This document shows, piece after piece, positions 1 through 46,995 of a stretch of 46,995 nt of DNA. Origin of the DNA: Glycocaulis profundi. Lineage in GTDB: Bacteria > Pseudomonadota > Alphaproteobacteria > Caulobacterales > Maricaulaceae. The stretch covers positions 1 to 46,995 of the forward strand of contig VJOU01000021.1 in NCBI GenBank assembly GCA_007050995.1. The letters are read 5' to 3'. Each line of letters starts with the position of its first letter. The stretch's first letter is position 1. A program made the translations under genes and the position numbers. Under the pieces are notes generated by a model that saw only the letters and a program-made list of their open reading frames with translations, did not search any database and was not told the origin of the DNA.

Positions 1-83
1 CAGACCTCCGCCGTCGTCTCCCCCGCCTCCTGCTCGCGCAGGATCGCGATGATCTGCTCCTCGGAAAACCGTGACCGTCTCAT
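1..83 (-). CDS. IS3-family transposase OrfA, N-terminal fragment (cut by window edge)
   Basis: Twenty-seven codons are visible, starting at the ATG at 83 and running off the left edge. The translation begins [20 protein letters not shown], the standard opening of IS3-family OrfA proteins, which carry a helix-turn-helix of the HTH_8/transposase_8 type for binding the IS ends. In intact elements OrfA is joined to the DDE integrase OrfB by programmed frameshifting; OrfB is not in the window. Whether the copy is complete cannot be judged. Confidence 0.75.
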
Positions 84-147
84 TGCTCGTCCTTCTCGGT
101 TGGAAGGACTCTACATTCCGGTGGAGGAATTTCAGGGGGTCACGTCA
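1..147 (-). mobile_element. IS3-family insertion sequence, one end only
   Basis: This is the terminal part of an insertion sequence that continues beyond the left edge of the window. It contains the first codons of a transposase OrfA on the minus strand, followed outward by a 64-bp non-coding end. The presumed terminus lies near 147, where the minus strand reads TGACGTGACCCCCTGAAATT, a TG-initiated end of the kind seen in IS3-family elements. The exact boundary is inferred, because the other inverted repeat and any target duplication lie outside the window. The element sits about 140 bp upstream of the fasciclin gene and may have replaced part of its promoter region. Confidence 0.65.
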
Positions 148-285
148 CCTTCACCGCTCCATCTTCCCCTTTCCAGTGAACTGGTCTCGCGCAGGCGGCG
201 TAAGAGCCTGTGTTCCGCGCAAAGCGGAGCCCCGTGGCCTCCCCCGGACGCGGGTCTTCCACAGAAGCTTCACTGGAGTGATCCC

Positions 286-780
286 ATGCGCATCGCCGCT
301 TTCACCGCCGCCGCGGTTTCCGCCGTCGCCATCTCCGCCGCCGCCTTCGCCGATTATCAGGACGAGGCGGACATCGTCGACACCGCCATCGCCGCGGGCG
401 ACTTCACCACGCTGGTCGCCGCGGTCGAGGCCGCCGGCCTGGTCGACGCCCTGCGCGGCGACGGCCCGCTGACCGTGTTCGCGCCCAATGACGCCGCCTT
501 CGCCGCCCTGCCCGCGGGCACGGTGGACGAGCTTCTTCTGCCCGAGAACGCCGATCAGCTCGAAGCGGTGCTGACCTATCACGTGGTGCCGGGCGAATAT
601 CTGGCCGCCGAGACGCCTGCGGGCGAGTACGAGCTGGAGACCCTGCAGGGCTCGACCGTCGATCTCGTCGTGGGCGAGGACGGCACGGTGACCGTTGACG
701 GCGCGACCGTGATCGCCGCCGACATCGCCGCCTCCAACGGCGTCATCCACGCCATCGACGCGGTGATCATGCCCGAATAA
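286..780 (+). CDS. Secreted fasciclin-domain (FAS1) protein
   Basis: A 164-residue protein with a signal peptide (about residues 1-22, ending in an alanine-rich stretch before [11 protein letters not shown]) and one FAS1 domain filling the rest. The domain shows the family landmarks [14 protein letters not shown], the central YHVVPGEY and the final [15 protein letters not shown]1 proteins of this size in Proteobacteria are periplasmic or secreted and are thought to act in adhesion; no enzymatic role is known. The start at 286 was chosen because a GGAG sits 8 bases upstream and the leader begins there; the frame is open further upstream but without leader-like sequence. It is a single-gene unit ending in a strong terminator at 806-839. 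Confidence 0.88.
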
Positions 781-805
781 CCGGACCCCGACCCCGGTTG
801 CCTCG

Positions 806-839
806 GCCCGCGGGCGGTGATGCCGCCCGCGGGCTTTTT
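806..839 (+). terminator. Rho-independent terminator after the fasciclin gene
   Basis: A perfect 12-bp GC-rich stem (806-817 pairing with 823-834) with a 5-base loop is followed by five T residues (835-839). It lies 26 bp after the fasciclin stop codon and touches the stop codon of the convergent RimB-RimK gene. Confidence 0.85.
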
Positions 840-2245
840 CATTCCGCCGCTTTGGCGAGCTTTTTGCGCGCGGCTCTTGGCGCGACCACGGCCTGCACGT
901 GGGTCTCGATATGTTCGAGGATCAGGCCCGCAACGTCCTTGCCGGACGTGTTCTCGATGCCTTCCAGCCCCGGGGAGGAATTGACCTCCAGCACCTTGGG
1001 GCCTGAATCCGCGCGCAGCAGGTCCACGCCCGCCACCGCCAGCCCCAGCGCCTTGGCCCCGCGGATGGCCGCGGCGCGCTCTTCCTTGGAGATCCGCACC
1101 TTCACAGCCTCGCCGCCGCGATGCAGGTTGGAGCGGAATTCGTCCGGCTGGGCCTGGCGCTTCATGGCCGCGACAACCCTGCCGCCCACCACGAAGCAGC
1201 GGATGTCCGCCCCGCCGGCCTCCTTGACGAATTCCTGCACGATGAAGTTCGCGTCCAGACCGCGGAAGGCGTCGATCACGCTTTCGGCCGCCTTGCGGGT
1301 CTCGGCGAGCACCACGCCGCGCCCCTGGGTGCTTTCGAGCAGCTTGACCACCAGCGGCGCGCCGCCGACATGGTCGATCAGGTTCTTGGTGTCCTTGGGC
1401 GAGTGGGCGAAGGCGGTGGTCGGCATGCCGATGCCCGCCCGCGCCAGCACCTGATGGGCGTAAAGCTTGTCACGGCTGGCGCCGATGGCGGCGGGGGCGT
1501 TCAGGATGAAGGCGCCGGTCATCTGGAACTGGCGCAGCACGGCCATGCCGTAATTGGTCATCGACGCGCCGATGCGCGGGATCACGGCGTCATACCGGGC
1601 CAGCTTGCGCCCGTCGTAATAGATGGCCGGCGACAGGGTGTTGATCGCCATGGTGCAGCGCGCGGTGTTGATCATCTCCGCCACGTGCCCGCGCGCCTCG
1701 GCGGCGGCTTTCAGGCGCTGGGAGGAATAGTTCTTCGGCTCCCGGGTCAGGATCGCGATGCGCAGGGGCCGCTTGACCGGGGTGCGGCGGGGGAAGCCCT
1801 TATACAGATCGAAGCTCAGCGAGTTCTGCGCGCACGACACCGTGGGCTGGACGACCATGTCCGGCTGGATCGCGGTGCGGCCCAGCAGCATGCGGTAATT
1901 CATGCTCTCGCGATTGGTGAGCGTGACCTCGATGGGCCATTCGCGCTCGCCGATGCGCACGGGGGTCTCGATCACCCAGCGCAGCTCGGTCTCGCCGTTC
2001 GAGCTGGTGACCTCGCGCCGGTCCACCACGGGGGCGGCGCAGATCACCTCCACCTCGGGCTGGTCGGGGATGGGGTGCATGACGAAGCGCACCTGCAGGC
2101 GCTTCTCCGGCCCGAAGGGCTCCACCGACACCGCGTGCAGCGCGCTGGTGCGCGCGCCGGTGTCCACCTTGGCCTTGATCGCGGGCAGGCCAAGGCCGGG
2201 GAAGGCGGCCCATTCCTCCCAGCCCAGCGCGAAGGGGTCGGTCAT
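839..2245 (-). CDS. rimK: RimB-RimK fusion: retropepsin-like zinc/aspartic protease domain plus ATP-grasp glutamate ligase
   Basis: A 468-residue, two-domain protein. Residues about 5-145 form a RimB-like ATP-dependent zinc-protease domain (retropepsin fold) with the catalytic signature D28-T-G followed by ARTSALHA. Residues about 160-450 form a RimK ATP-grasp domain, with the N-terminal RIAILTREP segment, the [13 protein letters not shown] nucleotide-binding loop, [15 protein letters not shown], and the metal-site region [14 protein letters not shown]. RimK enzymes add glutamates to the C-terminus of ribosomal protein S6 or make poly-alpha-glutamate; RimB trims such chains in characterised systems. 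The fusion puts writer and eraser on one polypeptide. A short basic tail ([10 protein letters not shown]) closes the protein. Substrate is inferred. Confidence 0.85.
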
Positions 2246-2358
2246 GTGATCGTCGGCTCCGGCAGCTGATCGCGAGGCGGCGGGCAGGGCGCCCGCGCGC
2301 CTGCCTTAGCGGGCCGGACGCGCGGCGTCTATCGGCTGAAACGCCGGGGCGGCGGTCA

Positions 2359-2373
2359 TGTTTCCTCGAAGGA
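2359..2373. other. Small hairpin in the RimB-RimK / hydroquinone reductase divergent spacer
   Basis: TTTCCT and AGGAAA pair around a CGA loop, midway in the 262-bp spacer between two divergent genes. The spacer must hold both promoters. No convincing sigma-70 boxes could be picked out, and the hairpin could equally be an operator or chance. Confidence 0.25.
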
Positions 2374-2507
2374 AAAACCATTGCGCCCCGTCCGGGCTCG
2401 ACCCCGGGCGGCATCCGGCCCATGTCCGGAGTGAGAAAACCCTGACGGGGAGCGAACTTGCGCACGCGCCTGCGCGTTCGCTGAAGGACTGACACGAGGA
2501 GAATGCA

Positions 2508-3467
2508 ATGGGACGGCTGGTCGATGGCGAGTGGAAGGACGAGTGGTATGACACCTCGTCCACGGGCGGAAAGTTCAAGCGCTGGGACAGCGTGTTCCGC
2601 AACTGGGTCACCGCCGACGGCGAGCCCGGGCCTGACGGGGAGGGCGGGTTCGAGGCCGAGCCGGGCCGCTATCACCTCTACGTCTCGCTGGCCTGCCCCT
2701 GGGCGCACCGCACGCTGATCTTCCGCCGCCTGAAGGGGCTTGAGGACATGATCTCGCTGTCGGTGGTCCACTGGCTGATGAAAGAGAACGGCTGGACCTT
2801 CAAGGACGGCGCCGGCGTGATCCCCGACCCGATCAACGACGCGGACTTCATGCATCAGGTCTACACCGCCGCCGAGCCGAAATATTCCGGCCGCGTGACC
2901 GTGCCGGTGCTGTGGGACAAGAAGCGCGGCACCATCGTGTCCAACGAGAGCGCGGACATCATCCGCATGTTCAACTCCGCCTTCGACGGCGTGGGCGCGA
3001 AGGCGGGCGACTACTATCCCGAAGCGCTCCGCGAGGAGATCGATGCGGTCAACGCGCGGGTCTATGACAATGTGAACAACGGCGTCTACAAGGCGGGGTT
3101 CGCCACCAGCCAGGACGCTTACGAGGAGGCCGTGGACGAGCTGTTCTCAGCCCTCGACTGGCTGGAGGACCGGCTTTCGGACGGGCGGCGCTGGCTGACG
3201 GGCGACACGCTGACCGAGGCGGACTGGCGGCTCTACACGACGCTGGTGCGCTTCGATCCGGTCTATGTCGGCCACTTCAAGTGCAATCGGAAGCGTCTGC
3301 TGGACTACCCCCAGATCGCCGCGCTGGGCCGCCGCCTGCACGCTCATGAGGATGTCGGCGCGCTGTTCAATCTCGAACACGCCAAGCGGCACTATTACGA
3401 GAGCCACGACATGATCAATCCGACCGGCGTGGTGCCCAAGGGACCCGACGTGCATATCGGGCAGTGA
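2508..3467 (+). CDS. yqjG: Glutathionyl-hydroquinone reductase (YqjG/Ecm4, Xi-class GST family)
   Basis: A 319-residue cytosolic thioredoxin-fold protein. The Xi-class signature is present: the catalytic cysteine C63 in LACPWAHRTL, the tryptophan-rich N-terminus typical of the family, VPVLWDKK...IVSNESADIIRM for glutathione binding, and the C-terminal all-helical domain with LTGDTLTEADWRLYTTLVRFDPVYV. Enzymes of this family use glutathione to reduce glutathionyl-hydroquinones to free hydroquinones. The length matches the family. The start at 2508 is supported by GAGGAG eight bases upstream. It is a single-gene unit; the 273-bp stretch after it carries a palindromic repeat pair. Confidence 0.92.
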   Translation: MGRLVDGEWKDEWYDTSSTGGKFKRWDSVFRNWVTADGEPGPDGEGGFEAEPGRYHLYVSLACPWAHRTLIFRRLKGLEDMISLSVVHWLMKENGWTFKDGAGVIPDPINDADFMHQVYTAAEPKYSGRVTVPVLWDKKRGTIVSNESADIIRMFNSAFDGVGAKAGDYYPEALREEIDAVNARVYDNVNNGVYKAGFATSQDAYEEAVDELFSALDWLEDRLSDGRRWLTGDTLTEADWRLYTTLVRFDPVYVGHFKCNRKRLLDYPQIAALGRRLHAHEDVGALFNLEHAKRHYYESHDMINPTGVVPKGPDVHIGQ

Positions 3468-3520
3468 CCGCGGGCGTTGTTGGAGGCCGCTGTGCGAGGA
3501 TTGCACGGCCTTTGCCGTTT

Positions 3521-3630
3521 CCTCCCCCTGCAAGGGGGAGGTGAGGAGGGGGGCCGCGGACCTCGCCATCCTCAAGGCGTCTCCCGTGCGGCGCCAGACC
3601 CCCTCCCGGCCTCCCCCTTGCAGGGGGAGG
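3521..3630. repeat. Pair of 21-bp palindromes in an intergenic repeat element
   Basis: Two near-identical palindromes of the form CCTCCCCC-TGCA-GGGGGAGG lie at 3521-3541 and 3610-3630, facing each other across about 70 bp. G-rich and C-rich flanks next to each (GAGGAGGGGGG and CCCCCTCCC) extend the pairing between the two halves. The layout resembles a REP/BIME-type intergenic repeat. It lies between the convergent hydroquinone reductase and metH genes and could serve as a terminator or mRNA stabiliser for both. No other copy was seen in the window. Confidence 0.7.
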
Positions 3631-3740
3631 AGAAGAGCGTGGGTCCGGCGGCGCAGCCGCCGCAAGGCCGACCGGCCGCCCGCGCTCGTGCGCGGAACCG
3701 ACCAAGCGGAGCGCGGGAGGGCAAAGGGGAAGACTGACTT

Positions 3741-6428
3741 TCACTCCGCCGCTTCCGCGGCGGCGACCCGGTCGGGATCGGGCTCGTAGCCCAGGATGGG
3801 GGCCAGTTCCTTCTCCGCCCGCGCCAGCGTCCAGCCCTTGCGTTCGGCGTAGTCGGCGACCTGGTCGGGCGCGATCCGGCCCACGGCGAAATAGGCACTG
3901 TCGGGATGGGCGAGATAGAGCCCTGACACGGCGGCCGCGGGCCACATCGCCCAGCTTTCGGTCAGGGTGATGCCGGTGCGTTCGGGCGCCTCGAGCAGGT
4001 CGAACAGCGTGCCCTTCTCGGTGTGGTCGGGCTGGGCGGGGTAGCCCGGCGCGGGACGGATGCCCGCATAGGCCTCCTTGATGAGGTCGGCGTTGCCCAG
4101 CGCCTCGTCGGCGGCGTAGCCCCAGATGTCCTTGCGGACCCGCTCGTGCAGGTATTCGGCGAAGGCCTCCGCGAAGCGGTCGGCGAGGGACTGGAACAGG
4201 ATGGCCGAATAGTCGTCATTGGCTTTTTGGAAGCGCTCGGCGATTTCTTCCTCCGCCTGCCCCGCGGTCACCGCGAAGCCGCCGATCCAGTCGTCGCGGG
4301 TGGCCGAGACGAAGTCGGAGATGGCGTAATAGGGCTTCTCCCCGTCCTTTTCCGATTGCTGGCGGATGCCGAAGAAGCGGCCGATCTCGTCTGAGCGGTC
4401 TTCATCGGAGAACACCGCCACGTCGTCGCCCACGCGCCGGGCCGGCCAGATTCCGACCACGCCCTTCGGCTTGAGCCAGTCGTTCTCGACCATCTGGTCG
4501 AGCATGAGCTGGGCGTCGGAGAACAGCGCCTTGGCCGCCTCGCCCCGGTTGGGGTCGCTGAGGATGGCGGGGTAGGTGCCCTTCATCTCCCAGGACATGA
4601 AGAAGGGCGTCCAGTCGATATAGTCGCGCAGATCGGCCAGGCGCACGTCGTCGACGGTGACCAGCCCGGTGCGTTTCGGCTTGGGCGGCGTGTAGCCTTC
4701 GGTGTCCGCGTCGAAGCTCTTCTTGCGGGCGTCCTCCAGGCTCACCCGGCGGCGGGTGCTCTGGGTGCGGGCGCGGGTCTCGCGGATCTTCTCGTAGCGG
4801 GCGCGGGTCTCGTCCCAGAAGGGCTGGCGCTGGGTGTCCGACAGCAGCTTGGACACCACGCCCACCGCGCGGCTGGCGTCGTGGACGTGGACCACGGGCG
4901 CCTTGCCGAAGGCCGGTTCGATCTTGACCGCGGTGTGGGCCGGGCTGGTGGTGGCGCCGCCGATCAGAAGAGGCAGCTCCAGCCCCTCGCGCTGCATCTC
5001 GGCGGCCACGAACACCATCTCGTCCAGCGAGGGCGTGATCAGCCCCGACAGGCCGATGGCGTCGGCCTTCTCGGCTTTGGCGGTCTCGATGATCTTCTCG
5101 CACGGCACCATCACGCCGAGATCGACCACGTCGTAGCCGTTGCACTGCAGGACCACGCCGACGATGTTCTTGCCTATGTCGTGCACGTCACCCTTCACGG
5201 TCGCCATGACGATCTTGCCGTTCGACTGCTGGGCCAGGCCCATCCGCTCGCGCTCCTCCTCCATGAAGGGGAAGAGGTGGGCGACGGCCTGCTTCATCAC
5301 CCGGGCGGATTTGACCACCTGGGGCAGGAACATCTTCCCCTCGCCGAACAGGTCGCCGACGATGTTCATCCCGTCCATCAGCGGGCCTTCGATGACGTGG
5401 AGCGGGCGCTCGGATTTGAGCCGCGCCTCCTCGGTGTCCTCGACGATGAACTCGGTGATGCCCTTGACCAGCGCGTGTTTGAGCCGCTCCTCGACCGGCT
5501 GGCCGCGCCATTCGGCGGCGGCCTTCTCCTCCTGCTCGCCCGTGTCGCGGTATTTTTCGGCGGCCTCGAGCAGGCGCTCGGTGGCGTCGTCGCGGCGGTT
5601 GAGGATGACGTCCTCGACCAGCTCGCGCAGCTCGGCGTCGATGTCGTCATAGATGTCGAGCTGGCCGGCGTTGACGATCCCCATGTCCATGCCCGCCTTG
5701 ATGGCGTGGTACAGGAAGACCGAGTGCATCGCCCGGCGCACCGGCTCGTTGCCGCGGAAGGAGAAGGACACGTTCGAGACCCCGCCCGAGACGTGGCAGC
5801 CGGGCAGGTTCTCGCGGATCTTCCGTGTCGCCTCGATGAAGGCCAAGCCGTAATCGTTGTGCTCCTCGATCCCGGTCGCCACCGCGAAGATGTTGGGATC
5901 GAAGATGATGTCCTCGGGCGGAAACCCGATCTCCTCGGTCAGGATGGTGTAGGCGCGCTTGCAGATCTCGAACTTGCGCTCGACCGTTTCAGCCTGGCCG
6001 TCCTCGTCGAAGGCCATCACCACGACCGCCGCGCCGTAGGCCAGGCATGCGGCCGCCTGCTCGCGGAACTGGGCTTCGCCCTCTTTCAGGGAGATCGAGT
6101 TGACGATGGCCTTGCCCTGCACGCATTTCAGGCCCGCCTCGATCACCTCCCATTTGGAGCTGTCGATCATGACCGGCACGCGCGCGATGTCCGGCTCGCC
6201 GGCGATCAGGTTCAGGAAGGTGGTCATGGCCTGCTTTGAATCGAGCAGGCCCTCGTCCATGTTCACGTCGATGACCTGCGCGCCGTTCTCCACCTGCTGG
6301 AGCGCGACGGCGAGCGCGGCGGCGTAATCGCCCTCCTTTATCAGCTTCCTGAATTTCGCCGAGCCGGTGACGTTCGTCCGCTCGCCGACATTGACGAAAA
6401 TGGCGCGGGACGGGGTCTTCTCACTCAT
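3741..6428 (-). CDS. metH: Methionine synthase (cobalamin-dependent), C-terminal polypeptide: folate, B12 and activation domains
   Basis: An 895-residue protein matching the second part of MetH. Residues about 5-260 are the pterin-binding domain ([27 protein letters not shown]). About 300-395 is the B12 cap module, and about 400-530 the B12-binding domain with the base-off motif G-D414-V-H416-D-I-G419, in which His416 is the expected lower axial cobalt ligand. The last roughly 330 residues form the AdoMet-dependent reactivation domain, with [12 protein letters not shown] near residues 790-803. It transfers a methyl group from methyl-tetrahydrofolate to homocysteine through cobalamin, working with the separately encoded homocysteine domain three bases upstream. 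It is the last gene of the arsR-metF-metH operon. Confidence 0.96.
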
Positions 6429-6431
6429 AAA

Positions 6432-7493
6432 TCAAGCCAGTTCAAACGGTTCGAGGCCCGACAGGCGCATGGCCCGCGGGCGCTGGGGAATGTCTCGGAC
6501 GCGGCCCTCAGAGGCCGCTTTCGCGATCGCGGCGATGTGTTCGGGCGTGGTGCCGCAGCACCCGCCCACGATGTTCAGCATGCCTTCGCCCGCCCAGTCG
6601 CGGATGAAGGCCGCGGTCTCGCCGGGGGTCTCGTCGTATTCGCCGAAGGCGTTGGGCAGGCCTGCATTGGGGTAGGCCAGCACGCGGGTCTCCGCGATGC
6701 GGCTCATCTCCTTGACGTAGGGGCGCAGCTCCTTGGCCCCCAGCGCGCAGTTCAGCCCCACCGCCCAGGGCCGGGCGTGGCGGACCGAGTTCCAGAACGC
6801 CTCGGTGGTCTGGCCCGACAGGGTCCGGCCCGACGCGTCGGTGATGGTGCCCGAGATCAGGACCGGGATGGCCGCGTCCACCTCGCCGCTCGCGCGCAGG
6901 TCCAGGATCGCCTTGATCGCGGCCTTGGCGTTCAGCGTGTCGAAAATGGTCTCGATCAGGAAGAAGTCGACATGCTCGGCCATGGCCCTGGCCTGGGCGG
7001 CATAGGTGTCGCGGACCTGATCGAAGGTCACGTCGCGATGGCCCGGATCGTTCACGTCCGGCGAGATCGACAGGGTCTTGTTGGTCGGCCCGATGGCGCC
7101 CGCGACCGCCTTGGGCAGGCCGGTCTCGGCCTCGGCCATGTCCGCCGCCTCGCGCGCCAGCCGCGCGCCTTCGGACGCGATCTCGTCGGCGAGGTCCTCC
7201 ATCGCGTAATCGGCCTGGGCGATGGCGGTGGCCGAGAAAGTGTTGCTCTCGGCGATGTCAGCGCCCGCGTCGAAATACGCCTTGTGGATGTCGCGGATGA
7301 TGTCGGGCTGACTGAGATTGAGCAGGTCGTTATTGCCCTGCACGGGGCAGGACCACTCTGAGAAGCGTTCGCCGCGATAGCCCGCCTCGTCCAGCTTGTG
7401 CCGCTGGATCATGGTGCCCATGGCCCCGTCGAGGATCAGGACGTGCTCGCGCCCGCGCTCTTCGAGCGCCTTGAGACGGTCGGTCCGGTTCAT
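6432..7493 (-). CDS. metH: Methionine synthase, N-terminal homocysteine S-methyltransferase polypeptide (split MetH)
   Basis: A 353-residue protein corresponding to the first domain of MetH, the homocysteine-binding barrel. The zinc ligands are visible as C249 in GLNCALGA and the pair C312-C313 in [12 protein letters not shown]. The opening [11 protein letters not shown] is the family signature. The start at 7493 overlaps the metF stop in an ATGA arrangement, so translation is likely coupled; the frame is open upstream but there it only shadows metF. The stop lies 3 bases before the next metH part, so MetH is made as two chains. This split is known in many alphaproteobacteria and is not a frameshift artefact here, because each part has its own start and stop. 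Confidence 0.95.
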
Positions 7494-8377
7494 GCCGCGG
7501 CCTCCTGAGGCTTCACGCCCAGCAGGCGGCAGGTGGACAGCGCCAGCTCCGCCCGGTTCAGGGTGTAGAAGTGGAAATGGTCCGCTCCGCCCTCGCTGAG
7601 TTTCTGGCACAGCTCGGCGGCGACGTTGGCGGTGATCAGCTCGCGGGTGCGCGGATCGTCGTCCAGACCCTCGTAAAGCTCGTCCATCCATTCAGGGATG
7701 ACCGATCCGCACATGCCCGCCATCCGCTTCAGGCCCTTGAAGTTGGCCTGCAGCATCACGCCGGGGACGATGGGAATGTCGATCCCCGCCGCGCGCACCC
7801 GGTCGAGATAGCGGAAATACACGTCCGGCTCGAAGAAGAACTGGGTGATCGCCCGGGTCGCGCCGTTGTCGATCTTGCGCTTGAGCAGGTCGATGTCGTG
7901 ATCGTAGCTGGCGCTCTCGGGGTGCTTTTCAGGATAGCAGCCCACCGAAATCTCGAACCCGCCGATCCGGCTGATGCCCTCGGCCAGCTCGGCGGCGTTG
8001 GCGTATCCGCCCGGATGGGGTTCGTAGCGTTCGCCTATGCCCTCGGGCGGATCGCCGCGCAGGGCGACGATGTGGCGGATGCCGGCGGTCTTGTAGTCGG
8101 CGATGACCTCGTCGATCTCCGCCCGGGTGGCGTTCACGCAGGTCAGGTGGGCGGCGGGCGACAGGCCCGTCTCCTGCAAGATGCGGCGCACGGTGCGGTG
8201 GGTGCGGTCGCGGGTGGACCCGCCCGCGCCATAGGTCACCGAGACATAGCCCGGGTCCATCGGCTCCAGCCGGCTGATGGAATCCCACAGTCTTTCCTCC
8301 ATCGCCTCGTTCTTGGGCGGGAAGAATTCAAAGGAGATCGAGGGCAGGGCCCCGGTCGTATTCGCGCTCAGGCTCAT
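7490..8377 (-). CDS. metF: 5,10-methylenetetrahydrofolate reductase
   Basis: A 295-residue FAD-dependent TIM-barrel enzyme that makes 5-methyl-tetrahydrofolate for the MetH pair encoded just downstream. The N-terminal [10 protein letters not shown] (with acid-base residue Glu17), [46 protein letters not shown] and the C-terminal [11 protein letters not shown] are all in place. Length is normal for bacterial MetF. It overlaps its neighbours by 4 bp on both sides (ATGA), so the operon is translationally coupled end to end. Confidence 0.96.
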
Positions 8378-9360
8378 TTGGCGAGTTCCTGTTCAGTCTG
8401 CTGCGGCGAGGCGTCCGCCCCGCCTGTCTTGGTCGCGGTCCAGACCAGCACGGTCAGCCGTTTGCCGGGCTGGTCGGGGGCGAGCTCGTCTATCCCCGCG
8501 GGGTCGAGACCGGCGGCCGACAGCCAGCGGGCCATGAGGTCGGGGGCGATGCCCAGCCGCCGGTGGTGGTGCTCCTCGCGCAGGAATTCCAGCGAATGGG
8601 GCGCGAAGTCCGCGATCACCAGCCGTCCGCCCGGCGCCAGCACCCGCGCGCATTCGGCCAGCGCCCGGGCGGGATCCTCCATGTAGTGCAGCACCTGATG
8701 GACGGTGATCAGGTCCGCGCTGGCGCTCTCGATGGGCAGGGCGCCCGCATCCGCCTGACGCACGAAGCGGTCCTCCAGACCCGCGCGGGCGATGTTCGAC
8801 CGAGCCACGGTCAGCATCTGGTGGCTCAGATCGATGCCGATGCCGTTCTGGGCCCGGTCGGCGAACAGCTCCAGCATCCGGCCCGTGCCCGTGCCGATGT
8901 CCAGATGCCGCCGGAACGGGCCGGGGCCCGCCGCGCGCAGCATCGCCGCCTCCACGTCGGTCTCGGGGAAGTGCAGCGCGCGGATGCGCTCCCAGTCCTT
9001 CGCCGCGGTCTCGAAATAGGCGGCGGCCGCCTTGGCGCGCTCGGCCTTGACCTGCTCCAGGCGGGCCAGATCGCGGCCGATGTCGGGATCATCGCTGTCA
9101 GCCATCTCCTCGATCAGGTCCGCCAGCTTGCGGCCCACCGCTGATTTGGACAGGCGGTAAAACACCCACGCGCCTTCAGGCAGGCGCTCGGCGATGCCCG
9201 CGTCCACCAGCAGGCGCAGGTGACGGCTCACCCGCGGCTGGCTCTGGCCCAGGATCCGCATCAGCTCGCTGACCGTCAGCTCGCCACGCCACAGGAGGAT
9301 CACCACCCGAAGGCGGGTCGGCTCGGCCAGCGCGCGCAGTTTTTTCAGGACGTCTTCCAT
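8374..9360 (-). CDS. ArsR-family regulator fused to a SAM-dependent methyltransferase-like domain (SahR-like)
   Basis: A 328-residue protein. Residues 1-80 form an ArsR winged helix-turn-helix (RLRVVILLWRGELTVSELM, recognition region GQSQPRVSRHLRLL). Residues about 150-300 form a class I methyltransferase fold with motif I H152-LDIGTGTGRML and the post-motif GIGIDLSHQML. It lacks the cysteine pair typical of metal-sensing ArsR proteins. ArsR proteins with such a C-terminal domain, including SahR-type regulators, control methionine and S-adenosylmethionine recycling genes and are thought to sense S-adenosylhomocysteine. It is the first gene of the metF-metH operon, overlaps metF by 4 bp, and a perfect 16-bp palindrome lies 22 bp before its start, pointing to autorepression. 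Confidence 0.85.
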   Translation of the reverse strand: MEDVLKKLRALAEPTRLRVVILLWRGELTVSELMRILGQSQPRVSRHLRLLVDAGIAERLPEGAWVFYRLSKSAVGRKLADLIEEMADSDDPDIGRDLARLEQVKAERAKAAAAYFETAAKDWERIRALHFPETDVEAAMLRAAGPGPFRRHLDIGTGTGRMLELFADRAQNGIGIDLSHQMLTVARSNIARAGLEDRFVRQADAGALPIESASADLITVHQVLHYMEDPARALAECARVLAPGGRLVIADFAPHSLEFLREEHHHRRLGIAPDLMARWLSAAGLDPAGIDELAPDQPGKRLTVLVWTATKTGGADASPQQTEQELAK

Positions 9361-9382
9361 CAGCCTCTCTGCGAAAAATTAT

Positions 9383-9398
9383 ATAAAGATATCTTTAT
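9383..9398. promoter_or_regulatory. Perfect 16-bp palindrome, likely operator of the arsR-metF-metH operon
   Basis: The sequence ATAAAGATATCTTTAT reads the same on both strands and is an AT-rich island in GC-rich DNA. It ends 22 bp upstream of the ArsR-methyltransferase start, a position overlapping the likely promoter. Two-fold symmetric AT-rich sites are typical of ArsR-family dimers. Binding by the adjacent regulator is inferred. Confidence 0.75.
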
Positions 9399-9616
9399 GC
9401 GATTATCGCACAATCATCAACGCCCTGATTTCGCCGATCCTCCGACTTGCGCCCGCGGCTCCCGGTCCCCAAATGAGGCCGTCAGGCGGCGGACGGGCGG
9501 CAGGTGCGCCTCGTTTCCGTGCGCATTGAACCCGCCGCGCGCAAGCCACGTATTAGAGGGATGCGCATTCTCCCCACGGACGGTTCCGGGCCGTCCTCCT
9601 CCGAGGCTGACTCCCC

Positions 9617-10381
9617 ATGACCTCTCCGTTTCTCAGCCCGCTTCGCGCGCGCGCCCTGATCGCTTCGTGTCTCGCGGCTCTGGCGGTCTCCGCCTGCGCG
9701 ACCAGCCCTGAAGCACGCGAAGCCAACGACCCGTTCGAGCCTCTCAACCGCGAGATCTACGATTTCAACATCGCGGCGGATCGGGCGGTGCTCAAACCTG
9801 CCTCCCAAGGCTATCGCGCGGTGACCAACCAGCCCGTGCGCGACGGCGTGCGCAACTTCTTCACCAACCTCAACCAGCCGGTGGTGTTCGCCAATCTGGT
9901 GCTGCAGGGCCGGTTCGAGGAATCGCTGGAGACGGTCGGGCGGTTCTCCGTGAATACGGTCTTCGGGCTCGGGGGGGTGTTCGACGTGGCCACCATGGAA
10001 GAGGTGCCCCGGCACGAGACCGATTTCGGCCTGACCATGGCGCGCTGGGGCGTGGGCGAGGGGCCGTACATCATGCTGCCCTTCCTGGGCCCGTCCAATC
10101 CGCGTGACGGGATCGGTCGGATCGCGGACCGCTATCCCTACCCGATGAACTGGAACTCCGATTTCTCCAGCAGCGTTGAGGCGTGGAGTCTTCGCGGGCT
10201 GAACGCGGTTGAATTCCGCGACCGTCACGGCGACGCGTTCGAAAGCTTCGAGCGCAGCGCCATCGATCCTTACGTGCAGGTGCGCTCGGCCTATCGACAG
10301 GCGCGCCGGGCCGGACTGCGCCGCATGGAACTGAACAACGGCGAAGACGAGGACTTCGAGAACCTGCCCGACTTCGACTGA
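9617..10381 (+). CDS. mlaA: MlaA (VacJ) outer-membrane lipoprotein, phospholipid asymmetry system
   Basis: A 254-residue lipoprotein with signal peptide and lipobox AVSA-C27. The MlaA core is clear: ANDPFEPLNREIYDFN, the RDGVRNFFTNLNQPVVFANLVLQG segment, and FGLTMARWGVGEGPYIMLPFLGPSNPRD. MlaA sits as a ring in the inner leaflet of the outer membrane and passes mislocalised phospholipids to periplasmic MlaC. The MlaC-type gene follows 30 bp downstream. The inner-membrane MlaFEDB transporter is not in this window. The tail is acidic (ELNNGEDEDFENLPDFD). Confidence 0.93.
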   Translation: MTSPFLSPLRARALIASCLAALAVSACATSPEAREANDPFEPLNREIYDFNIAADRAVLKPASQGYRAVTNQPVRDGVRNFFTNLNQPVVFANLVLQGRFEESLETVGRFSVNTVFGLGGVFDVATMEEVPRHETDFGLTMARWGVGEGPYIMLPFLGPSNPRDGIGRIADRYPYPMNWNSDFSSSVEAWSLRGLNAVEFRDRHGDAFESFERSAIDPYVQVRSAYRQARRAGLRRMELNNGEDEDFENLPDFD

Positions 10382-10411
10382 CGCCCGACCCAGATCACAA
10401 GGACCTCCCTC

Positions 10412-11041
10412 ATGTTCAAGCATGCCTTCATCGCCGCGGCGGCTTTCGCCCTGTCCGCGCCCGCCGCCGTCGCCCAGCGCGCCTCCGAGGCCGAAGCCTT
10501 CATCGAGACCAACGCCCAGGAGGTCATCACCCTCCTGCAGGCCTTTGGCAACGGCGAAGCGGACGAAAGCGCCGTGCGCGCCGAGCTCCGCGCCAAGGTC
10601 GAGGAAATCGCCGACACCGACCGCATTTCCGAATTCGTGCTGGGCCGCTATCGCCGCGGCGCGGACGAGGGCGAGATCGCCGAATTCAAGGACGTGTTCC
10701 AGAACTACGCGATCTCGGTCTATGAGCGCGAACTGGGCAATTACGCGGGTCAGGACCTGACCGTGGACGGCTCGGTCGCCCGGCGCGAGGACGACATCAT
10801 CGTGCGCACCACCGTCACCGGAACCAATGGCGGCGACACCTATCAGGTCAACTGGCGCGTGCTGGACGGCGATGCAGGCTTCCAGGTCGTGGACGTGGAA
10901 GTGCTCGGCGTGTGGCTGGCCCAGAACCAGCGCGAGCAGATTACCTCGCTGATCGGCAATGCGGGCGGCCGCGTCTCCGCGGCCACCGACGTGCTGCGCG
11001 AGCGGATGCAGACCGGCGAACCGCTGGGCGGCGAAGGCTAG
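10412..11041 (+). CDS. mlaC: MlaC/Ttg2D-type periplasmic phospholipid-binding protein
   Basis: A 209-residue protein with a signal peptide (cleavage expected after AAVAQ, about residue 22) and an MlaC/Tgt2 domain. Family features are IADTDRISEFVLGRYRR, the DVFQNYAISVYERELGNYAG block and the late WRVLDGDAGFQVVDVEVLGVWLAQNQREQ, which resembles the DV..EGVS.v...R.ef motif of MlaC. It carries phospholipid between MlaA and the inner-membrane Mla complex. It is in an apparent operon after mlaA, and its stop codon abuts the GTG start of the HAD gene. Confidence 0.9.
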   Translation: MFKHAFIAAAAFALSAPAAVAQRASEAEAFIETNAQEVITLLQAFGNGEADESAVRAELRAKVEEIADTDRISEFVLGRYRRGADEGEIAEFKDVFQNYAISVYERELGNYAGQDLTVDGSVARREDDIIVRTTVTGTNGGDTYQVNWRVLDGDAGFQVVDVEVLGVWLAQNQREQITSLIGNAGGRVSAATDVLRERMQTGEPLGGEG

Positions 11042-11917
11042 GTGACCGCCGCGCCCGCGACCGTGACGGCGGAGACCGCCCGCCTGTCCCGGCTCGCGCC
11101 CGACTATGACGCCATTGTTTGCGACGTCTGGGGCGTGATCCGCGACGGCGAACGGGTCGTGCCCGAGGCGCTGGACGCCCTCGTCCGCTTCCGGCAAGGC
11201 GGCGGACGGGTGCTGCTGCTGTCCAACTCTCCCCGCCGCTTCGACACGCTGGTCGGCCTGCTCAGGGAGATGGGCGCGCCGGAGGGCGCGTGGGACGGGG
11301 CGGTGACGTCCGGCGACGCCACCCGCGCCATCCTGCAAGGCTACGCCCCCGGCCCCCTCTACAAGCTGGGCGCGGATTTCGACGCCGGGCTCTATGACGG
11401 GCTGGACGTGACGTTCGGACCGCTCAGCGAGGCGGTGGCGATCTCCTGCACGGGGCTGGAAGACTATTTCAACGAGACGCCCGACGATTACCGGGACCTG
11501 CTGACCGAGGCGAAGCTGCGGCGTCTGCCGCTGGTCTGCGCCAATCCCGACATCGTGGTGCAGGGGCCGGGCGGAAAGCTGCTGTGGTGCGCGGGCGCGC
11601 TGGCGAAGCTGTATGAGGAACTCGGCGGCGAGGCGCTCTATGCGGGCAAGCCTCATCCGCCGATCTATGATCTGGCGATGTCACGCCTCGAGGCCCTGAC
11701 CGGCGGCCCCGTGGACCGCTCGCGCGTGCTCGCCGTCGGCGACGGCCCGGCCACCGATCTGCTCGGCGCCCAGCAGGAGGGGCTGGACGCCCTGTTCATC
11801 ACCGGCGGCATCCATGGCGAGGACATCGCCGATCCCTCCGACCGGTCGCAGGTGGACGCCTTCCTGGCGGGCGAGGGCACGGCCGCGCGCCACGTCGCCC
11901 CCGCCCTTGTCTGGTGA
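11042..11917 (+). CDS. HAD-superfamily class IIA hydrolase (TIGR01459-like)
   Basis: A 291-residue cytosolic phosphatase-like protein. The HAD motifs are present: nucleophile D28 in CDVWGVIRDG, motif II LLLSNSPR, lysine in YAGKPHPPIYD and acidic motif IV AVGDGPATDLLGAQ. The C2 cap between motifs II and III places it in class IIA with NagD-like enzymes; the DVWGV form is typical of an alphaproteobacterial subfamily of unknown substrate. The start is the GTG directly following the mlaC stop, giving zero spacing and probable coupling. It converges with the SIMPL gene with no bases between the stops. Confidence 0.85.
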   Translation: MTAAPATVTAETARLSRLAPDYDAIVCDVWGVIRDGERVVPEALDALVRFRQGGGRVLLLSNSPRRFDTLVGLLREMGAPEGAWDGAVTSGDATRAILQGYAPGPLYKLGADFDAGLYDGLDVTFGPLSEAVAISCTGLEDYFNETPDDYRDLLTEAKLRRLPLVCANPDIVVQGPGGKLLWCAGALAKLYEELGGEALYAGKPHPPIYDLAMSRLEALTGGPVDRSRVLAVGDGPATDLLGAQQEGLDALFITGGIHGEDIADPSDRSQVDAFLAGEGTAARHVAPALVW

Positions 11918-12646
11918 TCAGCGCGGCAGCGCCCAGCTTCCCGTCACCGTGACCGCGATGACCAGCTCGCCCGGCGCGACCTCGGTGGACGCATCCGCCG
12001 CCATCGCTTCCATGCGGGCATAGCCCATGGGCTGGGGCTGCTGGACATTCTGTTCGGACAGCGATTTCAGCGGCCCGACCTCGACGCCCGCGGCCTCGCC
12101 GTACAGGTCGCGCAGCCGGTTCAGCTCCGCGATGGCGTTGCGGCGGGCCTCGTCGCGCGCCTCGCGCGGATCGGAATGGGCGAAATTCACCCCGTCCAGC
12201 TGATTGGCGCCCGCCTCGACCAGCGCGTCGATGGTCGCGCCCAGATCGTCGAGATCGCGCACGATGGCCGAGACCGTGTTTCGCGCCTCGTAACCGGTGA
12301 TGCGCTGCTCGGAGGGCTGGTCGCGATTGACCGGGGCATAGACCGGATTGATCGACAGCTGGGCGGTCTGGATGTCGCGCCGGGCGATGCCGGCGCTTTC
12401 GAGCTCGCGGAACACACCGCTCATGGCCTGGGCGTTGGCGCGCAGGGCGTCCGCGGCGGTGTCGCCGCGCGTGACCACGCCGGAGGTGACGGTCGCCATG
12501 TCCGGCGCCAGACGGGCTTCGCCGCGGGCGGACAGGCTCAGCGTGCCCTCGGTGGTCTCGGACGCGGTCTGGGCGTGCAGCGGAGCGGGCGCCAGCGCGG
12601 CGGCGGGAAGGGCCAGGGCGCAGGCGAGAAGGGCGGTGCGGAACAT
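11918..12646 (-). CDS. Periplasmic SIMPL-domain (DUF541) protein, BP26/Omp28-like
   Basis: A 242-residue secreted protein with a clear signal peptide (residues 1-25, ending PLHAQ) followed by a SIMPL/DUF541 domain. Family features are the start LSLSARGEARLAPDMATVTSGVV, the NPVYAPVNRDQPSEQRITGYEARN block, and the final VAPGELVIAVTVTGSWAL. Proteins of this family form large periplasmic assemblies (Brucella BP26) and help against oxidative stress in some bacteria; the biochemical role is uncertain. The start at 12646 was chosen because of GGAGAG eight bases before it and because the leader begins there, although the frame is open further upstream. Confidence 0.85.
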   Translation of the reverse strand: MFRTALLACALALPAAALAPAPLHAQTASETTEGTLSLSARGEARLAPDMATVTSGVVTRGDTAADALRANAQAMSGVFRELESAGIARRDIQTAQLSINPVYAPVNRDQPSEQRITGYEARNTVSAIVRDLDDLGATIDALVEAGANQLDGVNFAHSDPREARDEARRNAIAELNRLRDLYGEAAGVEVGPLKSLSEQNVQQPQPMGYARMEAMAADASTEVAPGELVIAVTVTGSWALPR

Positions 12647-12830
12647 GAAAACTCTCCAGTCGATGAAAGAATATCCCTCAGTGAACGCATAACGCCCCCG
12701 TCCGGTGTCCCAATCAAGGCGAACCGGCGGCGCGGACCCGGCGCGCAGATTGAAAATCGGCAATGATGCCCGCGGTCCGAGACCGCTTCCCCCGCCCGCC
12801 GGGCTGCGCTAAGACGCACTCCCCCGTGAG

Positions 12831-12907
12831 GGGCCTGTAGCTCAATTGGTCAGAGCCGGCGGCTCATAACCGCTTGGTTGGGGGTTCGAGTCCCTCCGGG
12901 CCCACCA
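12831..12907 (+). tRNA. tRNA with CAT anticodon, probably tRNA-Ile2 (lysidine-modified)
   Basis: A 77-base cloverleaf with an encoded CCA end. The acceptor stem is GGGCCTG/CGGGCCC, the D arm GCTC...GAGC, the anticodon stem GGCGG/CCGCT with loop CTCATAA, the variable loop TGGTT and the T arm GGGGG-TTCGAGT-CCCTC. The anticodon CAT fits initiator Met, elongator Met or Ile2. The anticodon stem and variable loop resemble E. coli ileX more than metT, so tRNA-Ile2, whose C34 is converted to lysidine by TilS, is preferred. tRNA 3' ends are common integration sites, and the accessory region starts just downstream. Confidence 0.93.
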
Positions 12908-12924
12908 CGGGGAGATGCTGCTGT

Positions 12925-12949
12925 TGTGCAGCGACACTCGGATTGATTC
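12925..12949 (+). repeat. 25-nt inverted repeat, left copy (partner at 37461-37485)
   Basis: This copy begins TGTGCAGCGACACT and ends GGATTGATTC. The reverse complement of 37461-37485 matches it at 24 of 25 positions. It lies 17 bp after the tRNA. As a pair the two copies have TG...CA outer ends and enclose the whole accessory region. The 246-bp spacer from the tRNA to the next gene otherwise holds only a short open minus frame (to about 13050) that resembles no known family. Confidence 0.75.
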
Positions 12950-13153
12950 ATTTGCCATATGGTTTGATTCAATTCGTCGCTAAGCCGCAATTTGATGAGG
13001 CGCTCGCTGATTTCGGCGGGACCGCTCGCGACGCCATCTGAGCCCTGCAACTGCTTGATCTGCGGATTCTTCTGCGACTGGCCGATGCTATGCCAAGGGT
13101 GTCACGCCTGGCTTCTCCCGGCCGGGTCGCCTTGAACAGGGCGACCTACGCGT

Positions 13154-13888
13154 TCACTCCTGAGCGGTGGGGCGGATTACGATACTGCCGACGTCAACAT
13201 CAGAGGGCTGTTCCAGCGCAAAAAGGATCCCGCGCGCGATGGCATCGGGCGGGATCGCGATCTCGTGCACGAGCCCCGCGATCATCTGCTTCGTCGTGTC
13301 GTCGGCGATGCCCTCGATGAAATCGGTCGAGATCATACCAGGCGAGACTTCGGTCACCCGCAGGTTCGGTCCTGCTTCCTGCCTCAGCACCTCAGTCGCC
13401 GTTCGCACCGCGTTTTTCGTGGCGGCATAGACGCCCATACTCGGTGTCATCACGATGCCTGCTGTCGAGACGACGTTGACCACGTGACCCGCGTTCTGGC
13501 GCTGAAAGGCCGGCAATGCGGCCGCAATTCCGTAGAGCGTGCCGCGCAGGTTCACGTCTATCATCGCGTCCCATTCGTCGACCCGGAGGGCGTCGAAGCG
13601 CGAGATGGGGCCGATCCCGGCATTGTTGATGATGGCGTCGATCCGCCCGAAACGTTCGATCGCCGTCGCGACGAGCGCCTCTAGATCGTCACGTTGGCGC
13701 ACGTCGATGGTCCGGTAGGCGGCCACGCCACCGGCTGCGGTGATCTCCTTTTCGAGCGCTTGAAGCTTGCTTTCCCGGCGAGCGCCCAGAACGACGCAGG
13801 CACCGTGCTCAGCAAGCAGTTTCGCCGTCGCGCGGCCAATTCCGCTGCTTGCACCCGTGATGGCAACGATTTTGCCTTTAACGCTCAT
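13154..13888 (-). CDS. Short-chain dehydrogenase/reductase (classical SDR)
   Basis: A 244-residue NAD(P)-dependent oxidoreductase. The cofactor motif T11-G-A-S-S-G-I-G18, NNAG at 88-91, catalytic Ser141, Tyr154 and Lys158 (YAATK) are all intact. The basic pair after the second strand (GARRES) suggests NADP(H). It is similar in length and in its ending (IVIRPTAQE) to the SDR at 33003-33728, so the two are probably paralogues. The gene is divergent from an AraC-family regulator with only 59 bp between the start codons, an arrangement seen repeatedly in this region. Substrate unknown. Confidence 0.9.
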   Translation of the reverse strand: MSVKGKIVAITGASSGIGRATAKLLAEHGACVVLGARRESKLQALEKEITAAGGVAAYRTIDVRQRDDLEALVATAIERFGRIDAIINNAGIGPISRFDALRVDEWDAMIDVNLRGTLYGIAAALPAFQRQNAGHVVNVVSTAGIVMTPSMGVYAATKNAVRTATEVLRQEAGPNLRVTEVSPGMISTDFIEGIADDTTKQMIAGLVHEIAIPPDAIARGILFALEQPSDVDVGSIVIRPTAQE

Positions 13889-13947
13889 GGGATTTCCCTT
13901 CCATCAGGTTGCTTCCTGTTGGGAGGTATCTATGACAGAAAGCTAAG

Positions 13948-14889
13948 ATGAACGATGCTGTCAGCTCCATGAATTTGTCTCGAGCGTCCAGTTCGACGCT
14001 AGATCCTCTCTCAGATGTGCTCGACGTGCTTGGCGCGACCGTTACTCGCCGCACCCGGATCGAAGCAGCGGGAGATTGGGCGTTGTCATTTCCGGGCGTA
14101 GATCGCCTCAAGTTTGTCGCGCTTCTCCGGGGGCAGTCCTGGATACTGGTTCCGGATGGGCCACCGCAGCTTCTGGAGGCGGGGGACGTCTGTCTGATCG
14201 GGCGTATGAACTACGTCGTGGCCAGCAACCTCTCGCTAACGCCGACGGATGGTCGCAGCTTCTATGACGGGCCGGAGAAAGATGTCGCGCGCATCAACGG
14301 GGACGAGACGATCGCGATTGGCGGGAGCGTGACCTTTGCCGGGGCAAATGCCGATTTTCTTCTCGACATGCTGCCGGACATCATCTTCGTGCCGCAGAGC
14401 TTATCGGCCTCGGGGGCGATCACTACACTCCTCACCCTCATATCGAACGAGGTTGAGCGGGACATGCCGGGACGTGGGATCGTGAGCGCCCGGCTTGCCG
14501 ATGTCCTTCTGGTGGAAGCGATCCGTGCCCATGCCGCACATGTCGGGCCCGGAGACATGGGCTGGCTCGGTGCACTTCTCGACACCCGCCTCGGCCGCGC
14601 CCTGAGCGCTCTCCACCGGAATGTCGCGCACCCTTGGACCGTGGCCGAACTAGCCGCCGTCGCCGGCATGTCGCGCGCGGCTTTTTCCGCCGAGTTCACC
14701 CGCCGGGTCGGTCAACCGCCCTTGTCCTACCTGCGGGCCTGGCGCCTGACCAAGGCGCGGACGGCTCTCAAGCAGGACGCCGCGACGGTGGCCGAAATCG
14801 CGAATTCTGTCGGCTACCAGTCGCAGAGCGCCTTCAGCCAGGCGTTCCGTCGCGCCTTCGGGGTTTCTCCGAAAGAAGATGCCGGTTAA
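13948..14889 (+). CDS. AraC-family transcriptional regulator, cupin N-terminal type
   Basis: A 313-residue regulator. Residues about 20-200 form a cupin-like sensor domain (resembling PF12852: LKFVALLRGQSWILV...LEAGDVCLI), and about 215-310 the AraC DNA-binding domain with both helix-turn-helix motifs (TVAELAAVAGMSRAAFSAEF and TVAEIANSVGYQSQSAFSQAFRRAFGVSP). It is of the same subtype as the regulator at 30963. It is divergent from the SDR at 13154-13888, its likely target. The start at 13948 has only a weak ribosome site (AGAAAG); Met8 is an alternative. The direct-repeat operator seen elsewhere in the region is not present in this 59-bp spacer. Confidence 0.9.
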   Translation: MNDAVSSMNLSRASSSTLDPLSDVLDVLGATVTRRTRIEAAGDWALSFPGVDRLKFVALLRGQSWILVPDGPPQLLEAGDVCLIGRMNYVVASNLSLTPTDGRSFYDGPEKDVARINGDETIAIGGSVTFAGANADFLLDMLPDIIFVPQSLSASGAITTLLTLISNEVERDMPGRGIVSARLADVLLVEAIRAHAAHVGPGDMGWLGALLDTRLGRALSALHRNVAHPWTVAELAAVAGMSRAAFSAEFTRRVGQPPLSYLRAWRLTKARTALKQDAATVAEIANSVGYQSQSAFSQAFRRAFGVSPKEDAG

Positions 14890-15023
14890 CGGAAGGCGTT
14901 GTGCATCCGCATGGTCTGCTTGAAGGCGAGGGACCGTTGTCTCGGTGAGATCAGGCATGCGTGCTCGGTCGCGGGCCGACTGGTCCAGAGATAGGGGGCG
15001 GGTGAAAACTCGAATCTCCCATC

Positions 15024-15126
15024 CCGCCGAAGGCAGAGGGGGAGTCTGCCTTCGGCGGACTGGTGAGCCGGCGTGAAGCCGGCTCTGTCAGATCAGGCCG
15101 CGGGAGGGGGAGTCGGCCGGATCTGA
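15024..15126. terminator. Three tandem hairpins between convergent genes
   Basis: Three inverted repeats lie in the 261-bp gap between the AraC gene and the convergent Tat-SDR gene. They are a perfect 14-bp stem (15024-15037 with 15045-15058), a perfect 8-bp stem (15065-15072 with 15078-15085) and a 13-bp stem with one mismatch (15088-15100 with 15114-15126). None is followed by a clear T tract on the plus strand. They probably act together as a bidirectional terminator or a repeat element. Confidence 0.6.
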
Positions 15127-15150
15127 ACCTCAGCGAGCGTGCCTGATCGC

Positions 15151-15999
15151 TCAGAGAAAGCCGCCATTGGCGAACACGACCTGACCGTTGATCCACTCGC
15201 CATCGCCCGAGCAGAGCGCGGCGATGGCGTTGGCGATGTCTTCGGGTTCGCCGATGCGTCCGTAAGGGGTCATCTCGGCCGCCTGAGCGCGCAGCGGGGG
15301 CGGCACGTCCAGCAGGCTGGTGTTGGTCGGTCCCGGCGCGAGGGCGTTGACCGAGATCCGGCGGCCCGCGAGTTCCTTGGACAGGCAGCCGGCATAGATT
15401 TCTTGGGCCGCCTTGGTGGCGGCGTACCCGCCATGCGTGGCGCGCATGGCCTTGATCGAGGTCGAAGCGAGCGTGATGATGCGGCCGCCATCGCGCATGC
15501 GCCGGGCTCCTTCGCGCAGGACGTTGAAGCTGCCTTTGATGTTGGTCGCGATCATCCGGTCGAAAGCCTCGTCGGTGAAGTCCGCGAAGGGCGCGGTATT
15601 CATGATCGCGGCGTTGCTGACGACCACGTCCAGGCCGCCGAACGCCTCGTCATGGGCATCGAACATCGCACGGACCATGGCCGGATCGGCGACATCGGCC
15701 TGCCGCCAGATCGCGCGTCCGCCCTCCGCCTCGATGTCGCGCACAACGTTGGCGGCGAGGTCGCGATTGACGAGGCAGTTCACGGTCACCGCATAACCGT
15801 CACGGGCCAGACGCCGGGCCGTGGCGGCCCCGATCCCCCTCGAGGAGCCGGTCACCAGGGCCGCTCGTCCCGCCCCGGGCAGAGCGCGATCTCCCGACTG
15901 TGCGGATTGGGCGGAGGCTGCCCCGCCCAGGGCCAGCGCGGCCGGCGCTCCGGCGGCGAGGGCGAGAAAGGTGCGGCGGGAATTGTCGGTCTCTGACAT
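15151..15999 (-). CDS. Short-chain dehydrogenase with Tat-type signal peptide
   Basis: A 282-residue protein. It starts with a twin-arginine leader (SRRTFLALAAGAP, Arg8-Arg9, then a hydrophobic stretch and cleavage near ASA-Q31), followed by a classical SDR fold: T50-G-S-S-R-G-I-G57, SNAA instead of the usual NNAG, Tyr192 and Lys196 in YAATK, and the C-terminal GEWINGQVVFANGG. Tat export implies that the enzyme folds with its cofactor before leaving the cytoplasm, which is uncommon for SDRs. The start at 15999 was chosen for GGAGA upstream and because the leader begins there. It lies 65 bp after the MFS gene on the same strand, so the two probably form an operon. Confidence 0.85.
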   Translation of the reverse strand: MSETDNSRRTFLALAAGAPAALALGGAASAQSAQSGDRALPGAGRAALVTGSSRGIGAATARRLARDGYAVTVNCLVNRDLAANVVRDIEAEGGRAIWRQADVADPAMVRAMFDAHDEAFGGLDVVVSNAAIMNTAPFADFTDEAFDRMIATNIKGSFNVLREGARRMRDGGRIITLASTSIKAMRATHGGYAATKAAQEIYAGCLSKELAGRRISVNALAPGPTNTSLLDVPPPLRAQAAEMTPYGRIGEPEDIANAIAALCSGDGEWINGQVVFANGGFL

Positions 16000-16064
16000 C
16001 AGACGGTCTCCATGGCTGGCTATCGGTCGCCGGCCCCGAAGGACCGACGGAGGTGGCTCTGCCG

Positions 16065-17375
16065 TCACCGGGACAGCGCCTCGCGCACGCGCTGGTTGGC
16101 GATCAGGAGCACGGCGGCGGTGATCACGCTGGCGAGGGGAACGATGAGAAGCCCCAGTCCCAGACCGTTCGGAATCTCACAGGCCGTCGCGGTGTCGCTG
16201 ATCAGTCCGACAAGCAGAGGTCCGAGCGACGGGCCGAACAGGCCGGAGCCGATCATGAGGAGGCTGGAGGCCATCGCCTGGCGACCCTGCCCGGCGACGA
16301 GATGGGCGGCGCCGAAACACCACGGCATCAGAAAGGCGAAGGCGAACATCGCCGGCACGCACAGGGCGATCGCCATCCAGCCGGCGGGCGCGAACAGCGC
16401 GGCGACGGTGCATACGCTCGCCACCAGCAGGGCGGCCGCGGGCACGCCGAGCAGGCGGCCGGTTCCGGCGCGGACCGCGCGGTCGAACCCGCGCCCGCCC
16501 GCCACCGCCCCGACAATGCCCAGAGCGCCCTGCAGCAGGCCGAAGGACAGGCCGACTTCACCGGCGGTGAAGCCGTGCGTCCGGATCAGGAAGGGCGCGG
16601 AGAAGGCGTAGAAGGGCGCTGCGGCGAAGCCCAGACCGACCGCGCCGATGAACAGCCAGCGGAAGGCGCGTGAGGAGAGCAGGGTGAGGCTTTCTTCTAG
16701 AAATGGCCTGGCGTCGCCGCTGTGACGGATCGTCGGCGTGGGCCCCAGCGCCAGGAGCGCGAACAGACCGATCAGCACGCCGAGCGCGCCAGCGCCGATC
16801 AGGACGGGCCGCCATCCCAGGGCGTCCGCCAGCGCGCCGCCGGCCGCGAACCCCACCATCGTGCCCAGAGGGATGCCCACGGAGAATATCCCGATGGCCA
16901 GCCCCCGGCGATCCGGGGCGATCTTGCGCGCGATGATCGCATGGCCTGACGGCACTGCTCCCGCCTCGCCGAACGCCACGCCGAGACGCGTGAAGGCGAG
17001 AAACAGGAAACCCGCCGCCAGACCGCCCAAGGCCGTCATGACGCTCCAGCCCAGCACACAGGCGACAAGGACCAGCCTGGGCGATCCGCGATCGGCCGCC
17101 CGGGCGAGCGGCAGGGAGAGCAGCGAATAGCAGATCGCGAACGCCACGCCAGTGATCAGGCCGATCTGGGTGTCGGACAAGTCAAGATCGGACCGGATCG
17201 CCTCGGCCAGAATAAATGGAAGTATCCGGTCGATCTGTGAAATCAGGCTGACAAGAAAAAGCGCAGCGAGAACAGCCCATTGGCGCCAGCCGGAAACAAT
17301 CTCGTCTCTTGGAAACAATGCCGCCCCCGTCATCACCATCGGCAATCGTGTTGACGCAGGGCCTGTTTCGGTCAT
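16065..17375 (-). CDS. MFS transporter
   Basis: A 436-residue membrane protein with about 12 hydrophobic segments. The MFS signature between segments 2 and 3 is seen as LARAADRGSPRLVL, and GVAFGEAGAVPSGHAIIARKI is a segment-4/5 region typical of the Spinster-like or hexuronate-type branch. It probably moves a small organic molecule with protons; the substrate cannot be read from the sequence. The start at 17375 has GAGGAG upstream, and upstream in-frame residues look non-membrane and non-leader. It is divergent from an AraC-family regulator across only 52 bp and is followed by the Tat-SDR. Confidence 0.87.
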   Translation of the reverse strand: MTETGPASTRLPMVMTGAALFPRDEIVSGWRQWAVLAALFLVSLISQIDRILPFILAEAIRSDLDLSDTQIGLITGVAFAICYSLLSLPLARAADRGSPRLVLVACVLGWSVMTALGGLAAGFLFLAFTRLGVAFGEAGAVPSGHAIIARKIAPDRRGLAIGIFSVGIPLGTMVGFAAGGALADALGWRPVLIGAGALGVLIGLFALLALGPTPTIRHSGDARPFLEESLTLLSSRAFRWLFIGAVGLGFAAAPFYAFSAPFLIRTHGFTAGEVGLSFGLLQGALGIVGAVAGGRGFDRAVRAGTGRLLGVPAAALLVASVCTVAALFAPAGWMAIALCVPAMFAFAFLMPWCFGAAHLVAGQGRQAMASSLLMIGSGLFGPSLGPLLVGLISDTATACEIPNGLGLGLLIVPLASVITAAVLLIANQRVREALSR

Positions 17376-17427
17376 GATGGGGGAACTCCTCAGTCGGTTA
17401 GCGCCCCCAAAACTAGAGGAGTGACCC

Positions 17428-18399
17428 ATGAACAGAATGCCCGATATCCCGAGAAACGTGCCTATTCCTGCAAACGACGGCGAAACGCGGATCGCGCAGC
17501 GTCCCGTGCGTTCGCCGCTGCTGGACACGGTCGAGGCCTACATCGACGCCCAGGGCGGCGGGCAGGGGCGGTTCCCCCTGCCGGTGCCGGGCGTCAATAT
17601 CATCCGCTCCTTTCAGGAGTTCATGCCGCCCCACAAAATCTACCGCCCGTCCCTGTGCGTGACCCTGCAGGGCGCAAAGCAGGTCCAGTTCGGAGAGGGC
17701 GAGCTTCACTACGGCGCCATGCAATGCCTGGTGGTGAGCATCGACATGCCAGGGGTGGGCCGGATTGCGCAGGCCAGCCCAACCGAGCCTTTTGTCGGCG
17801 TCACCATTGATTTTGATGTCGCCCTGCTGCGCGAGGTCATCAGTCAGCTCGAGACGCCGCCGCCACCCGACACCGGTTCGGAATCTTGCCTGTTCGTCGC
17901 CGATGTCGACGACAGCCTTGCCGATTGCATCGCGCGGCTGGTGAAGATGGCCGACACGCCCGCCTCGATCAGCTTCCTGCACCCGCTCGTCATGCGGGAG
18001 ATCTGCTACTGGCTTCTCGGCGGCCCGCATGGCGGCGAGCTGCGCAGGCTTGCGCTGCCGGAATCGCACTCCGAACGGATCGCGCGGGTGCTCTACTATC
18101 TGCGCGAGCGGCTCGATCAGCCTGTCCGCATCGAAGAGCTGGCCGATATGGCGGGCATGAGCGCCTCGTCCTTCCATCAGCATTTCAAGGCGATGACGTC
18201 GATGACGCCGCTCCAGTATCAGAAGCAGCTGAGGCTGCTGGAAGCCCGCCGTCTCATGGTGGCCGATGCGGCGACCGTCAGCGACGCGGCCTATCAGGTC
18301 GGCTATGAAAGCGCCTCCCAGTTCAGCCGCGAATATGCCCGCGCCTTCGGCACGCCGCCCAAGCGCGATGTCATGACCCTGAAGGCGCTCACGGCCTGA
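17428..18399 (+). CDS. AraC-family transcriptional regulator, AraC_N (YqhC-like) type
   Basis: A 323-residue regulator. The N-terminal domain (about 30-190) is of the AraC_N type (PF06719; IYRPSLCVTLQGAKQVQFGEGELHYG, then LVVSIDMPGVGRI). The C-terminal AraC domain has VRIEELADMAGMSASSFHQHFKAMTSMTPLQYQKQLRL and the second helix-turn-helix VSDAAYQVGYESASQFSREYARAFGTPP. E. coli YqhC, of this family, activates aldehyde reductases on exposure to reactive aldehydes. It is divergent from the MFS/Tat-SDR pair, and 41 bp after its stop begins a direct-repeat operator leading to the next SDR. Start chosen for GAGGAG upstream. Confidence 0.92.
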   Translation: MNRMPDIPRNVPIPANDGETRIAQRPVRSPLLDTVEAYIDAQGGGQGRFPLPVPGVNIIRSFQEFMPPHKIYRPSLCVTLQGAKQVQFGEGELHYGAMQCLVVSIDMPGVGRIAQASPTEPFVGVTIDFDVALLREVISQLETPPPPDTGSESCLFVADVDDSLADCIARLVKMADTPASISFLHPLVMREICYWLLGGPHGGELRRLALPESHSERIARVLYYLRERLDQPVRIEELADMAGMSASSFHQHFKAMTSMTPLQYQKQLRLLEARRLMVADAATVSDAAYQVGYESASQFSREYARAFGTPPKRDVMTLKALTA

Positions 18400-18439
18400 C
18401 CTGGCGGGGCAGGGCGGGGGCGAAGGGCTTCCGCTGCAG

Positions 18440-18469
18440 GATCAGGCACGTTTTCTGAGCCTTCAGGCA
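18440..18469 (+). promoter_or_regulatory. AraC-type direct-repeat operator, site 1 (upstream of SDR 18524)
   Basis: Half-sites GATCAGGCA (18440-18448) and CTTCAGGCA (18461-18469) start exactly 21 bp apart. The second ends 54 bp before the SDR start codon. The same pattern occurs five more times in this region. Two direct half-sites two helical turns apart are the usual binding mode of AraC-family proteins. Confidence 0.8.
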
Positions 18470-18523
18470 TGGCGCATCTCTCCCGGGATCCGGATGCTGA
18501 TCCGGAAGCCCAGGAGAGACGCC

Positions 18524-19438
18524 ATGACCAAATGGACCACCGCAGACATCCCCGACCAGACAGGCCGTGTGGCCGTCGTGACCGGCACGGCCGGACTCGG
18601 CTATGAAGATGCGCTCGCGCTGGCCCGCGCCGGCGCCGACCTGGTTCTCGCGGGGCGGGACGTCAACAAGGGGCCGGCCGCCGCCGACGCCATCAGGGCC
18701 GCCGCGCCCGGCGCTGCCGTCCGGTTCGAGCGGCTCGATCTGGCCAGCCTGGACTCGGTGCATGCCTTCGCCGACCGGCTGCGCGGCGAGACCGGCCGGC
18801 TCGACCTGCTCATCAACAATGCCGGGATCATGACCCCGCCGGACCGGCGCGTCACCGAGGACGGGTTCGAACTCCAGCTCGGCACCAACCATCTGGGGCA
18901 TTTCGCCCTGACCGCCTGGCTCCTGCCTTTGCTGAAGCAGACCCCGAAGGCGCGCGTCGTGGCCGTCTCCAGCGTGGCGGCCCGGGCGGGCGCGATCCAC
19001 TTCGATGATCTGAACAGCGAGCGCGCCTATCGGGCGATGTCCGCCTACGCCCAGTCCAAGCTGGCCTGCCTGATGTTCGCCTTCGAGCTTCAGCGCCGAA
19101 GCGAGGCCGGGGGCTGGGGAGTGACCAGCATCGCGGCTCATCCGGGACTCTCCAGGACGGACCTGCTCTACAAGATGGCGCGTCCCTGGGACCCGCGGAT
19201 CTATCTGCGCACCCTTCTGTGGTTCATGTTTCAGTCCGTGCCTCAGGGCGCGCTGCCGACCCTGTACGCGGCGACGGCGCCCGAGGCGGCTCCCGGGGGA
19301 TATTACGGACCGAACGGTCCCGGGGAGACACGCGGTTACCCCTCACCGTCCCTCATCCCCACGAACGCCCTGGACACCGAGGCGGCGGCAAGGCTGTGGG
19401 AGGTGTCGGAAAGGCTGACGGGCGCGCGTTTCGAGTGA
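18524..19438 (+). CDS. Short-chain dehydrogenase, retinol-dehydrogenase-like
   Basis: A 304-residue SDR of the retinol dehydrogenase/WWOX-like branch (TNHLGHFALTAWLLPLL, AVSSVAARAG, YAQSK with Tyr175 and Lys179, then VTSIAAHPGLSRTDL). The cofactor loop reads T20-G-T-A-G-L-G26, one residue shorter than the usual TGxxxGxG. The gene has its own AraC-type operator (18440-18469) and follows the AraC regulator on the same strand. It resembles the SDR at 34280-35374 in the C-terminal GGYYGP region. The start at 18524 is chosen because GGAGAG precedes it and the ten in-frame residues upstream are not conserved-looking. Substrate unknown. Confidence 0.88.
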   Translation: MTKWTTADIPDQTGRVAVVTGTAGLGYEDALALARAGADLVLAGRDVNKGPAAADAIRAAAPGAAVRFERLDLASLDSVHAFADRLRGETGRLDLLINNAGIMTPPDRRVTEDGFELQLGTNHLGHFALTAWLLPLLKQTPKARVVAVSSVAARAGAIHFDDLNSERAYRAMSAYAQSKLACLMFAFELQRRSEAGGWGVTSIAAHPGLSRTDLLYKMARPWDPRIYLRTLLWFMFQSVPQGALPTLYAATAPEAAPGGYYGPNGPGETRGYPSPSLIPTNALDTEAAARLWEVSERLTGARFE

Positions 19439-19561
19439 GCGCGCCGCGCGGCTCAAACGTCCAGACCAGACCGGCGCCGTCACGTCTGCGAACCCTGTGG
19501 GCGCCGGGCTCGGTGGGGCAGGAAAACACCCCTGCTGGTCTCGGCGCCGCGCGGGTCCGGG

Positions 19562-20458
19562 TCAGGCGGCCTGGCTTTCATCGCCCCGGCGGGCTTCCCG
19601 GCTCGGGGGGTAGCCGAATTTCCGCGCGAATTCGCGGCTGAACTGCGTGGGGCTTTCATATCCCACCGCGAACGCGGCCGTCGTCACGGACAGGCCTTCA
19701 TCGGCGAGCTTCTGACGCGCGACCAGCAGGCGAATATCCTTCTGGAACTGGAGCGGTGTGGTGGCCGTGACGGCTTTGAAATGCTCATGGAAGCTGGACA
19801 GGCTCATGCCCGCGAGGTTTGCGAGTTCGTTCACCGATACGGGGCTGGCGTAGTCGCGTCTGAGCTTGACGATCGCCCGGTTGACGCGGCTCGCATGGCT
19901 GTCGGGCTGCAACAGACGCCGGAGCATGCCGCCATGCTCCTGCATCAGCATGTGGAAATGAACTTCCCGGATCAGAAGCGGGGTGAGGATCTGCTGCTCC
20001 ATGGCGGGTCGCGACAGCAGGTCGAAGAGCCGTCCCATGGCGTGCTGGGGGGCCGTCCCGCTCGCGCCCGAGGCGATGGCGTGATCCGTGCGCAGGTCAG
20101 GCTCCGAGAGGTCGATCTCGGCCTGAAGGCTGCGCAGAACGGCAAAGTCGATCCGCAGGGCGAGGCCGACATAGGGCCGGTGAGGCGACGCCTCACGGAC
20201 CCGGTTGGTGGTCGGCAGGTCGACGCTGACGATCATCGTGTCGCCGCGTCCATAGCTGACCACGCGATCACCCAGATGCGCCTCCTTGCGGCCTTGCAGG
20301 ACGAAACAGAACAGCGGCGCGTAGAGCGCGTTCTGCAGCGGCGTCGGTGTCCGGCTGCGGATCATGCACAGGCCATGCGGTCCGATCTCGCGGGGCGCTT
20401 CGGGCAGCCCTTTGGCGTCGGCGAACTCTATGAGGCGCGAGATCAGCGCAGGGTCCAT
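19562..20458 (-). CDS. AraC-family transcriptional regulator, AraC_N type, divergent from RND operon
   Basis: A 298-residue regulator with the AraC_N sensor domain (LYAPLFCFVLQGRKEAHLGDRVVSYGRGDTMIVSVDLP) and the C-terminal AraC domain (VSVNELANLAGMSLSSFHEHFKAVTATTPLQFQKDIRLL; VTTAAFAVGYESPTQFSREFARKFGYPP). The start at 20458 has GGAG seven bases upstream; an in-frame start 57 bases earlier lacks a ribosome site. It is divergent from the RND efflux operon, and the spacer holds a direct-repeat operator facing that operon, so it is the most likely regulator of it. Inducer unknown. Confidence 0.92.
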   Translation of the reverse strand: MDPALISRLIEFADAKGLPEAPREIGPHGLCMIRSRTPTPLQNALYAPLFCFVLQGRKEAHLGDRVVSYGRGDTMIVSVDLPTTNRVREASPHRPYVGLALRIDFAVLRSLQAEIDLSEPDLRTDHAIASGASGTAPQHAMGRLFDLLSRPAMEQQILTPLLIREVHFHMLMQEHGGMLRRLLQPDSHASRVNRAIVKLRRDYASPVSVNELANLAGMSLSSFHEHFKAVTATTPLQFQKDIRLLVARQKLADEGLSVTTAAFAVGYESPTQFSREFARKFGYPPSREARRGDESQAA

Positions 20459-20535
20459 CGTCTTGCTCCATGTCCAGACCCCGACCGTACACATCCGGCC
20501 AGTTCGTGTCTGCACAATCCAAGGCGTGATCGGAG

Positions 20536-20565
20536 GATCGGGCAGGTAATTTGGACGAGCGGGCA
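20536..20565 (+). promoter_or_regulatory. AraC-type direct-repeat operator, site 2 (upstream of RND operon)
   Basis: Half-sites GATCGGGCA (20536-20544) and GAGCGGGCA (20557-20565) are spaced 21 bp start to start. The second ends 65 bp before the start of the membrane-fusion gene. A possible -10 element (TGTAGG) lies about 20 bp further on. Confidence 0.8.
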
Positions 20566-20630
20566 GGCAAGCCCGGGTCCAGGCCTGTAGGTCCTGAAGG
20601 CGAGCAACGCGCCGTCAGGACACACGACCC

Positions 20631-21875
20631 ATGAATCAGACAGACCCCGCCGTCACCCGGACCCTGGCCCGCCTGCCCGCGCCGCTCCGAATCCCGCGAA
20701 CGGCCCGAACGGTCATCGAGTCCGTTGAGCGACCCCCCAGCGTTCTCAGGCGAGCGCCGCCCTGGCGGCCTCGCCGCGGCGCCGTTTCACGGCTTCGATC
20801 CGCCTGGCTCGCCCTGACCGTGCTCGGGCTCTACGCCCTCGCCCCTGCGGCGCTCGCGCAGCAGAACGGGCCGATGACCGTGATCACGGCCCCGGCGACG
20901 GAGCGAGACTTCGTCGATCGGATCGAAGCGCTCGGCACGCTGCAGGCGAATGAGCTGATCGACATCACGGCGCTCATCACCGAACGGGTGACCGCCATCC
21001 ATTTCGACGACGGCGACGCCGTTGCGAGAGGGCAGATCCTCGTGGAGTTCTCCCGCGGCCAAGAGGAGGCCCTGCTCGCGCAGACCCGGGCCGTGCGGGA
21101 TGAAGCCGAGGACGAGTTCCGGCGGGCTGAAACGCTGGAGGGACGCGGCGCCGTGTCCCAGAGCGAATTCGCCCTGCGCCGGCGCGAACGCGCGGTCGCC
21201 GAAGCGCGGGTCGCGGAGATGGAAGCGCGGGTGTCCGATCGAATCCTGCGCGCGCCCTTCGACGGCATAATAGGGCTTCGCCAGATCAGCGCCGGGGCGA
21301 CGGTCTCGCCCGGGGACGTGATCGCGCGGCTCGTCGATACCCAGACCCTGAAACTCGATTTCTCCGTCCCCGCGAGCGTGCTCGGGGCCCTGGAGCCGGG
21401 CGCGCAGATCGAGGCGCGCCTGCGGGGGGGCGGGGACAGGCCCGTCCAGGGGAGTGTCGCCTCCATCGACAGCGTGATCGATCCGGTCACCCGGTCCGTG
21501 CTGGTGCGGGCCCATGTCCCGAATGAAGACGACCGTCTCCGGCCCGGGCAGCTCGTGCGCGTGGACCTGTTGAGCAATGCGCGCACGGCGATAGCGGTGC
21601 CGGAAGGCGCCCTCATCCCGGAAGGGGCGCGCACTTTCGTCTATGTCGCCGAACCCGGCGAGACAGGGGCCTTGGCGGCGATCCGCCGGGAGGTGCGTGT
21701 CGGCGCCCGGCGCGCGGGCCATGTGGAGATCCTCGAGGGGCTGGAGAGCGCCGAGACCGTGATCGCCGAAGGCGCGCTCAGGCTGCGTCCCGGGGCGCTC
21801 GTGCGTCCCGTGAGCTCGATACAGGACAGCGCTCCGGCGCCAGTCGCGCAACCCGCCACGGAGGCGTCCAGATGA
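20631..21875 (+). CDS. RND efflux membrane-fusion (periplasmic adaptor) protein
   Basis: A 414-residue adaptor of the AcrA/MexA family. The hydrophobic anchor or signal segment (WLALTVLGLYALAPAALAQ) starts only near residue 58, after an arginine- and proline-rich N-terminal extension, so a start further downstream is possible. The lipoyl/barrel-sandwich halves (VTAIHFDDGDAVARGQILVEF and ILRAPFDGIIGLRQISAGATVSPGD), the coiled-coil hairpin between them and the beta-barrel are present. It couples the inner-membrane pump encoded next (4-bp overlap, ATGA) to the outer-membrane channel encoded third. Confidence 0.93.
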   Translation: MNQTDPAVTRTLARLPAPLRIPRTARTVIESVERPPSVLRRAPPWRPRRGAVSRLRSAWLALTVLGLYALAPAALAQQNGPMTVITAPATERDFVDRIEALGTLQANELIDITALITERVTAIHFDDGDAVARGQILVEFSRGQEEALLAQTRAVRDEAEDEFRRAETLEGRGAVSQSEFALRRRERAVAEARVAEMEARVSDRILRAPFDGIIGLRQISAGATVSPGDVIARLVDTQTLKLDFSVPASVLGALEPGAQIEARLRGGGDRPVQGSVASIDSVIDPVTRSVLVRAHVPNEDDRLRPGQLVRVDLLSNARTAIAVPEGALIPEGARTFVYVAEPGETGALAAIRREVRVGARRAGHVEILEGLESAETVIAEGALRLRPGALVRPVSSIQDSAPAPVAQPATEASR

Positions 21876-24800
21876 TCCTCTCCGATATGTCGGTGCGGCG
21901 CCCGGTGGTGGCCGCCGTGATGTCCCTGATCCTCGTGGCGTGCGGGGTCGTGTCCTTCCAGCTCCTGCCCCTGCGTCAGTATCCCGATATCGATCCGCCC
22001 ATCGTCTCCATTGAAACGATGTATCCCGGCGCCGCCGCGAACGTGGTCGAGACGCGCGTCACCGAACTCATCGAAGAGCGGGTTTCCGGGATCGAAGGGA
22101 TCGAGACGATCGAATCCGTCAGCGAGGACGGTCAGTCGACGATCACGCTCACCTTCGTCACCACGCGCGATCCCGACGCCGCGGCCAATGACGTGCGTGA
22201 CCGCGTCGCCGGGGTGCTGAGCGACCTGCCCGAGGAGGCCGACCCGCCAGAGGTCACGAAGGTTGATGCCAACCAGGACGTCGTCATCTGGGTGAACCTG
22301 ACTGGGGACCAGATGTCTATGGCGGAGCTGACCGACTATGCCGAGCGCTATCTCGTCGACCGGTTCGCGCGGATCGAGGGCGTCGCGCGGGTCCAGATCG
22401 GCGGCCGGCAGTCCTACGCCATGCGAATCTGGCTCGATCGCCAGGAAATGGCGGCCCGTGACATCGTCGTGGCGGACGTGGAAGCGCGGCTGCGGGCGGA
22501 GAATCTCGAACTGCCCGCCGGCAGCATCGAATCCGTCGACCGGCAGCTCACCGTGCGGGTCGACCGGATGTTCTCCACTCCGGACGACTTCGCCCGGCTG
22601 GTGATTGCCGAAGGGCGGGACGGCTATCTGGTGCGGCTCGGCGACATCGCGCGCGTCGAACTGGGAACCGTGGAATCGCGCACCTTCTTCCGCGGCAATC
22701 TGGTCCCCAATATCGGGCTGGGCATCATCCGGCAGTCGACCGCGAACACCGTGGCGGTGGCCAGGGCGACCCGCGCCGAGGCGGCGCAGATCGGTGAAAC
22801 GCTGCCCGACGGCATGTCGCTGGAACCCGCCTATGACACCTCGGTCTTCATCGAAAGCGCCATCACCGAGGTGTATGTCACGCTCGCGATCGCGGTCCTG
22901 CTGGTCGTTTTCGTGATCTTCCTGTTCCTGGGCAGTCTCCGCGCCACGCTCATTCCGGCCGTGACCGTTCCCGTCTCGCTCATCGGCGCCTTCTTCGCCA
23001 TGCAGCTTCTGGGCTTCTCCATAAACCTGCTCACCCTGCTCGCGCTGGTGCTGGCGATCGGTCTTGTCGTGGACGACGCCATCGTGGTCCTGGAGAACAT
23101 TTTCCGCCGGATGGACGAGGGCGGGGAGACGCCCCTGGTCGCGGCCTATGAAGGCGCGCGCCAGGTCGGGTTCGCGGTTGTCGCGACCACCGTCGTGCTG
23201 ATCGCGGTGTTCACGCCCATCGCCTTTCTCCAGGGCGATGTGGGGCGGCTCTTCTCCGAATTCGCGCTCACCATGGCCGCGGCGGTGGCGATCTCAAGCT
23301 TCGTGGCCCTGACCCTCTGTCCGGCGCTAGCATCGAAAGTGCTCAAGCCGCGGACCAACAAACTCTTCATCACCCGGATCATCGACGCCGGGTTCGCCAG
23401 GCTGCGCGCGGGCTATGCGTGGCTGCTCCGCATCCTTCTGAAGGTCCCGGTCATCGGGCTCGGTCTCATCGCCGCAGGCGTGGCCGGGTCCGTCGCTCTG
23501 ACGATGAGCCTGCCGTCCGAATACGCCCCGCGCGAAGATCGCGGCGTCTTCTTCGTCATCGTGACCGGCCCCGAAGGCGCCACCCATGACTACATGGCGC
23601 GCTACATGGACGAGATCGAACGGCGCATGACGCCCTATGTCGAGGCCGGCGAGGTCCAGCGTCTGCTCGTCCGGTCGCCCAACAGTTTCGGCAATTTCGA
23701 GACCTTCAACAGCGGCATCGTCATCTCCGTGCTCAGCGATTGGGACGCGCGGCGCGGCGGGTTCGAGATCATGGCCGAGCTCAATGCGCGCCTGGCGGAC
23801 CTGCCGGGTGTCCGGGCCTTCCCCGTCATGCCCCAGGGGTTTGGCGGCGGGCCGCAGATGCCCGTGCAGATGACCATCGGCGGCGGCAGCTGGGAGCAAC
23901 TGGCCGAATGGCGGGACACCCTGCTCGAGGCGATCGCCGAGCGGGAGCTGGCGCTTGGCCGGATCGACTGGGATTACAGGGAAACCGCGCCGCAGTTGCG
24001 GGTCGATATCGACTATGACCAGGCCGCGACGCTCGGCGTGAGCCTCGCCAATATCGGCCGGACCCTGGAAACCATGTTCGGCTCGCGCCGGGTGACGACC
24101 TTCATGATGGCGGGCGAGGAATATGACGTGATGCTCGAAGGCGAGCGCGACCTCCAACGCTCGCCCGCGGCGCTGACCAATATCCATGTCCGCTCAGACC
24201 GCACCGGCGCGCTCATCCCCTTGAGCACGCTGGTCACGCTCCGCGAAGCGGGGGGCTCGTCCAGCCTCAACCGATTCAACCGCGTGCGCGCCATCACGAT
24301 CGAAGCCGGCCTTCCACCCGGGCGCGCCCTGGGCGACGCGCTCGACGAGTTGGAAGCGCTCGCCCGCGAGGTGCTCCCGCCCGAAGTGGTGATCGACTTC
24401 AAAGGCGAGTCTCGCGACATCCGTCAGGCGGGGGAGTCGATGGCGTTCATCTTCGCGTTCGGCGCGGGGATCGTCTTCCTGGTGCTGGCCGCGCAGTTTG
24501 AAAGCGTGCGGCATCCCCTCGTGATCATGCTGTCGGTGCCGGTCGCCATCGTCGGCGGGCTGCTGGCCCTGCGCCTGACCGGCTTGTCGCTCAATCTCTA
24601 CAGCCAGATCGGCCTCATCATGCTGATCGGGCTGGCGGCGAAGAACGGCATCCTGATCGTGGAGTTCGCCAACCAGCTTCGCGATCGGGGGCAGGCTTTC
24701 CGCGAGCCGCTGTACGAGGCCTCGCTCGCACGCTTCCGCCCCATCGTGATGACGGGCGTGACGACCATCGCCGGATCCATTCCGCTCATCCTCTCCAGTG

Positions 24801-25003
24801 GCGCGGGGCAGGAAACCCGCTTCGTGATGGGGGTCGTGATCTTCGGAGGCGTTCTGGTCTCGACCTTCGTCGCCCTGATCACCGTGCCGACGGCCTACGC
24901 CCTGCTCGCCCGGGGCACGCAGTCGCCCGGCACGATTGCGCGGCGGCTCGATGCCGAGCGCAAGGCCTCTCCGCTTCTCTCCCCTGAAGCCCCAGCAGAG
25001 TAG
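21872..25003 (+). CDS. RND multidrug efflux permease (HAE1-type)
   Basis: A 1043-residue inner-membrane pump with the two-fold RND layout: a transmembrane helix, a large periplasmic loop, six more helices, repeated. The proton-relay acids Asp401-Asp402 lie in GLVVDDAIVVLENIFRRM and Lys924 in AAKNGILIVEF. The usual RND opening SVRRPVVAAVMSLILV and QYPDIDPPIVSIETMYPGA are intact. It exports hydrophobic or amphiphilic compounds with proton antiport. It is the middle gene of a three-gene operon with adaptor and outer-membrane factor. Substrate range cannot be predicted, but the context of reductases suggests toxic small molecules. Confidence 0.96.
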   Translation: MILSDMSVRRPVVAAVMSLILVACGVVSFQLLPLRQYPDIDPPIVSIETMYPGAAANVVETRVTELIEERVSGIEGIETIESVSEDGQSTITLTFVTTRDPDAAANDVRDRVAGVLSDLPEEADPPEVTKVDANQDVVIWVNLTGDQMSMAELTDYAERYLVDRFARIEGVARVQIGGRQSYAMRIWLDRQEMAARDIVVADVEARLRAENLELPAGSIESVDRQLTVRVDRMFSTPDDFARLVIAEGRDGYLVRLGDIARVELGTVESRTFFRGNLVPNIGLGIIRQSTANTVAVARATRAEAAQIGETLPDGMSLEPAYDTSVFIESAITEVYVTLAIAVLLVVFVIFLFLGSLRATLIPAVTVPVSLIGAFFAMQLLGFSINLLTLLALVLAIGLVVDDAIVVLENIFRRMDEGGETPLVAAYEGARQVGFAVVATTVVLIAVFTPIAFLQGDVGRLFSEFALTMAAAVAISSFVALTLCPALASKVLKPRTNKLFITRIIDAGFARLRAGYAWLLRILLKVPVIGLGLIAAGVAGSVALTMSLPSEYAPREDRGVFFVIVTGPEGATHDYMARYMDEIERRMTPYVEAGEVQRLLVRSPNSFGNFETFNSGIVISVLSDWDARRGGFEIMAELNARLADLPGVRAFPVMPQGFGGGPQMPVQMTIGGGSWEQLAEWRDTLLEAIAERELALGRIDWDYRETAPQLRVDIDYDQAATLGVSLANIGRTLETMFGSRRVTTFMMAGEEYDVMLEGERDLQRSPAALTNIHVRSDRTGALIPLSTLVTLREAGGSSSLNRFNRVRAITIEAGLPPGRALGDALDELEALAREVLPPEVVIDFKGESRDIRQAGESMAFIFAFGAGIVFLVLAAQFESVRHPLVIMLSVPVAIVGGLLALRLTGLSLNLYSQIGLIMLIGLAAKNGILIVEFANQLRDRGQAFREPLYEASLARFRPIVMTGVTTIAGSIPLILSSGAGQETRFVMGVVIFGGVLVSTFVALITVPTAYALLARGTQSPGTIARRLDAERKASPLLSPEAPAE

Positions 25004-25011
25004 GTTGTGCG

Positions 25012-26484
25012 ATGTCCCCGACTGTGCCCGTTCGCCTGACGCGCCTCATGGCAGCCGCCCGCCTCACGGCCGCTGCGACGGTCGCAGGGCTGCTTTCGGC
25101 CTGCGCCACCCTGGGCCCCGATCACGCCCCGCCGGACACAGGTCCGTATGCGAGCGAAGCGTTCGTGTTCGGCGATCCATATGGGTCGCAGATGCCCCTG
25201 GCGCGCTGGTGGACAGCGTTCGATGACGCCGAACTCGATCGCCTCATCGAACGCGGTCTCGCCGAGAACCGCACGCTGACGCGCGCCGCCGCGAACCTGC
25301 AGCGGGCGCGGGCTGAACTCGGGCTCGCACGCCTTGAACGGGTGCCCGAGGACACCGTCAGCGCGAGCTATCTCGAAGCCCGGCGGGCCAGCGCGTCGTC
25401 CAGCGAGGCAGGCCCCGGTTCAGGGCCTGCGGCGCCGGCTGAAACCCTGCGCTATGGCCAGCTGGGCGTCTCCGCGCTCTGGGAACTCGATCTGTTCGGA
25501 CGCATAGATCGCATGATCGAAAGCGCTGCCGCGCGCGCGGAGGCGTCTGAAGCCGCCCTTGCGGACCTGCAGCTCGTCATCATCGCGGACATTGCCGACG
25601 CCTATGTGAGCCTGCGCGGGCTCTACGCCCAGCTTCGCGTCGCGAACGAGAATGTCGAGAACCAGCAGGAGACACTCGCACTGGTGCGCGATCTGCAGGC
25701 CGCAGGCCGCGCGACGGAGCTGGACGTTCAGCAGACGCGCGTTCAGCTCGCCAATGCGGACGCCGTCCGCCCGATCCTGCAAGCCGCGATCGCGGAAAGA
25801 ACGAGCCAGCTGGCCGTGCTCGTGGGCGTCACGCCTGCGCACCTGGAGCCGCTGATCGAGGCCGGCGCCGCTCTGCCGCTCATCGAGGGCGTCATCGCCG
25901 CCGGCGATCCGGCCGCCCTGCTGCGACGCCGGCCGGATATCCGCGAGCGCGAACGGATCCTGGCGGCCGCGACGGCGGAAATCGGCGTCAATCTCGCCGA
26001 CGCCTTCCCGCGCCTGAGCCTTTTGGGCGATGTCGGGTTCAGTTCCGCGGGGGGCGGAGACCTGTTCGGCACCAATGCCCTGAACTTCGCGCTTGGCCCG
26101 CAGCTGTCCTGGTCGGTGTTGGGACTTGCCGGGACCCGGCAGCGCGTGGCTGCGGCGCGGGCGTCTGCGGTCATGGCATTCGCCGAATACGAGCAGGCGG
26201 TGCTCATGGCGCTCGCGGAAACGGAAACCGCGCTCGCCCGGCAGGCCCAGCTTCAACGCCGCATCGCGTCGCTTCGGGATGCCGACGCCGCCGCCGTGTC
26301 GGCGGCCGACCTGGCGCGGCTGCGATATGAGACCGGCGCCACGGATTTCCTCAATGTTCTCGATGCGGACCGTGTGAGGCTGGATGCCGCCAACCAGCTC
26401 GCCGCGGCCCGCACCGAACTGGCGCGCGCGCAGGTGGCGGTCTTCAGAGCCCTGCGAGCCGGAAGCCCGCCCGGACAGGCGTGA
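25012..26484 (+). CDS. Outer-membrane efflux lipoprotein, NodT/OprM family
   Basis: A 490-residue TolC-like channel protein. A lipobox LLSA-C31 marks it as a lipoprotein. The repeated OEP halves are seen, with WWTAFDDAELDRLIERGLAENRTL, YGQLGVSALWELDLFGRIDR, RRRPDIREREREIL-like sequence and NFALGPQLSWSVLGLAGTRQR. It forms the trimeric outer-membrane exit duct for the RND pump encoded 8 bp upstream. It is the last gene of the RND operon. Confidence 0.94.
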   Translation: MSPTVPVRLTRLMAAARLTAAATVAGLLSACATLGPDHAPPDTGPYASEAFVFGDPYGSQMPLARWWTAFDDAELDRLIERGLAENRTLTRAAANLQRARAELGLARLERVPEDTVSASYLEARRASASSSEAGPGSGPAAPAETLRYGQLGVSALWELDLFGRIDRMIESAAARAEASEAALADLQLVIIADIADAYVSLRGLYAQLRVANENVENQQETLALVRDLQAAGRATELDVQQTRVQLANADAVRPILQAAIAERTSQLAVLVGVTPAHLEPLIEAGAALPLIEGVIAAGDPAALLRRRPDIRERERILAAATAEIGVNLADAFPRLSLLGDVGFSSAGGGDLFGTNALNFALGPQLSWSVLGLAGTRQRVAAARASAVMAFAEYEQAVLMALAETETALARQAQLQRRIASLRDADAAAVSAADLARLRYETGATDFLNVLDADRVRLDAANQLAAARTELARAQVAVFRALRAGSPPGQA

Positions 26485-26608
26485 CCGGGCCGCCATCGAC
26501 CGGCCCTGTGCTGCCGCCGGAGCCCTCATGGGCGCTTTTCATCGTCAGACATCAGCGCAGCGGGGATTCAGCGCCCGAGGGGAACTCGAACCGAAACGCG
26601 CGATGCAG

Positions 26609-26638
26609 GATCAGGCAGGTTTTGTGGACCTTCGGGAA
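26609..26638 (+). promoter_or_regulatory. AraC-type direct-repeat operator, site 3 (upstream of DUF2306 gene)
   Basis: Half-sites GATCAGGCA (26609-26617) and CTTCGGGAA (26630-26638) are 21 bp apart. The flanks (GCAG before, TGG after) match site 1 closely. It ends 94 bp before the membrane-protein start, further than at the other sites. Confidence 0.75.
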
Positions 26639-26732
26639 TGGACCGGCGTGTGCCGGGCCTCTTTGGTGGTTCAGGCCCGGGTCGGGCGTTCAGACCCGGT
26701 CTTGCCGCCACCAACAGAAGGACACGAACTCC

Positions 26733-27596
26733 ATGACGGACTACGCTGCAACTCCGGAGCCTGGCCCAAGCGGCCATGGCGAACGCGCGCTCTCCGCCGC
26801 CGCGCTACGCTGGAGCGGTCGGCTGCTGGTGGCGACCACCTGGGTGAGCGGGGCGATCTTCGCCGTCTACATCCTGGCCTTCTTCGGCGGCTCCGCCATC
26901 CGGGGGATGGCCGAGCGGTGGAACGAGTCCCTTCCCGGTCTGCACGATGCCGCCGCGCCCCTCGCCACCGCCGCCATCGGCGCGCACTTCTTCGCTGGCG
27001 GCGTCCTCCTGCTTCTGGGGCCGATCCAGCTGTTCGGCGCGGTCCGCCGCCGCGTGCCGGCCCTGCATCGCTGGCTGGGACGGGTCTATGTGGTCTCGGC
27101 GGGTCTGGCGGGCGTCGGCGGCCTGGCCTTCATCGCCGGCTCCGGAACGGTCGGCGGAACCCTCATGGATGTGGGATTCGGCCTGTATGGCGCGCTGATG
27201 ATCCTGTGCGCGATCCTGGCGTACACGAACGCCCGCGGCGGCCGGTATGACCAGCACCGGGCCTGGGCCATCCGGCTCTTCGCCCTGACCGTGGGCTCAT
27301 GGCTCTACCGAATGGAGTACGCCGCCTGGTCGGTGACCACCGGCGGGATCGGTATGGGCGCCGGATTCAGCGGCTGGTTCGACGCCATCATGATGTTCTT
27401 CTTCTACGTGCCGAACCTGATCGTCGCGGAGATGTTCATCCGCGCGCGCCGGACCGGGCCCGGAACGGTGATCAGCTCCACTGCCGCGATTGTCATGGTC
27501 GCAGCCTCCGCCTTCATCATCCTCGCCACCTTCCTGTTCACCCGGGGCGCGTGGGGCCCGCGGGCCATCAGCGGGCTTGTGGGCGGCCCGGCATAG
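26733..27596 (+). CDS. DUF2306-like integral membrane protein
   Basis: A 287-residue protein with about seven hydrophobic segments after a 35-residue polar N-terminus. The motif pattern GPIQLFGAVRRRVPALHRWLGRVYVVS and the following LYGALMILCAILAYTNARGGRYDQHRAWAIRLFAL match the DUF2306 family, whose conserved His-Arg pairs suggest a cofactor or ion site; the function is not established. It lies 248 bp after the RND operon with its own operator, so it is probably a separate unit of the same regulon. Start chosen for AGAAGGA upstream. Confidence 0.8.
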   Translation: MTDYAATPEPGPSGHGERALSAAALRWSGRLLVATTWVSGAIFAVYILAFFGGSAIRGMAERWNESLPGLHDAAAPLATAAIGAHFFAGGVLLLLGPIQLFGAVRRRVPALHRWLGRVYVVSAGLAGVGGLAFIAGSGTVGGTLMDVGFGLYGALMILCAILAYTNARGGRYDQHRAWAIRLFALTVGSWLYRMEYAAWSVTTGGIGMGAGFSGWFDAIMMFFFYVPNLIVAEMFIRARRTGPGTVISSTAAIVMVAASAFIILATFLFTRGAWGPRAISGLVGGPA

Positions 27597-28069
27597 CGCC
27601 ATCTCCGGTGACGAGGCTCCGGCCAGCCGGGGCGGCGAGCGGAGCCTTCTCGCCCGTCTGCCGCAGCGGACCCCGGTCGGAGACCCCCAAGAGACGGCGG
27701 GCGGCGACGGCTGAGGTCTGCCGCCGCCACGGGTTCGGCAGGGCGATAGTCTGCACGCGGACACCGGGGGCTCCGGTAACGGCTGGGTGAAGGCCGGGGT
27801 CACGTCGCCGAGCCCTGCGTGCAGGGAAGGGCGGAACACGCGGGTGGCCAGGGTTTTGGGACGGGGGGTCTCAGGCCTCGCATCTTCCCCTGCCGGCGCG
27901 GTGGCGAAGACCGTCGACCAGCAAGGCCATCATCCGGCGCGACTGTTCGACATCGTCCTCGCTAGCGGGCGAGGCCAGACGTGACGCGGCCAGCTGGCGA
28001 GCGCGTCGCAGTCTGATATCGACCTGCCGCGGGCGTCAGCGCCGCCCCGGAAGAGGGCGGCCCCGCCCG
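27597..28069. other. 473-bp gap between convergent genes, mostly without recognisable features
   Basis: This stretch separates the DUF2306 gene (plus strand) and an AraC gene (minus strand), which converge here. Apart from a possible TetR C-terminal remnant at 27871-28035 no gene, terminator with a T tract, or repeat was found. It looks like decayed coding sequence. Confidence 0.5.
27871..28035 (-). pseudogene. Possible remnant of a TetR-family regulator C-terminus
   Basis: A minus-strand frame of 54 codons bounded by stops on both sides and without a start codon. The end reads VEQSRRMMALLVDGLR followed by a short basic tail, which resembles the last helix of TetR-family regulators. No DNA-binding domain is found upstream. 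If real, it is the eroded end of a lost regulator gene; a chance resemblance is possible. Confidence 0.25.
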
Positions 28070-30059
<1,990 letters not shown>

Positions 30060-30072
30060 CGCGGCCGCGCGT

Positions 30073-30101
30073 CCGGTTCCGCCACGGTGTGGCGGAACCG
30101 G
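30073..30101. terminator. Bidirectional hairpin between convergent aldo/keto reductase and SDR genes
   Basis: A perfect 12-bp stem (30073-30084 with 30090-30101) with a 5-base loop lies 14 bp after the reductase stop and 17 bp after the SDR stop on the other strand. No T tract follows on either side, so termination efficiency is uncertain. Confidence 0.6.
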
Positions 30102-30117
30102 CGCGTGCCCCGCCCTG

Positions 30118-30876
30118 TCACCAGGGCACGGTCTCGTTCTGCCAGCCGGTGAAGGTTCCCGTCGGCCCGTCCCTGCCAAGGAGCGCCACGCGGACGGCCT
30201 CGGCCGCGCCCTGCTCGACGGTGTCGGTGCCCTCGTAATTGTTGAGCGCGGTCTTGGTGAAGCCCGGTGTCACCGCATTGACCTTGATGCCCTCGTCCTC
30301 GAGATCGATGGCGAAGGCCAGCGTGATGGCGTTGAGCGCCGTCTTCGATGCGCCATAGCCGGGATTGAAAGTCGCCCGATACGGATGGGGCGCAGCGTTG
30401 ACGGTGAGCGAGCCGAGGCCGCTGGAGACGTTGACGATGCGGGCGTCGTCCGACTTGCGCAGCAGCGGCACGAAGGCCTGGGTGACGGCCAGCACCCCGA
30501 AGACATTGGTCTCCCAGACGGCGCGCACCTCCTCGACCGGGATCAGCGTCGCGCGCGAGCGTTGGATATAGGACTCCATGGTCTCGCTTTCCTGGCCATT
30601 GGCCCGGGAGATCGCGGCGTTGTTGATGAGGATGTCGAGACGGCCGAAGCGGCTTTCGACCTCTTCGACCGCCGCGCGGATGGACGCGCCATCGGTCACA
30701 TCGAGCTGGATGGGATGCACATCGCCCTCCAGGGTCTGGGCCGCCGCCTCGCCGCGGTCAGGATTGCGCGAGGCCAGCAGCACGGTGAGCCCGGCCTTGG
30801 CGAGATCGGAGGCGATCTGAAGCCCGATGCCCTGGTTGGCGCCGGTGACGAGTGCGATGCGGGGTGTCGTGGTCAT
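30118..30876 (-). CDS. Short-chain dehydrogenase/reductase (carbonyl-reductase-like)
   Basis: A 252-residue SDR. TGANQGIG at 11-18, INNAA, Ser151/152, Tyr174 and Lys178 (YGASK), and NAVTPGFTKTALNNY are present. The short-loop pattern and YRATFNPGYGASKTALN resemble carbonyl-reductase-like SDRs with NADPH preference (SRNPDRG after the second strand). It is divergent from the AraC regulator at 30963 with an 86-bp spacer that contains a 12-bp inverted repeat. The start at 30876 is favoured over an in-frame ATG 42 bases earlier because the SDR fold begins right after it. Confidence 0.9.
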   Translation of the reverse strand: MTTTPRIALVTGANQGIGLQIASDLAKAGLTVLLASRNPDRGEAAAQTLEGDVHPIQLDVTDGASIRAAVEEVESRFGRLDILINNAAISRANGQESETMESYIQRSRATLIPVEEVRAVWETNVFGVLAVTQAFVPLLRKSDDARIVNVSSGLGSLTVNAAPHPYRATFNPGYGASKTALNAITLAFAIDLEDEGIKVNAVTPGFTKTALNNYEGTDTVEQGAAEAVRVALLGRDGPTGTFTGWQNETVPW

Positions 30877-30922
30877 GGGAGGGTCCTGTTCCTGATTGCC
30901 CGGACAGGAGATGGTCATCCGG

Positions 30923-30953
30923 CTCTGGACGTTCTATGTTCGAACGTCCAGAG
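30923..30953. promoter_or_regulatory. 12-bp inverted repeat in divergent SDR/AraC spacer, probable operator
   Basis: CTCTGGACGTTC (30923-30934) and GAACGTCCAGAG (30942-30953) are perfect inverted copies around a 7-base spacer. It ends 9 bp before the AraC start at 30963. Symmetric sites are less usual for AraC proteins, so a dimeric regulator of another kind, or autoregulation of a dimeric AraC protein, is possible. Confidence 0.65.
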
Positions 30954-30962
30954 AAACTTCGA

Positions 30963-31922
30963 ATGAGTCCAGAAATGGCGGACCCTCTCGCCCAGATCGT
31001 CGGCCTGCTGCGGCCGGGTGCACCGTTTTCCAAATGCGTCACCGGGTCCGGACCCTGGCGCGTGAGACGCACGCAGTCGCCCAATCCCTATTATGTCGCC
31101 GTGCTCAAGGGCAGCCTGCGATACCGTGATGACCGCAGCGGCGAGATTATCGTCGATGCGGGCGATTTCATCCTGATCCCCTTCGCCCAGGATTTCATGA
31201 TGTGGAGCGAAGCGCCCAGCCGCGAGGCGGACATGGTGATCAATCCCGTCATCCTGCCCGGCGGCGGGTACAGGGTGGGCAGGGTGGACGGTCCCGTCGA
31301 TATGCGCGCCCTGGTCGGCTACTGCGTCTTCCAGTCCGCCGACGCCACGCTGTTGTCATCCCTGCTGCCGGACGTGGTGGTGGTGCGGGGCGAGCATCGT
31401 CTGGCCCTGATCATGCAGTTGCTCGGCGAAGAAGCCATCGGCAGCAAGCCCGCCCGCGAGGTGGTGCTGCAGCATCTTCTGGAGGTGCTGCTGATCGAAG
31501 CCCTGCGCTCGACCGCAGAGCCGGGCAAGGCGCCGGGCCTGCTGCGCGGGCTATCGGACGATCGGCTGGCCAGGGCGATCCGCGCCATGCATGCCGCGCC
31601 GGGACGCAACTGGTCGGTGGCCGGACTGGCGCGGGAGGCCGCCCTGTCCCGGTCGGGGTTCCATGCGCGGTTTCAGAGCGCCGTAGGCATGGGGCCGATG
31701 GCGTATCTCACCGCCTGGCGGGTGGCCCTGGCCAAGCGCCTCCTGAGGCAGCGCGACACCAGCGTAAGCGAGATCGCCCGGCAGGTCGGCTACGGGTCCG
31801 CGAGCGCCTTCAGCGTGGCGTTCCAGCGGGAGACCGGCCTGTCGCCCGCACGCTATGCCCGTGATGCACCCACAGCCGCTGACACGAGCGGGGCGGCCGA
31901 GTTTGAAGGCGCCATCGCCTGA
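30963..31922 (+). CDS. AraC-family transcriptional regulator, cupin N-terminal type
   Basis: A 319-residue regulator of the same type as the one at 13948. The cupin-like sensor half shows YYVAVLKGSLRYRDDRSGEIIVDAGDFILIP; the AraC half has WSVAGLAREAALSRSGFHARFQSAVGMGPMAYLTAWRVALAKRLL and VSEIARQVGYGSASAFSVAFQRETGLSPARY. Several starts are possible (30936, 30963, 30975); 30963 has GAGA at suitable spacing and leaves the inverted repeat upstream intact. It is divergent from the SDR at 30118-30876, its probable target. A neighbouring AraC gene (minus strand) converges 43 bp downstream. Confidence 0.9.
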   Translation: MSPEMADPLAQIVGLLRPGAPFSKCVTGSGPWRVRRTQSPNPYYVAVLKGSLRYRDDRSGEIIVDAGDFILIPFAQDFMMWSEAPSREADMVINPVILPGGGYRVGRVDGPVDMRALVGYCVFQSADATLLSSLLPDVVVVRGEHRLALIMQLLGEEAIGSKPAREVVLQHLLEVLLIEALRSTAEPGKAPGLLRGLSDDRLARAIRAMHAAPGRNWSVAGLAREAALSRSGFHARFQSAVGMGPMAYLTAWRVALAKRLLRQRDTSVSEIARQVGYGSASAFSVAFQRETGLSPARYARDAPTAADTSGAAEFEGAIA

Positions 31923-31965
31923 GAGGTCGGCCGCCAGCGCCTCTTTACCCCCGAACCACCCGGGT

Positions 31966-32856
31966 TCACGCGCCTACATAACCGGATGCTTTCAATCGCT
32001 GCGCGTCCATGCGGGGCGATGCGCTGAACACGCGACGATACTCGCGGCTGAACTGGGACGGGCTCTGATAGCCCACCGCGAAGGCGGCGTCCGCGGCGTT
32101 CGCGTCCGTCGAGATCATGAGCGCGCGTGCCGCCTCTAGCCGCAGCCGTTTCTGGAACTCGAGCGGGGTCAGAGTCGTGATCGCCTTGAAGTGTTCGTGC
32201 AGGGAGGAGGGGCTCATGCCGGCGGCGGTGGCGACGTCATCGATCCGGAACGGCTTGCGATAATTCTCCCGGATGAAGGCGGTGGCACGGCCGACGCGGC
32301 CGACATGACTGTCGCCCTGGGCGATCCGGCGAAGCGCCGGGCCGTGAGGCCCGATGAGCAGGCGGTACAGGATCTCCTTCTCGATCAGCGGCGCCAGCAC
32401 GCCGGCCTGCGCGGGCTGGCCGAGCAGCTCGACAAGTCGGCACGCCGCGTCGATCAGACGCGTGTCGGCAGGATGCACGGCGAGAGGGGGCGGCACGCTG
32501 CCGGCCGTCTCGCCGCTGTCCTGCATGACCAGCTCCGTCAGTACGGCCGGATCGATATCGATCTTGCAGCACAGATAAGGGGCTTGCGCGCTCGCCTGCA
32601 GGACGCGCCCGACCAGGGGCAGGTCCACGGACACGATCAGATAGCTCGCCGCATCATAAACGAGGCTCCTGCCGCCCAAGGACACGGTCTTGGCGCCCTG
32701 GGCGATGAGGCAAACCGACGCTTCGTAGACCGTCGGCAGGTCATCGGTCGGCTGATCGGACCGGATCAGGGTCAGCCGACCGATCGGGGTCCTGTGAACG
32801 CCGCTCTCCGGCGTGAAGCGGAGCATCTGGCGCGCGAGTTCGGTGCGATGGGTCAT
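31966..32856 (-). CDS. AraC-family transcriptional regulator, AraC_N type, divergent from SDR
   Basis: A 296-residue regulator. The AraC_N domain shows VYEASVCLIAQGAKTVSLGGRSLVYDAASYLIVSVDLPLVGRV; the DNA-binding domain has FRIDDVATAAGMSPSSLHEHFKAITTLTPLEFQKRLRLEAAR and NAADAAFAVGYQSPSQFSREYRRVFSASP. The ATG at 32856 is chosen; a GTG 15 bases upstream is an alternative. It is divergent from the SDR at 33003 with a direct-repeat operator between them. It is the nearest AraC_N-type gene to two operator copies (sites 5 and 6). Confidence 0.92.
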   Translation of the reverse strand: MTHRTELARQMLRFTPESGVHRTPIGRLTLIRSDQPTDDLPTVYEASVCLIAQGAKTVSLGGRSLVYDAASYLIVSVDLPLVGRVLQASAQAPYLCCKIDIDPAVLTELVMQDSGETAGSVPPPLAVHPADTRLIDAACRLVELLGQPAQAGVLAPLIEKEILYRLLIGPHGPALRRIAQGDSHVGRVGRATAFIRENYRKPFRIDDVATAAGMSPSSLHEHFKAITTLTPLEFQKRLRLEAARALMISTDANAADAAFAVGYQSPSQFSREYRRVFSASPRMDAQRLKASGYVGA

Positions 32857-32914
32857 GCAGTCTTGTTTCACGCGAGCGGAGGCCCGCGCAAGCGCATCTG
32901 AGCCGGCGGCGGAG

Positions 32915-32944
32915 AATCAGGCAAGCTTTCCGGGCGATCTGTCT
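32915..32944 (+). promoter_or_regulatory. AraC-type direct-repeat operator, site 5 (upstream of SDR 33003)
   Basis: The first half-site is AATCAGGCA (32915-32923); the second, 21 bp on, is GATCTGTCT (32936-32944), a weaker match. It ends 58 bp before the SDR start, in line with the other sites. The position supports it despite the degenerate second half. Confidence 0.65.
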
Positions 32945-33002
32945 ATCGCCTCCTGTCGCTGCGGCCGCATTGTCCGCCCGTCCCACAGCGAAAGGAAACA
33001 CC

Positions 33003-33728
33003 ATGACAGCTCTTGCTGGAAAAACCGTCCTGATCACAGGCGCGTCGAGCGGCATTGGCGAAGCCACCGTGCGCGAGCTCGCCGGGACCGGCGCCAATCT
33101 CTTCATCGGCGCGCGGCGGGACGACCGGCTCGCGGCGCTCGCCCGTGAGCTCGGCGACAATGTCGCCTGGCGCAGGCTCGACGTGACCGACGCAGACGAT
33201 TTCGACGCGTTCGCGGACGCCGCCGAGGCGCAGTTCGGCCGCATCGATGCCATCGTCAACAATGCCGGCGTCATGCCGCTTTCGCCGCTCCAGGCGCTCA
33301 AACGCGAAGACTGGAAGCGGATGATCGACGTCAATGTCCACGGCGTCCTGAACGGGATCGCGTCTGTGCTGCCGCGGTTCGTGTCCCAGAAATCCGGCCA
33401 TGTCGTGAACGTGGCCTCGGTGGGCGCGCATATCGTCCTTCCGAGCGCCGCGGTCTATTGTGGCACCAAGTATGCGGTCTGGGCGATCTCTGAAGGCCTG
33501 CGCCAGGAACATGACGAGGTCCGGTGCACGATCATATGCCCGGGCGTCACCGATACCGAACTGGGTCACGACATCACGGTGCCGGAGATTGCCCAGGGGC
33601 TGGAACAGTGGCGCAAGAAATCGCTCCAGCCCGACGCGATCGCCCGCGCGATCCGGTTCGCGCTGGAACAGCCCGACGGCGTGGATGTGAACGAGATCAT
33701 CGTGCGCCCCACCGCGGCGGACATGTGA
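33003..33728 (+). CDS. Short-chain dehydrogenase/reductase (classical SDR)
   Basis: A 241-residue SDR with T12-G-A-S-S-G-I-G19, NNAG at 86-89, Ser139, Tyr152 and Lys156 (YCGTK). GARRDDR after the second strand suggests NADP(H). The ending EQPDGVDVNEIIVRPTAADM parallels that of the SDR at 13154-13888, so these two are probably paralogues kept under different regulators (AraC_N type here, cupin type there). AAGGA precedes the start by 6 bases. It is divergent from the AraC gene at 31966-32856. Substrate unknown. Confidence 0.92.
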   Translation: MTALAGKTVLITGASSGIGEATVRELAGTGANLFIGARRDDRLAALARELGDNVAWRRLDVTDADDFDAFADAAEAQFGRIDAIVNNAGVMPLSPLQALKREDWKRMIDVNVHGVLNGIASVLPRFVSQKSGHVVNVASVGAHIVLPSAAVYCGTKYAVWAISEGLRQEHDEVRCTIICPGVTDTELGHDITVPEIAQGLEQWRKKSLQPDAIARAIRFALEQPDGVDVNEIIVRPTAADM

Positions 33729-33862
33729 TCCTCACCGTCGGCCCGTCCGATTGATGTCCGGGGCCGTCGACTGCAGGGGCCCAGGCAAGACAGCGTTGGT
33801 CGGTTCAACAACGGCTTGGGTCACTCGCAATCGCCGATTCCCAGTTGATCAAGATCGGCATC

Positions 33863-33902
33863 AGGCACCGGCCTGTCAGCATGAGCTGACAGGCCGGTGC
33901 CT
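33863..33902. repeat. Perfect 18-bp stem hairpin with 4-base loop
   Basis: Positions 33863-33880 and 33885-33902 are perfect inverted copies around ATGA. No T tract follows. It could terminate transcription of the SDR upstream, or be a remnant end of a mobile element. It is the longest perfect hairpin seen in the window. Confidence 0.65.
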
Positions 33903-34195
33903 CATCAATGTGGGCGGGCGGCGGGTCGCCGCGCAGCTCCCAGTTCAGCGCCTGCGGCTCGCTCTCGAAAGAGGGCGAGCGGAGGAATGGGCTGAATCTC
34001 GGATAGACCCAGTGGCGTAGCCAGATGGCGGAGCGCGCCGTCCCTTGCTCTGCTGCCCGGCCGCACCCTGCTCCGCCCCGGGGGGCGTTCCGGGAGAGGG
34101 GCGCGCCGTCGCTAGCCTCCGTCGGTCGCGCGGATCGGCTTCGCGGCGAAATCTCCGGTCATCTTGCGGAAAGAAAACTGGCGGATCTCTCATAG

Positions 34196-34225
34196 GAACA
34201 GGCAAATAAATTCAAGGTTTCGGCA
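34196..34225 (+). promoter_or_regulatory. AraC-type direct-repeat operator, site 6 (upstream of Tat-SDR 34280)
   Basis: Half-sites GAACAGGCA (34196-34204) and GTTTCGGCA (34217-34225) are 21 bp apart and are followed by TGG as at sites 1 and 3. The site ends 54 bp before the start codon, the same distance as site 1. A possible -10 (TTCTAG) lies at 34245-34250. No AraC gene is directly adjacent. Confidence 0.65.
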
Positions 34226-34279
34226 TGGCATGAATGGTCCGCCTTTCTAGTCTTCGTAACGCAAAAGGAGGCGTTTCCC

Positions 34280-35374
34280 ATGAGATCATCGCAGGACAAT
34301 CGGCGACAACAGCCAGACTCTGAACCGCCTCGCAGCGGGCTTTCGCGGCGGTCTCTGCTTGGGATGGCTGCTGCTGGAACCGCGGTGGTCGCGGTTGGCG
34401 TCGGCGGGAACCGCCTTTGGTCTGGATCATCGGAAATTCCGGACTGGACGTATGAGAACATCCCGCCCCAGCAGGGCCGGCGGGTGATCGTGACCGGCGC
34501 CAATGGCTTTCCAGAGGGAGACCGCAGCGGACTAGGTTTTCACATCGCTCTCGGTCTGGCGCGCGCGGGCGCCCACGTGATCATCGCGTCTCGCAGTCAG
34601 GAACGCGGCGAGGAAGCGATACGCTGGATGATGGCCGACAGCCCCGACGCAGTGGTCCGGTTTGAGCCGCTTGATCTCGCCGATCTCAATTCCGTCAGAA
34701 ACTTCGTTGCGAGCATGCACGCCTCCTCCGGCGGTCTGGACCTTCTGGTCAACAATGCGGGCACGATGGGGACCGTCGAGCGTCAGGTGAGTGTGGACGG
34801 ATTTGAAAGAGTTTTCGCAACGAACGCCCTCGGCCCGTTCGCTCTGACCGCTGGATTGCTGCCGCTTCTGCGCAACGGCAATGTCCCCAGGATAGTCTGG
34901 ATGTGCAGCGGGCGTGGTGCTTTCGGTGATCTCGACCTTGACGATCTGCAGCGAGAACAATCCTACGACTATGCCAGCGCTTACAACGACTCCAAGCAAG
35001 CGCATCTGATCGCGGCCCTTGAATGTGACCGGCGCAGCCGGGCGCTGGGATGGGGCGTCGCCAGCATCGCGGCGCATCCGGGGGTGGCGAGAACAAACCT
35101 CATTCCAGACGGGCCAGGACTCGACAGCCCGGAGGGCTGGAGGTTCAGGAACATGCCCTTCATGTTCCAAGGTTCGGCTCAAGGCGCGCTGCCGGCACTC
35201 TACGCCGCGGCGTCGCCGCAGGCGGCGGGAGGCGGATACTACGGGCCAAAAGGCGTCATGGGCATGCGGGGATTGCCGGGGTTGGCGAGCGTTCCGGACA
35301 ACTCCCGGGATCCGCAGATGGCGGTGGATGTGTGGGAAACCCTCCAGCGCTTGGGCACAGTATCGTTCAGTTGA
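34280..35374 (+). CDS. Short-chain dehydrogenase with twin-arginine leader, retinol-dehydrogenase-like
   Basis: A 364-residue protein. Residues 1-45 contain a twin-arginine motif (SRRSLLG, Arg23-Arg24) and a hydrophobic stretch AAAGTAVVAVGVGG without a clear cleavage site, so it may stay membrane-anchored facing the periplasm. The SDR part has TGAN at 72-75, then seven extra residues (GFPEGDR) before SGLG, NNAG, Ser210, Tyr235 and Lys239 (YNDSK). The C-terminal half resembles the SDR at 18524 (GWGVASIAAHPGVARTNL; GGGYYGPKG). AAAGGAGG lies upstream of the start. It carries its own AraC-type operator. Substrate unknown. Confidence 0.85.
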   Translation: MRSSQDNRRQQPDSEPPRSGLSRRSLLGMAAAGTAVVAVGVGGNRLWSGSSEIPDWTYENIPPQQGRRVIVTGANGFPEGDRSGLGFHIALGLARAGAHVIIASRSQERGEEAIRWMMADSPDAVVRFEPLDLADLNSVRNFVASMHASSGGLDLLVNNAGTMGTVERQVSVDGFERVFATNALGPFALTAGLLPLLRNGNVPRIVWMCSGRGAFGDLDLDDLQREQSYDYASAYNDSKQAHLIAALECDRRSRALGWGVASIAAHPGVARTNLIPDGPGLDSPEGWRFRNMPFMFQGSAQGALPALYAAASPQAAGGGYYGPKGVMGMRGLPGLASVPDNSRDPQMAVDVWETLQRLGTVSFS

Positions 35375-35470
35375 TCCCGGGCTGTGGCGGTCCGGTGCAC
35401 AGCGCGCTAGTGTTCTTTCTTCGGGAACTATTACAGTGGAGGGATAGCCAGAACCGGCTTGGAGCTGAGT

Positions 35471-35833
35471 TCAGCTTTCCGCCGGTGGCTCCCACAACTC
35501 AATAGGATTGCCTTCCGGATCATGCAGGCGGGCAAAACGACCGACGTGAGGAGAGTCCCAGTCCGGGTTCTGTATGATGGGAATCGCCGCAGCGGTCAGG
35601 GCGGCGAGCATAGTGTCCAAGTCATCGACCCTAAGGTTCAGCATCCAGCGCTTGTCGGCAGGGAAGTAGTCACTGTCCTCAGCGAAAGGCTGGAATACGG
35701 TGGGGCCGGCCTGTTGAGCCCAGGCAAACACGCCCTCCGGCGCTCCCACGCCTAGATGGGTCAGGTACCAGTCAGCTAATGACTTGGGGTCTTTCGCTCT
35801 GAAAAATAGGCCGCCGATGCCTGTCACTGCCAT
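35471..35833 (-). CDS. VOC-family (glyoxalase/bleomycin-resistance-like) protein
   Basis: A 120-residue single VOC module. It opens with VTGIGGLFFRAKDPKSLADWYLTHLGV and ends with GRFARLHDPEGNPIELWEPP, the typical two beta-alpha-beta-beta-beta halves, including the metal-ligand glutamate in the last strand (IELWEP). The first-strand position usually holding His is not occupied by His here, so metal dependence is unclear. Such proteins include glyoxalases, dioxygenases and drug-binding proteins. The start at 35833 follows a strong AAGGAGG. It converges with the Tat-SDR gene. Base composition is lower in GC than the core genes, fitting a transferred gene. Confidence 0.85.
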   Translation of the reverse strand: MAVTGIGGLFFRAKDPKSLADWYLTHLGVGAPEGVFAWAQQAGPTVFQPFAEDSDYFPADKRWMLNLRVDDLDTMLAALTAAAIPIIQNPDWDSPHVGRFARLHDPEGNPIELWEPPAES

Positions 35834-36196
35834 GGTCGCCTCCTTGGCCACTGTACTAGGGTGGAATAGCACAGACGCTACGCCAAAGCTTGTGCTTCCG
35901 TCCGGTCTCGCTCTTGCCGCTAGGCGTGCGGGTCACAGAGCTCCGCTTGGCCTTCGGACCCGGCTGCGCTCTCTAACCAATTCATTTGGTATGCCCGAGG
36001 AGACCGCGGGTAGTTACCCTGTCGGCTTTGTCCGGCTGCCAGACCTCTAGATCGCAAACCCCTGCTATGTAACGGTAGGCGTTCTTGTGAAGGGGATCTG
36101 ATTTCCAGGATCTGGGAACCCTGACGCCTCGGCGGGCTTTGGTGAACAGGGGCGGGTTGCCGCCTCCCGACCTGATCGCCGCCAAGGAGTCGCCTG
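35834..36196. other. 363-bp divergent spacer without recognisable gene
   Basis: This lies between the VOC gene (minus) and the secreted-protein gene (plus). It is relatively AT-rich in the middle. Short frames on the minus strand have low-complexity, non-conserved translations. No repeat, tRNA or operator of the types found elsewhere was recognised; it presumably holds two promoters. Confidence 0.5.
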
Positions 36197-36718
36197 ATGC
36201 GCCTGAAAAGTCTCGCCGGGGCCGCGGCCCTGCTGGCTGTCCTGCCTCTGACCTCTCACGCTGACGAACCGGGCGCCCCCCGCGGCGACCGCGCCGAAGC
36301 CGCTGCAGCGGGTGAGCCGCTGGTCATCGATATTCCGGGCGAGCGCGACGCCACCGTGGCGATCGAGATCACTTCGATGGAAGAGGTGGGAGAGTTGCTG
36401 CGCATCGGCGTGACCTTCACTCCGGAATGGGAAACCGAGCCCTTTGGCGGACGCGATGCGGATCTGGCTCAGACCTTGGGCGCGAACCTCGCCAATCGCG
36501 TGACCGCCCGGCTCATCGATCCGGTGAACCTGCTTGAATACCAGCAGGCCGCGGGGGGAACCGGGGGGCAGAGGGTGCCTATGTCCGCCGGGACGCCGCG
36601 GACGGTCTATTTCTATTTCGGACTTCCCGTCGAGGAGATGGAGACCTTCGATCTTTATCTCGATGCGGCGCAGGTCGGTCTGCCGCCTCTGGTCGATATC
36701 CCCTACCGGGTCGAATGA
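36197..36718 (+). CDS. Secreted protein of unknown function
   Basis: A 173-residue protein with a clear signal peptide (residues 1-22, LLAVLPLTSHA-D). The rest is predicted soluble and largely beta, with EPLVIDIPGERDATVAIEITSMEEVGELLRIGVTFTPEWE and the ending YFYFGLPVEEMETFDLYLDAAQVGLPPLVDIPYRVE. No family was recognised. It overlaps the following OmpA-like gene by 4 bp, so the two proteins probably work together in the periplasm or at the outer membrane. Confidence 0.75.
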   Translation: MRLKSLAGAAALLAVLPLTSHADEPGAPRGDRAEAAAAGEPLVIDIPGERDATVAIEITSMEEVGELLRIGVTFTPEWETEPFGGRDADLAQTLGANLANRVTARLIDPVNLLEYQQAAGGTGGQRVPMSAGTPRTVYFYFGLPVEEMETFDLYLDAAQVGLPPLVDIPYRVE

Positions 36719-37320
36719 TGCGGTGTCCCACGGCCAGACTGCTCGGGCTCGCCTGTCTGGGCGCGCTTTTGTCCGCGTCGGCCCATGCCGAGGATGTTGA
36801 CCTGCTTTCAGAGACAGAGGCGCCCGGCAGCGCCGAGATCGCGGCCACGATCGCGCGTATTTCAGTGCAGACCGGTCGCATCGACATTCCCCCGCCCGAG
36901 CGCATCGAGATCATCGATCCGCGCAGCCTTCGTCAGGAGGTGGAGGAGGACGAGCAGACCACGATCAGCCTGAGCGCCGACGTCCTGTTCGGTTTCGACG
37001 AGGACGCGCTGACGCCCCGTGCCGAACAGGTGGTCCGCAGCGTGGCCGAGGAGCGCCTCGCGGGCACGGCGGGGCCGGTGCAGGTGATCGGGCACACCGA
37101 TTCCATCGGTGAGGAGGCTTACAACCAGGATCTGTCCGAACGGCGCGCGGAATCGGTCGCCGCGGTTCTGAGCGAGGTCCTGGGCGCTGAGCGCGAGATC
37201 GAGCAGGAGGGGCGGAGCTTCCACGATCCCGTGGCCGAGGACACGCGCCCCGATGGCGAGGACGACCCCGAAGGACGCGCGCGCAACCGCCGCGTCGAGA
37301 TCGTGTTCAGCAACGAGTGA
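36715..37320 (+). CDS. OmpA-family (peptidoglycan-binding) secreted protein
   Basis: A 201-residue protein with a signal peptide (to about residue 26, ASAHA) and a C-terminal OmpA-like domain from about residue 80. The domain shows the starting strand LSADVLFGFDEDALTPRA, the core VIGHTDSIGEEAYNQDLSERRAESVAAVL and the final RARNRRVEIVF, including the conserved Asp and Arg that bind diaminopimelate. It has no beta-barrel and no lipobox, so it is periplasmic. It overlaps the upstream secreted-protein gene by 4 bp and likely tethers that partner, or itself, to peptidoglycan. Confidence 0.87.
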   Translation: MMRCPTARLLGLACLGALLSASAHAEDVDLLSETEAPGSAEIAATIARISVQTGRIDIPPPERIEIIDPRSLRQEVEEDEQTTISLSADVLFGFDEDALTPRAEQVVRSVAEERLAGTAGPVQVIGHTDSIGEEAYNQDLSERRAESVAAVLSEVLGAEREIEQEGRSFHDPVAEDTRPDGEDDPEGRARNRRVEIVFSNE

Positions 37321-37460
37321 CCGATCCGGCGAGGCGCATCCCCTTATGCGATATTTCTCAATTCTGATTGGGACAGTGGATTGGGATCAAACTTCGAGAA
37401 ACATGAATCATTCTATTTGACGGAAAGTAATGCCAAACGGCTGATTTCACAGGTCTAGTA

Positions 37461-37485
37461 GAATCAATCCAAGTGTCGCTGCACA
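37461..37485 (-). repeat. 25-nt inverted repeat, right copy (partner at 12925-12949)
   Basis: The plus strand reads GAATCAATCC then AAGTGTCGCTGCACA. It is the reverse complement of 12925-12949 with one mismatch. It lies in an AT-rich 225-bp stretch (37321-37545) between the OmpA-like gene and the ECF sigma gene, about 60 bp upstream of the latter, so it could also be part of the sigma-gene promoter. Confidence 0.75.
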
Positions 37486-37545
37486 CCGGCCTCAATTGCG
37501 CCCGGCACGTCCTCCCGGCTAAGGTCTGCGCCGGAGGGAGCGGCG

Positions 37546-38082
37546 ATGTTCGCGAGACGGGACGAGGCGGGCGGCCATCAGGCCGGTGAGGAGCTGGAAA
37601 CGCTGGATCGGCGGTTCCGGGCGCCGCTGACCGCCTATTTCGAGAAACGCATCCGTGAGCGCTACGACGTGGAGGACCTCGTCCAGGAGGTCTTCCTGCG
37701 GCTGGCCCGGCGCGCCGAGCTGTCCGACGTCGAGGCCATCGACCGCTATGTCTTCCGTACCGCGGCCAACGTCATCAAGGACCGGGCCCGGCGCCGCTCG
37801 GTCCGGCTGCAGGACCAGCATCACGTTTTCGACGAGACTGAAGTTGACGGTGATCCTTTTTCTCCCGAGCGCGTCCTCATGGGCAGGGAGGCTCTGGCGC
37901 GGCTCGCCGCGGCGCTGGACGAGCTGCCCGAGAAAACGAGGAGAATATTCATGCTGCGCCGCTATGAGAGGTTGAAAAACTCCGAAATCGCGGCTCAGTT
38001 GAACATCACCGTGAGCGGGGTGCGCTTTCACATGATCCGCGCCAAGGCCCATCTCGCGCGCCGTCTGGGGGATGTCGAATGA
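37546..38082 (+). CDS. ECF sigma factor, FecI-like
   Basis: A 178-residue sigma factor. Region 2 (about 23-90) shows RERYDVEDLVQEVFLRLARR and YVFRTAANVIKDRARRR; region 4 (about 115-172) shows LAAALDELPEKTRRIFMLRRYERLKNSEIAAQLNITVSGVRFHMIRAKAHL. It should direct RNA polymerase to the operon that follows when released by the FecR-like anti-sigma. It overlaps fecR by 4 bp (ATGA). The start at 37546 has GGAGGGAG upstream. Confidence 0.93.
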   Translation: MFARRDEAGGHQAGEELETLDRRFRAPLTAYFEKRIRERYDVEDLVQEVFLRLARRAELSDVEAIDRYVFRTAANVIKDRARRRSVRLQDQHHVFDETEVDGDPFSPERVLMGREALARLAAALDELPEKTRRIFMLRRYERLKNSEIAAQLNITVSGVRFHMIRAKAHLARRLGDVE

Positions 38083-39140
38083 GCGAGGCGAAACGCCTCC
38101 TGGCCGAATACGGCCCCGTGCCCGAGGACGCCGTGGACGCGGCGGCCTGGTGGCATGAGCTGCTCGACGAAGCCTGCGGCGATCCCGGCATCGAGGCCCG
38201 CTTCGAGGCGTGGCTGGAATCCAGCGCGGACAACACCAGCGCCTGGCGGCGCGTGACTTTGGCGTGGGACGGCGCGGCCCAGGCCGCCGCCCAGCCGAAG
38301 GTTCTCGCCCATCGCCGCCGCGCGCTCGATCCCCGGCCCCGCGCCCCGCGCGTGGCCGCGCTGGCCGCAGGCCTGTGCCTGGCCGCCGCGCTGGCGGCCT
38401 CCGCCGCGGTGGGCTGGCGCCTGCTCGCGCCTGTCACCGACACCGAAACGGTCCACATCGCGCAGACCGCGCCGGGCGAATACGTCACCGCCGTGGGCCA
38501 GCGCTCCACCGTGGTGCTGGACGACGGCTCGCGGGTCGAGCTGAACACCGCCAGCCGCATCACGGTCGCCATGGAAGGCGCCGAGCGCCGGGTGCGCCTG
38601 ACCGAGGGTCAGGCCCTGTTCGACGTCGCCCACGATCCGGTGCGGCCCTTCGTGGTCGAGGCGGGAGACCGGCGGATCACCGCGCTGGGCACCGTGTTCG
38701 ACGTGCGCGTGGGCGAGGCCGAGCCCAGCGTGCAGGTCACGATGGTCGAAGGCCTGACGCGGGTGGAGAAATCCCGCGCGGCCGAGGACGAACCGGTCGA
38801 AGGCGAGGAGCCGTCGGTCGAGCTGGGCGCGGGCGAGCAGCTCATCGCCCGGCCAGCCGCCGCCGCCGAGCGCCGCTCGGTGGACGCCTCGCGCGTGACG
38901 AGCTGGCGGCAGGGGCGGCTGGTGTTCGAGAACGACCCGCTGGCCGAGGCGGTGGCGGAGATGAACCGCTATGCGCGCCGGGCCATCGTGCTGGATGATC
39001 CCGAACTGGCCGGGCTGCGGGTCAGCGGCGTGTTCACCGCCGGGCGCAGCGAGGTCTTCATTGAAGCTCTGGAGGGCGTTCACGGCCTGCGCGTGGCGCG
39101 CACCGAGGCCGACCGCATCGTGCTGGCCCGCGCCGACTGA
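38079..39140 (+). CDS. FecR-family anti-sigma factor / signal transducer
   Basis: A 353-residue inner-membrane protein. Residues about 20-65 form the cytosolic FecR N-terminal (DUF4880) domain (AAAWWHELLDEA...FEAWLESSADNTSAWRRV). A single transmembrane helix lies at about 91-117. The periplasmic FecR domain follows (YVTAVGQRSTVVLDDGSRVELNTASRI; FVVEAGDRRITALGTVFDVRV), with a C-terminal STN-like domain from about 265 (WRQGRLVFENDPLAEAVAEMNRYARR). It holds the sigma factor inactive and receives a signal from the TonB receptor encoded 125 bp downstream. Confidence 0.93.
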   Translation: MSEAKRLLAEYGPVPEDAVDAAAWWHELLDEACGDPGIEARFEAWLESSADNTSAWRRVTLAWDGAAQAAAQPKVLAHRRRALDPRPRAPRVAALAAGLCLAAALAASAAVGWRLLAPVTDTETVHIAQTAPGEYVTAVGQRSTVVLDDGSRVELNTASRITVAMEGAERRVRLTEGQALFDVAHDPVRPFVVEAGDRRITALGTVFDVRVGEAEPSVQVTMVEGLTRVEKSRAAEDEPVEGEEPSVELGAGEQLIARPAAAAERRSVDASRVTSWRQGRLVFENDPLAEAVAEMNRYARRAIVLDDPELAGLRVSGVFTAGRSEVFIEALEGVHGLRVARTEADRIVLARAD

Positions 39141-39265
39141 GGCGCGCCTGCGCAGGCGGTCTTGCCGACGCTGTGAAAAAATACTGTCACTTTTCTCCGG
39201 GGCTGCGTCCTGCCTTTCCGAACGCATCGGAAAAGCCGGACATGCCGGCTCAGGGGAGACAACAC

Positions 39266-42200
39266 ATGAAGACCCGTTCACTGAGAACCCTCGCTCTGTC
39301 GGGGGCGGCCGCCGCCCTGCTGGCCGGAATGGCGCCGGCCCAGGCCAACAGCGCCGTCGAATTCGACATCCAGACCACCGACCTCGCCGCGGCGCTGCAG
39401 CAGTTCGCCATGCAGTCCGACCGCGAGCTGATGTTCTCCGCCGAGGCGCTGGCGGGGCGTCCGGCCAACCCGGTGAACGGCGCCTATGAGCCGCTGGACG
39501 CGCTCGACCAGATGCTCGACGGCAGCGGGCTCGCCTACGAGGTGACCGAATCCGGCGCCATCGTCTTCCCCGCCGCGGGCGGAAGCCGCGCTCCGGCGGC
39601 GCGTGTGCAGGAGGCATCGGCTGCCGGGGGGCGAGCCCCAGCGGCCGCGCTGACGGCCGCCGCGCAGCCTCAGCAGGCGTCGTCCCAGGCCCGTCCCGCC
39701 TCGCGCACCATCGCTGACGAGAGCCAGCCGCCCGAGCGGATCACCGTGGTGGGCACCCAGATCCGAGGTTCGCGCATCGCCGAGATCCTGCCCGTGTCGG
39801 TGTTCGACGAGCAGGACATCCTGGCCACCGGCGTGACCACCGGTGACGAGCTGTTCCGCTCCATCCCCCAGGCCGGCGACGTCGCCTTCAACCAGACCCG
39901 CACCATCGGCGGCATCAACGACGCGCGCGGCGACGTGGCCTCGATCAACCTGCGGGGCGTGGGCACGGGCAATACGCTGGTGCTGCTGAACGGCCGGCGC
40001 ATGGTGCTGCACCCGGGCACCCAGGCCGAAGACCTGGTGCCGGTGGTGTCGGTGAACACCAACGCCATCCCCGTCACCGGCGTGAGCCGCGTCGAAGTGC
40101 TGCGCGACGGCGCCAGCGCGCTGTACGGCGCGGACGCGGTCGCCGGGGTGGTCAACACCATCCTGCGCCAGGACTTCGAGGGCTACACCATCGACGCGCG
40201 CTATGGCGGGGCGGAAGCCTCCAACCAGCGCGATGTCACCCTCACCGGCGAGGCGGGCTTCCGCTTCAACCAAGGCCGGACCAGCCTGTCGATCTTCGCC
40301 TCCTACCGCGACCAGACCCCGATGTTCGCGTCCGACCGGCCTTACGCGCGCGGCTCGGACAACCGCCCGCTGGTCGAAGGCACCGACTTCGAGGGTGTGA
40401 CCGCCTTCAACAATACGTCCGTGGTCTCGCCCTGGGGCGCGTTCAACGTGATCGGCGTGGGCACGGTCACCCAGGACGGCGCGCCGATCTCCAACTCCGG
40501 CGGCGGCGTGCATGTCCGGCCCGAGGCGCTGGGCGGCTGCACCGCCTCGCTGGGCGACGGTGTCTGCTTCGGCTCCACCACCACCCGTCCGGCCGATCTG
40601 GCCTATGACATCAATGACGGCCGCACCATCACCGGCGGGGTCGAGCGGCTGAACGTCTTCGCCTTCCTCAATCATGAATTCGAGAACGGGGTGGAGTTCT
40701 TCGGCGAGCTGGGCGGCTACCGCGCGGACTTCGATTCCGTGCGCGAGCCGTCCTCGCCGCTGGCCGCGGCGCGCATCACCATCCCGCGCACCAATTACTG
40801 GAACCCGTTCGGCGCCACGACCCTGCCCGACGGCTCGCCCAACCCCAACCGCCTGCCGGGGCTGAACGTGCCTGACGAGGGCGCGGACGTGACCCTGTTC
40901 AGCTACCGGCTGGTGGATGCGGGGATGCGCAACGTCAACGTCATCAACGAGAACTACCGCGTGCTGGGCGGTTTCCGCGGCATGGCCGGGGGCTGGGACT
41001 GGGAGAGTGCGGGGCTGTATTCGCAGGCCCGCACCGAGGACACCACGATGCGGGTGAGCTCGACCCTGTTCCAGCAGGCGCTCGCCCTGTCCACGCCCGC
41101 CGCCTACAACCCGTTCAACGGCGGCGATCTGTCCGATTACGCGCGCGGCGACGCCACCCCCAGCGATCCGGCCACCATCGCCAGCTTCATGGTGCCGGTC
41201 AGCCGGGTCAGCGAGACCGATCTGGGCCTGGTCGATTTCCGCGTGTCGCGGCCCGACCTGTTCTCCCTGCCCGGCGGGGACGTCGGGATCGGCCTGGGCG
41301 CGGAATGGCGCTGGGAAGGCTTCGCCGACGACCGCGATCCGCGTCTGGACGGCACCATCACCTACACAGATAGCGTCACCGGGATCGTGTCGGACAGCGA
41401 CGTGATGGGCACCAGCCCGACGCTCGACAGCTCGGGCAGCCGCAATGTCGGTTCGCTGTTCGCCGAGCTCGAGGTTCCGCTCATCTCGCCGGAGATGAAC
41501 ATCCCGCTGGCCCACTCGGTGCAGGTCCAGTTCGCGGGCCGCTACGAGCAGTATTCAGACGTGGGCGACGCCTTCGCCCCGCGCGTGGCGGCGAGCTGGG
41601 CGCTCGTGGACGGCTTCTCGCTGCGCGCCGCGTGGTCGGAGGGCTTCCGCGCGCCGAACCTGCCGCAGGTCTTCGAGATGGGGGTGGAACGGTCCAACAA
41701 CCGTCAGGACTTCATCAAGTGCGAGGCGGACGTGCGCGCGGGCCGTATCCCCGACTTCTCCGCCTGCGCGCGCTCGCAGAGCGTGATCTCCAGCCGGGAC
41801 GGCAATCGCGATCTGGAGCCGGAGACGTCGGAGAACATCTCCATCGGCTCGGTGCTCGAAGCGAACTTCCTGCCGCCTGAGTGGGGCAATCTGACCCTCA
41901 CCGCGGACTGGTGGCAGATCAAGCAGGAGGGCGTGGTCGGCATCTTCGGCGACTTCAACCACGTCGCTCTCGACTATCTGCTGCGCAGCCAGGGCTCGTC
42001 CAACCCCGCGGTCATCCGCGAGGCGCCCACCCAGGAGGACATCGACGACTTCGCGGGCACCGGGCTGGACCCGGTCGGTCGGATCGTGACCGTCAATGAC
42101 GGCTATCTGAACCTGCTGCCGCGGACCATCGAGGGCTTCGACATCGGCGCGCTCTATAATCTGCGTGGCACCGAGTGGGGCGATTTCCGCTTGAGCTTCA

Positions 42201-42664
42201 ACGCGGCCAAGCTGCTGACCTTCCGTCAGGAAGCTTCCCCCGAGGCCCAGATGATCATCGACGCCCAAGACGCGGGCGAGATCAGCCAGGCCTTCACCGT
42301 GCAGGGCGCGAACGATCTGGTCCGTCAGGGCGGACGGCCCGAATGGCGCTTCACCTCCACCCTGAGCTGGACTCAGGGGCCGTGGGGCGCGGGCCTGTCG
42401 CTGCAATATGTCAGCTCGGTCTTCGACACCGGCGCCAGCCTGGCGGACGGGACCCAGTGGAAGCTCGACAACTGGCTGACGGCGAACGCCAATGTCAGCC
42501 GGACCTTCGAGACCGGGGTTCTGGACGGCACGCGCTTCCTCGTCGGGGTGCGCAACCTGACCAACGAGGACCCGCCTCTGGCGTCGAACGCCTTCGGCTA
42601 TGACGGCTCCCTGCACTCGGCCCAGGGCCGGTACTGGTACGCCTCGGTCCGCAAGTCGTTCTGA
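39266..42664 (+). CDS. TonB-dependent receptor with N-terminal STN signalling domain
   Basis: A 1132-residue outer-membrane receptor. Order of parts: signal peptide (1-28), STN domain (about 31-103, VEFDIQTTDLAAALQQFAMQS), Ala/Gln-rich linker (104-157), plug domain (from 158: RITVVGTQIRGSRIAEILPVSVFDEQDI; LNGRRMVLHPG; RVEVLRDGASALYGADAVAGVVNTI) and a long barrel ending with aromatic Phe (YWYASVRKSF). The STN domain lets it signal to FecR on substrate binding. The ligand is unknown; the TBDR subfamily with LRDGASALYGADAVAGVVN often takes up oligomers rather than siderophores. The start at 39266 follows GGGGAGA. Its stop overlaps the next start by one base. Confidence 0.93.
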   Translation: MKTRSLRTLALSGAAAALLAGMAPAQANSAVEFDIQTTDLAAALQQFAMQSDRELMFSAEALAGRPANPVNGAYEPLDALDQMLDGSGLAYEVTESGAIVFPAAGGSRAPAARVQEASAAGGRAPAAALTAAAQPQQASSQARPASRTIADESQPPERITVVGTQIRGSRIAEILPVSVFDEQDILATGVTTGDELFRSIPQAGDVAFNQTRTIGGINDARGDVASINLRGVGTGNTLVLLNGRRMVLHPGTQAEDLVPVVSVNTNAIPVTGVSRVEVLRDGASALYGADAVAGVVNTILRQDFEGYTIDARYGGAEASNQRDVTLTGEAGFRFNQGRTSLSIFASYRDQTPMFASDRPYARGSDNRPLVEGTDFEGVTAFNNTSVVSPWGAFNVIGVGTVTQDGAPISNSGGGVHVRPEALGGCTASLGDGVCFGSTTTRPADLAYDINDGRTITGGVERLNVFAFLNHEFENGVEFFGELGGYRADFDSVREPSSPLAAARITIPRTNYWNPFGATTLPDGSPNPNRLPGLNVPDEGADVTLFSYRLVDAGMRNVNVINENYRVLGGFRGMAGGWDWESAGLYSQARTEDTTMRVSSTLFQQALALSTPAAYNPFNGGDLSDYARGDATPSDPATIASFMVPVSRVSETDLGLVDFRVSRPDLFSLPGGDVGIGLGAEWRWEGFADDRDPRLDGTITYTDSVTGIVSDSDVMGTSPTLDSSGSRNVGSLFAELEVPLISPEMNIPLAHSVQVQFAGRYEQYSDVGDAFAPRVAASWALVDGFSLRAAWSEGFRAPNLPQVFEMGVERSNNRQDFIKCEADVRAGRIPDFSACARSQSVISSRDGNRDLEPETSENISIGSVLEANFLPPEWGNLTLTADWWQIKQEGVVGIFGDFNHVALDYLLRSQGSSNPAVIREAPTQEDIDDFAGTGLDPVGRIVTVNDGYLNLLPRTIEGFDIGALYNLRGTEWGDFRLSFNAAKLLTFRQEASPEAQMIIDAQDAGEISQAFTVQGANDLVRQGGRPEWRFTSTLSWTQGPWGAGLSLQYVSSVFDTGASLADGTQWKLDNWLTANANVSRTFETGVLDGTRFLVGVRNLTNEDPPLASNAFGYDGSLHSAQGRYWYASVRKSF

Positions 42665-44400
42665 TGCTGCTGAGGATGCCCGGCATGGACCGTCTGATCG
42701 CCGCGGCGGCCGGGGGGGCGACCGCCCTCCTGGCCGCGCTGACCCCCGCCGCCGCGGCGCAGGGCGGTCCGCCGCCGGGCAGCTACATCATCGAGTATGG
42801 CTCGATCCACCATCCCGTCGTCTCGCGCGGCGGGATGGTGGTCAGCCAGAACGAACTGGCCTCCGAAATCGGCGCGCAGGTGCTGCGCGATGGCGGCAAC
42901 GCGGTGGACGCCGCGGTCGCCACCGGGCTGGCGCTGGCCGTGACCCTGCCGCGGGCAGGCAATCTGGGCGGGGGCGGCTTCATGCTGGTTCACCTCGCCG
43001 AAGCCGATCAGACCATCGCCATCGAGTATTACGGCGAGGCGCCCAAGGCGGTGGCGCCGGGCCTGCTGCTGGACGCGGACGGCCGGGTGGACCGTGCGAA
43101 GCGCTATTCCTTCCTGGGCGCGGCGGTGCCCGGCACGCCGCTGGGGCTTTTCGAGGCGCATCAGCGCTTCGGACGGCTGGACTGGGCGGACGTGGTCGAG
43201 CCCGCCGTGCGGATCGCCGAGGAGGGCATCACGGTCACCGAGGACATGGCCTACGCGCTGACCCTGCAGCGCGACTGGATCACCATGGATCCGGCCTCCG
43301 CCGAGGCGCTCTACAAGGACGGCGGCGAGCCTTACGCGCCCGGCGAGCTGCTGGTCCAGCCCGATCTGGCCTGGTCGCTGGCCCAGTATCGCGATCACGG
43401 CGCGTCGGCCTTCTATGAGGGCGAGGTGGCCGCAAGGCTGGTCGTGGCGATGCAGGCCAATGGCGGGATCATCAGCTTCGAGGATCTGGCCGAGTATCAG
43501 GTGCGCGTCACCGACCCGCTGTGGACCGAGTATCGCGGCCACGCCATCGCCCAGATGCCGCCGCCCGCCTCGGGCGTTCTGCTGGCGCAGATGCTGAACA
43601 TTCTCGAACGCTTCGACATGGCCGCTCTGGGGCCGCAGTCGGCGGCCTCGCTGCACCTGTTCGCCGAAGCCACGCGGCTGGTCTATGCCGACCGGTCGCG
43701 GGCCATGGGCGGTTATCCCCAGCATGACGTGCCCGTCGAGGCGCTGCTGAGCGCGGACTACGCCGCTCAGCGCGCCGCGCTGATCTCCGCGGACGCGCCC
43801 CTGCCGCCCGAGGACGTCCAACCCGGTGCAGCGGCGCTCGAGCACAGCCCGGACACCACCCACTATTCGGTCGTGGACGCCGAGGGCAACGCGGTGTCGA
43901 ACACCTACACGCTGGGCTCGTCCTACGGGGCGCACGTCATGGCGCCGGGCACGGGCTTCTTCCTCAATGACGGGATGGGCAATTTCCGCTGGAACGAGCC
44001 GCCCGGCTCGCCCAACGCGCCCGAGCCGGGCAAGCGGGTGATCTCCACGATCACGCCGGTCATCGTGTTCCGCGACGACCGGCCCTGGATCGTGTCGGGC
44101 ACGCCGGGCGGGCTGCAGATCATCCCGGCCATGGCGCAGTTTCTGGTCAACATGATCGACCACGGCCTGAACCCCGCCGAGGCCACCGCCCGCCCGCGGG
44201 TCTTCCAGGGTTATGGCGACACGCTGGACGTCGAGCCCGGCATCTCCCCGGACACCATCGCCGTCCTGGAATCGATGGGCCATGAGGTGCGCCAGACCCT
44301 GACGATGGGCAGCATCCAGACCATCGAGATCGGCGAGGACGCGCTCTACGGCGCGCCCGACACCCGCCGTCCCGGCGCGGGGGCGGGCATCGCTCAGTAG
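42664..44400 (+). CDS. ggt: Gamma-glutamyltransferase (GGT)
   Basis: A 578-residue N-terminal-nucleophile hydrolase made as a proenzyme. A signal peptide is expected within the first 35 residues (ending AAAAQG). Self-cleavage should occur before Thr398 in DTTHYSVVD, which becomes the catalytic residue of the small subunit. Substrate-site parts are SNTYTLGSSYGAHV, GFFLNDGMGNF and GKRVISTITP. It cleaves gamma-glutamyl bonds, as in glutathione, in the periplasm. Its start overlaps the TonB receptor stop (TGATG), so it is co-translated with an import receptor, suggesting that gamma-glutamyl compounds or peptides are the system's food or signal. Confidence 0.93.
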   Translation: MLLRMPGMDRLIAAAAGGATALLAALTPAAAAQGGPPPGSYIIEYGSIHHPVVSRGGMVVSQNELASEIGAQVLRDGGNAVDAAVATGLALAVTLPRAGNLGGGGFMLVHLAEADQTIAIEYYGEAPKAVAPGLLLDADGRVDRAKRYSFLGAAVPGTPLGLFEAHQRFGRLDWADVVEPAVRIAEEGITVTEDMAYALTLQRDWITMDPASAEALYKDGGEPYAPGELLVQPDLAWSLAQYRDHGASAFYEGEVAARLVVAMQANGGIISFEDLAEYQVRVTDPLWTEYRGHAIAQMPPPASGVLLAQMLNILERFDMAALGPQSAASLHLFAEATRLVYADRSRAMGGYPQHDVPVEALLSADYAAQRAALISADAPLPPEDVQPGAAALEHSPDTTHYSVVDAEGNAVSNTYTLGSSYGAHVMAPGTGFFLNDGMGNFRWNEPPGSPNAPEPGKRVISTITPVIVFRDDRPWIVSGTPGGLQIIPAMAQFLVNMIDHGLNPAEATARPRVFQGYGDTLDVEPGISPDTIAVLESMGHEVRQTLTMGSIQTIEIGEDALYGAPDTRRPGAGAGIAQ

Positions 44401-45332
44401 CCGCGTTCGAGGTCCACAGTCCCTTCCAGCGGGCGCCCGGCGATGAAGTCGGGCGCCCGTTCGAGGAACGCCTCCACCGAATCCTCGGGCCGGGTGACCG
44501 CCGAGACGTGGGGCGTGACCGTCACGCCCGGATGCCGCCAGGCCCAGTGGGCGGCGGGCAGGGGCTCGGTCTCGAACACGTCCAGCACGGCGCCGCGCAC
44601 GCTGCCTGCGTCCAGCGCGGCCCTGAGCGCGTTCATGTCCACGGTCGCGCCCCGGCCCACATTCATGAACAGCGCGCCCTTCAGCGCGGCGAACACCGCC
44701 TCGCCCGCCACCGGCCCCGCGCCGGGCACGGCGGGCAGGGCCGTGACCACGATGTCCGCCTCCGCGCCGTGGGCCTCGAAATCCTCCAGAGCGAACACCG
44801 CGTCAAAATCGGCGTGGGGCCGTCCCCGGCGTGAAAAGCCCAGCGCCCGCACGCCCAGCGCGGCGAAGGCGCGGGCCACGCCCGAGCCGATCCCGCCCGT
44901 GCCGATCACGGCGACGGTCCGGTCGAACAGGTGACGGGGCAGGGCGGCTTTGTGATCCCATGTCGCTTCGGCCTGAAGCGCGCGGCGCAGATCCATCTTC
45001 TGCAGGTCGGCCAGCGCGTAGGCGAGGCAGTACTCGCCCATCTGCTCGCCCATCTTTCCCAGCGTGCGGGTGACGACCGGCGGGCGTTCCGCGCCGTCAA
45101 GCCTCGGCAGGATCGCGTCCAGGCCCGCGCCGGTGGAATGAATCCACCCATAGGCGGCCGCGTCTTCGTCCTCGGGCGGATGGAAGGTGACCAGAACGTC
45201 CGCCGGGCCGGGATCGCCCAGCGGTCCGGCGGTGACGTGCGCGTGGGGCAGGGCTTGTGAAATGGCGGGAATGATGGCGTCGGTCGCGCGGTCGTGCACG
45301 CGGATGCGCAAGGGAGAGGCTGAAGGCGTCAT
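44394..45332 (-). CDS. D-2-hydroxyacid dehydrogenase (glyoxylate/hydroxypyruvate reductase A-like)
   Basis: A 312-residue NAD(P)-dependent enzyme. The Rossmann motif is VIGTGGIGSGVARAF; the catalytic Arg lies in FMNVGRGATVD, the Glu in VFETEPLPAAHWAW and the His in VTPHVSAVT. The N-terminal substrate domain ends with TRTLGKMGEQMGEYCLAYAL. The short form and the W-rich loop resemble GhrA-type reductases of glyoxylate and hydroxypyruvate. It overlaps the end of ggt by 7 bp tail to tail. On its own strand it follows the pilin gene by 64 bp. Confidence 0.9.
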   Translation of the reverse strand: MTPSASPLRIRVHDRATDAIIPAISQALPHAHVTAGPLGDPGPADVLVTFHPPEDEDAAAYGWIHSTGAGLDAILPRLDGAERPPVVTRTLGKMGEQMGEYCLAYALADLQKMDLRRALQAEATWDHKAALPRHLFDRTVAVIGTGGIGSGVARAFAALGVRALGFSRRGRPHADFDAVFALEDFEAHGAEADIVVTALPAVPGAGPVAGEAVFAALKGALFMNVGRGATVDMNALRAALDAGSVRGAVLDVFETEPLPAAHWAWRHPGVTVTPHVSAVTRPEDSVEAFLERAPDFIAGRPLEGTVDLERGY

Positions 45333-45396
45333 GGGCGGTCCTGCGCGGGCGGGGTTTCGGCCCCACCCCTAGCGCGGCCCGCTCGCCGCGGCCAGC

Positions 45397-45582
45397 CTAG
45401 CCGCCGCCGTCTGCGTCCCCGCCGCCGGCTCCGCCGCCGCCCTGAAGGCCGTCGAGCACGGCGTCGGCCCAGGCCACGAGCTGGTCGCCGATGGCCATGA
45501 GCGAGCCGACGATGACGATGGAGATCATGCCCGCGATCAGGGCGTATTCGATGGCCGTCGCGCCGTGCGCGTCAGAGATCAG
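45397..45582 (-). CDS. Flp-type (type IVb) pilin, apparent CTG start
   Basis: A 61-residue pilin. The prepilin site G7-A-T-A-I-E-Y with Glu at mature position 5 is followed by the hydrophobic helix ALIAGMISIVIVGSLMAIGDQLVAW and a glycine-rich tail (GGGGAGGGDADGGG). Flp pilins form tight-adherence (Tad) pili. No ATG, GTG or TTG occurs in frame for a long way upstream. A CTG at 45582 gives a seven-residue leader and overlaps the mutT stop as CTGA, the analogue of the common ATGA coupling. The alternative is a 5'-truncated pseudogene or a sequencing slip. No other tad genes are in the window. Confidence 0.7.
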   Translation of the reverse strand: MISDAHGATAIEYALIAGMISIVIVGSLMAIGDQLVAWADAVLDGLQGGGGAGGGDADGGG

Positions 45583-46016
45583 ACCGGCACGCGCCCGCCC
45601 TGAAGCCGGTCGCGCAGTTCCGCGGCCAGCGGCACGTCCGGCGCGGGCATGGCATAGTTCGCCAGATCCTTCGGTCGGACCCAGGCGATCTGCTGGCCTT
45701 CCTTCGGGTCGGGGAAGCCGTCCCATTTGCGGCAGACGTAAAGCGGCATGAGCAGATGACGCCCATCCGGCATCGGATGGGAGGCGAAGGCGAAGGGCTG
45801 CAGACAGCGTTCGCATGGTTCCACCCCCAGTTCCTCGCGCAGTTCGCGCGTGACGGCCGCCTCGGGCCGTTCGCCGGGTTCGATCTTGCCGCCGGGGAAC
45901 TCCCACAGCCCCCCGTCGGTCTTGTGATCGGGCCGGCGCGCGATCAGCACGCGTCCATCCTCGTCGAGAAGCGCGCAGGCCGCGACCAGCAGCATCTTCC
46001 CGTTCTCAATGGTCAT
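45579..46016 (-). CDS. mutT: MutT-type Nudix hydrolase (8-oxo-dGTP diphosphatase)
   Basis: A 145-residue Nudix protein. The Nudix box is complete: G43 x5 E49 x7 R57-E58-L x E61-E62 x G64. The surrounding WEFPGGKIEPGE, the N-terminal VAACALLDEDGRVLIARRP and the later HLLMPLYVCRKWDG are typical of MutT, which removes oxidised dGTP to prevent A:T to C:G mutations. The length is close to E. coli MutT. It is placed after a PPIase gene (52-bp gap) and its stop overlaps the presumed pilin start. Confidence 0.93.
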   Translation of the reverse strand: MTIENGKMLLVAACALLDEDGRVLIARRPDHKTDGGLWEFPGGKIEPGERPEAAVTRELREELGVEPCERCLQPFAFASHPMPDGRHLLMPLYVCRKWDGFPDPKEGQQIAWVRPKDLANYAMPAPDVPLAAELRDRLQGGRVPV

Positions 46017-46068
46017 GATTTACAGCCTCGGCGTTAAAGTCAGGTGAGCGGACGTGGTTTACGCGGCG

Positions 46069-46995
46069 TCAACCGCCCGAGGAAGCCTCGGAGGCGCCCT
46101 CGTCGTTTTCGGTGTCCGGCGCCGCGTCGCGGTCCTCGGGCTCAGCCGCCTCCTCGGCGGGGCGGCGGAGCAAAGGCGGGATGGCGTTGGCGGTGCGCAG
46201 GACCGGATAGGTCCGGCGGATGTCCGTCAGCAGCCGCTCGATACCCTCCATGGTCAGGAAGCGCACGATGCCGGGACGCAGCTCGTCCAGCCCCGGGCGG
46301 GGCAGGGTGCGGCGCTGCTCGACCTTGACCACGTGCCAGCCGTATTCGCTGCGGAAGGGCGAGGACACCTCGCCGGGCGGGGTGGAGAACACCGCCCGGG
46401 ACAGCTCGGGCAGCACCGCGTCGCGGCTCATCCAGCCCAGATCCCCGCCATCGGCCCGCGAGGCCGGGTCGCGGCTCACGCGCCGGGCCAGCGCGGCGAA
46501 GTCCTGACCCTCGGCCAGCAGGCGGGCGACCTCGTCGATCTCGTTCTGGGTGGCGGTCAGGATGTGGCGCGCGCGGGCCTCCTCGAGCGCCGGGACCAGC
46601 TCGCGCTGGCGCGAATAGACGCGCTCGACGGCCTCCTCGGTGACCGCGCGCGACACGGCTGTCTCCACAAGGATGTTGCCCAGGATACGCTCCTCGGCGG
46701 CGGCGAGCCTGCGGCGGGCTTCCACGTCCTCGTGCAGCCCCCGGCGGCGGGCCTCAAGCGCCAGCAGGCGCTGCTCGATCAGCTCGTCCAGAACCTCCGT
46801 GAACATTGGATCGGAGACGTCCAGCGCGTCGCCGTCCTCGATCAGCCCGCGCGAGACGGCTTCGCGCCGGACTTCCGAGACATAGACCGACGTGCCGCCG
46901 ACCTGCGCGGCCGGGGCGTCGCCGGGGCCGGCGGGCGGCAGGTCGGCGAAGTGCAGGATGCGGCCCGTGCGCGTGCCCTGGGCCGCCGGGCGCTC
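46069..46995 (-). CDS. Parvulin-type peptidyl-prolyl isomerase (SurA/PpiC-like), N-terminus cut by window edge
   Basis: The frame is open from the right edge. A SurA/PrsA-like N-terminal helical part (VYVSEVRREAVSRGLIEDG, FTEVLDELIEQRLLALEARRRGL) is followed by a parvulin domain: ARARHILTAT, LAEGQDFAALARRVSRDPASRADGGDLGWMSRDAVLPEL, and SPFRSEYGWHVVKVEQRR. A C-terminal acidic tail (AEEAAEPEDRDAAPDTENDEG) ends the protein. Such proteins are periplasmic chaperones for outer-membrane proteins. The signal or anchor sequence lies beyond the window. The ATG at 46806 is internal, since homologous-looking sequence continues upstream of it. Confidence 0.85.
   Translation of the reverse strand, partial: ERPAAQGTRTGRILHFADLPPAGPGDAPAAQVGGTSVYVSEVRREAVSRGLIEDGDALDVSDPMFTEVLDELIEQRLLALEARRRGLHEDVEARRRLAAAEERILGNILVETAVSRAVTEEAVERVYSRQRELVPALEEARARHILTATQNEIDEVARLLAEGQDFAALARRVSRDPASRADGGDLGWMSRDAVLPELSRAVFSTPPGEVSSPFRSEYGWHVVKVEQRRTLPRPGLDELRPGIVRFLTMEGIERLLTDIRRTYPVLRTANAIPPLLRRPAEEAAEPEDRDAAPDTENDEGASEASSGG

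Follow-up and report, generated by a model that had tools for sequence, protein, structure and literature searches.

Putative YqhC-type operators recur across a reductase and efflux gene cluster of Glycocaulis profundi

Introduction

AraC-family operators are usually held to be poorly conserved, and the regulons of the family are therefore hard to predict. The araI1-I2 site of AraC and other class II AraC-family sites are tandem direct repeats with a 21-bp period, the promoter-proximal half-site lying at -35. In Pseudomonas aeruginosa, the AraC-type regulator CmrA is tied to the RND pump MexEF-OprN. The closest described system is that of Escherichia coli YqhC, a glyoxal/furfural-responsive AraC-family activator of yqhD-dkgA. 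PMC5297802 describes YqhC as an activator; the target operon encodes an aldehyde reductase and the methylglyoxal reductase DkgA, which PMC5297802 calls an aldo-keto reductase. Aldehydes probably act on YqhC indirectly, according to PMC4132294, and PMC8249747 presents it as a single-target regulator by gSELEX.

The locus analyzed here lies in a window of 46,995 nucleotides that makes up the analyzed stretch of contig VJOU01000021.1 of Glycocaulis profundi. As in the YqhC system, regulators with an AraC_N domain and an AraC HTH (E. coli serving as control in the Pfam search) are divergent from reductase genes, and half-sites 21 bp apart face the target; the aldo-keto reductase of the E. coli operon may be compared with the aldo/keto reductase next to AraC3. 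Unlike single-target YqhC, the host genome carries six AraC_N regulators, four of them within one seven-site cluster, and the cluster adds RND, MFS and DUF2306 targets. YqhC also lacks a cysteine that 100 of the 115 family members in the alignment have. Compared with araI1-I2, the cluster operator differs in sequence, sensor domain and target genes. Like CmrA, AraC2 is a regulator of AraC type associated with an RND pump.

Results

Seven copies of one putative operator are spread over 17 kb of clustered reductase and efflux genes (Table 1). The initial annotation had listed six repeat pairs, with starts at 18440, 20536, 26609, 28998, 32915 and 34196; all six are real when re-checked in the sequence, and each second copy does begin exactly 21 bp after the first. 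By Pfam and start codons they lie, in that order, upstream of an SDR, an RND membrane-fusion, a DUF2306, an aldo/keto reductase and two further SDR genes, and the gaps from the 30-bp site to the ATG are 54, 65, 94, 60, 58 and 54 bases, which bears out the statement that five of the six end 54-65 bases before the start codon. The total is nevertheless seven: a matrix built from the six sites found another copy, missed by the earlier reading, that starts at 17467 on the minus strand and faces the MFS gene, whose ATG is at +94 from the site start (+86 to +126 for the other six). Plus-strand orientation thus describes the six sites but is not a rule, since orientation follows the target gene. The first half-site is tightly conserved: of the 11 columns of AGGATCAGGCA, 8 do not vary across the six sites. 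The second half-sites (CTTCAGGCA, GAGCGGGCA, CTTCGGGAA, GATCGGGCA, GATCTGTCT and GTTTCGGCA) are loose, and for this reason a strict pattern demanding both half-sites matched one site only.

Table 1. Putative operators and genes of the cluster (window coordinates)
Feature	Position	Strand	Evidence
MFS transporter, site 7 target	16065..17375	-	PF07690
AraC1, AraC_N regulator	17428..18399	+	PF06719 + HTH_18; other in-frame starts exist
Site 7 (new), operator facing MFS gene	17434..17469	-	matrix, genome scan, leave-one-out
Site 1, operator upstream of SDR1	18438..18473	+	repeat search, genome scan, leave-one-out
SDR1	18524..19438	+	PF00106, scanned from 18494
AraC2, AraC_N regulator	19562..20515	-	PF06719
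Site 2, operator between AraC2 and RND operon	20534..20569	+	repeat search, genome scan, leave-one-out
RND membrane-fusion protein	20631..21875	+	PF16576
RND pump	21872..25003	+	PF00873
Outer-membrane efflux protein	25012..26484	+	PF02321
Site 3 (orphan), operator upstream of DUF2306 gene	26607..26642	+	repeat search, genome scan, leave-one-out
DUF2306 membrane protein	26733..27596	+	PF10067, scanned from 26718
AraC3, AraC_N regulator	28070..28978	-	PF06719
Site 4, operator between AraC3 and aldo/keto reductase	28996..29031	+	repeat search, genome scan, leave-one-out
Aldo/keto reductase	29088..30059	+	PF00248, scanned from 29061
AraC4, AraC_N regulator	31966..32871	-	PF06719
Site 5, CTA-type operator between AraC4 and SDR2	32913..32948	+	repeat search, genome scan, leave-one-out, clade matrices
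SDR2	33003..33728	+	PF00106, scanned from 32973
Site 6 (orphan), operator upstream of SDR3	34194..34229	+	repeat search, genome scan, leave-one-out
SDR3	34280..35374	+	PF00106

The four AraC_N regulators announced for the window are indeed there, each with an AraC_N sensor domain and an AraC HTH above the Pfam cut-off. AraC2, AraC3 and AraC4 are divergent from the RND, aldo/keto reductase and SDR2 genes, respectively; AraC1 is divergent from the MFS gene and upstream of SDR1. If AraC1 begins at the ATG at 17428, site 7 overlaps its first codons.

Leave-one-out matrices recovered each omitted site (7/7). When the matrix is instead built from 58 sites found in other genomes, no other position of the window outscores the seven sites (35.9 to 7.7, the next position reaching 4.9); the three weakest (12.6, 10.9 and 7.7) are individually no higher than the top value among 50 shuffle maxima (18.1, with a mean of 3.2; shuffling in blocks of two bases). 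The genome scan proposed by the initial annotation, with a model trained on the seven cluster sites and 150 of 1038 first-look candidates scored, gave nine matches at E<=10. The cluster sites rank top among the scored candidates (E 2.8e-7 to 7e-4), and among these candidates the pattern does not occur at random positions and orientations. The next match (C2:161067, E 0.23) adjoins a fifth AraC_N gene, absent from training, and the ninth (C98:22798, E 0.29) lies within a coding sequence judged by eye to be GGDEF/EAL-like. In the host genome, the best score of the matrix from 58 outside sites is 15.3 to 35.6 bits adjoining each of the six AraC_N genes and -10.0 to 0.7 adjoining the seven other AraC-type regulators; a general AraC-family site is rejected by its absence from the latter.

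The site is not confined to G. profundi. Adjoining 80 AraC_N relatives, leave-one-out matrices find it at 75, and of the 84 hits close to the start of the regulator, 83 point away from it; six matches fall elsewhere in 669 kb, and one shuffle per locus gave none. In the spacing spectrum, 43 pairs at 21 bp face away from the regulator and none toward it. Loci drawn from Pfam exceed 12 bits in 18 of 22 cases, and each of their sites is identical to any training site at no more than 29 of 36 positions; three of six near-relative loci reach at least 14 bits. A clear site is missing at 5/80 relatives, 4/22 Pfam-drawn loci and 3/6 near-relative loci. In a class-level survey of 190 genomes, 19 of which have AraC_N genes, all 19 hits with E<0.01 occur in 12 AraC_N-bearing genomes, 16 of them at most 1 kb from an AraC_N gene, with 4 of the 16 being training sites. 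At E<=0.05 the general model R2 recovers five of the seven window sites (18440 and 34196 are missed), though all seven were in its training set, and it matches 14 genomes without AraC_N genes, all at E>0.01, where about 9.5 would be expected over 190 genomes. Model R1 (41 relatives) matches four genomes without AraC_N genes (E 0.009 to 0.1; about 4 expected) and one place in genome G008 that is distant from the AraC_N gene there. Among 71 relatives, the target families include SDR (26), aldo/keto reductase (12), HlyD/RND (8), Fe-ADH (4) and Zn-ADH (4). An operator private to the cluster is rejected, as the same site adjoins AraC_N genes of many lineages.

Could the copies simply be recently copied or mobile DNA that spread through the cluster with no regulatory role? 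Several copies do lie within 17 kb, and SDR1 and SDR3 are paralogous (46% identity). The flanks of the window copies look unrelated by eye, however, and the recurrence of site, spacing, orientation and -10 register adjoining AraC_N genes of several phyla already contradicts this reading, which we regard as extremely improbable.

In the E. coli yqhC-yqhD gap the site recurs as AGGATCAGGCA with a second copy 21 bp further along, facing yqhD; the published -35 follows immediately upon the second half-site, and the published -10 is at +55 to +60 from the site start. A quick tree groups E. coli YqhC apart from the window regulators. Of 64 relatives, 42 have a -10-like AnnnT at +54/+55, the place of the published yqhD -10 (regions counted once, two matching at both offsets); other adjacent offset pairs average 6.0, with a highest value of 14. 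At the window sites the -10 boxes are weak and the promoters GC-rich, and a generic promoter scan gave one promoter-like match against 1.3 expected, none at the window sites. The position of the second half-site, abutting -35, would also be open to a repressor, an AraC_N protein covering -35 until a signal frees the promoter. This alternative is improbable: the generic scan has no sigma-70-like match at the sites, the single fixed -10 register in relatives suits activation, and YqhC is described as an activator (PMC5297802). From the E. coli gap, the 75/80 relatives, the 18/22 Pfam loci and the -10 register, the site is apparently a general operator-promoter module of YqhC-type (AraC_N) regulators, and a docking site for this widespread bacterial family. 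YqhC itself was already known; literature searches found no family-wide operator for AraC_N regulators.

Two sites, upstream of the DUF2306 and SDR3 genes, are orphans. Neither nine further DUF2306 loci nor 28 further loci resembling SDR3 showed an operator upstream, two weak matches among the homologue loci being within the gene (L188) and at -1113 (L189), and an element tied to the target gene is rejected on this absence.

Do four regulators share one site, as had been supposed? That supposition is too simple: with a first half-site that is nearly identical throughout, the second half-site's 3' box splits the sites into two clade-matched classes. Its two main types are GCA, at the sites of AraC1-3 and both orphans, and CTA, at the site of AraC4. 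On a quick tree of the regulators the box follows phylogeny: a four-way label changes 18 times, compared with 44 times in shuffles. Clade matrices trained on outside sites place 7/7 regulator-linked sites of the host genome with their own regulator's clade and set the SDR2/C13 sites apart from the rest. Full cross-talk, in which each of AraC1-4 would switch on every one of the seven promoters through one common operator, would fit the near-identical first half-sites, the recognition helices, which by eye are very alike in all paralogues and YqhC (a regular expression for them missed most relatives), and the score of 26.3 that the GCA matrix gives to AraC4's own site. The box-phylogeny match and the clade split speak against it, although shared descent alone could yield such a pattern, and we consider full cross-talk unlikely. 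Since the site classes from outside matrices match the regulator clades, AraC4 is probably insulated from AraC1-3, which may cross-talk among themselves. The small differences among the copies thus hint at the regulator that acts on each gene.

Discussion

The proposal of an AraC-type tandem operator with a 21-bp period, placed suitably for activation and adjoining AraC_N regulators, is supported by the sequence. We are confident that the sites are YqhC-type (AraC_N, PF06719) operators, from which regulators would activate reductase and efflux genes, the 3' box setting the specificity class; most likely, these regulators are activators serving carbonyl reductases and pumps. From the sites' sequence, spacing, orientation and AraC_N adjacency, and from the -10 register in relatives, we infer a scheme of binding, activation, signal and regulator-target pairing. 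Two regulator subunits would occupy the tandem same-orientation half-sites 21 bp apart, the downstream one contacting the -35 region; the -10 would lie some 55 bp away from where the site starts. Once bound, the regulator would turn on the reductase or efflux gene, probably upon a reactive carbonyl or other electrophile, and the 3' box of the second half-site would decide the specificity class: AraC4 would read SDR2 (CTA type) and AraC1-3 the GCA-type sites, AraC1 being the probable driver of MFS and SDR1 and, with less certainty, of DUF2306 and SDR3.

A more far-reaching version, which we offer tentatively as one possibility, would make this an ancient, fixed AraC_N operator-promoter module of many phyla, whose last-box GCA/CTA code co-evolves with the regulator and insulates paralogues. 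The genome would then have gathered six such regulators and assembled the cluster as a layered island of electrophile defence. Here AraC1 by itself would control MFS, SDR1, DUF2306 and SDR3, while the RND pump would fall to AraC2, the aldo/keto reductase to AraC3 and SDR2 to AraC4.

YqhC is already in use for aldehyde biosensors (PMC6115493), and the cluster supplies further candidate parts. It also lets one study, in a small natural setting, how paralogues whose recognition helices are very alike escape cross-talk or put it to use. One matrix and a fixed -10 register find the site at most sampled AraC_N regulators (75/80 and 18/22), and the targets of many uncharacterized YqhC-like regulators could therefore be readable from sequence.

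Seven direct-repeat sites in the window

The initial annotation proposed six direct-repeat operators, and all six starts and the 21-bp half-site period were confirmed. In an alignment of the six, the first half-site has the consensus AGGATCAGGCA, with 8 of 11 columns invariant, and a T-rich stretch separates it from a less strict second half-site. A window scan with the six-site matrix revealed a seventh site (24.9 bits; next best place 7.6), whose target is likely an MFS transporter with a good ribosome site. Site 7 overlaps the first codons of AraC1, one of the four AraC_N (PF06719) regulators (AraC1-AraC4) of the window, if AraC1 begins at ATG 17428, and was overlooked because it would then lie outside any spacer; alternative in-frame starts are present.

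Direct-repeat sites and neighboring features, with class-matrix scores
Feature	Position	Site start to target-gene start (bp)	GCA	CTA-alpha
Site 1, SDR1	18440	86	26.6	0.1
Site 2, RND operon	20536	97	34.9	17.9
Site 3, DUF2306 gene (orphan)	26609	126	31.1	4.2
Site 4, aldo/keto reductase (AKR)	28998	92	33.5	20.7
Site 5, SDR2	32915	90	26.3	38.8
Site 6, SDR3 (orphan)	34196	86	30.0	-4.2
Site 7, MFS, minus strand	17467	94	22.5	9.5
MFS gene start	17375			
Site on contig C2			23.1	10.4
Site on contig C13			11.5	37.2
E. coli yqhD site			29.2	-1.1
SDR beside Cupin_6 regulator	13154-13888			
Cupin_6 regulators	13948-14889; 30852-31922			
Gaps beside Cupin_6 regulators	13889-13947; about 30919-30970			
Inverted repeat	33860-33905			

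Are the seven sites distinguishable from chance? Each was recovered by a matrix built from the remaining six. With an outside matrix of 58 sites from other genomes, they are exactly the top seven of all window positions (35.9, 29.0, 25.7, 19.5, 12.6, 10.9 and 7.7; next position 4.9), the three weakest each falling below 18.1, the highest of 50 shuffle maxima. A genome scan had been proposed as the means of exposing a pattern scattered at random positions and orientations. In the 3.63-Mb genome, with 150 of 1038 first-look candidates scored, no such scatter was found: the seven sites are the top seven among nine matches of the model trained on them (E 2.8e-7 to 7e-4). The eighth match (E 0.23), on C2 and not used in training, adjoins the fifth AraC_N gene of the genome, and the ninth, on C98 (E 0.29), is coding as judged by eye.

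Two more AraC-type regulators in the window carry a Cupin_6 domain, each divergent from an SDR, and the gaps beside them contain no AraC_N site. One of these SDRs is 47% identical to SDR2, so the cluster places related SDRs next to regulators of two families. The interval between SDR2 and SDR3 contains an almost perfect inverted repeat of 21 bp, which has a loop of 4 bases and no T run.

The site accompanies the AraC_N family

Six of the 13 HTH_18-domain regulators in the genome are AraC_N proteins. The best 58-site-matrix scores near their genes are 35.6, 33.2, 19.4, 28.8, 15.3 and 26.0, and the best near the seven others is 0.7 (five 4-5-kb stretches and two window gaps). The C13 site, first picked by eye, was unseen by the six-site matrix. 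No site was found upstream of nine other DUF2306 loci, one of them in this genome, or upstream of 28 other SDR3-like loci, a count that leaves out three matches without loci and SDR1; two weak matches, both in the SDR3-like set, were in L188 (within the gene) and L189 (at -1113). Absent upstream of these DUF2306 and SDR3 homologues and present beside AraC_N genes across genomes, the site therefore tracks the regulator family and not the target genes.

Among the best 80 of 81 AraC4 relatives found in the species collection, upstream half-site pairs at spacing 21 numbered 43 facing away from the regulator versus none facing toward it, scored with window half-sites only. Spacings of 10 and 11 bp gave 10 and 11 pairs, 15 and 29 reached 6, and the rest 0 to 3. 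The enrichment at 10-11 bp suggests a ten-base sub-repeat, as two HTH contacts by each subunit might produce. Leave-one-out matrices place, at 75 of the 80 loci, a site of at least 14 bits between -450 and +60 of the regulator match, and 83 of 84 hits near the regulator face away from it; there were 6 hits elsewhere in 669 kb and none in one shuffle of each locus. By record, the loci span Pseudomonadota, Thermodesulfobacteriota, Chlorobiota, Verrucomicrobiota, Acidobacteriota, Nitrospirota, Spirochaetota, Gemmatimonadota, Armatimonadota and Myxococcota, a list that could include misbinned contigs because many loci are metagenome bins; one of the 75, L045 in an archaeal bin, scored weakly (15.1).

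That query is biased toward AraC4-like proteins, and to avoid this a second set of AraC_N genes was chosen by Pfam domain across 190 genomes belonging to the class. Nineteen genomes carry them, six genes in this one versus at most two in each of the other 18. At 18 of 22 Pfam-drawn loci outside this genome a site exceeds 12 bits, each best hit faces away, and identity to any training site is at most 29/36. Of six further loci from near relatives, three score at least 14 bits and another scores 11.6. In the 190 genomes, with 34 candidates scored in each, motif model R2 had 19 hits at E<0.01, all within 12 AraC_N-bearing genomes; 16 have an AraC_N gene less than 1 kb away, four of these being training sites of this genome. 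At E 0.01-0.05 its hits included 14 genomes that lack AraC_N genes, close to the 9.5 or so predicted by chance, and a cut-off of 0.05 recovers five of the seven window sites. Model R1, run on 41 relatives, hit four genomes without AraC_N genes (E 0.009 to 0.1) and gave one hit in G008 away from its AraC_N gene. Three R2 hits at E<0.01 (G077:C11:39663, G204:C3:357436 and G203:C34:518406) have no AraC_N gene found within 1 kb and are possible distant targets. In G203, L208 sites at 1536 (-) and 2523 (+) flank one regulator, one pointing away upstream and the other facing an SDR just downstream, an arrangement like that of AraC1. AraC_N genes are missing from all five same-genus genomes and occur in 4 of 19 others of the same family, and the set is therefore accessory in this lineage.

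Promoter geometry and the E. coli site

In class II AraC-type activators a half-site abuts the -35 element. With 69 relatives aligned on the site, a -10-like element forms a further peak beyond the operator: 42 of 64 non-redundant regions carry AnnnT at offset 54 or 55 (other adjacent offset pairs: mean 6.0, highest 14). The E. coli yqhC-yqhD gap contains AGAAATAGGCA and, 21 bp further, AGAAATGAGCA, oriented toward yqhD, whose promoter is given as -35 TTGAGA and -10 CACAAT (PMC6115493, citing Lee 2010). Measured from the start of the site, these elements lie at +32 and +55, and thus the second half-site abuts the -35, as it does in the class II activators. The window promoters are GC-rich with a weak -10, which fits activator dependence without proving it.

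The E. coli site has probably been mapped already, since ChIP-exo sites for YqhC are reported, together with a sequence pattern in a supplementary figure (PMC8464067), and YqhC DNA-binding properties have been determined (PMC4132294). A study that assayed the yqhC promoter reports no site in it (PMC7567609), and at the level of titles and abstract openings we found no description of a family-wide AraC_N operator in the open-access literature on YqhC binding sites, AraC_N/PF06719, CmrA and direct-repeat AraC regulons.

Targets and signal

In 71 relatives the Pfam families of genes that face the site (families overlap) are SDR (26, many from closely related alphaproteobacteria), aldo/keto reductase (12), HlyD/RND (8), dienelactone-type hydrolase (6), cupin (5), Fe-ADH (4) and Zn-ADH (4), with a few flavodoxins and FMN reductases, a mix that the window resembles. 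In G201, the site of an AraC1-subclade regulator faces a run of same-strand frames: a 2Fe-2S protein, a molybdopterin enzyme, a weak match to a methyltransferase, a homologue of SDR1 (63% identity over the best segment) and a periplasmic binding protein. The regulator-site-SDR layout recurs in G298, which is outside the tree.

What might the signal be? Because YqhC is described as an activator and glyoxal and furfural activate yqhD (PMC5297802), our best guess, by analogy, would be reactive carbonyls; PMC4132294 considers their effect on YqhC to be probably indirect. Of 115 aligned AraC_N proteins, 100 keep the cysteine of the motif C-L-V-x-Q-G-x-K (PSLCVTLQGAK in AraC1), where E. coli YqhC has isoleucine; this cysteine is a candidate electrophile-reactive residue.

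Operator classes and the orphan sites

When mapped onto a quick tree built from 114 AraC_N proteins, the 3' box label of the second half-site (GCA, CTA with ATA/TTA, other or none) changes 18 times versus 44 in shuffles, none of 200 being as low. The CTA clades hold AraC4 and the C13 regulator. The GCA clade (support 97; 19 rows, 16 GCA and 3 other) holds AraC1, AraC2 and the C2 regulator, and AraC3 falls next to it, its placement being unsure given a support of 88 and a long branch. Class matrices were built from outside members (16 GCA-clade and 23 CTA-alpha sites) picked by a matrix that includes window sites, and with them site class equals regulator clade at all seven sites with an adjoining regulator; both orphans, which have none, are of GCA type. 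This match shows co-inheritance. We infer from it that the 3' box class would confer specificity; such a match would also arise if operator and regulator were simply inherited together. Which regulator might serve the orphans? Their second half-sites, CTTCGGGAAT and TTTCGGCAT, resemble AraC1-subclade half-sites, and we therefore predict that AraC1 drives both.
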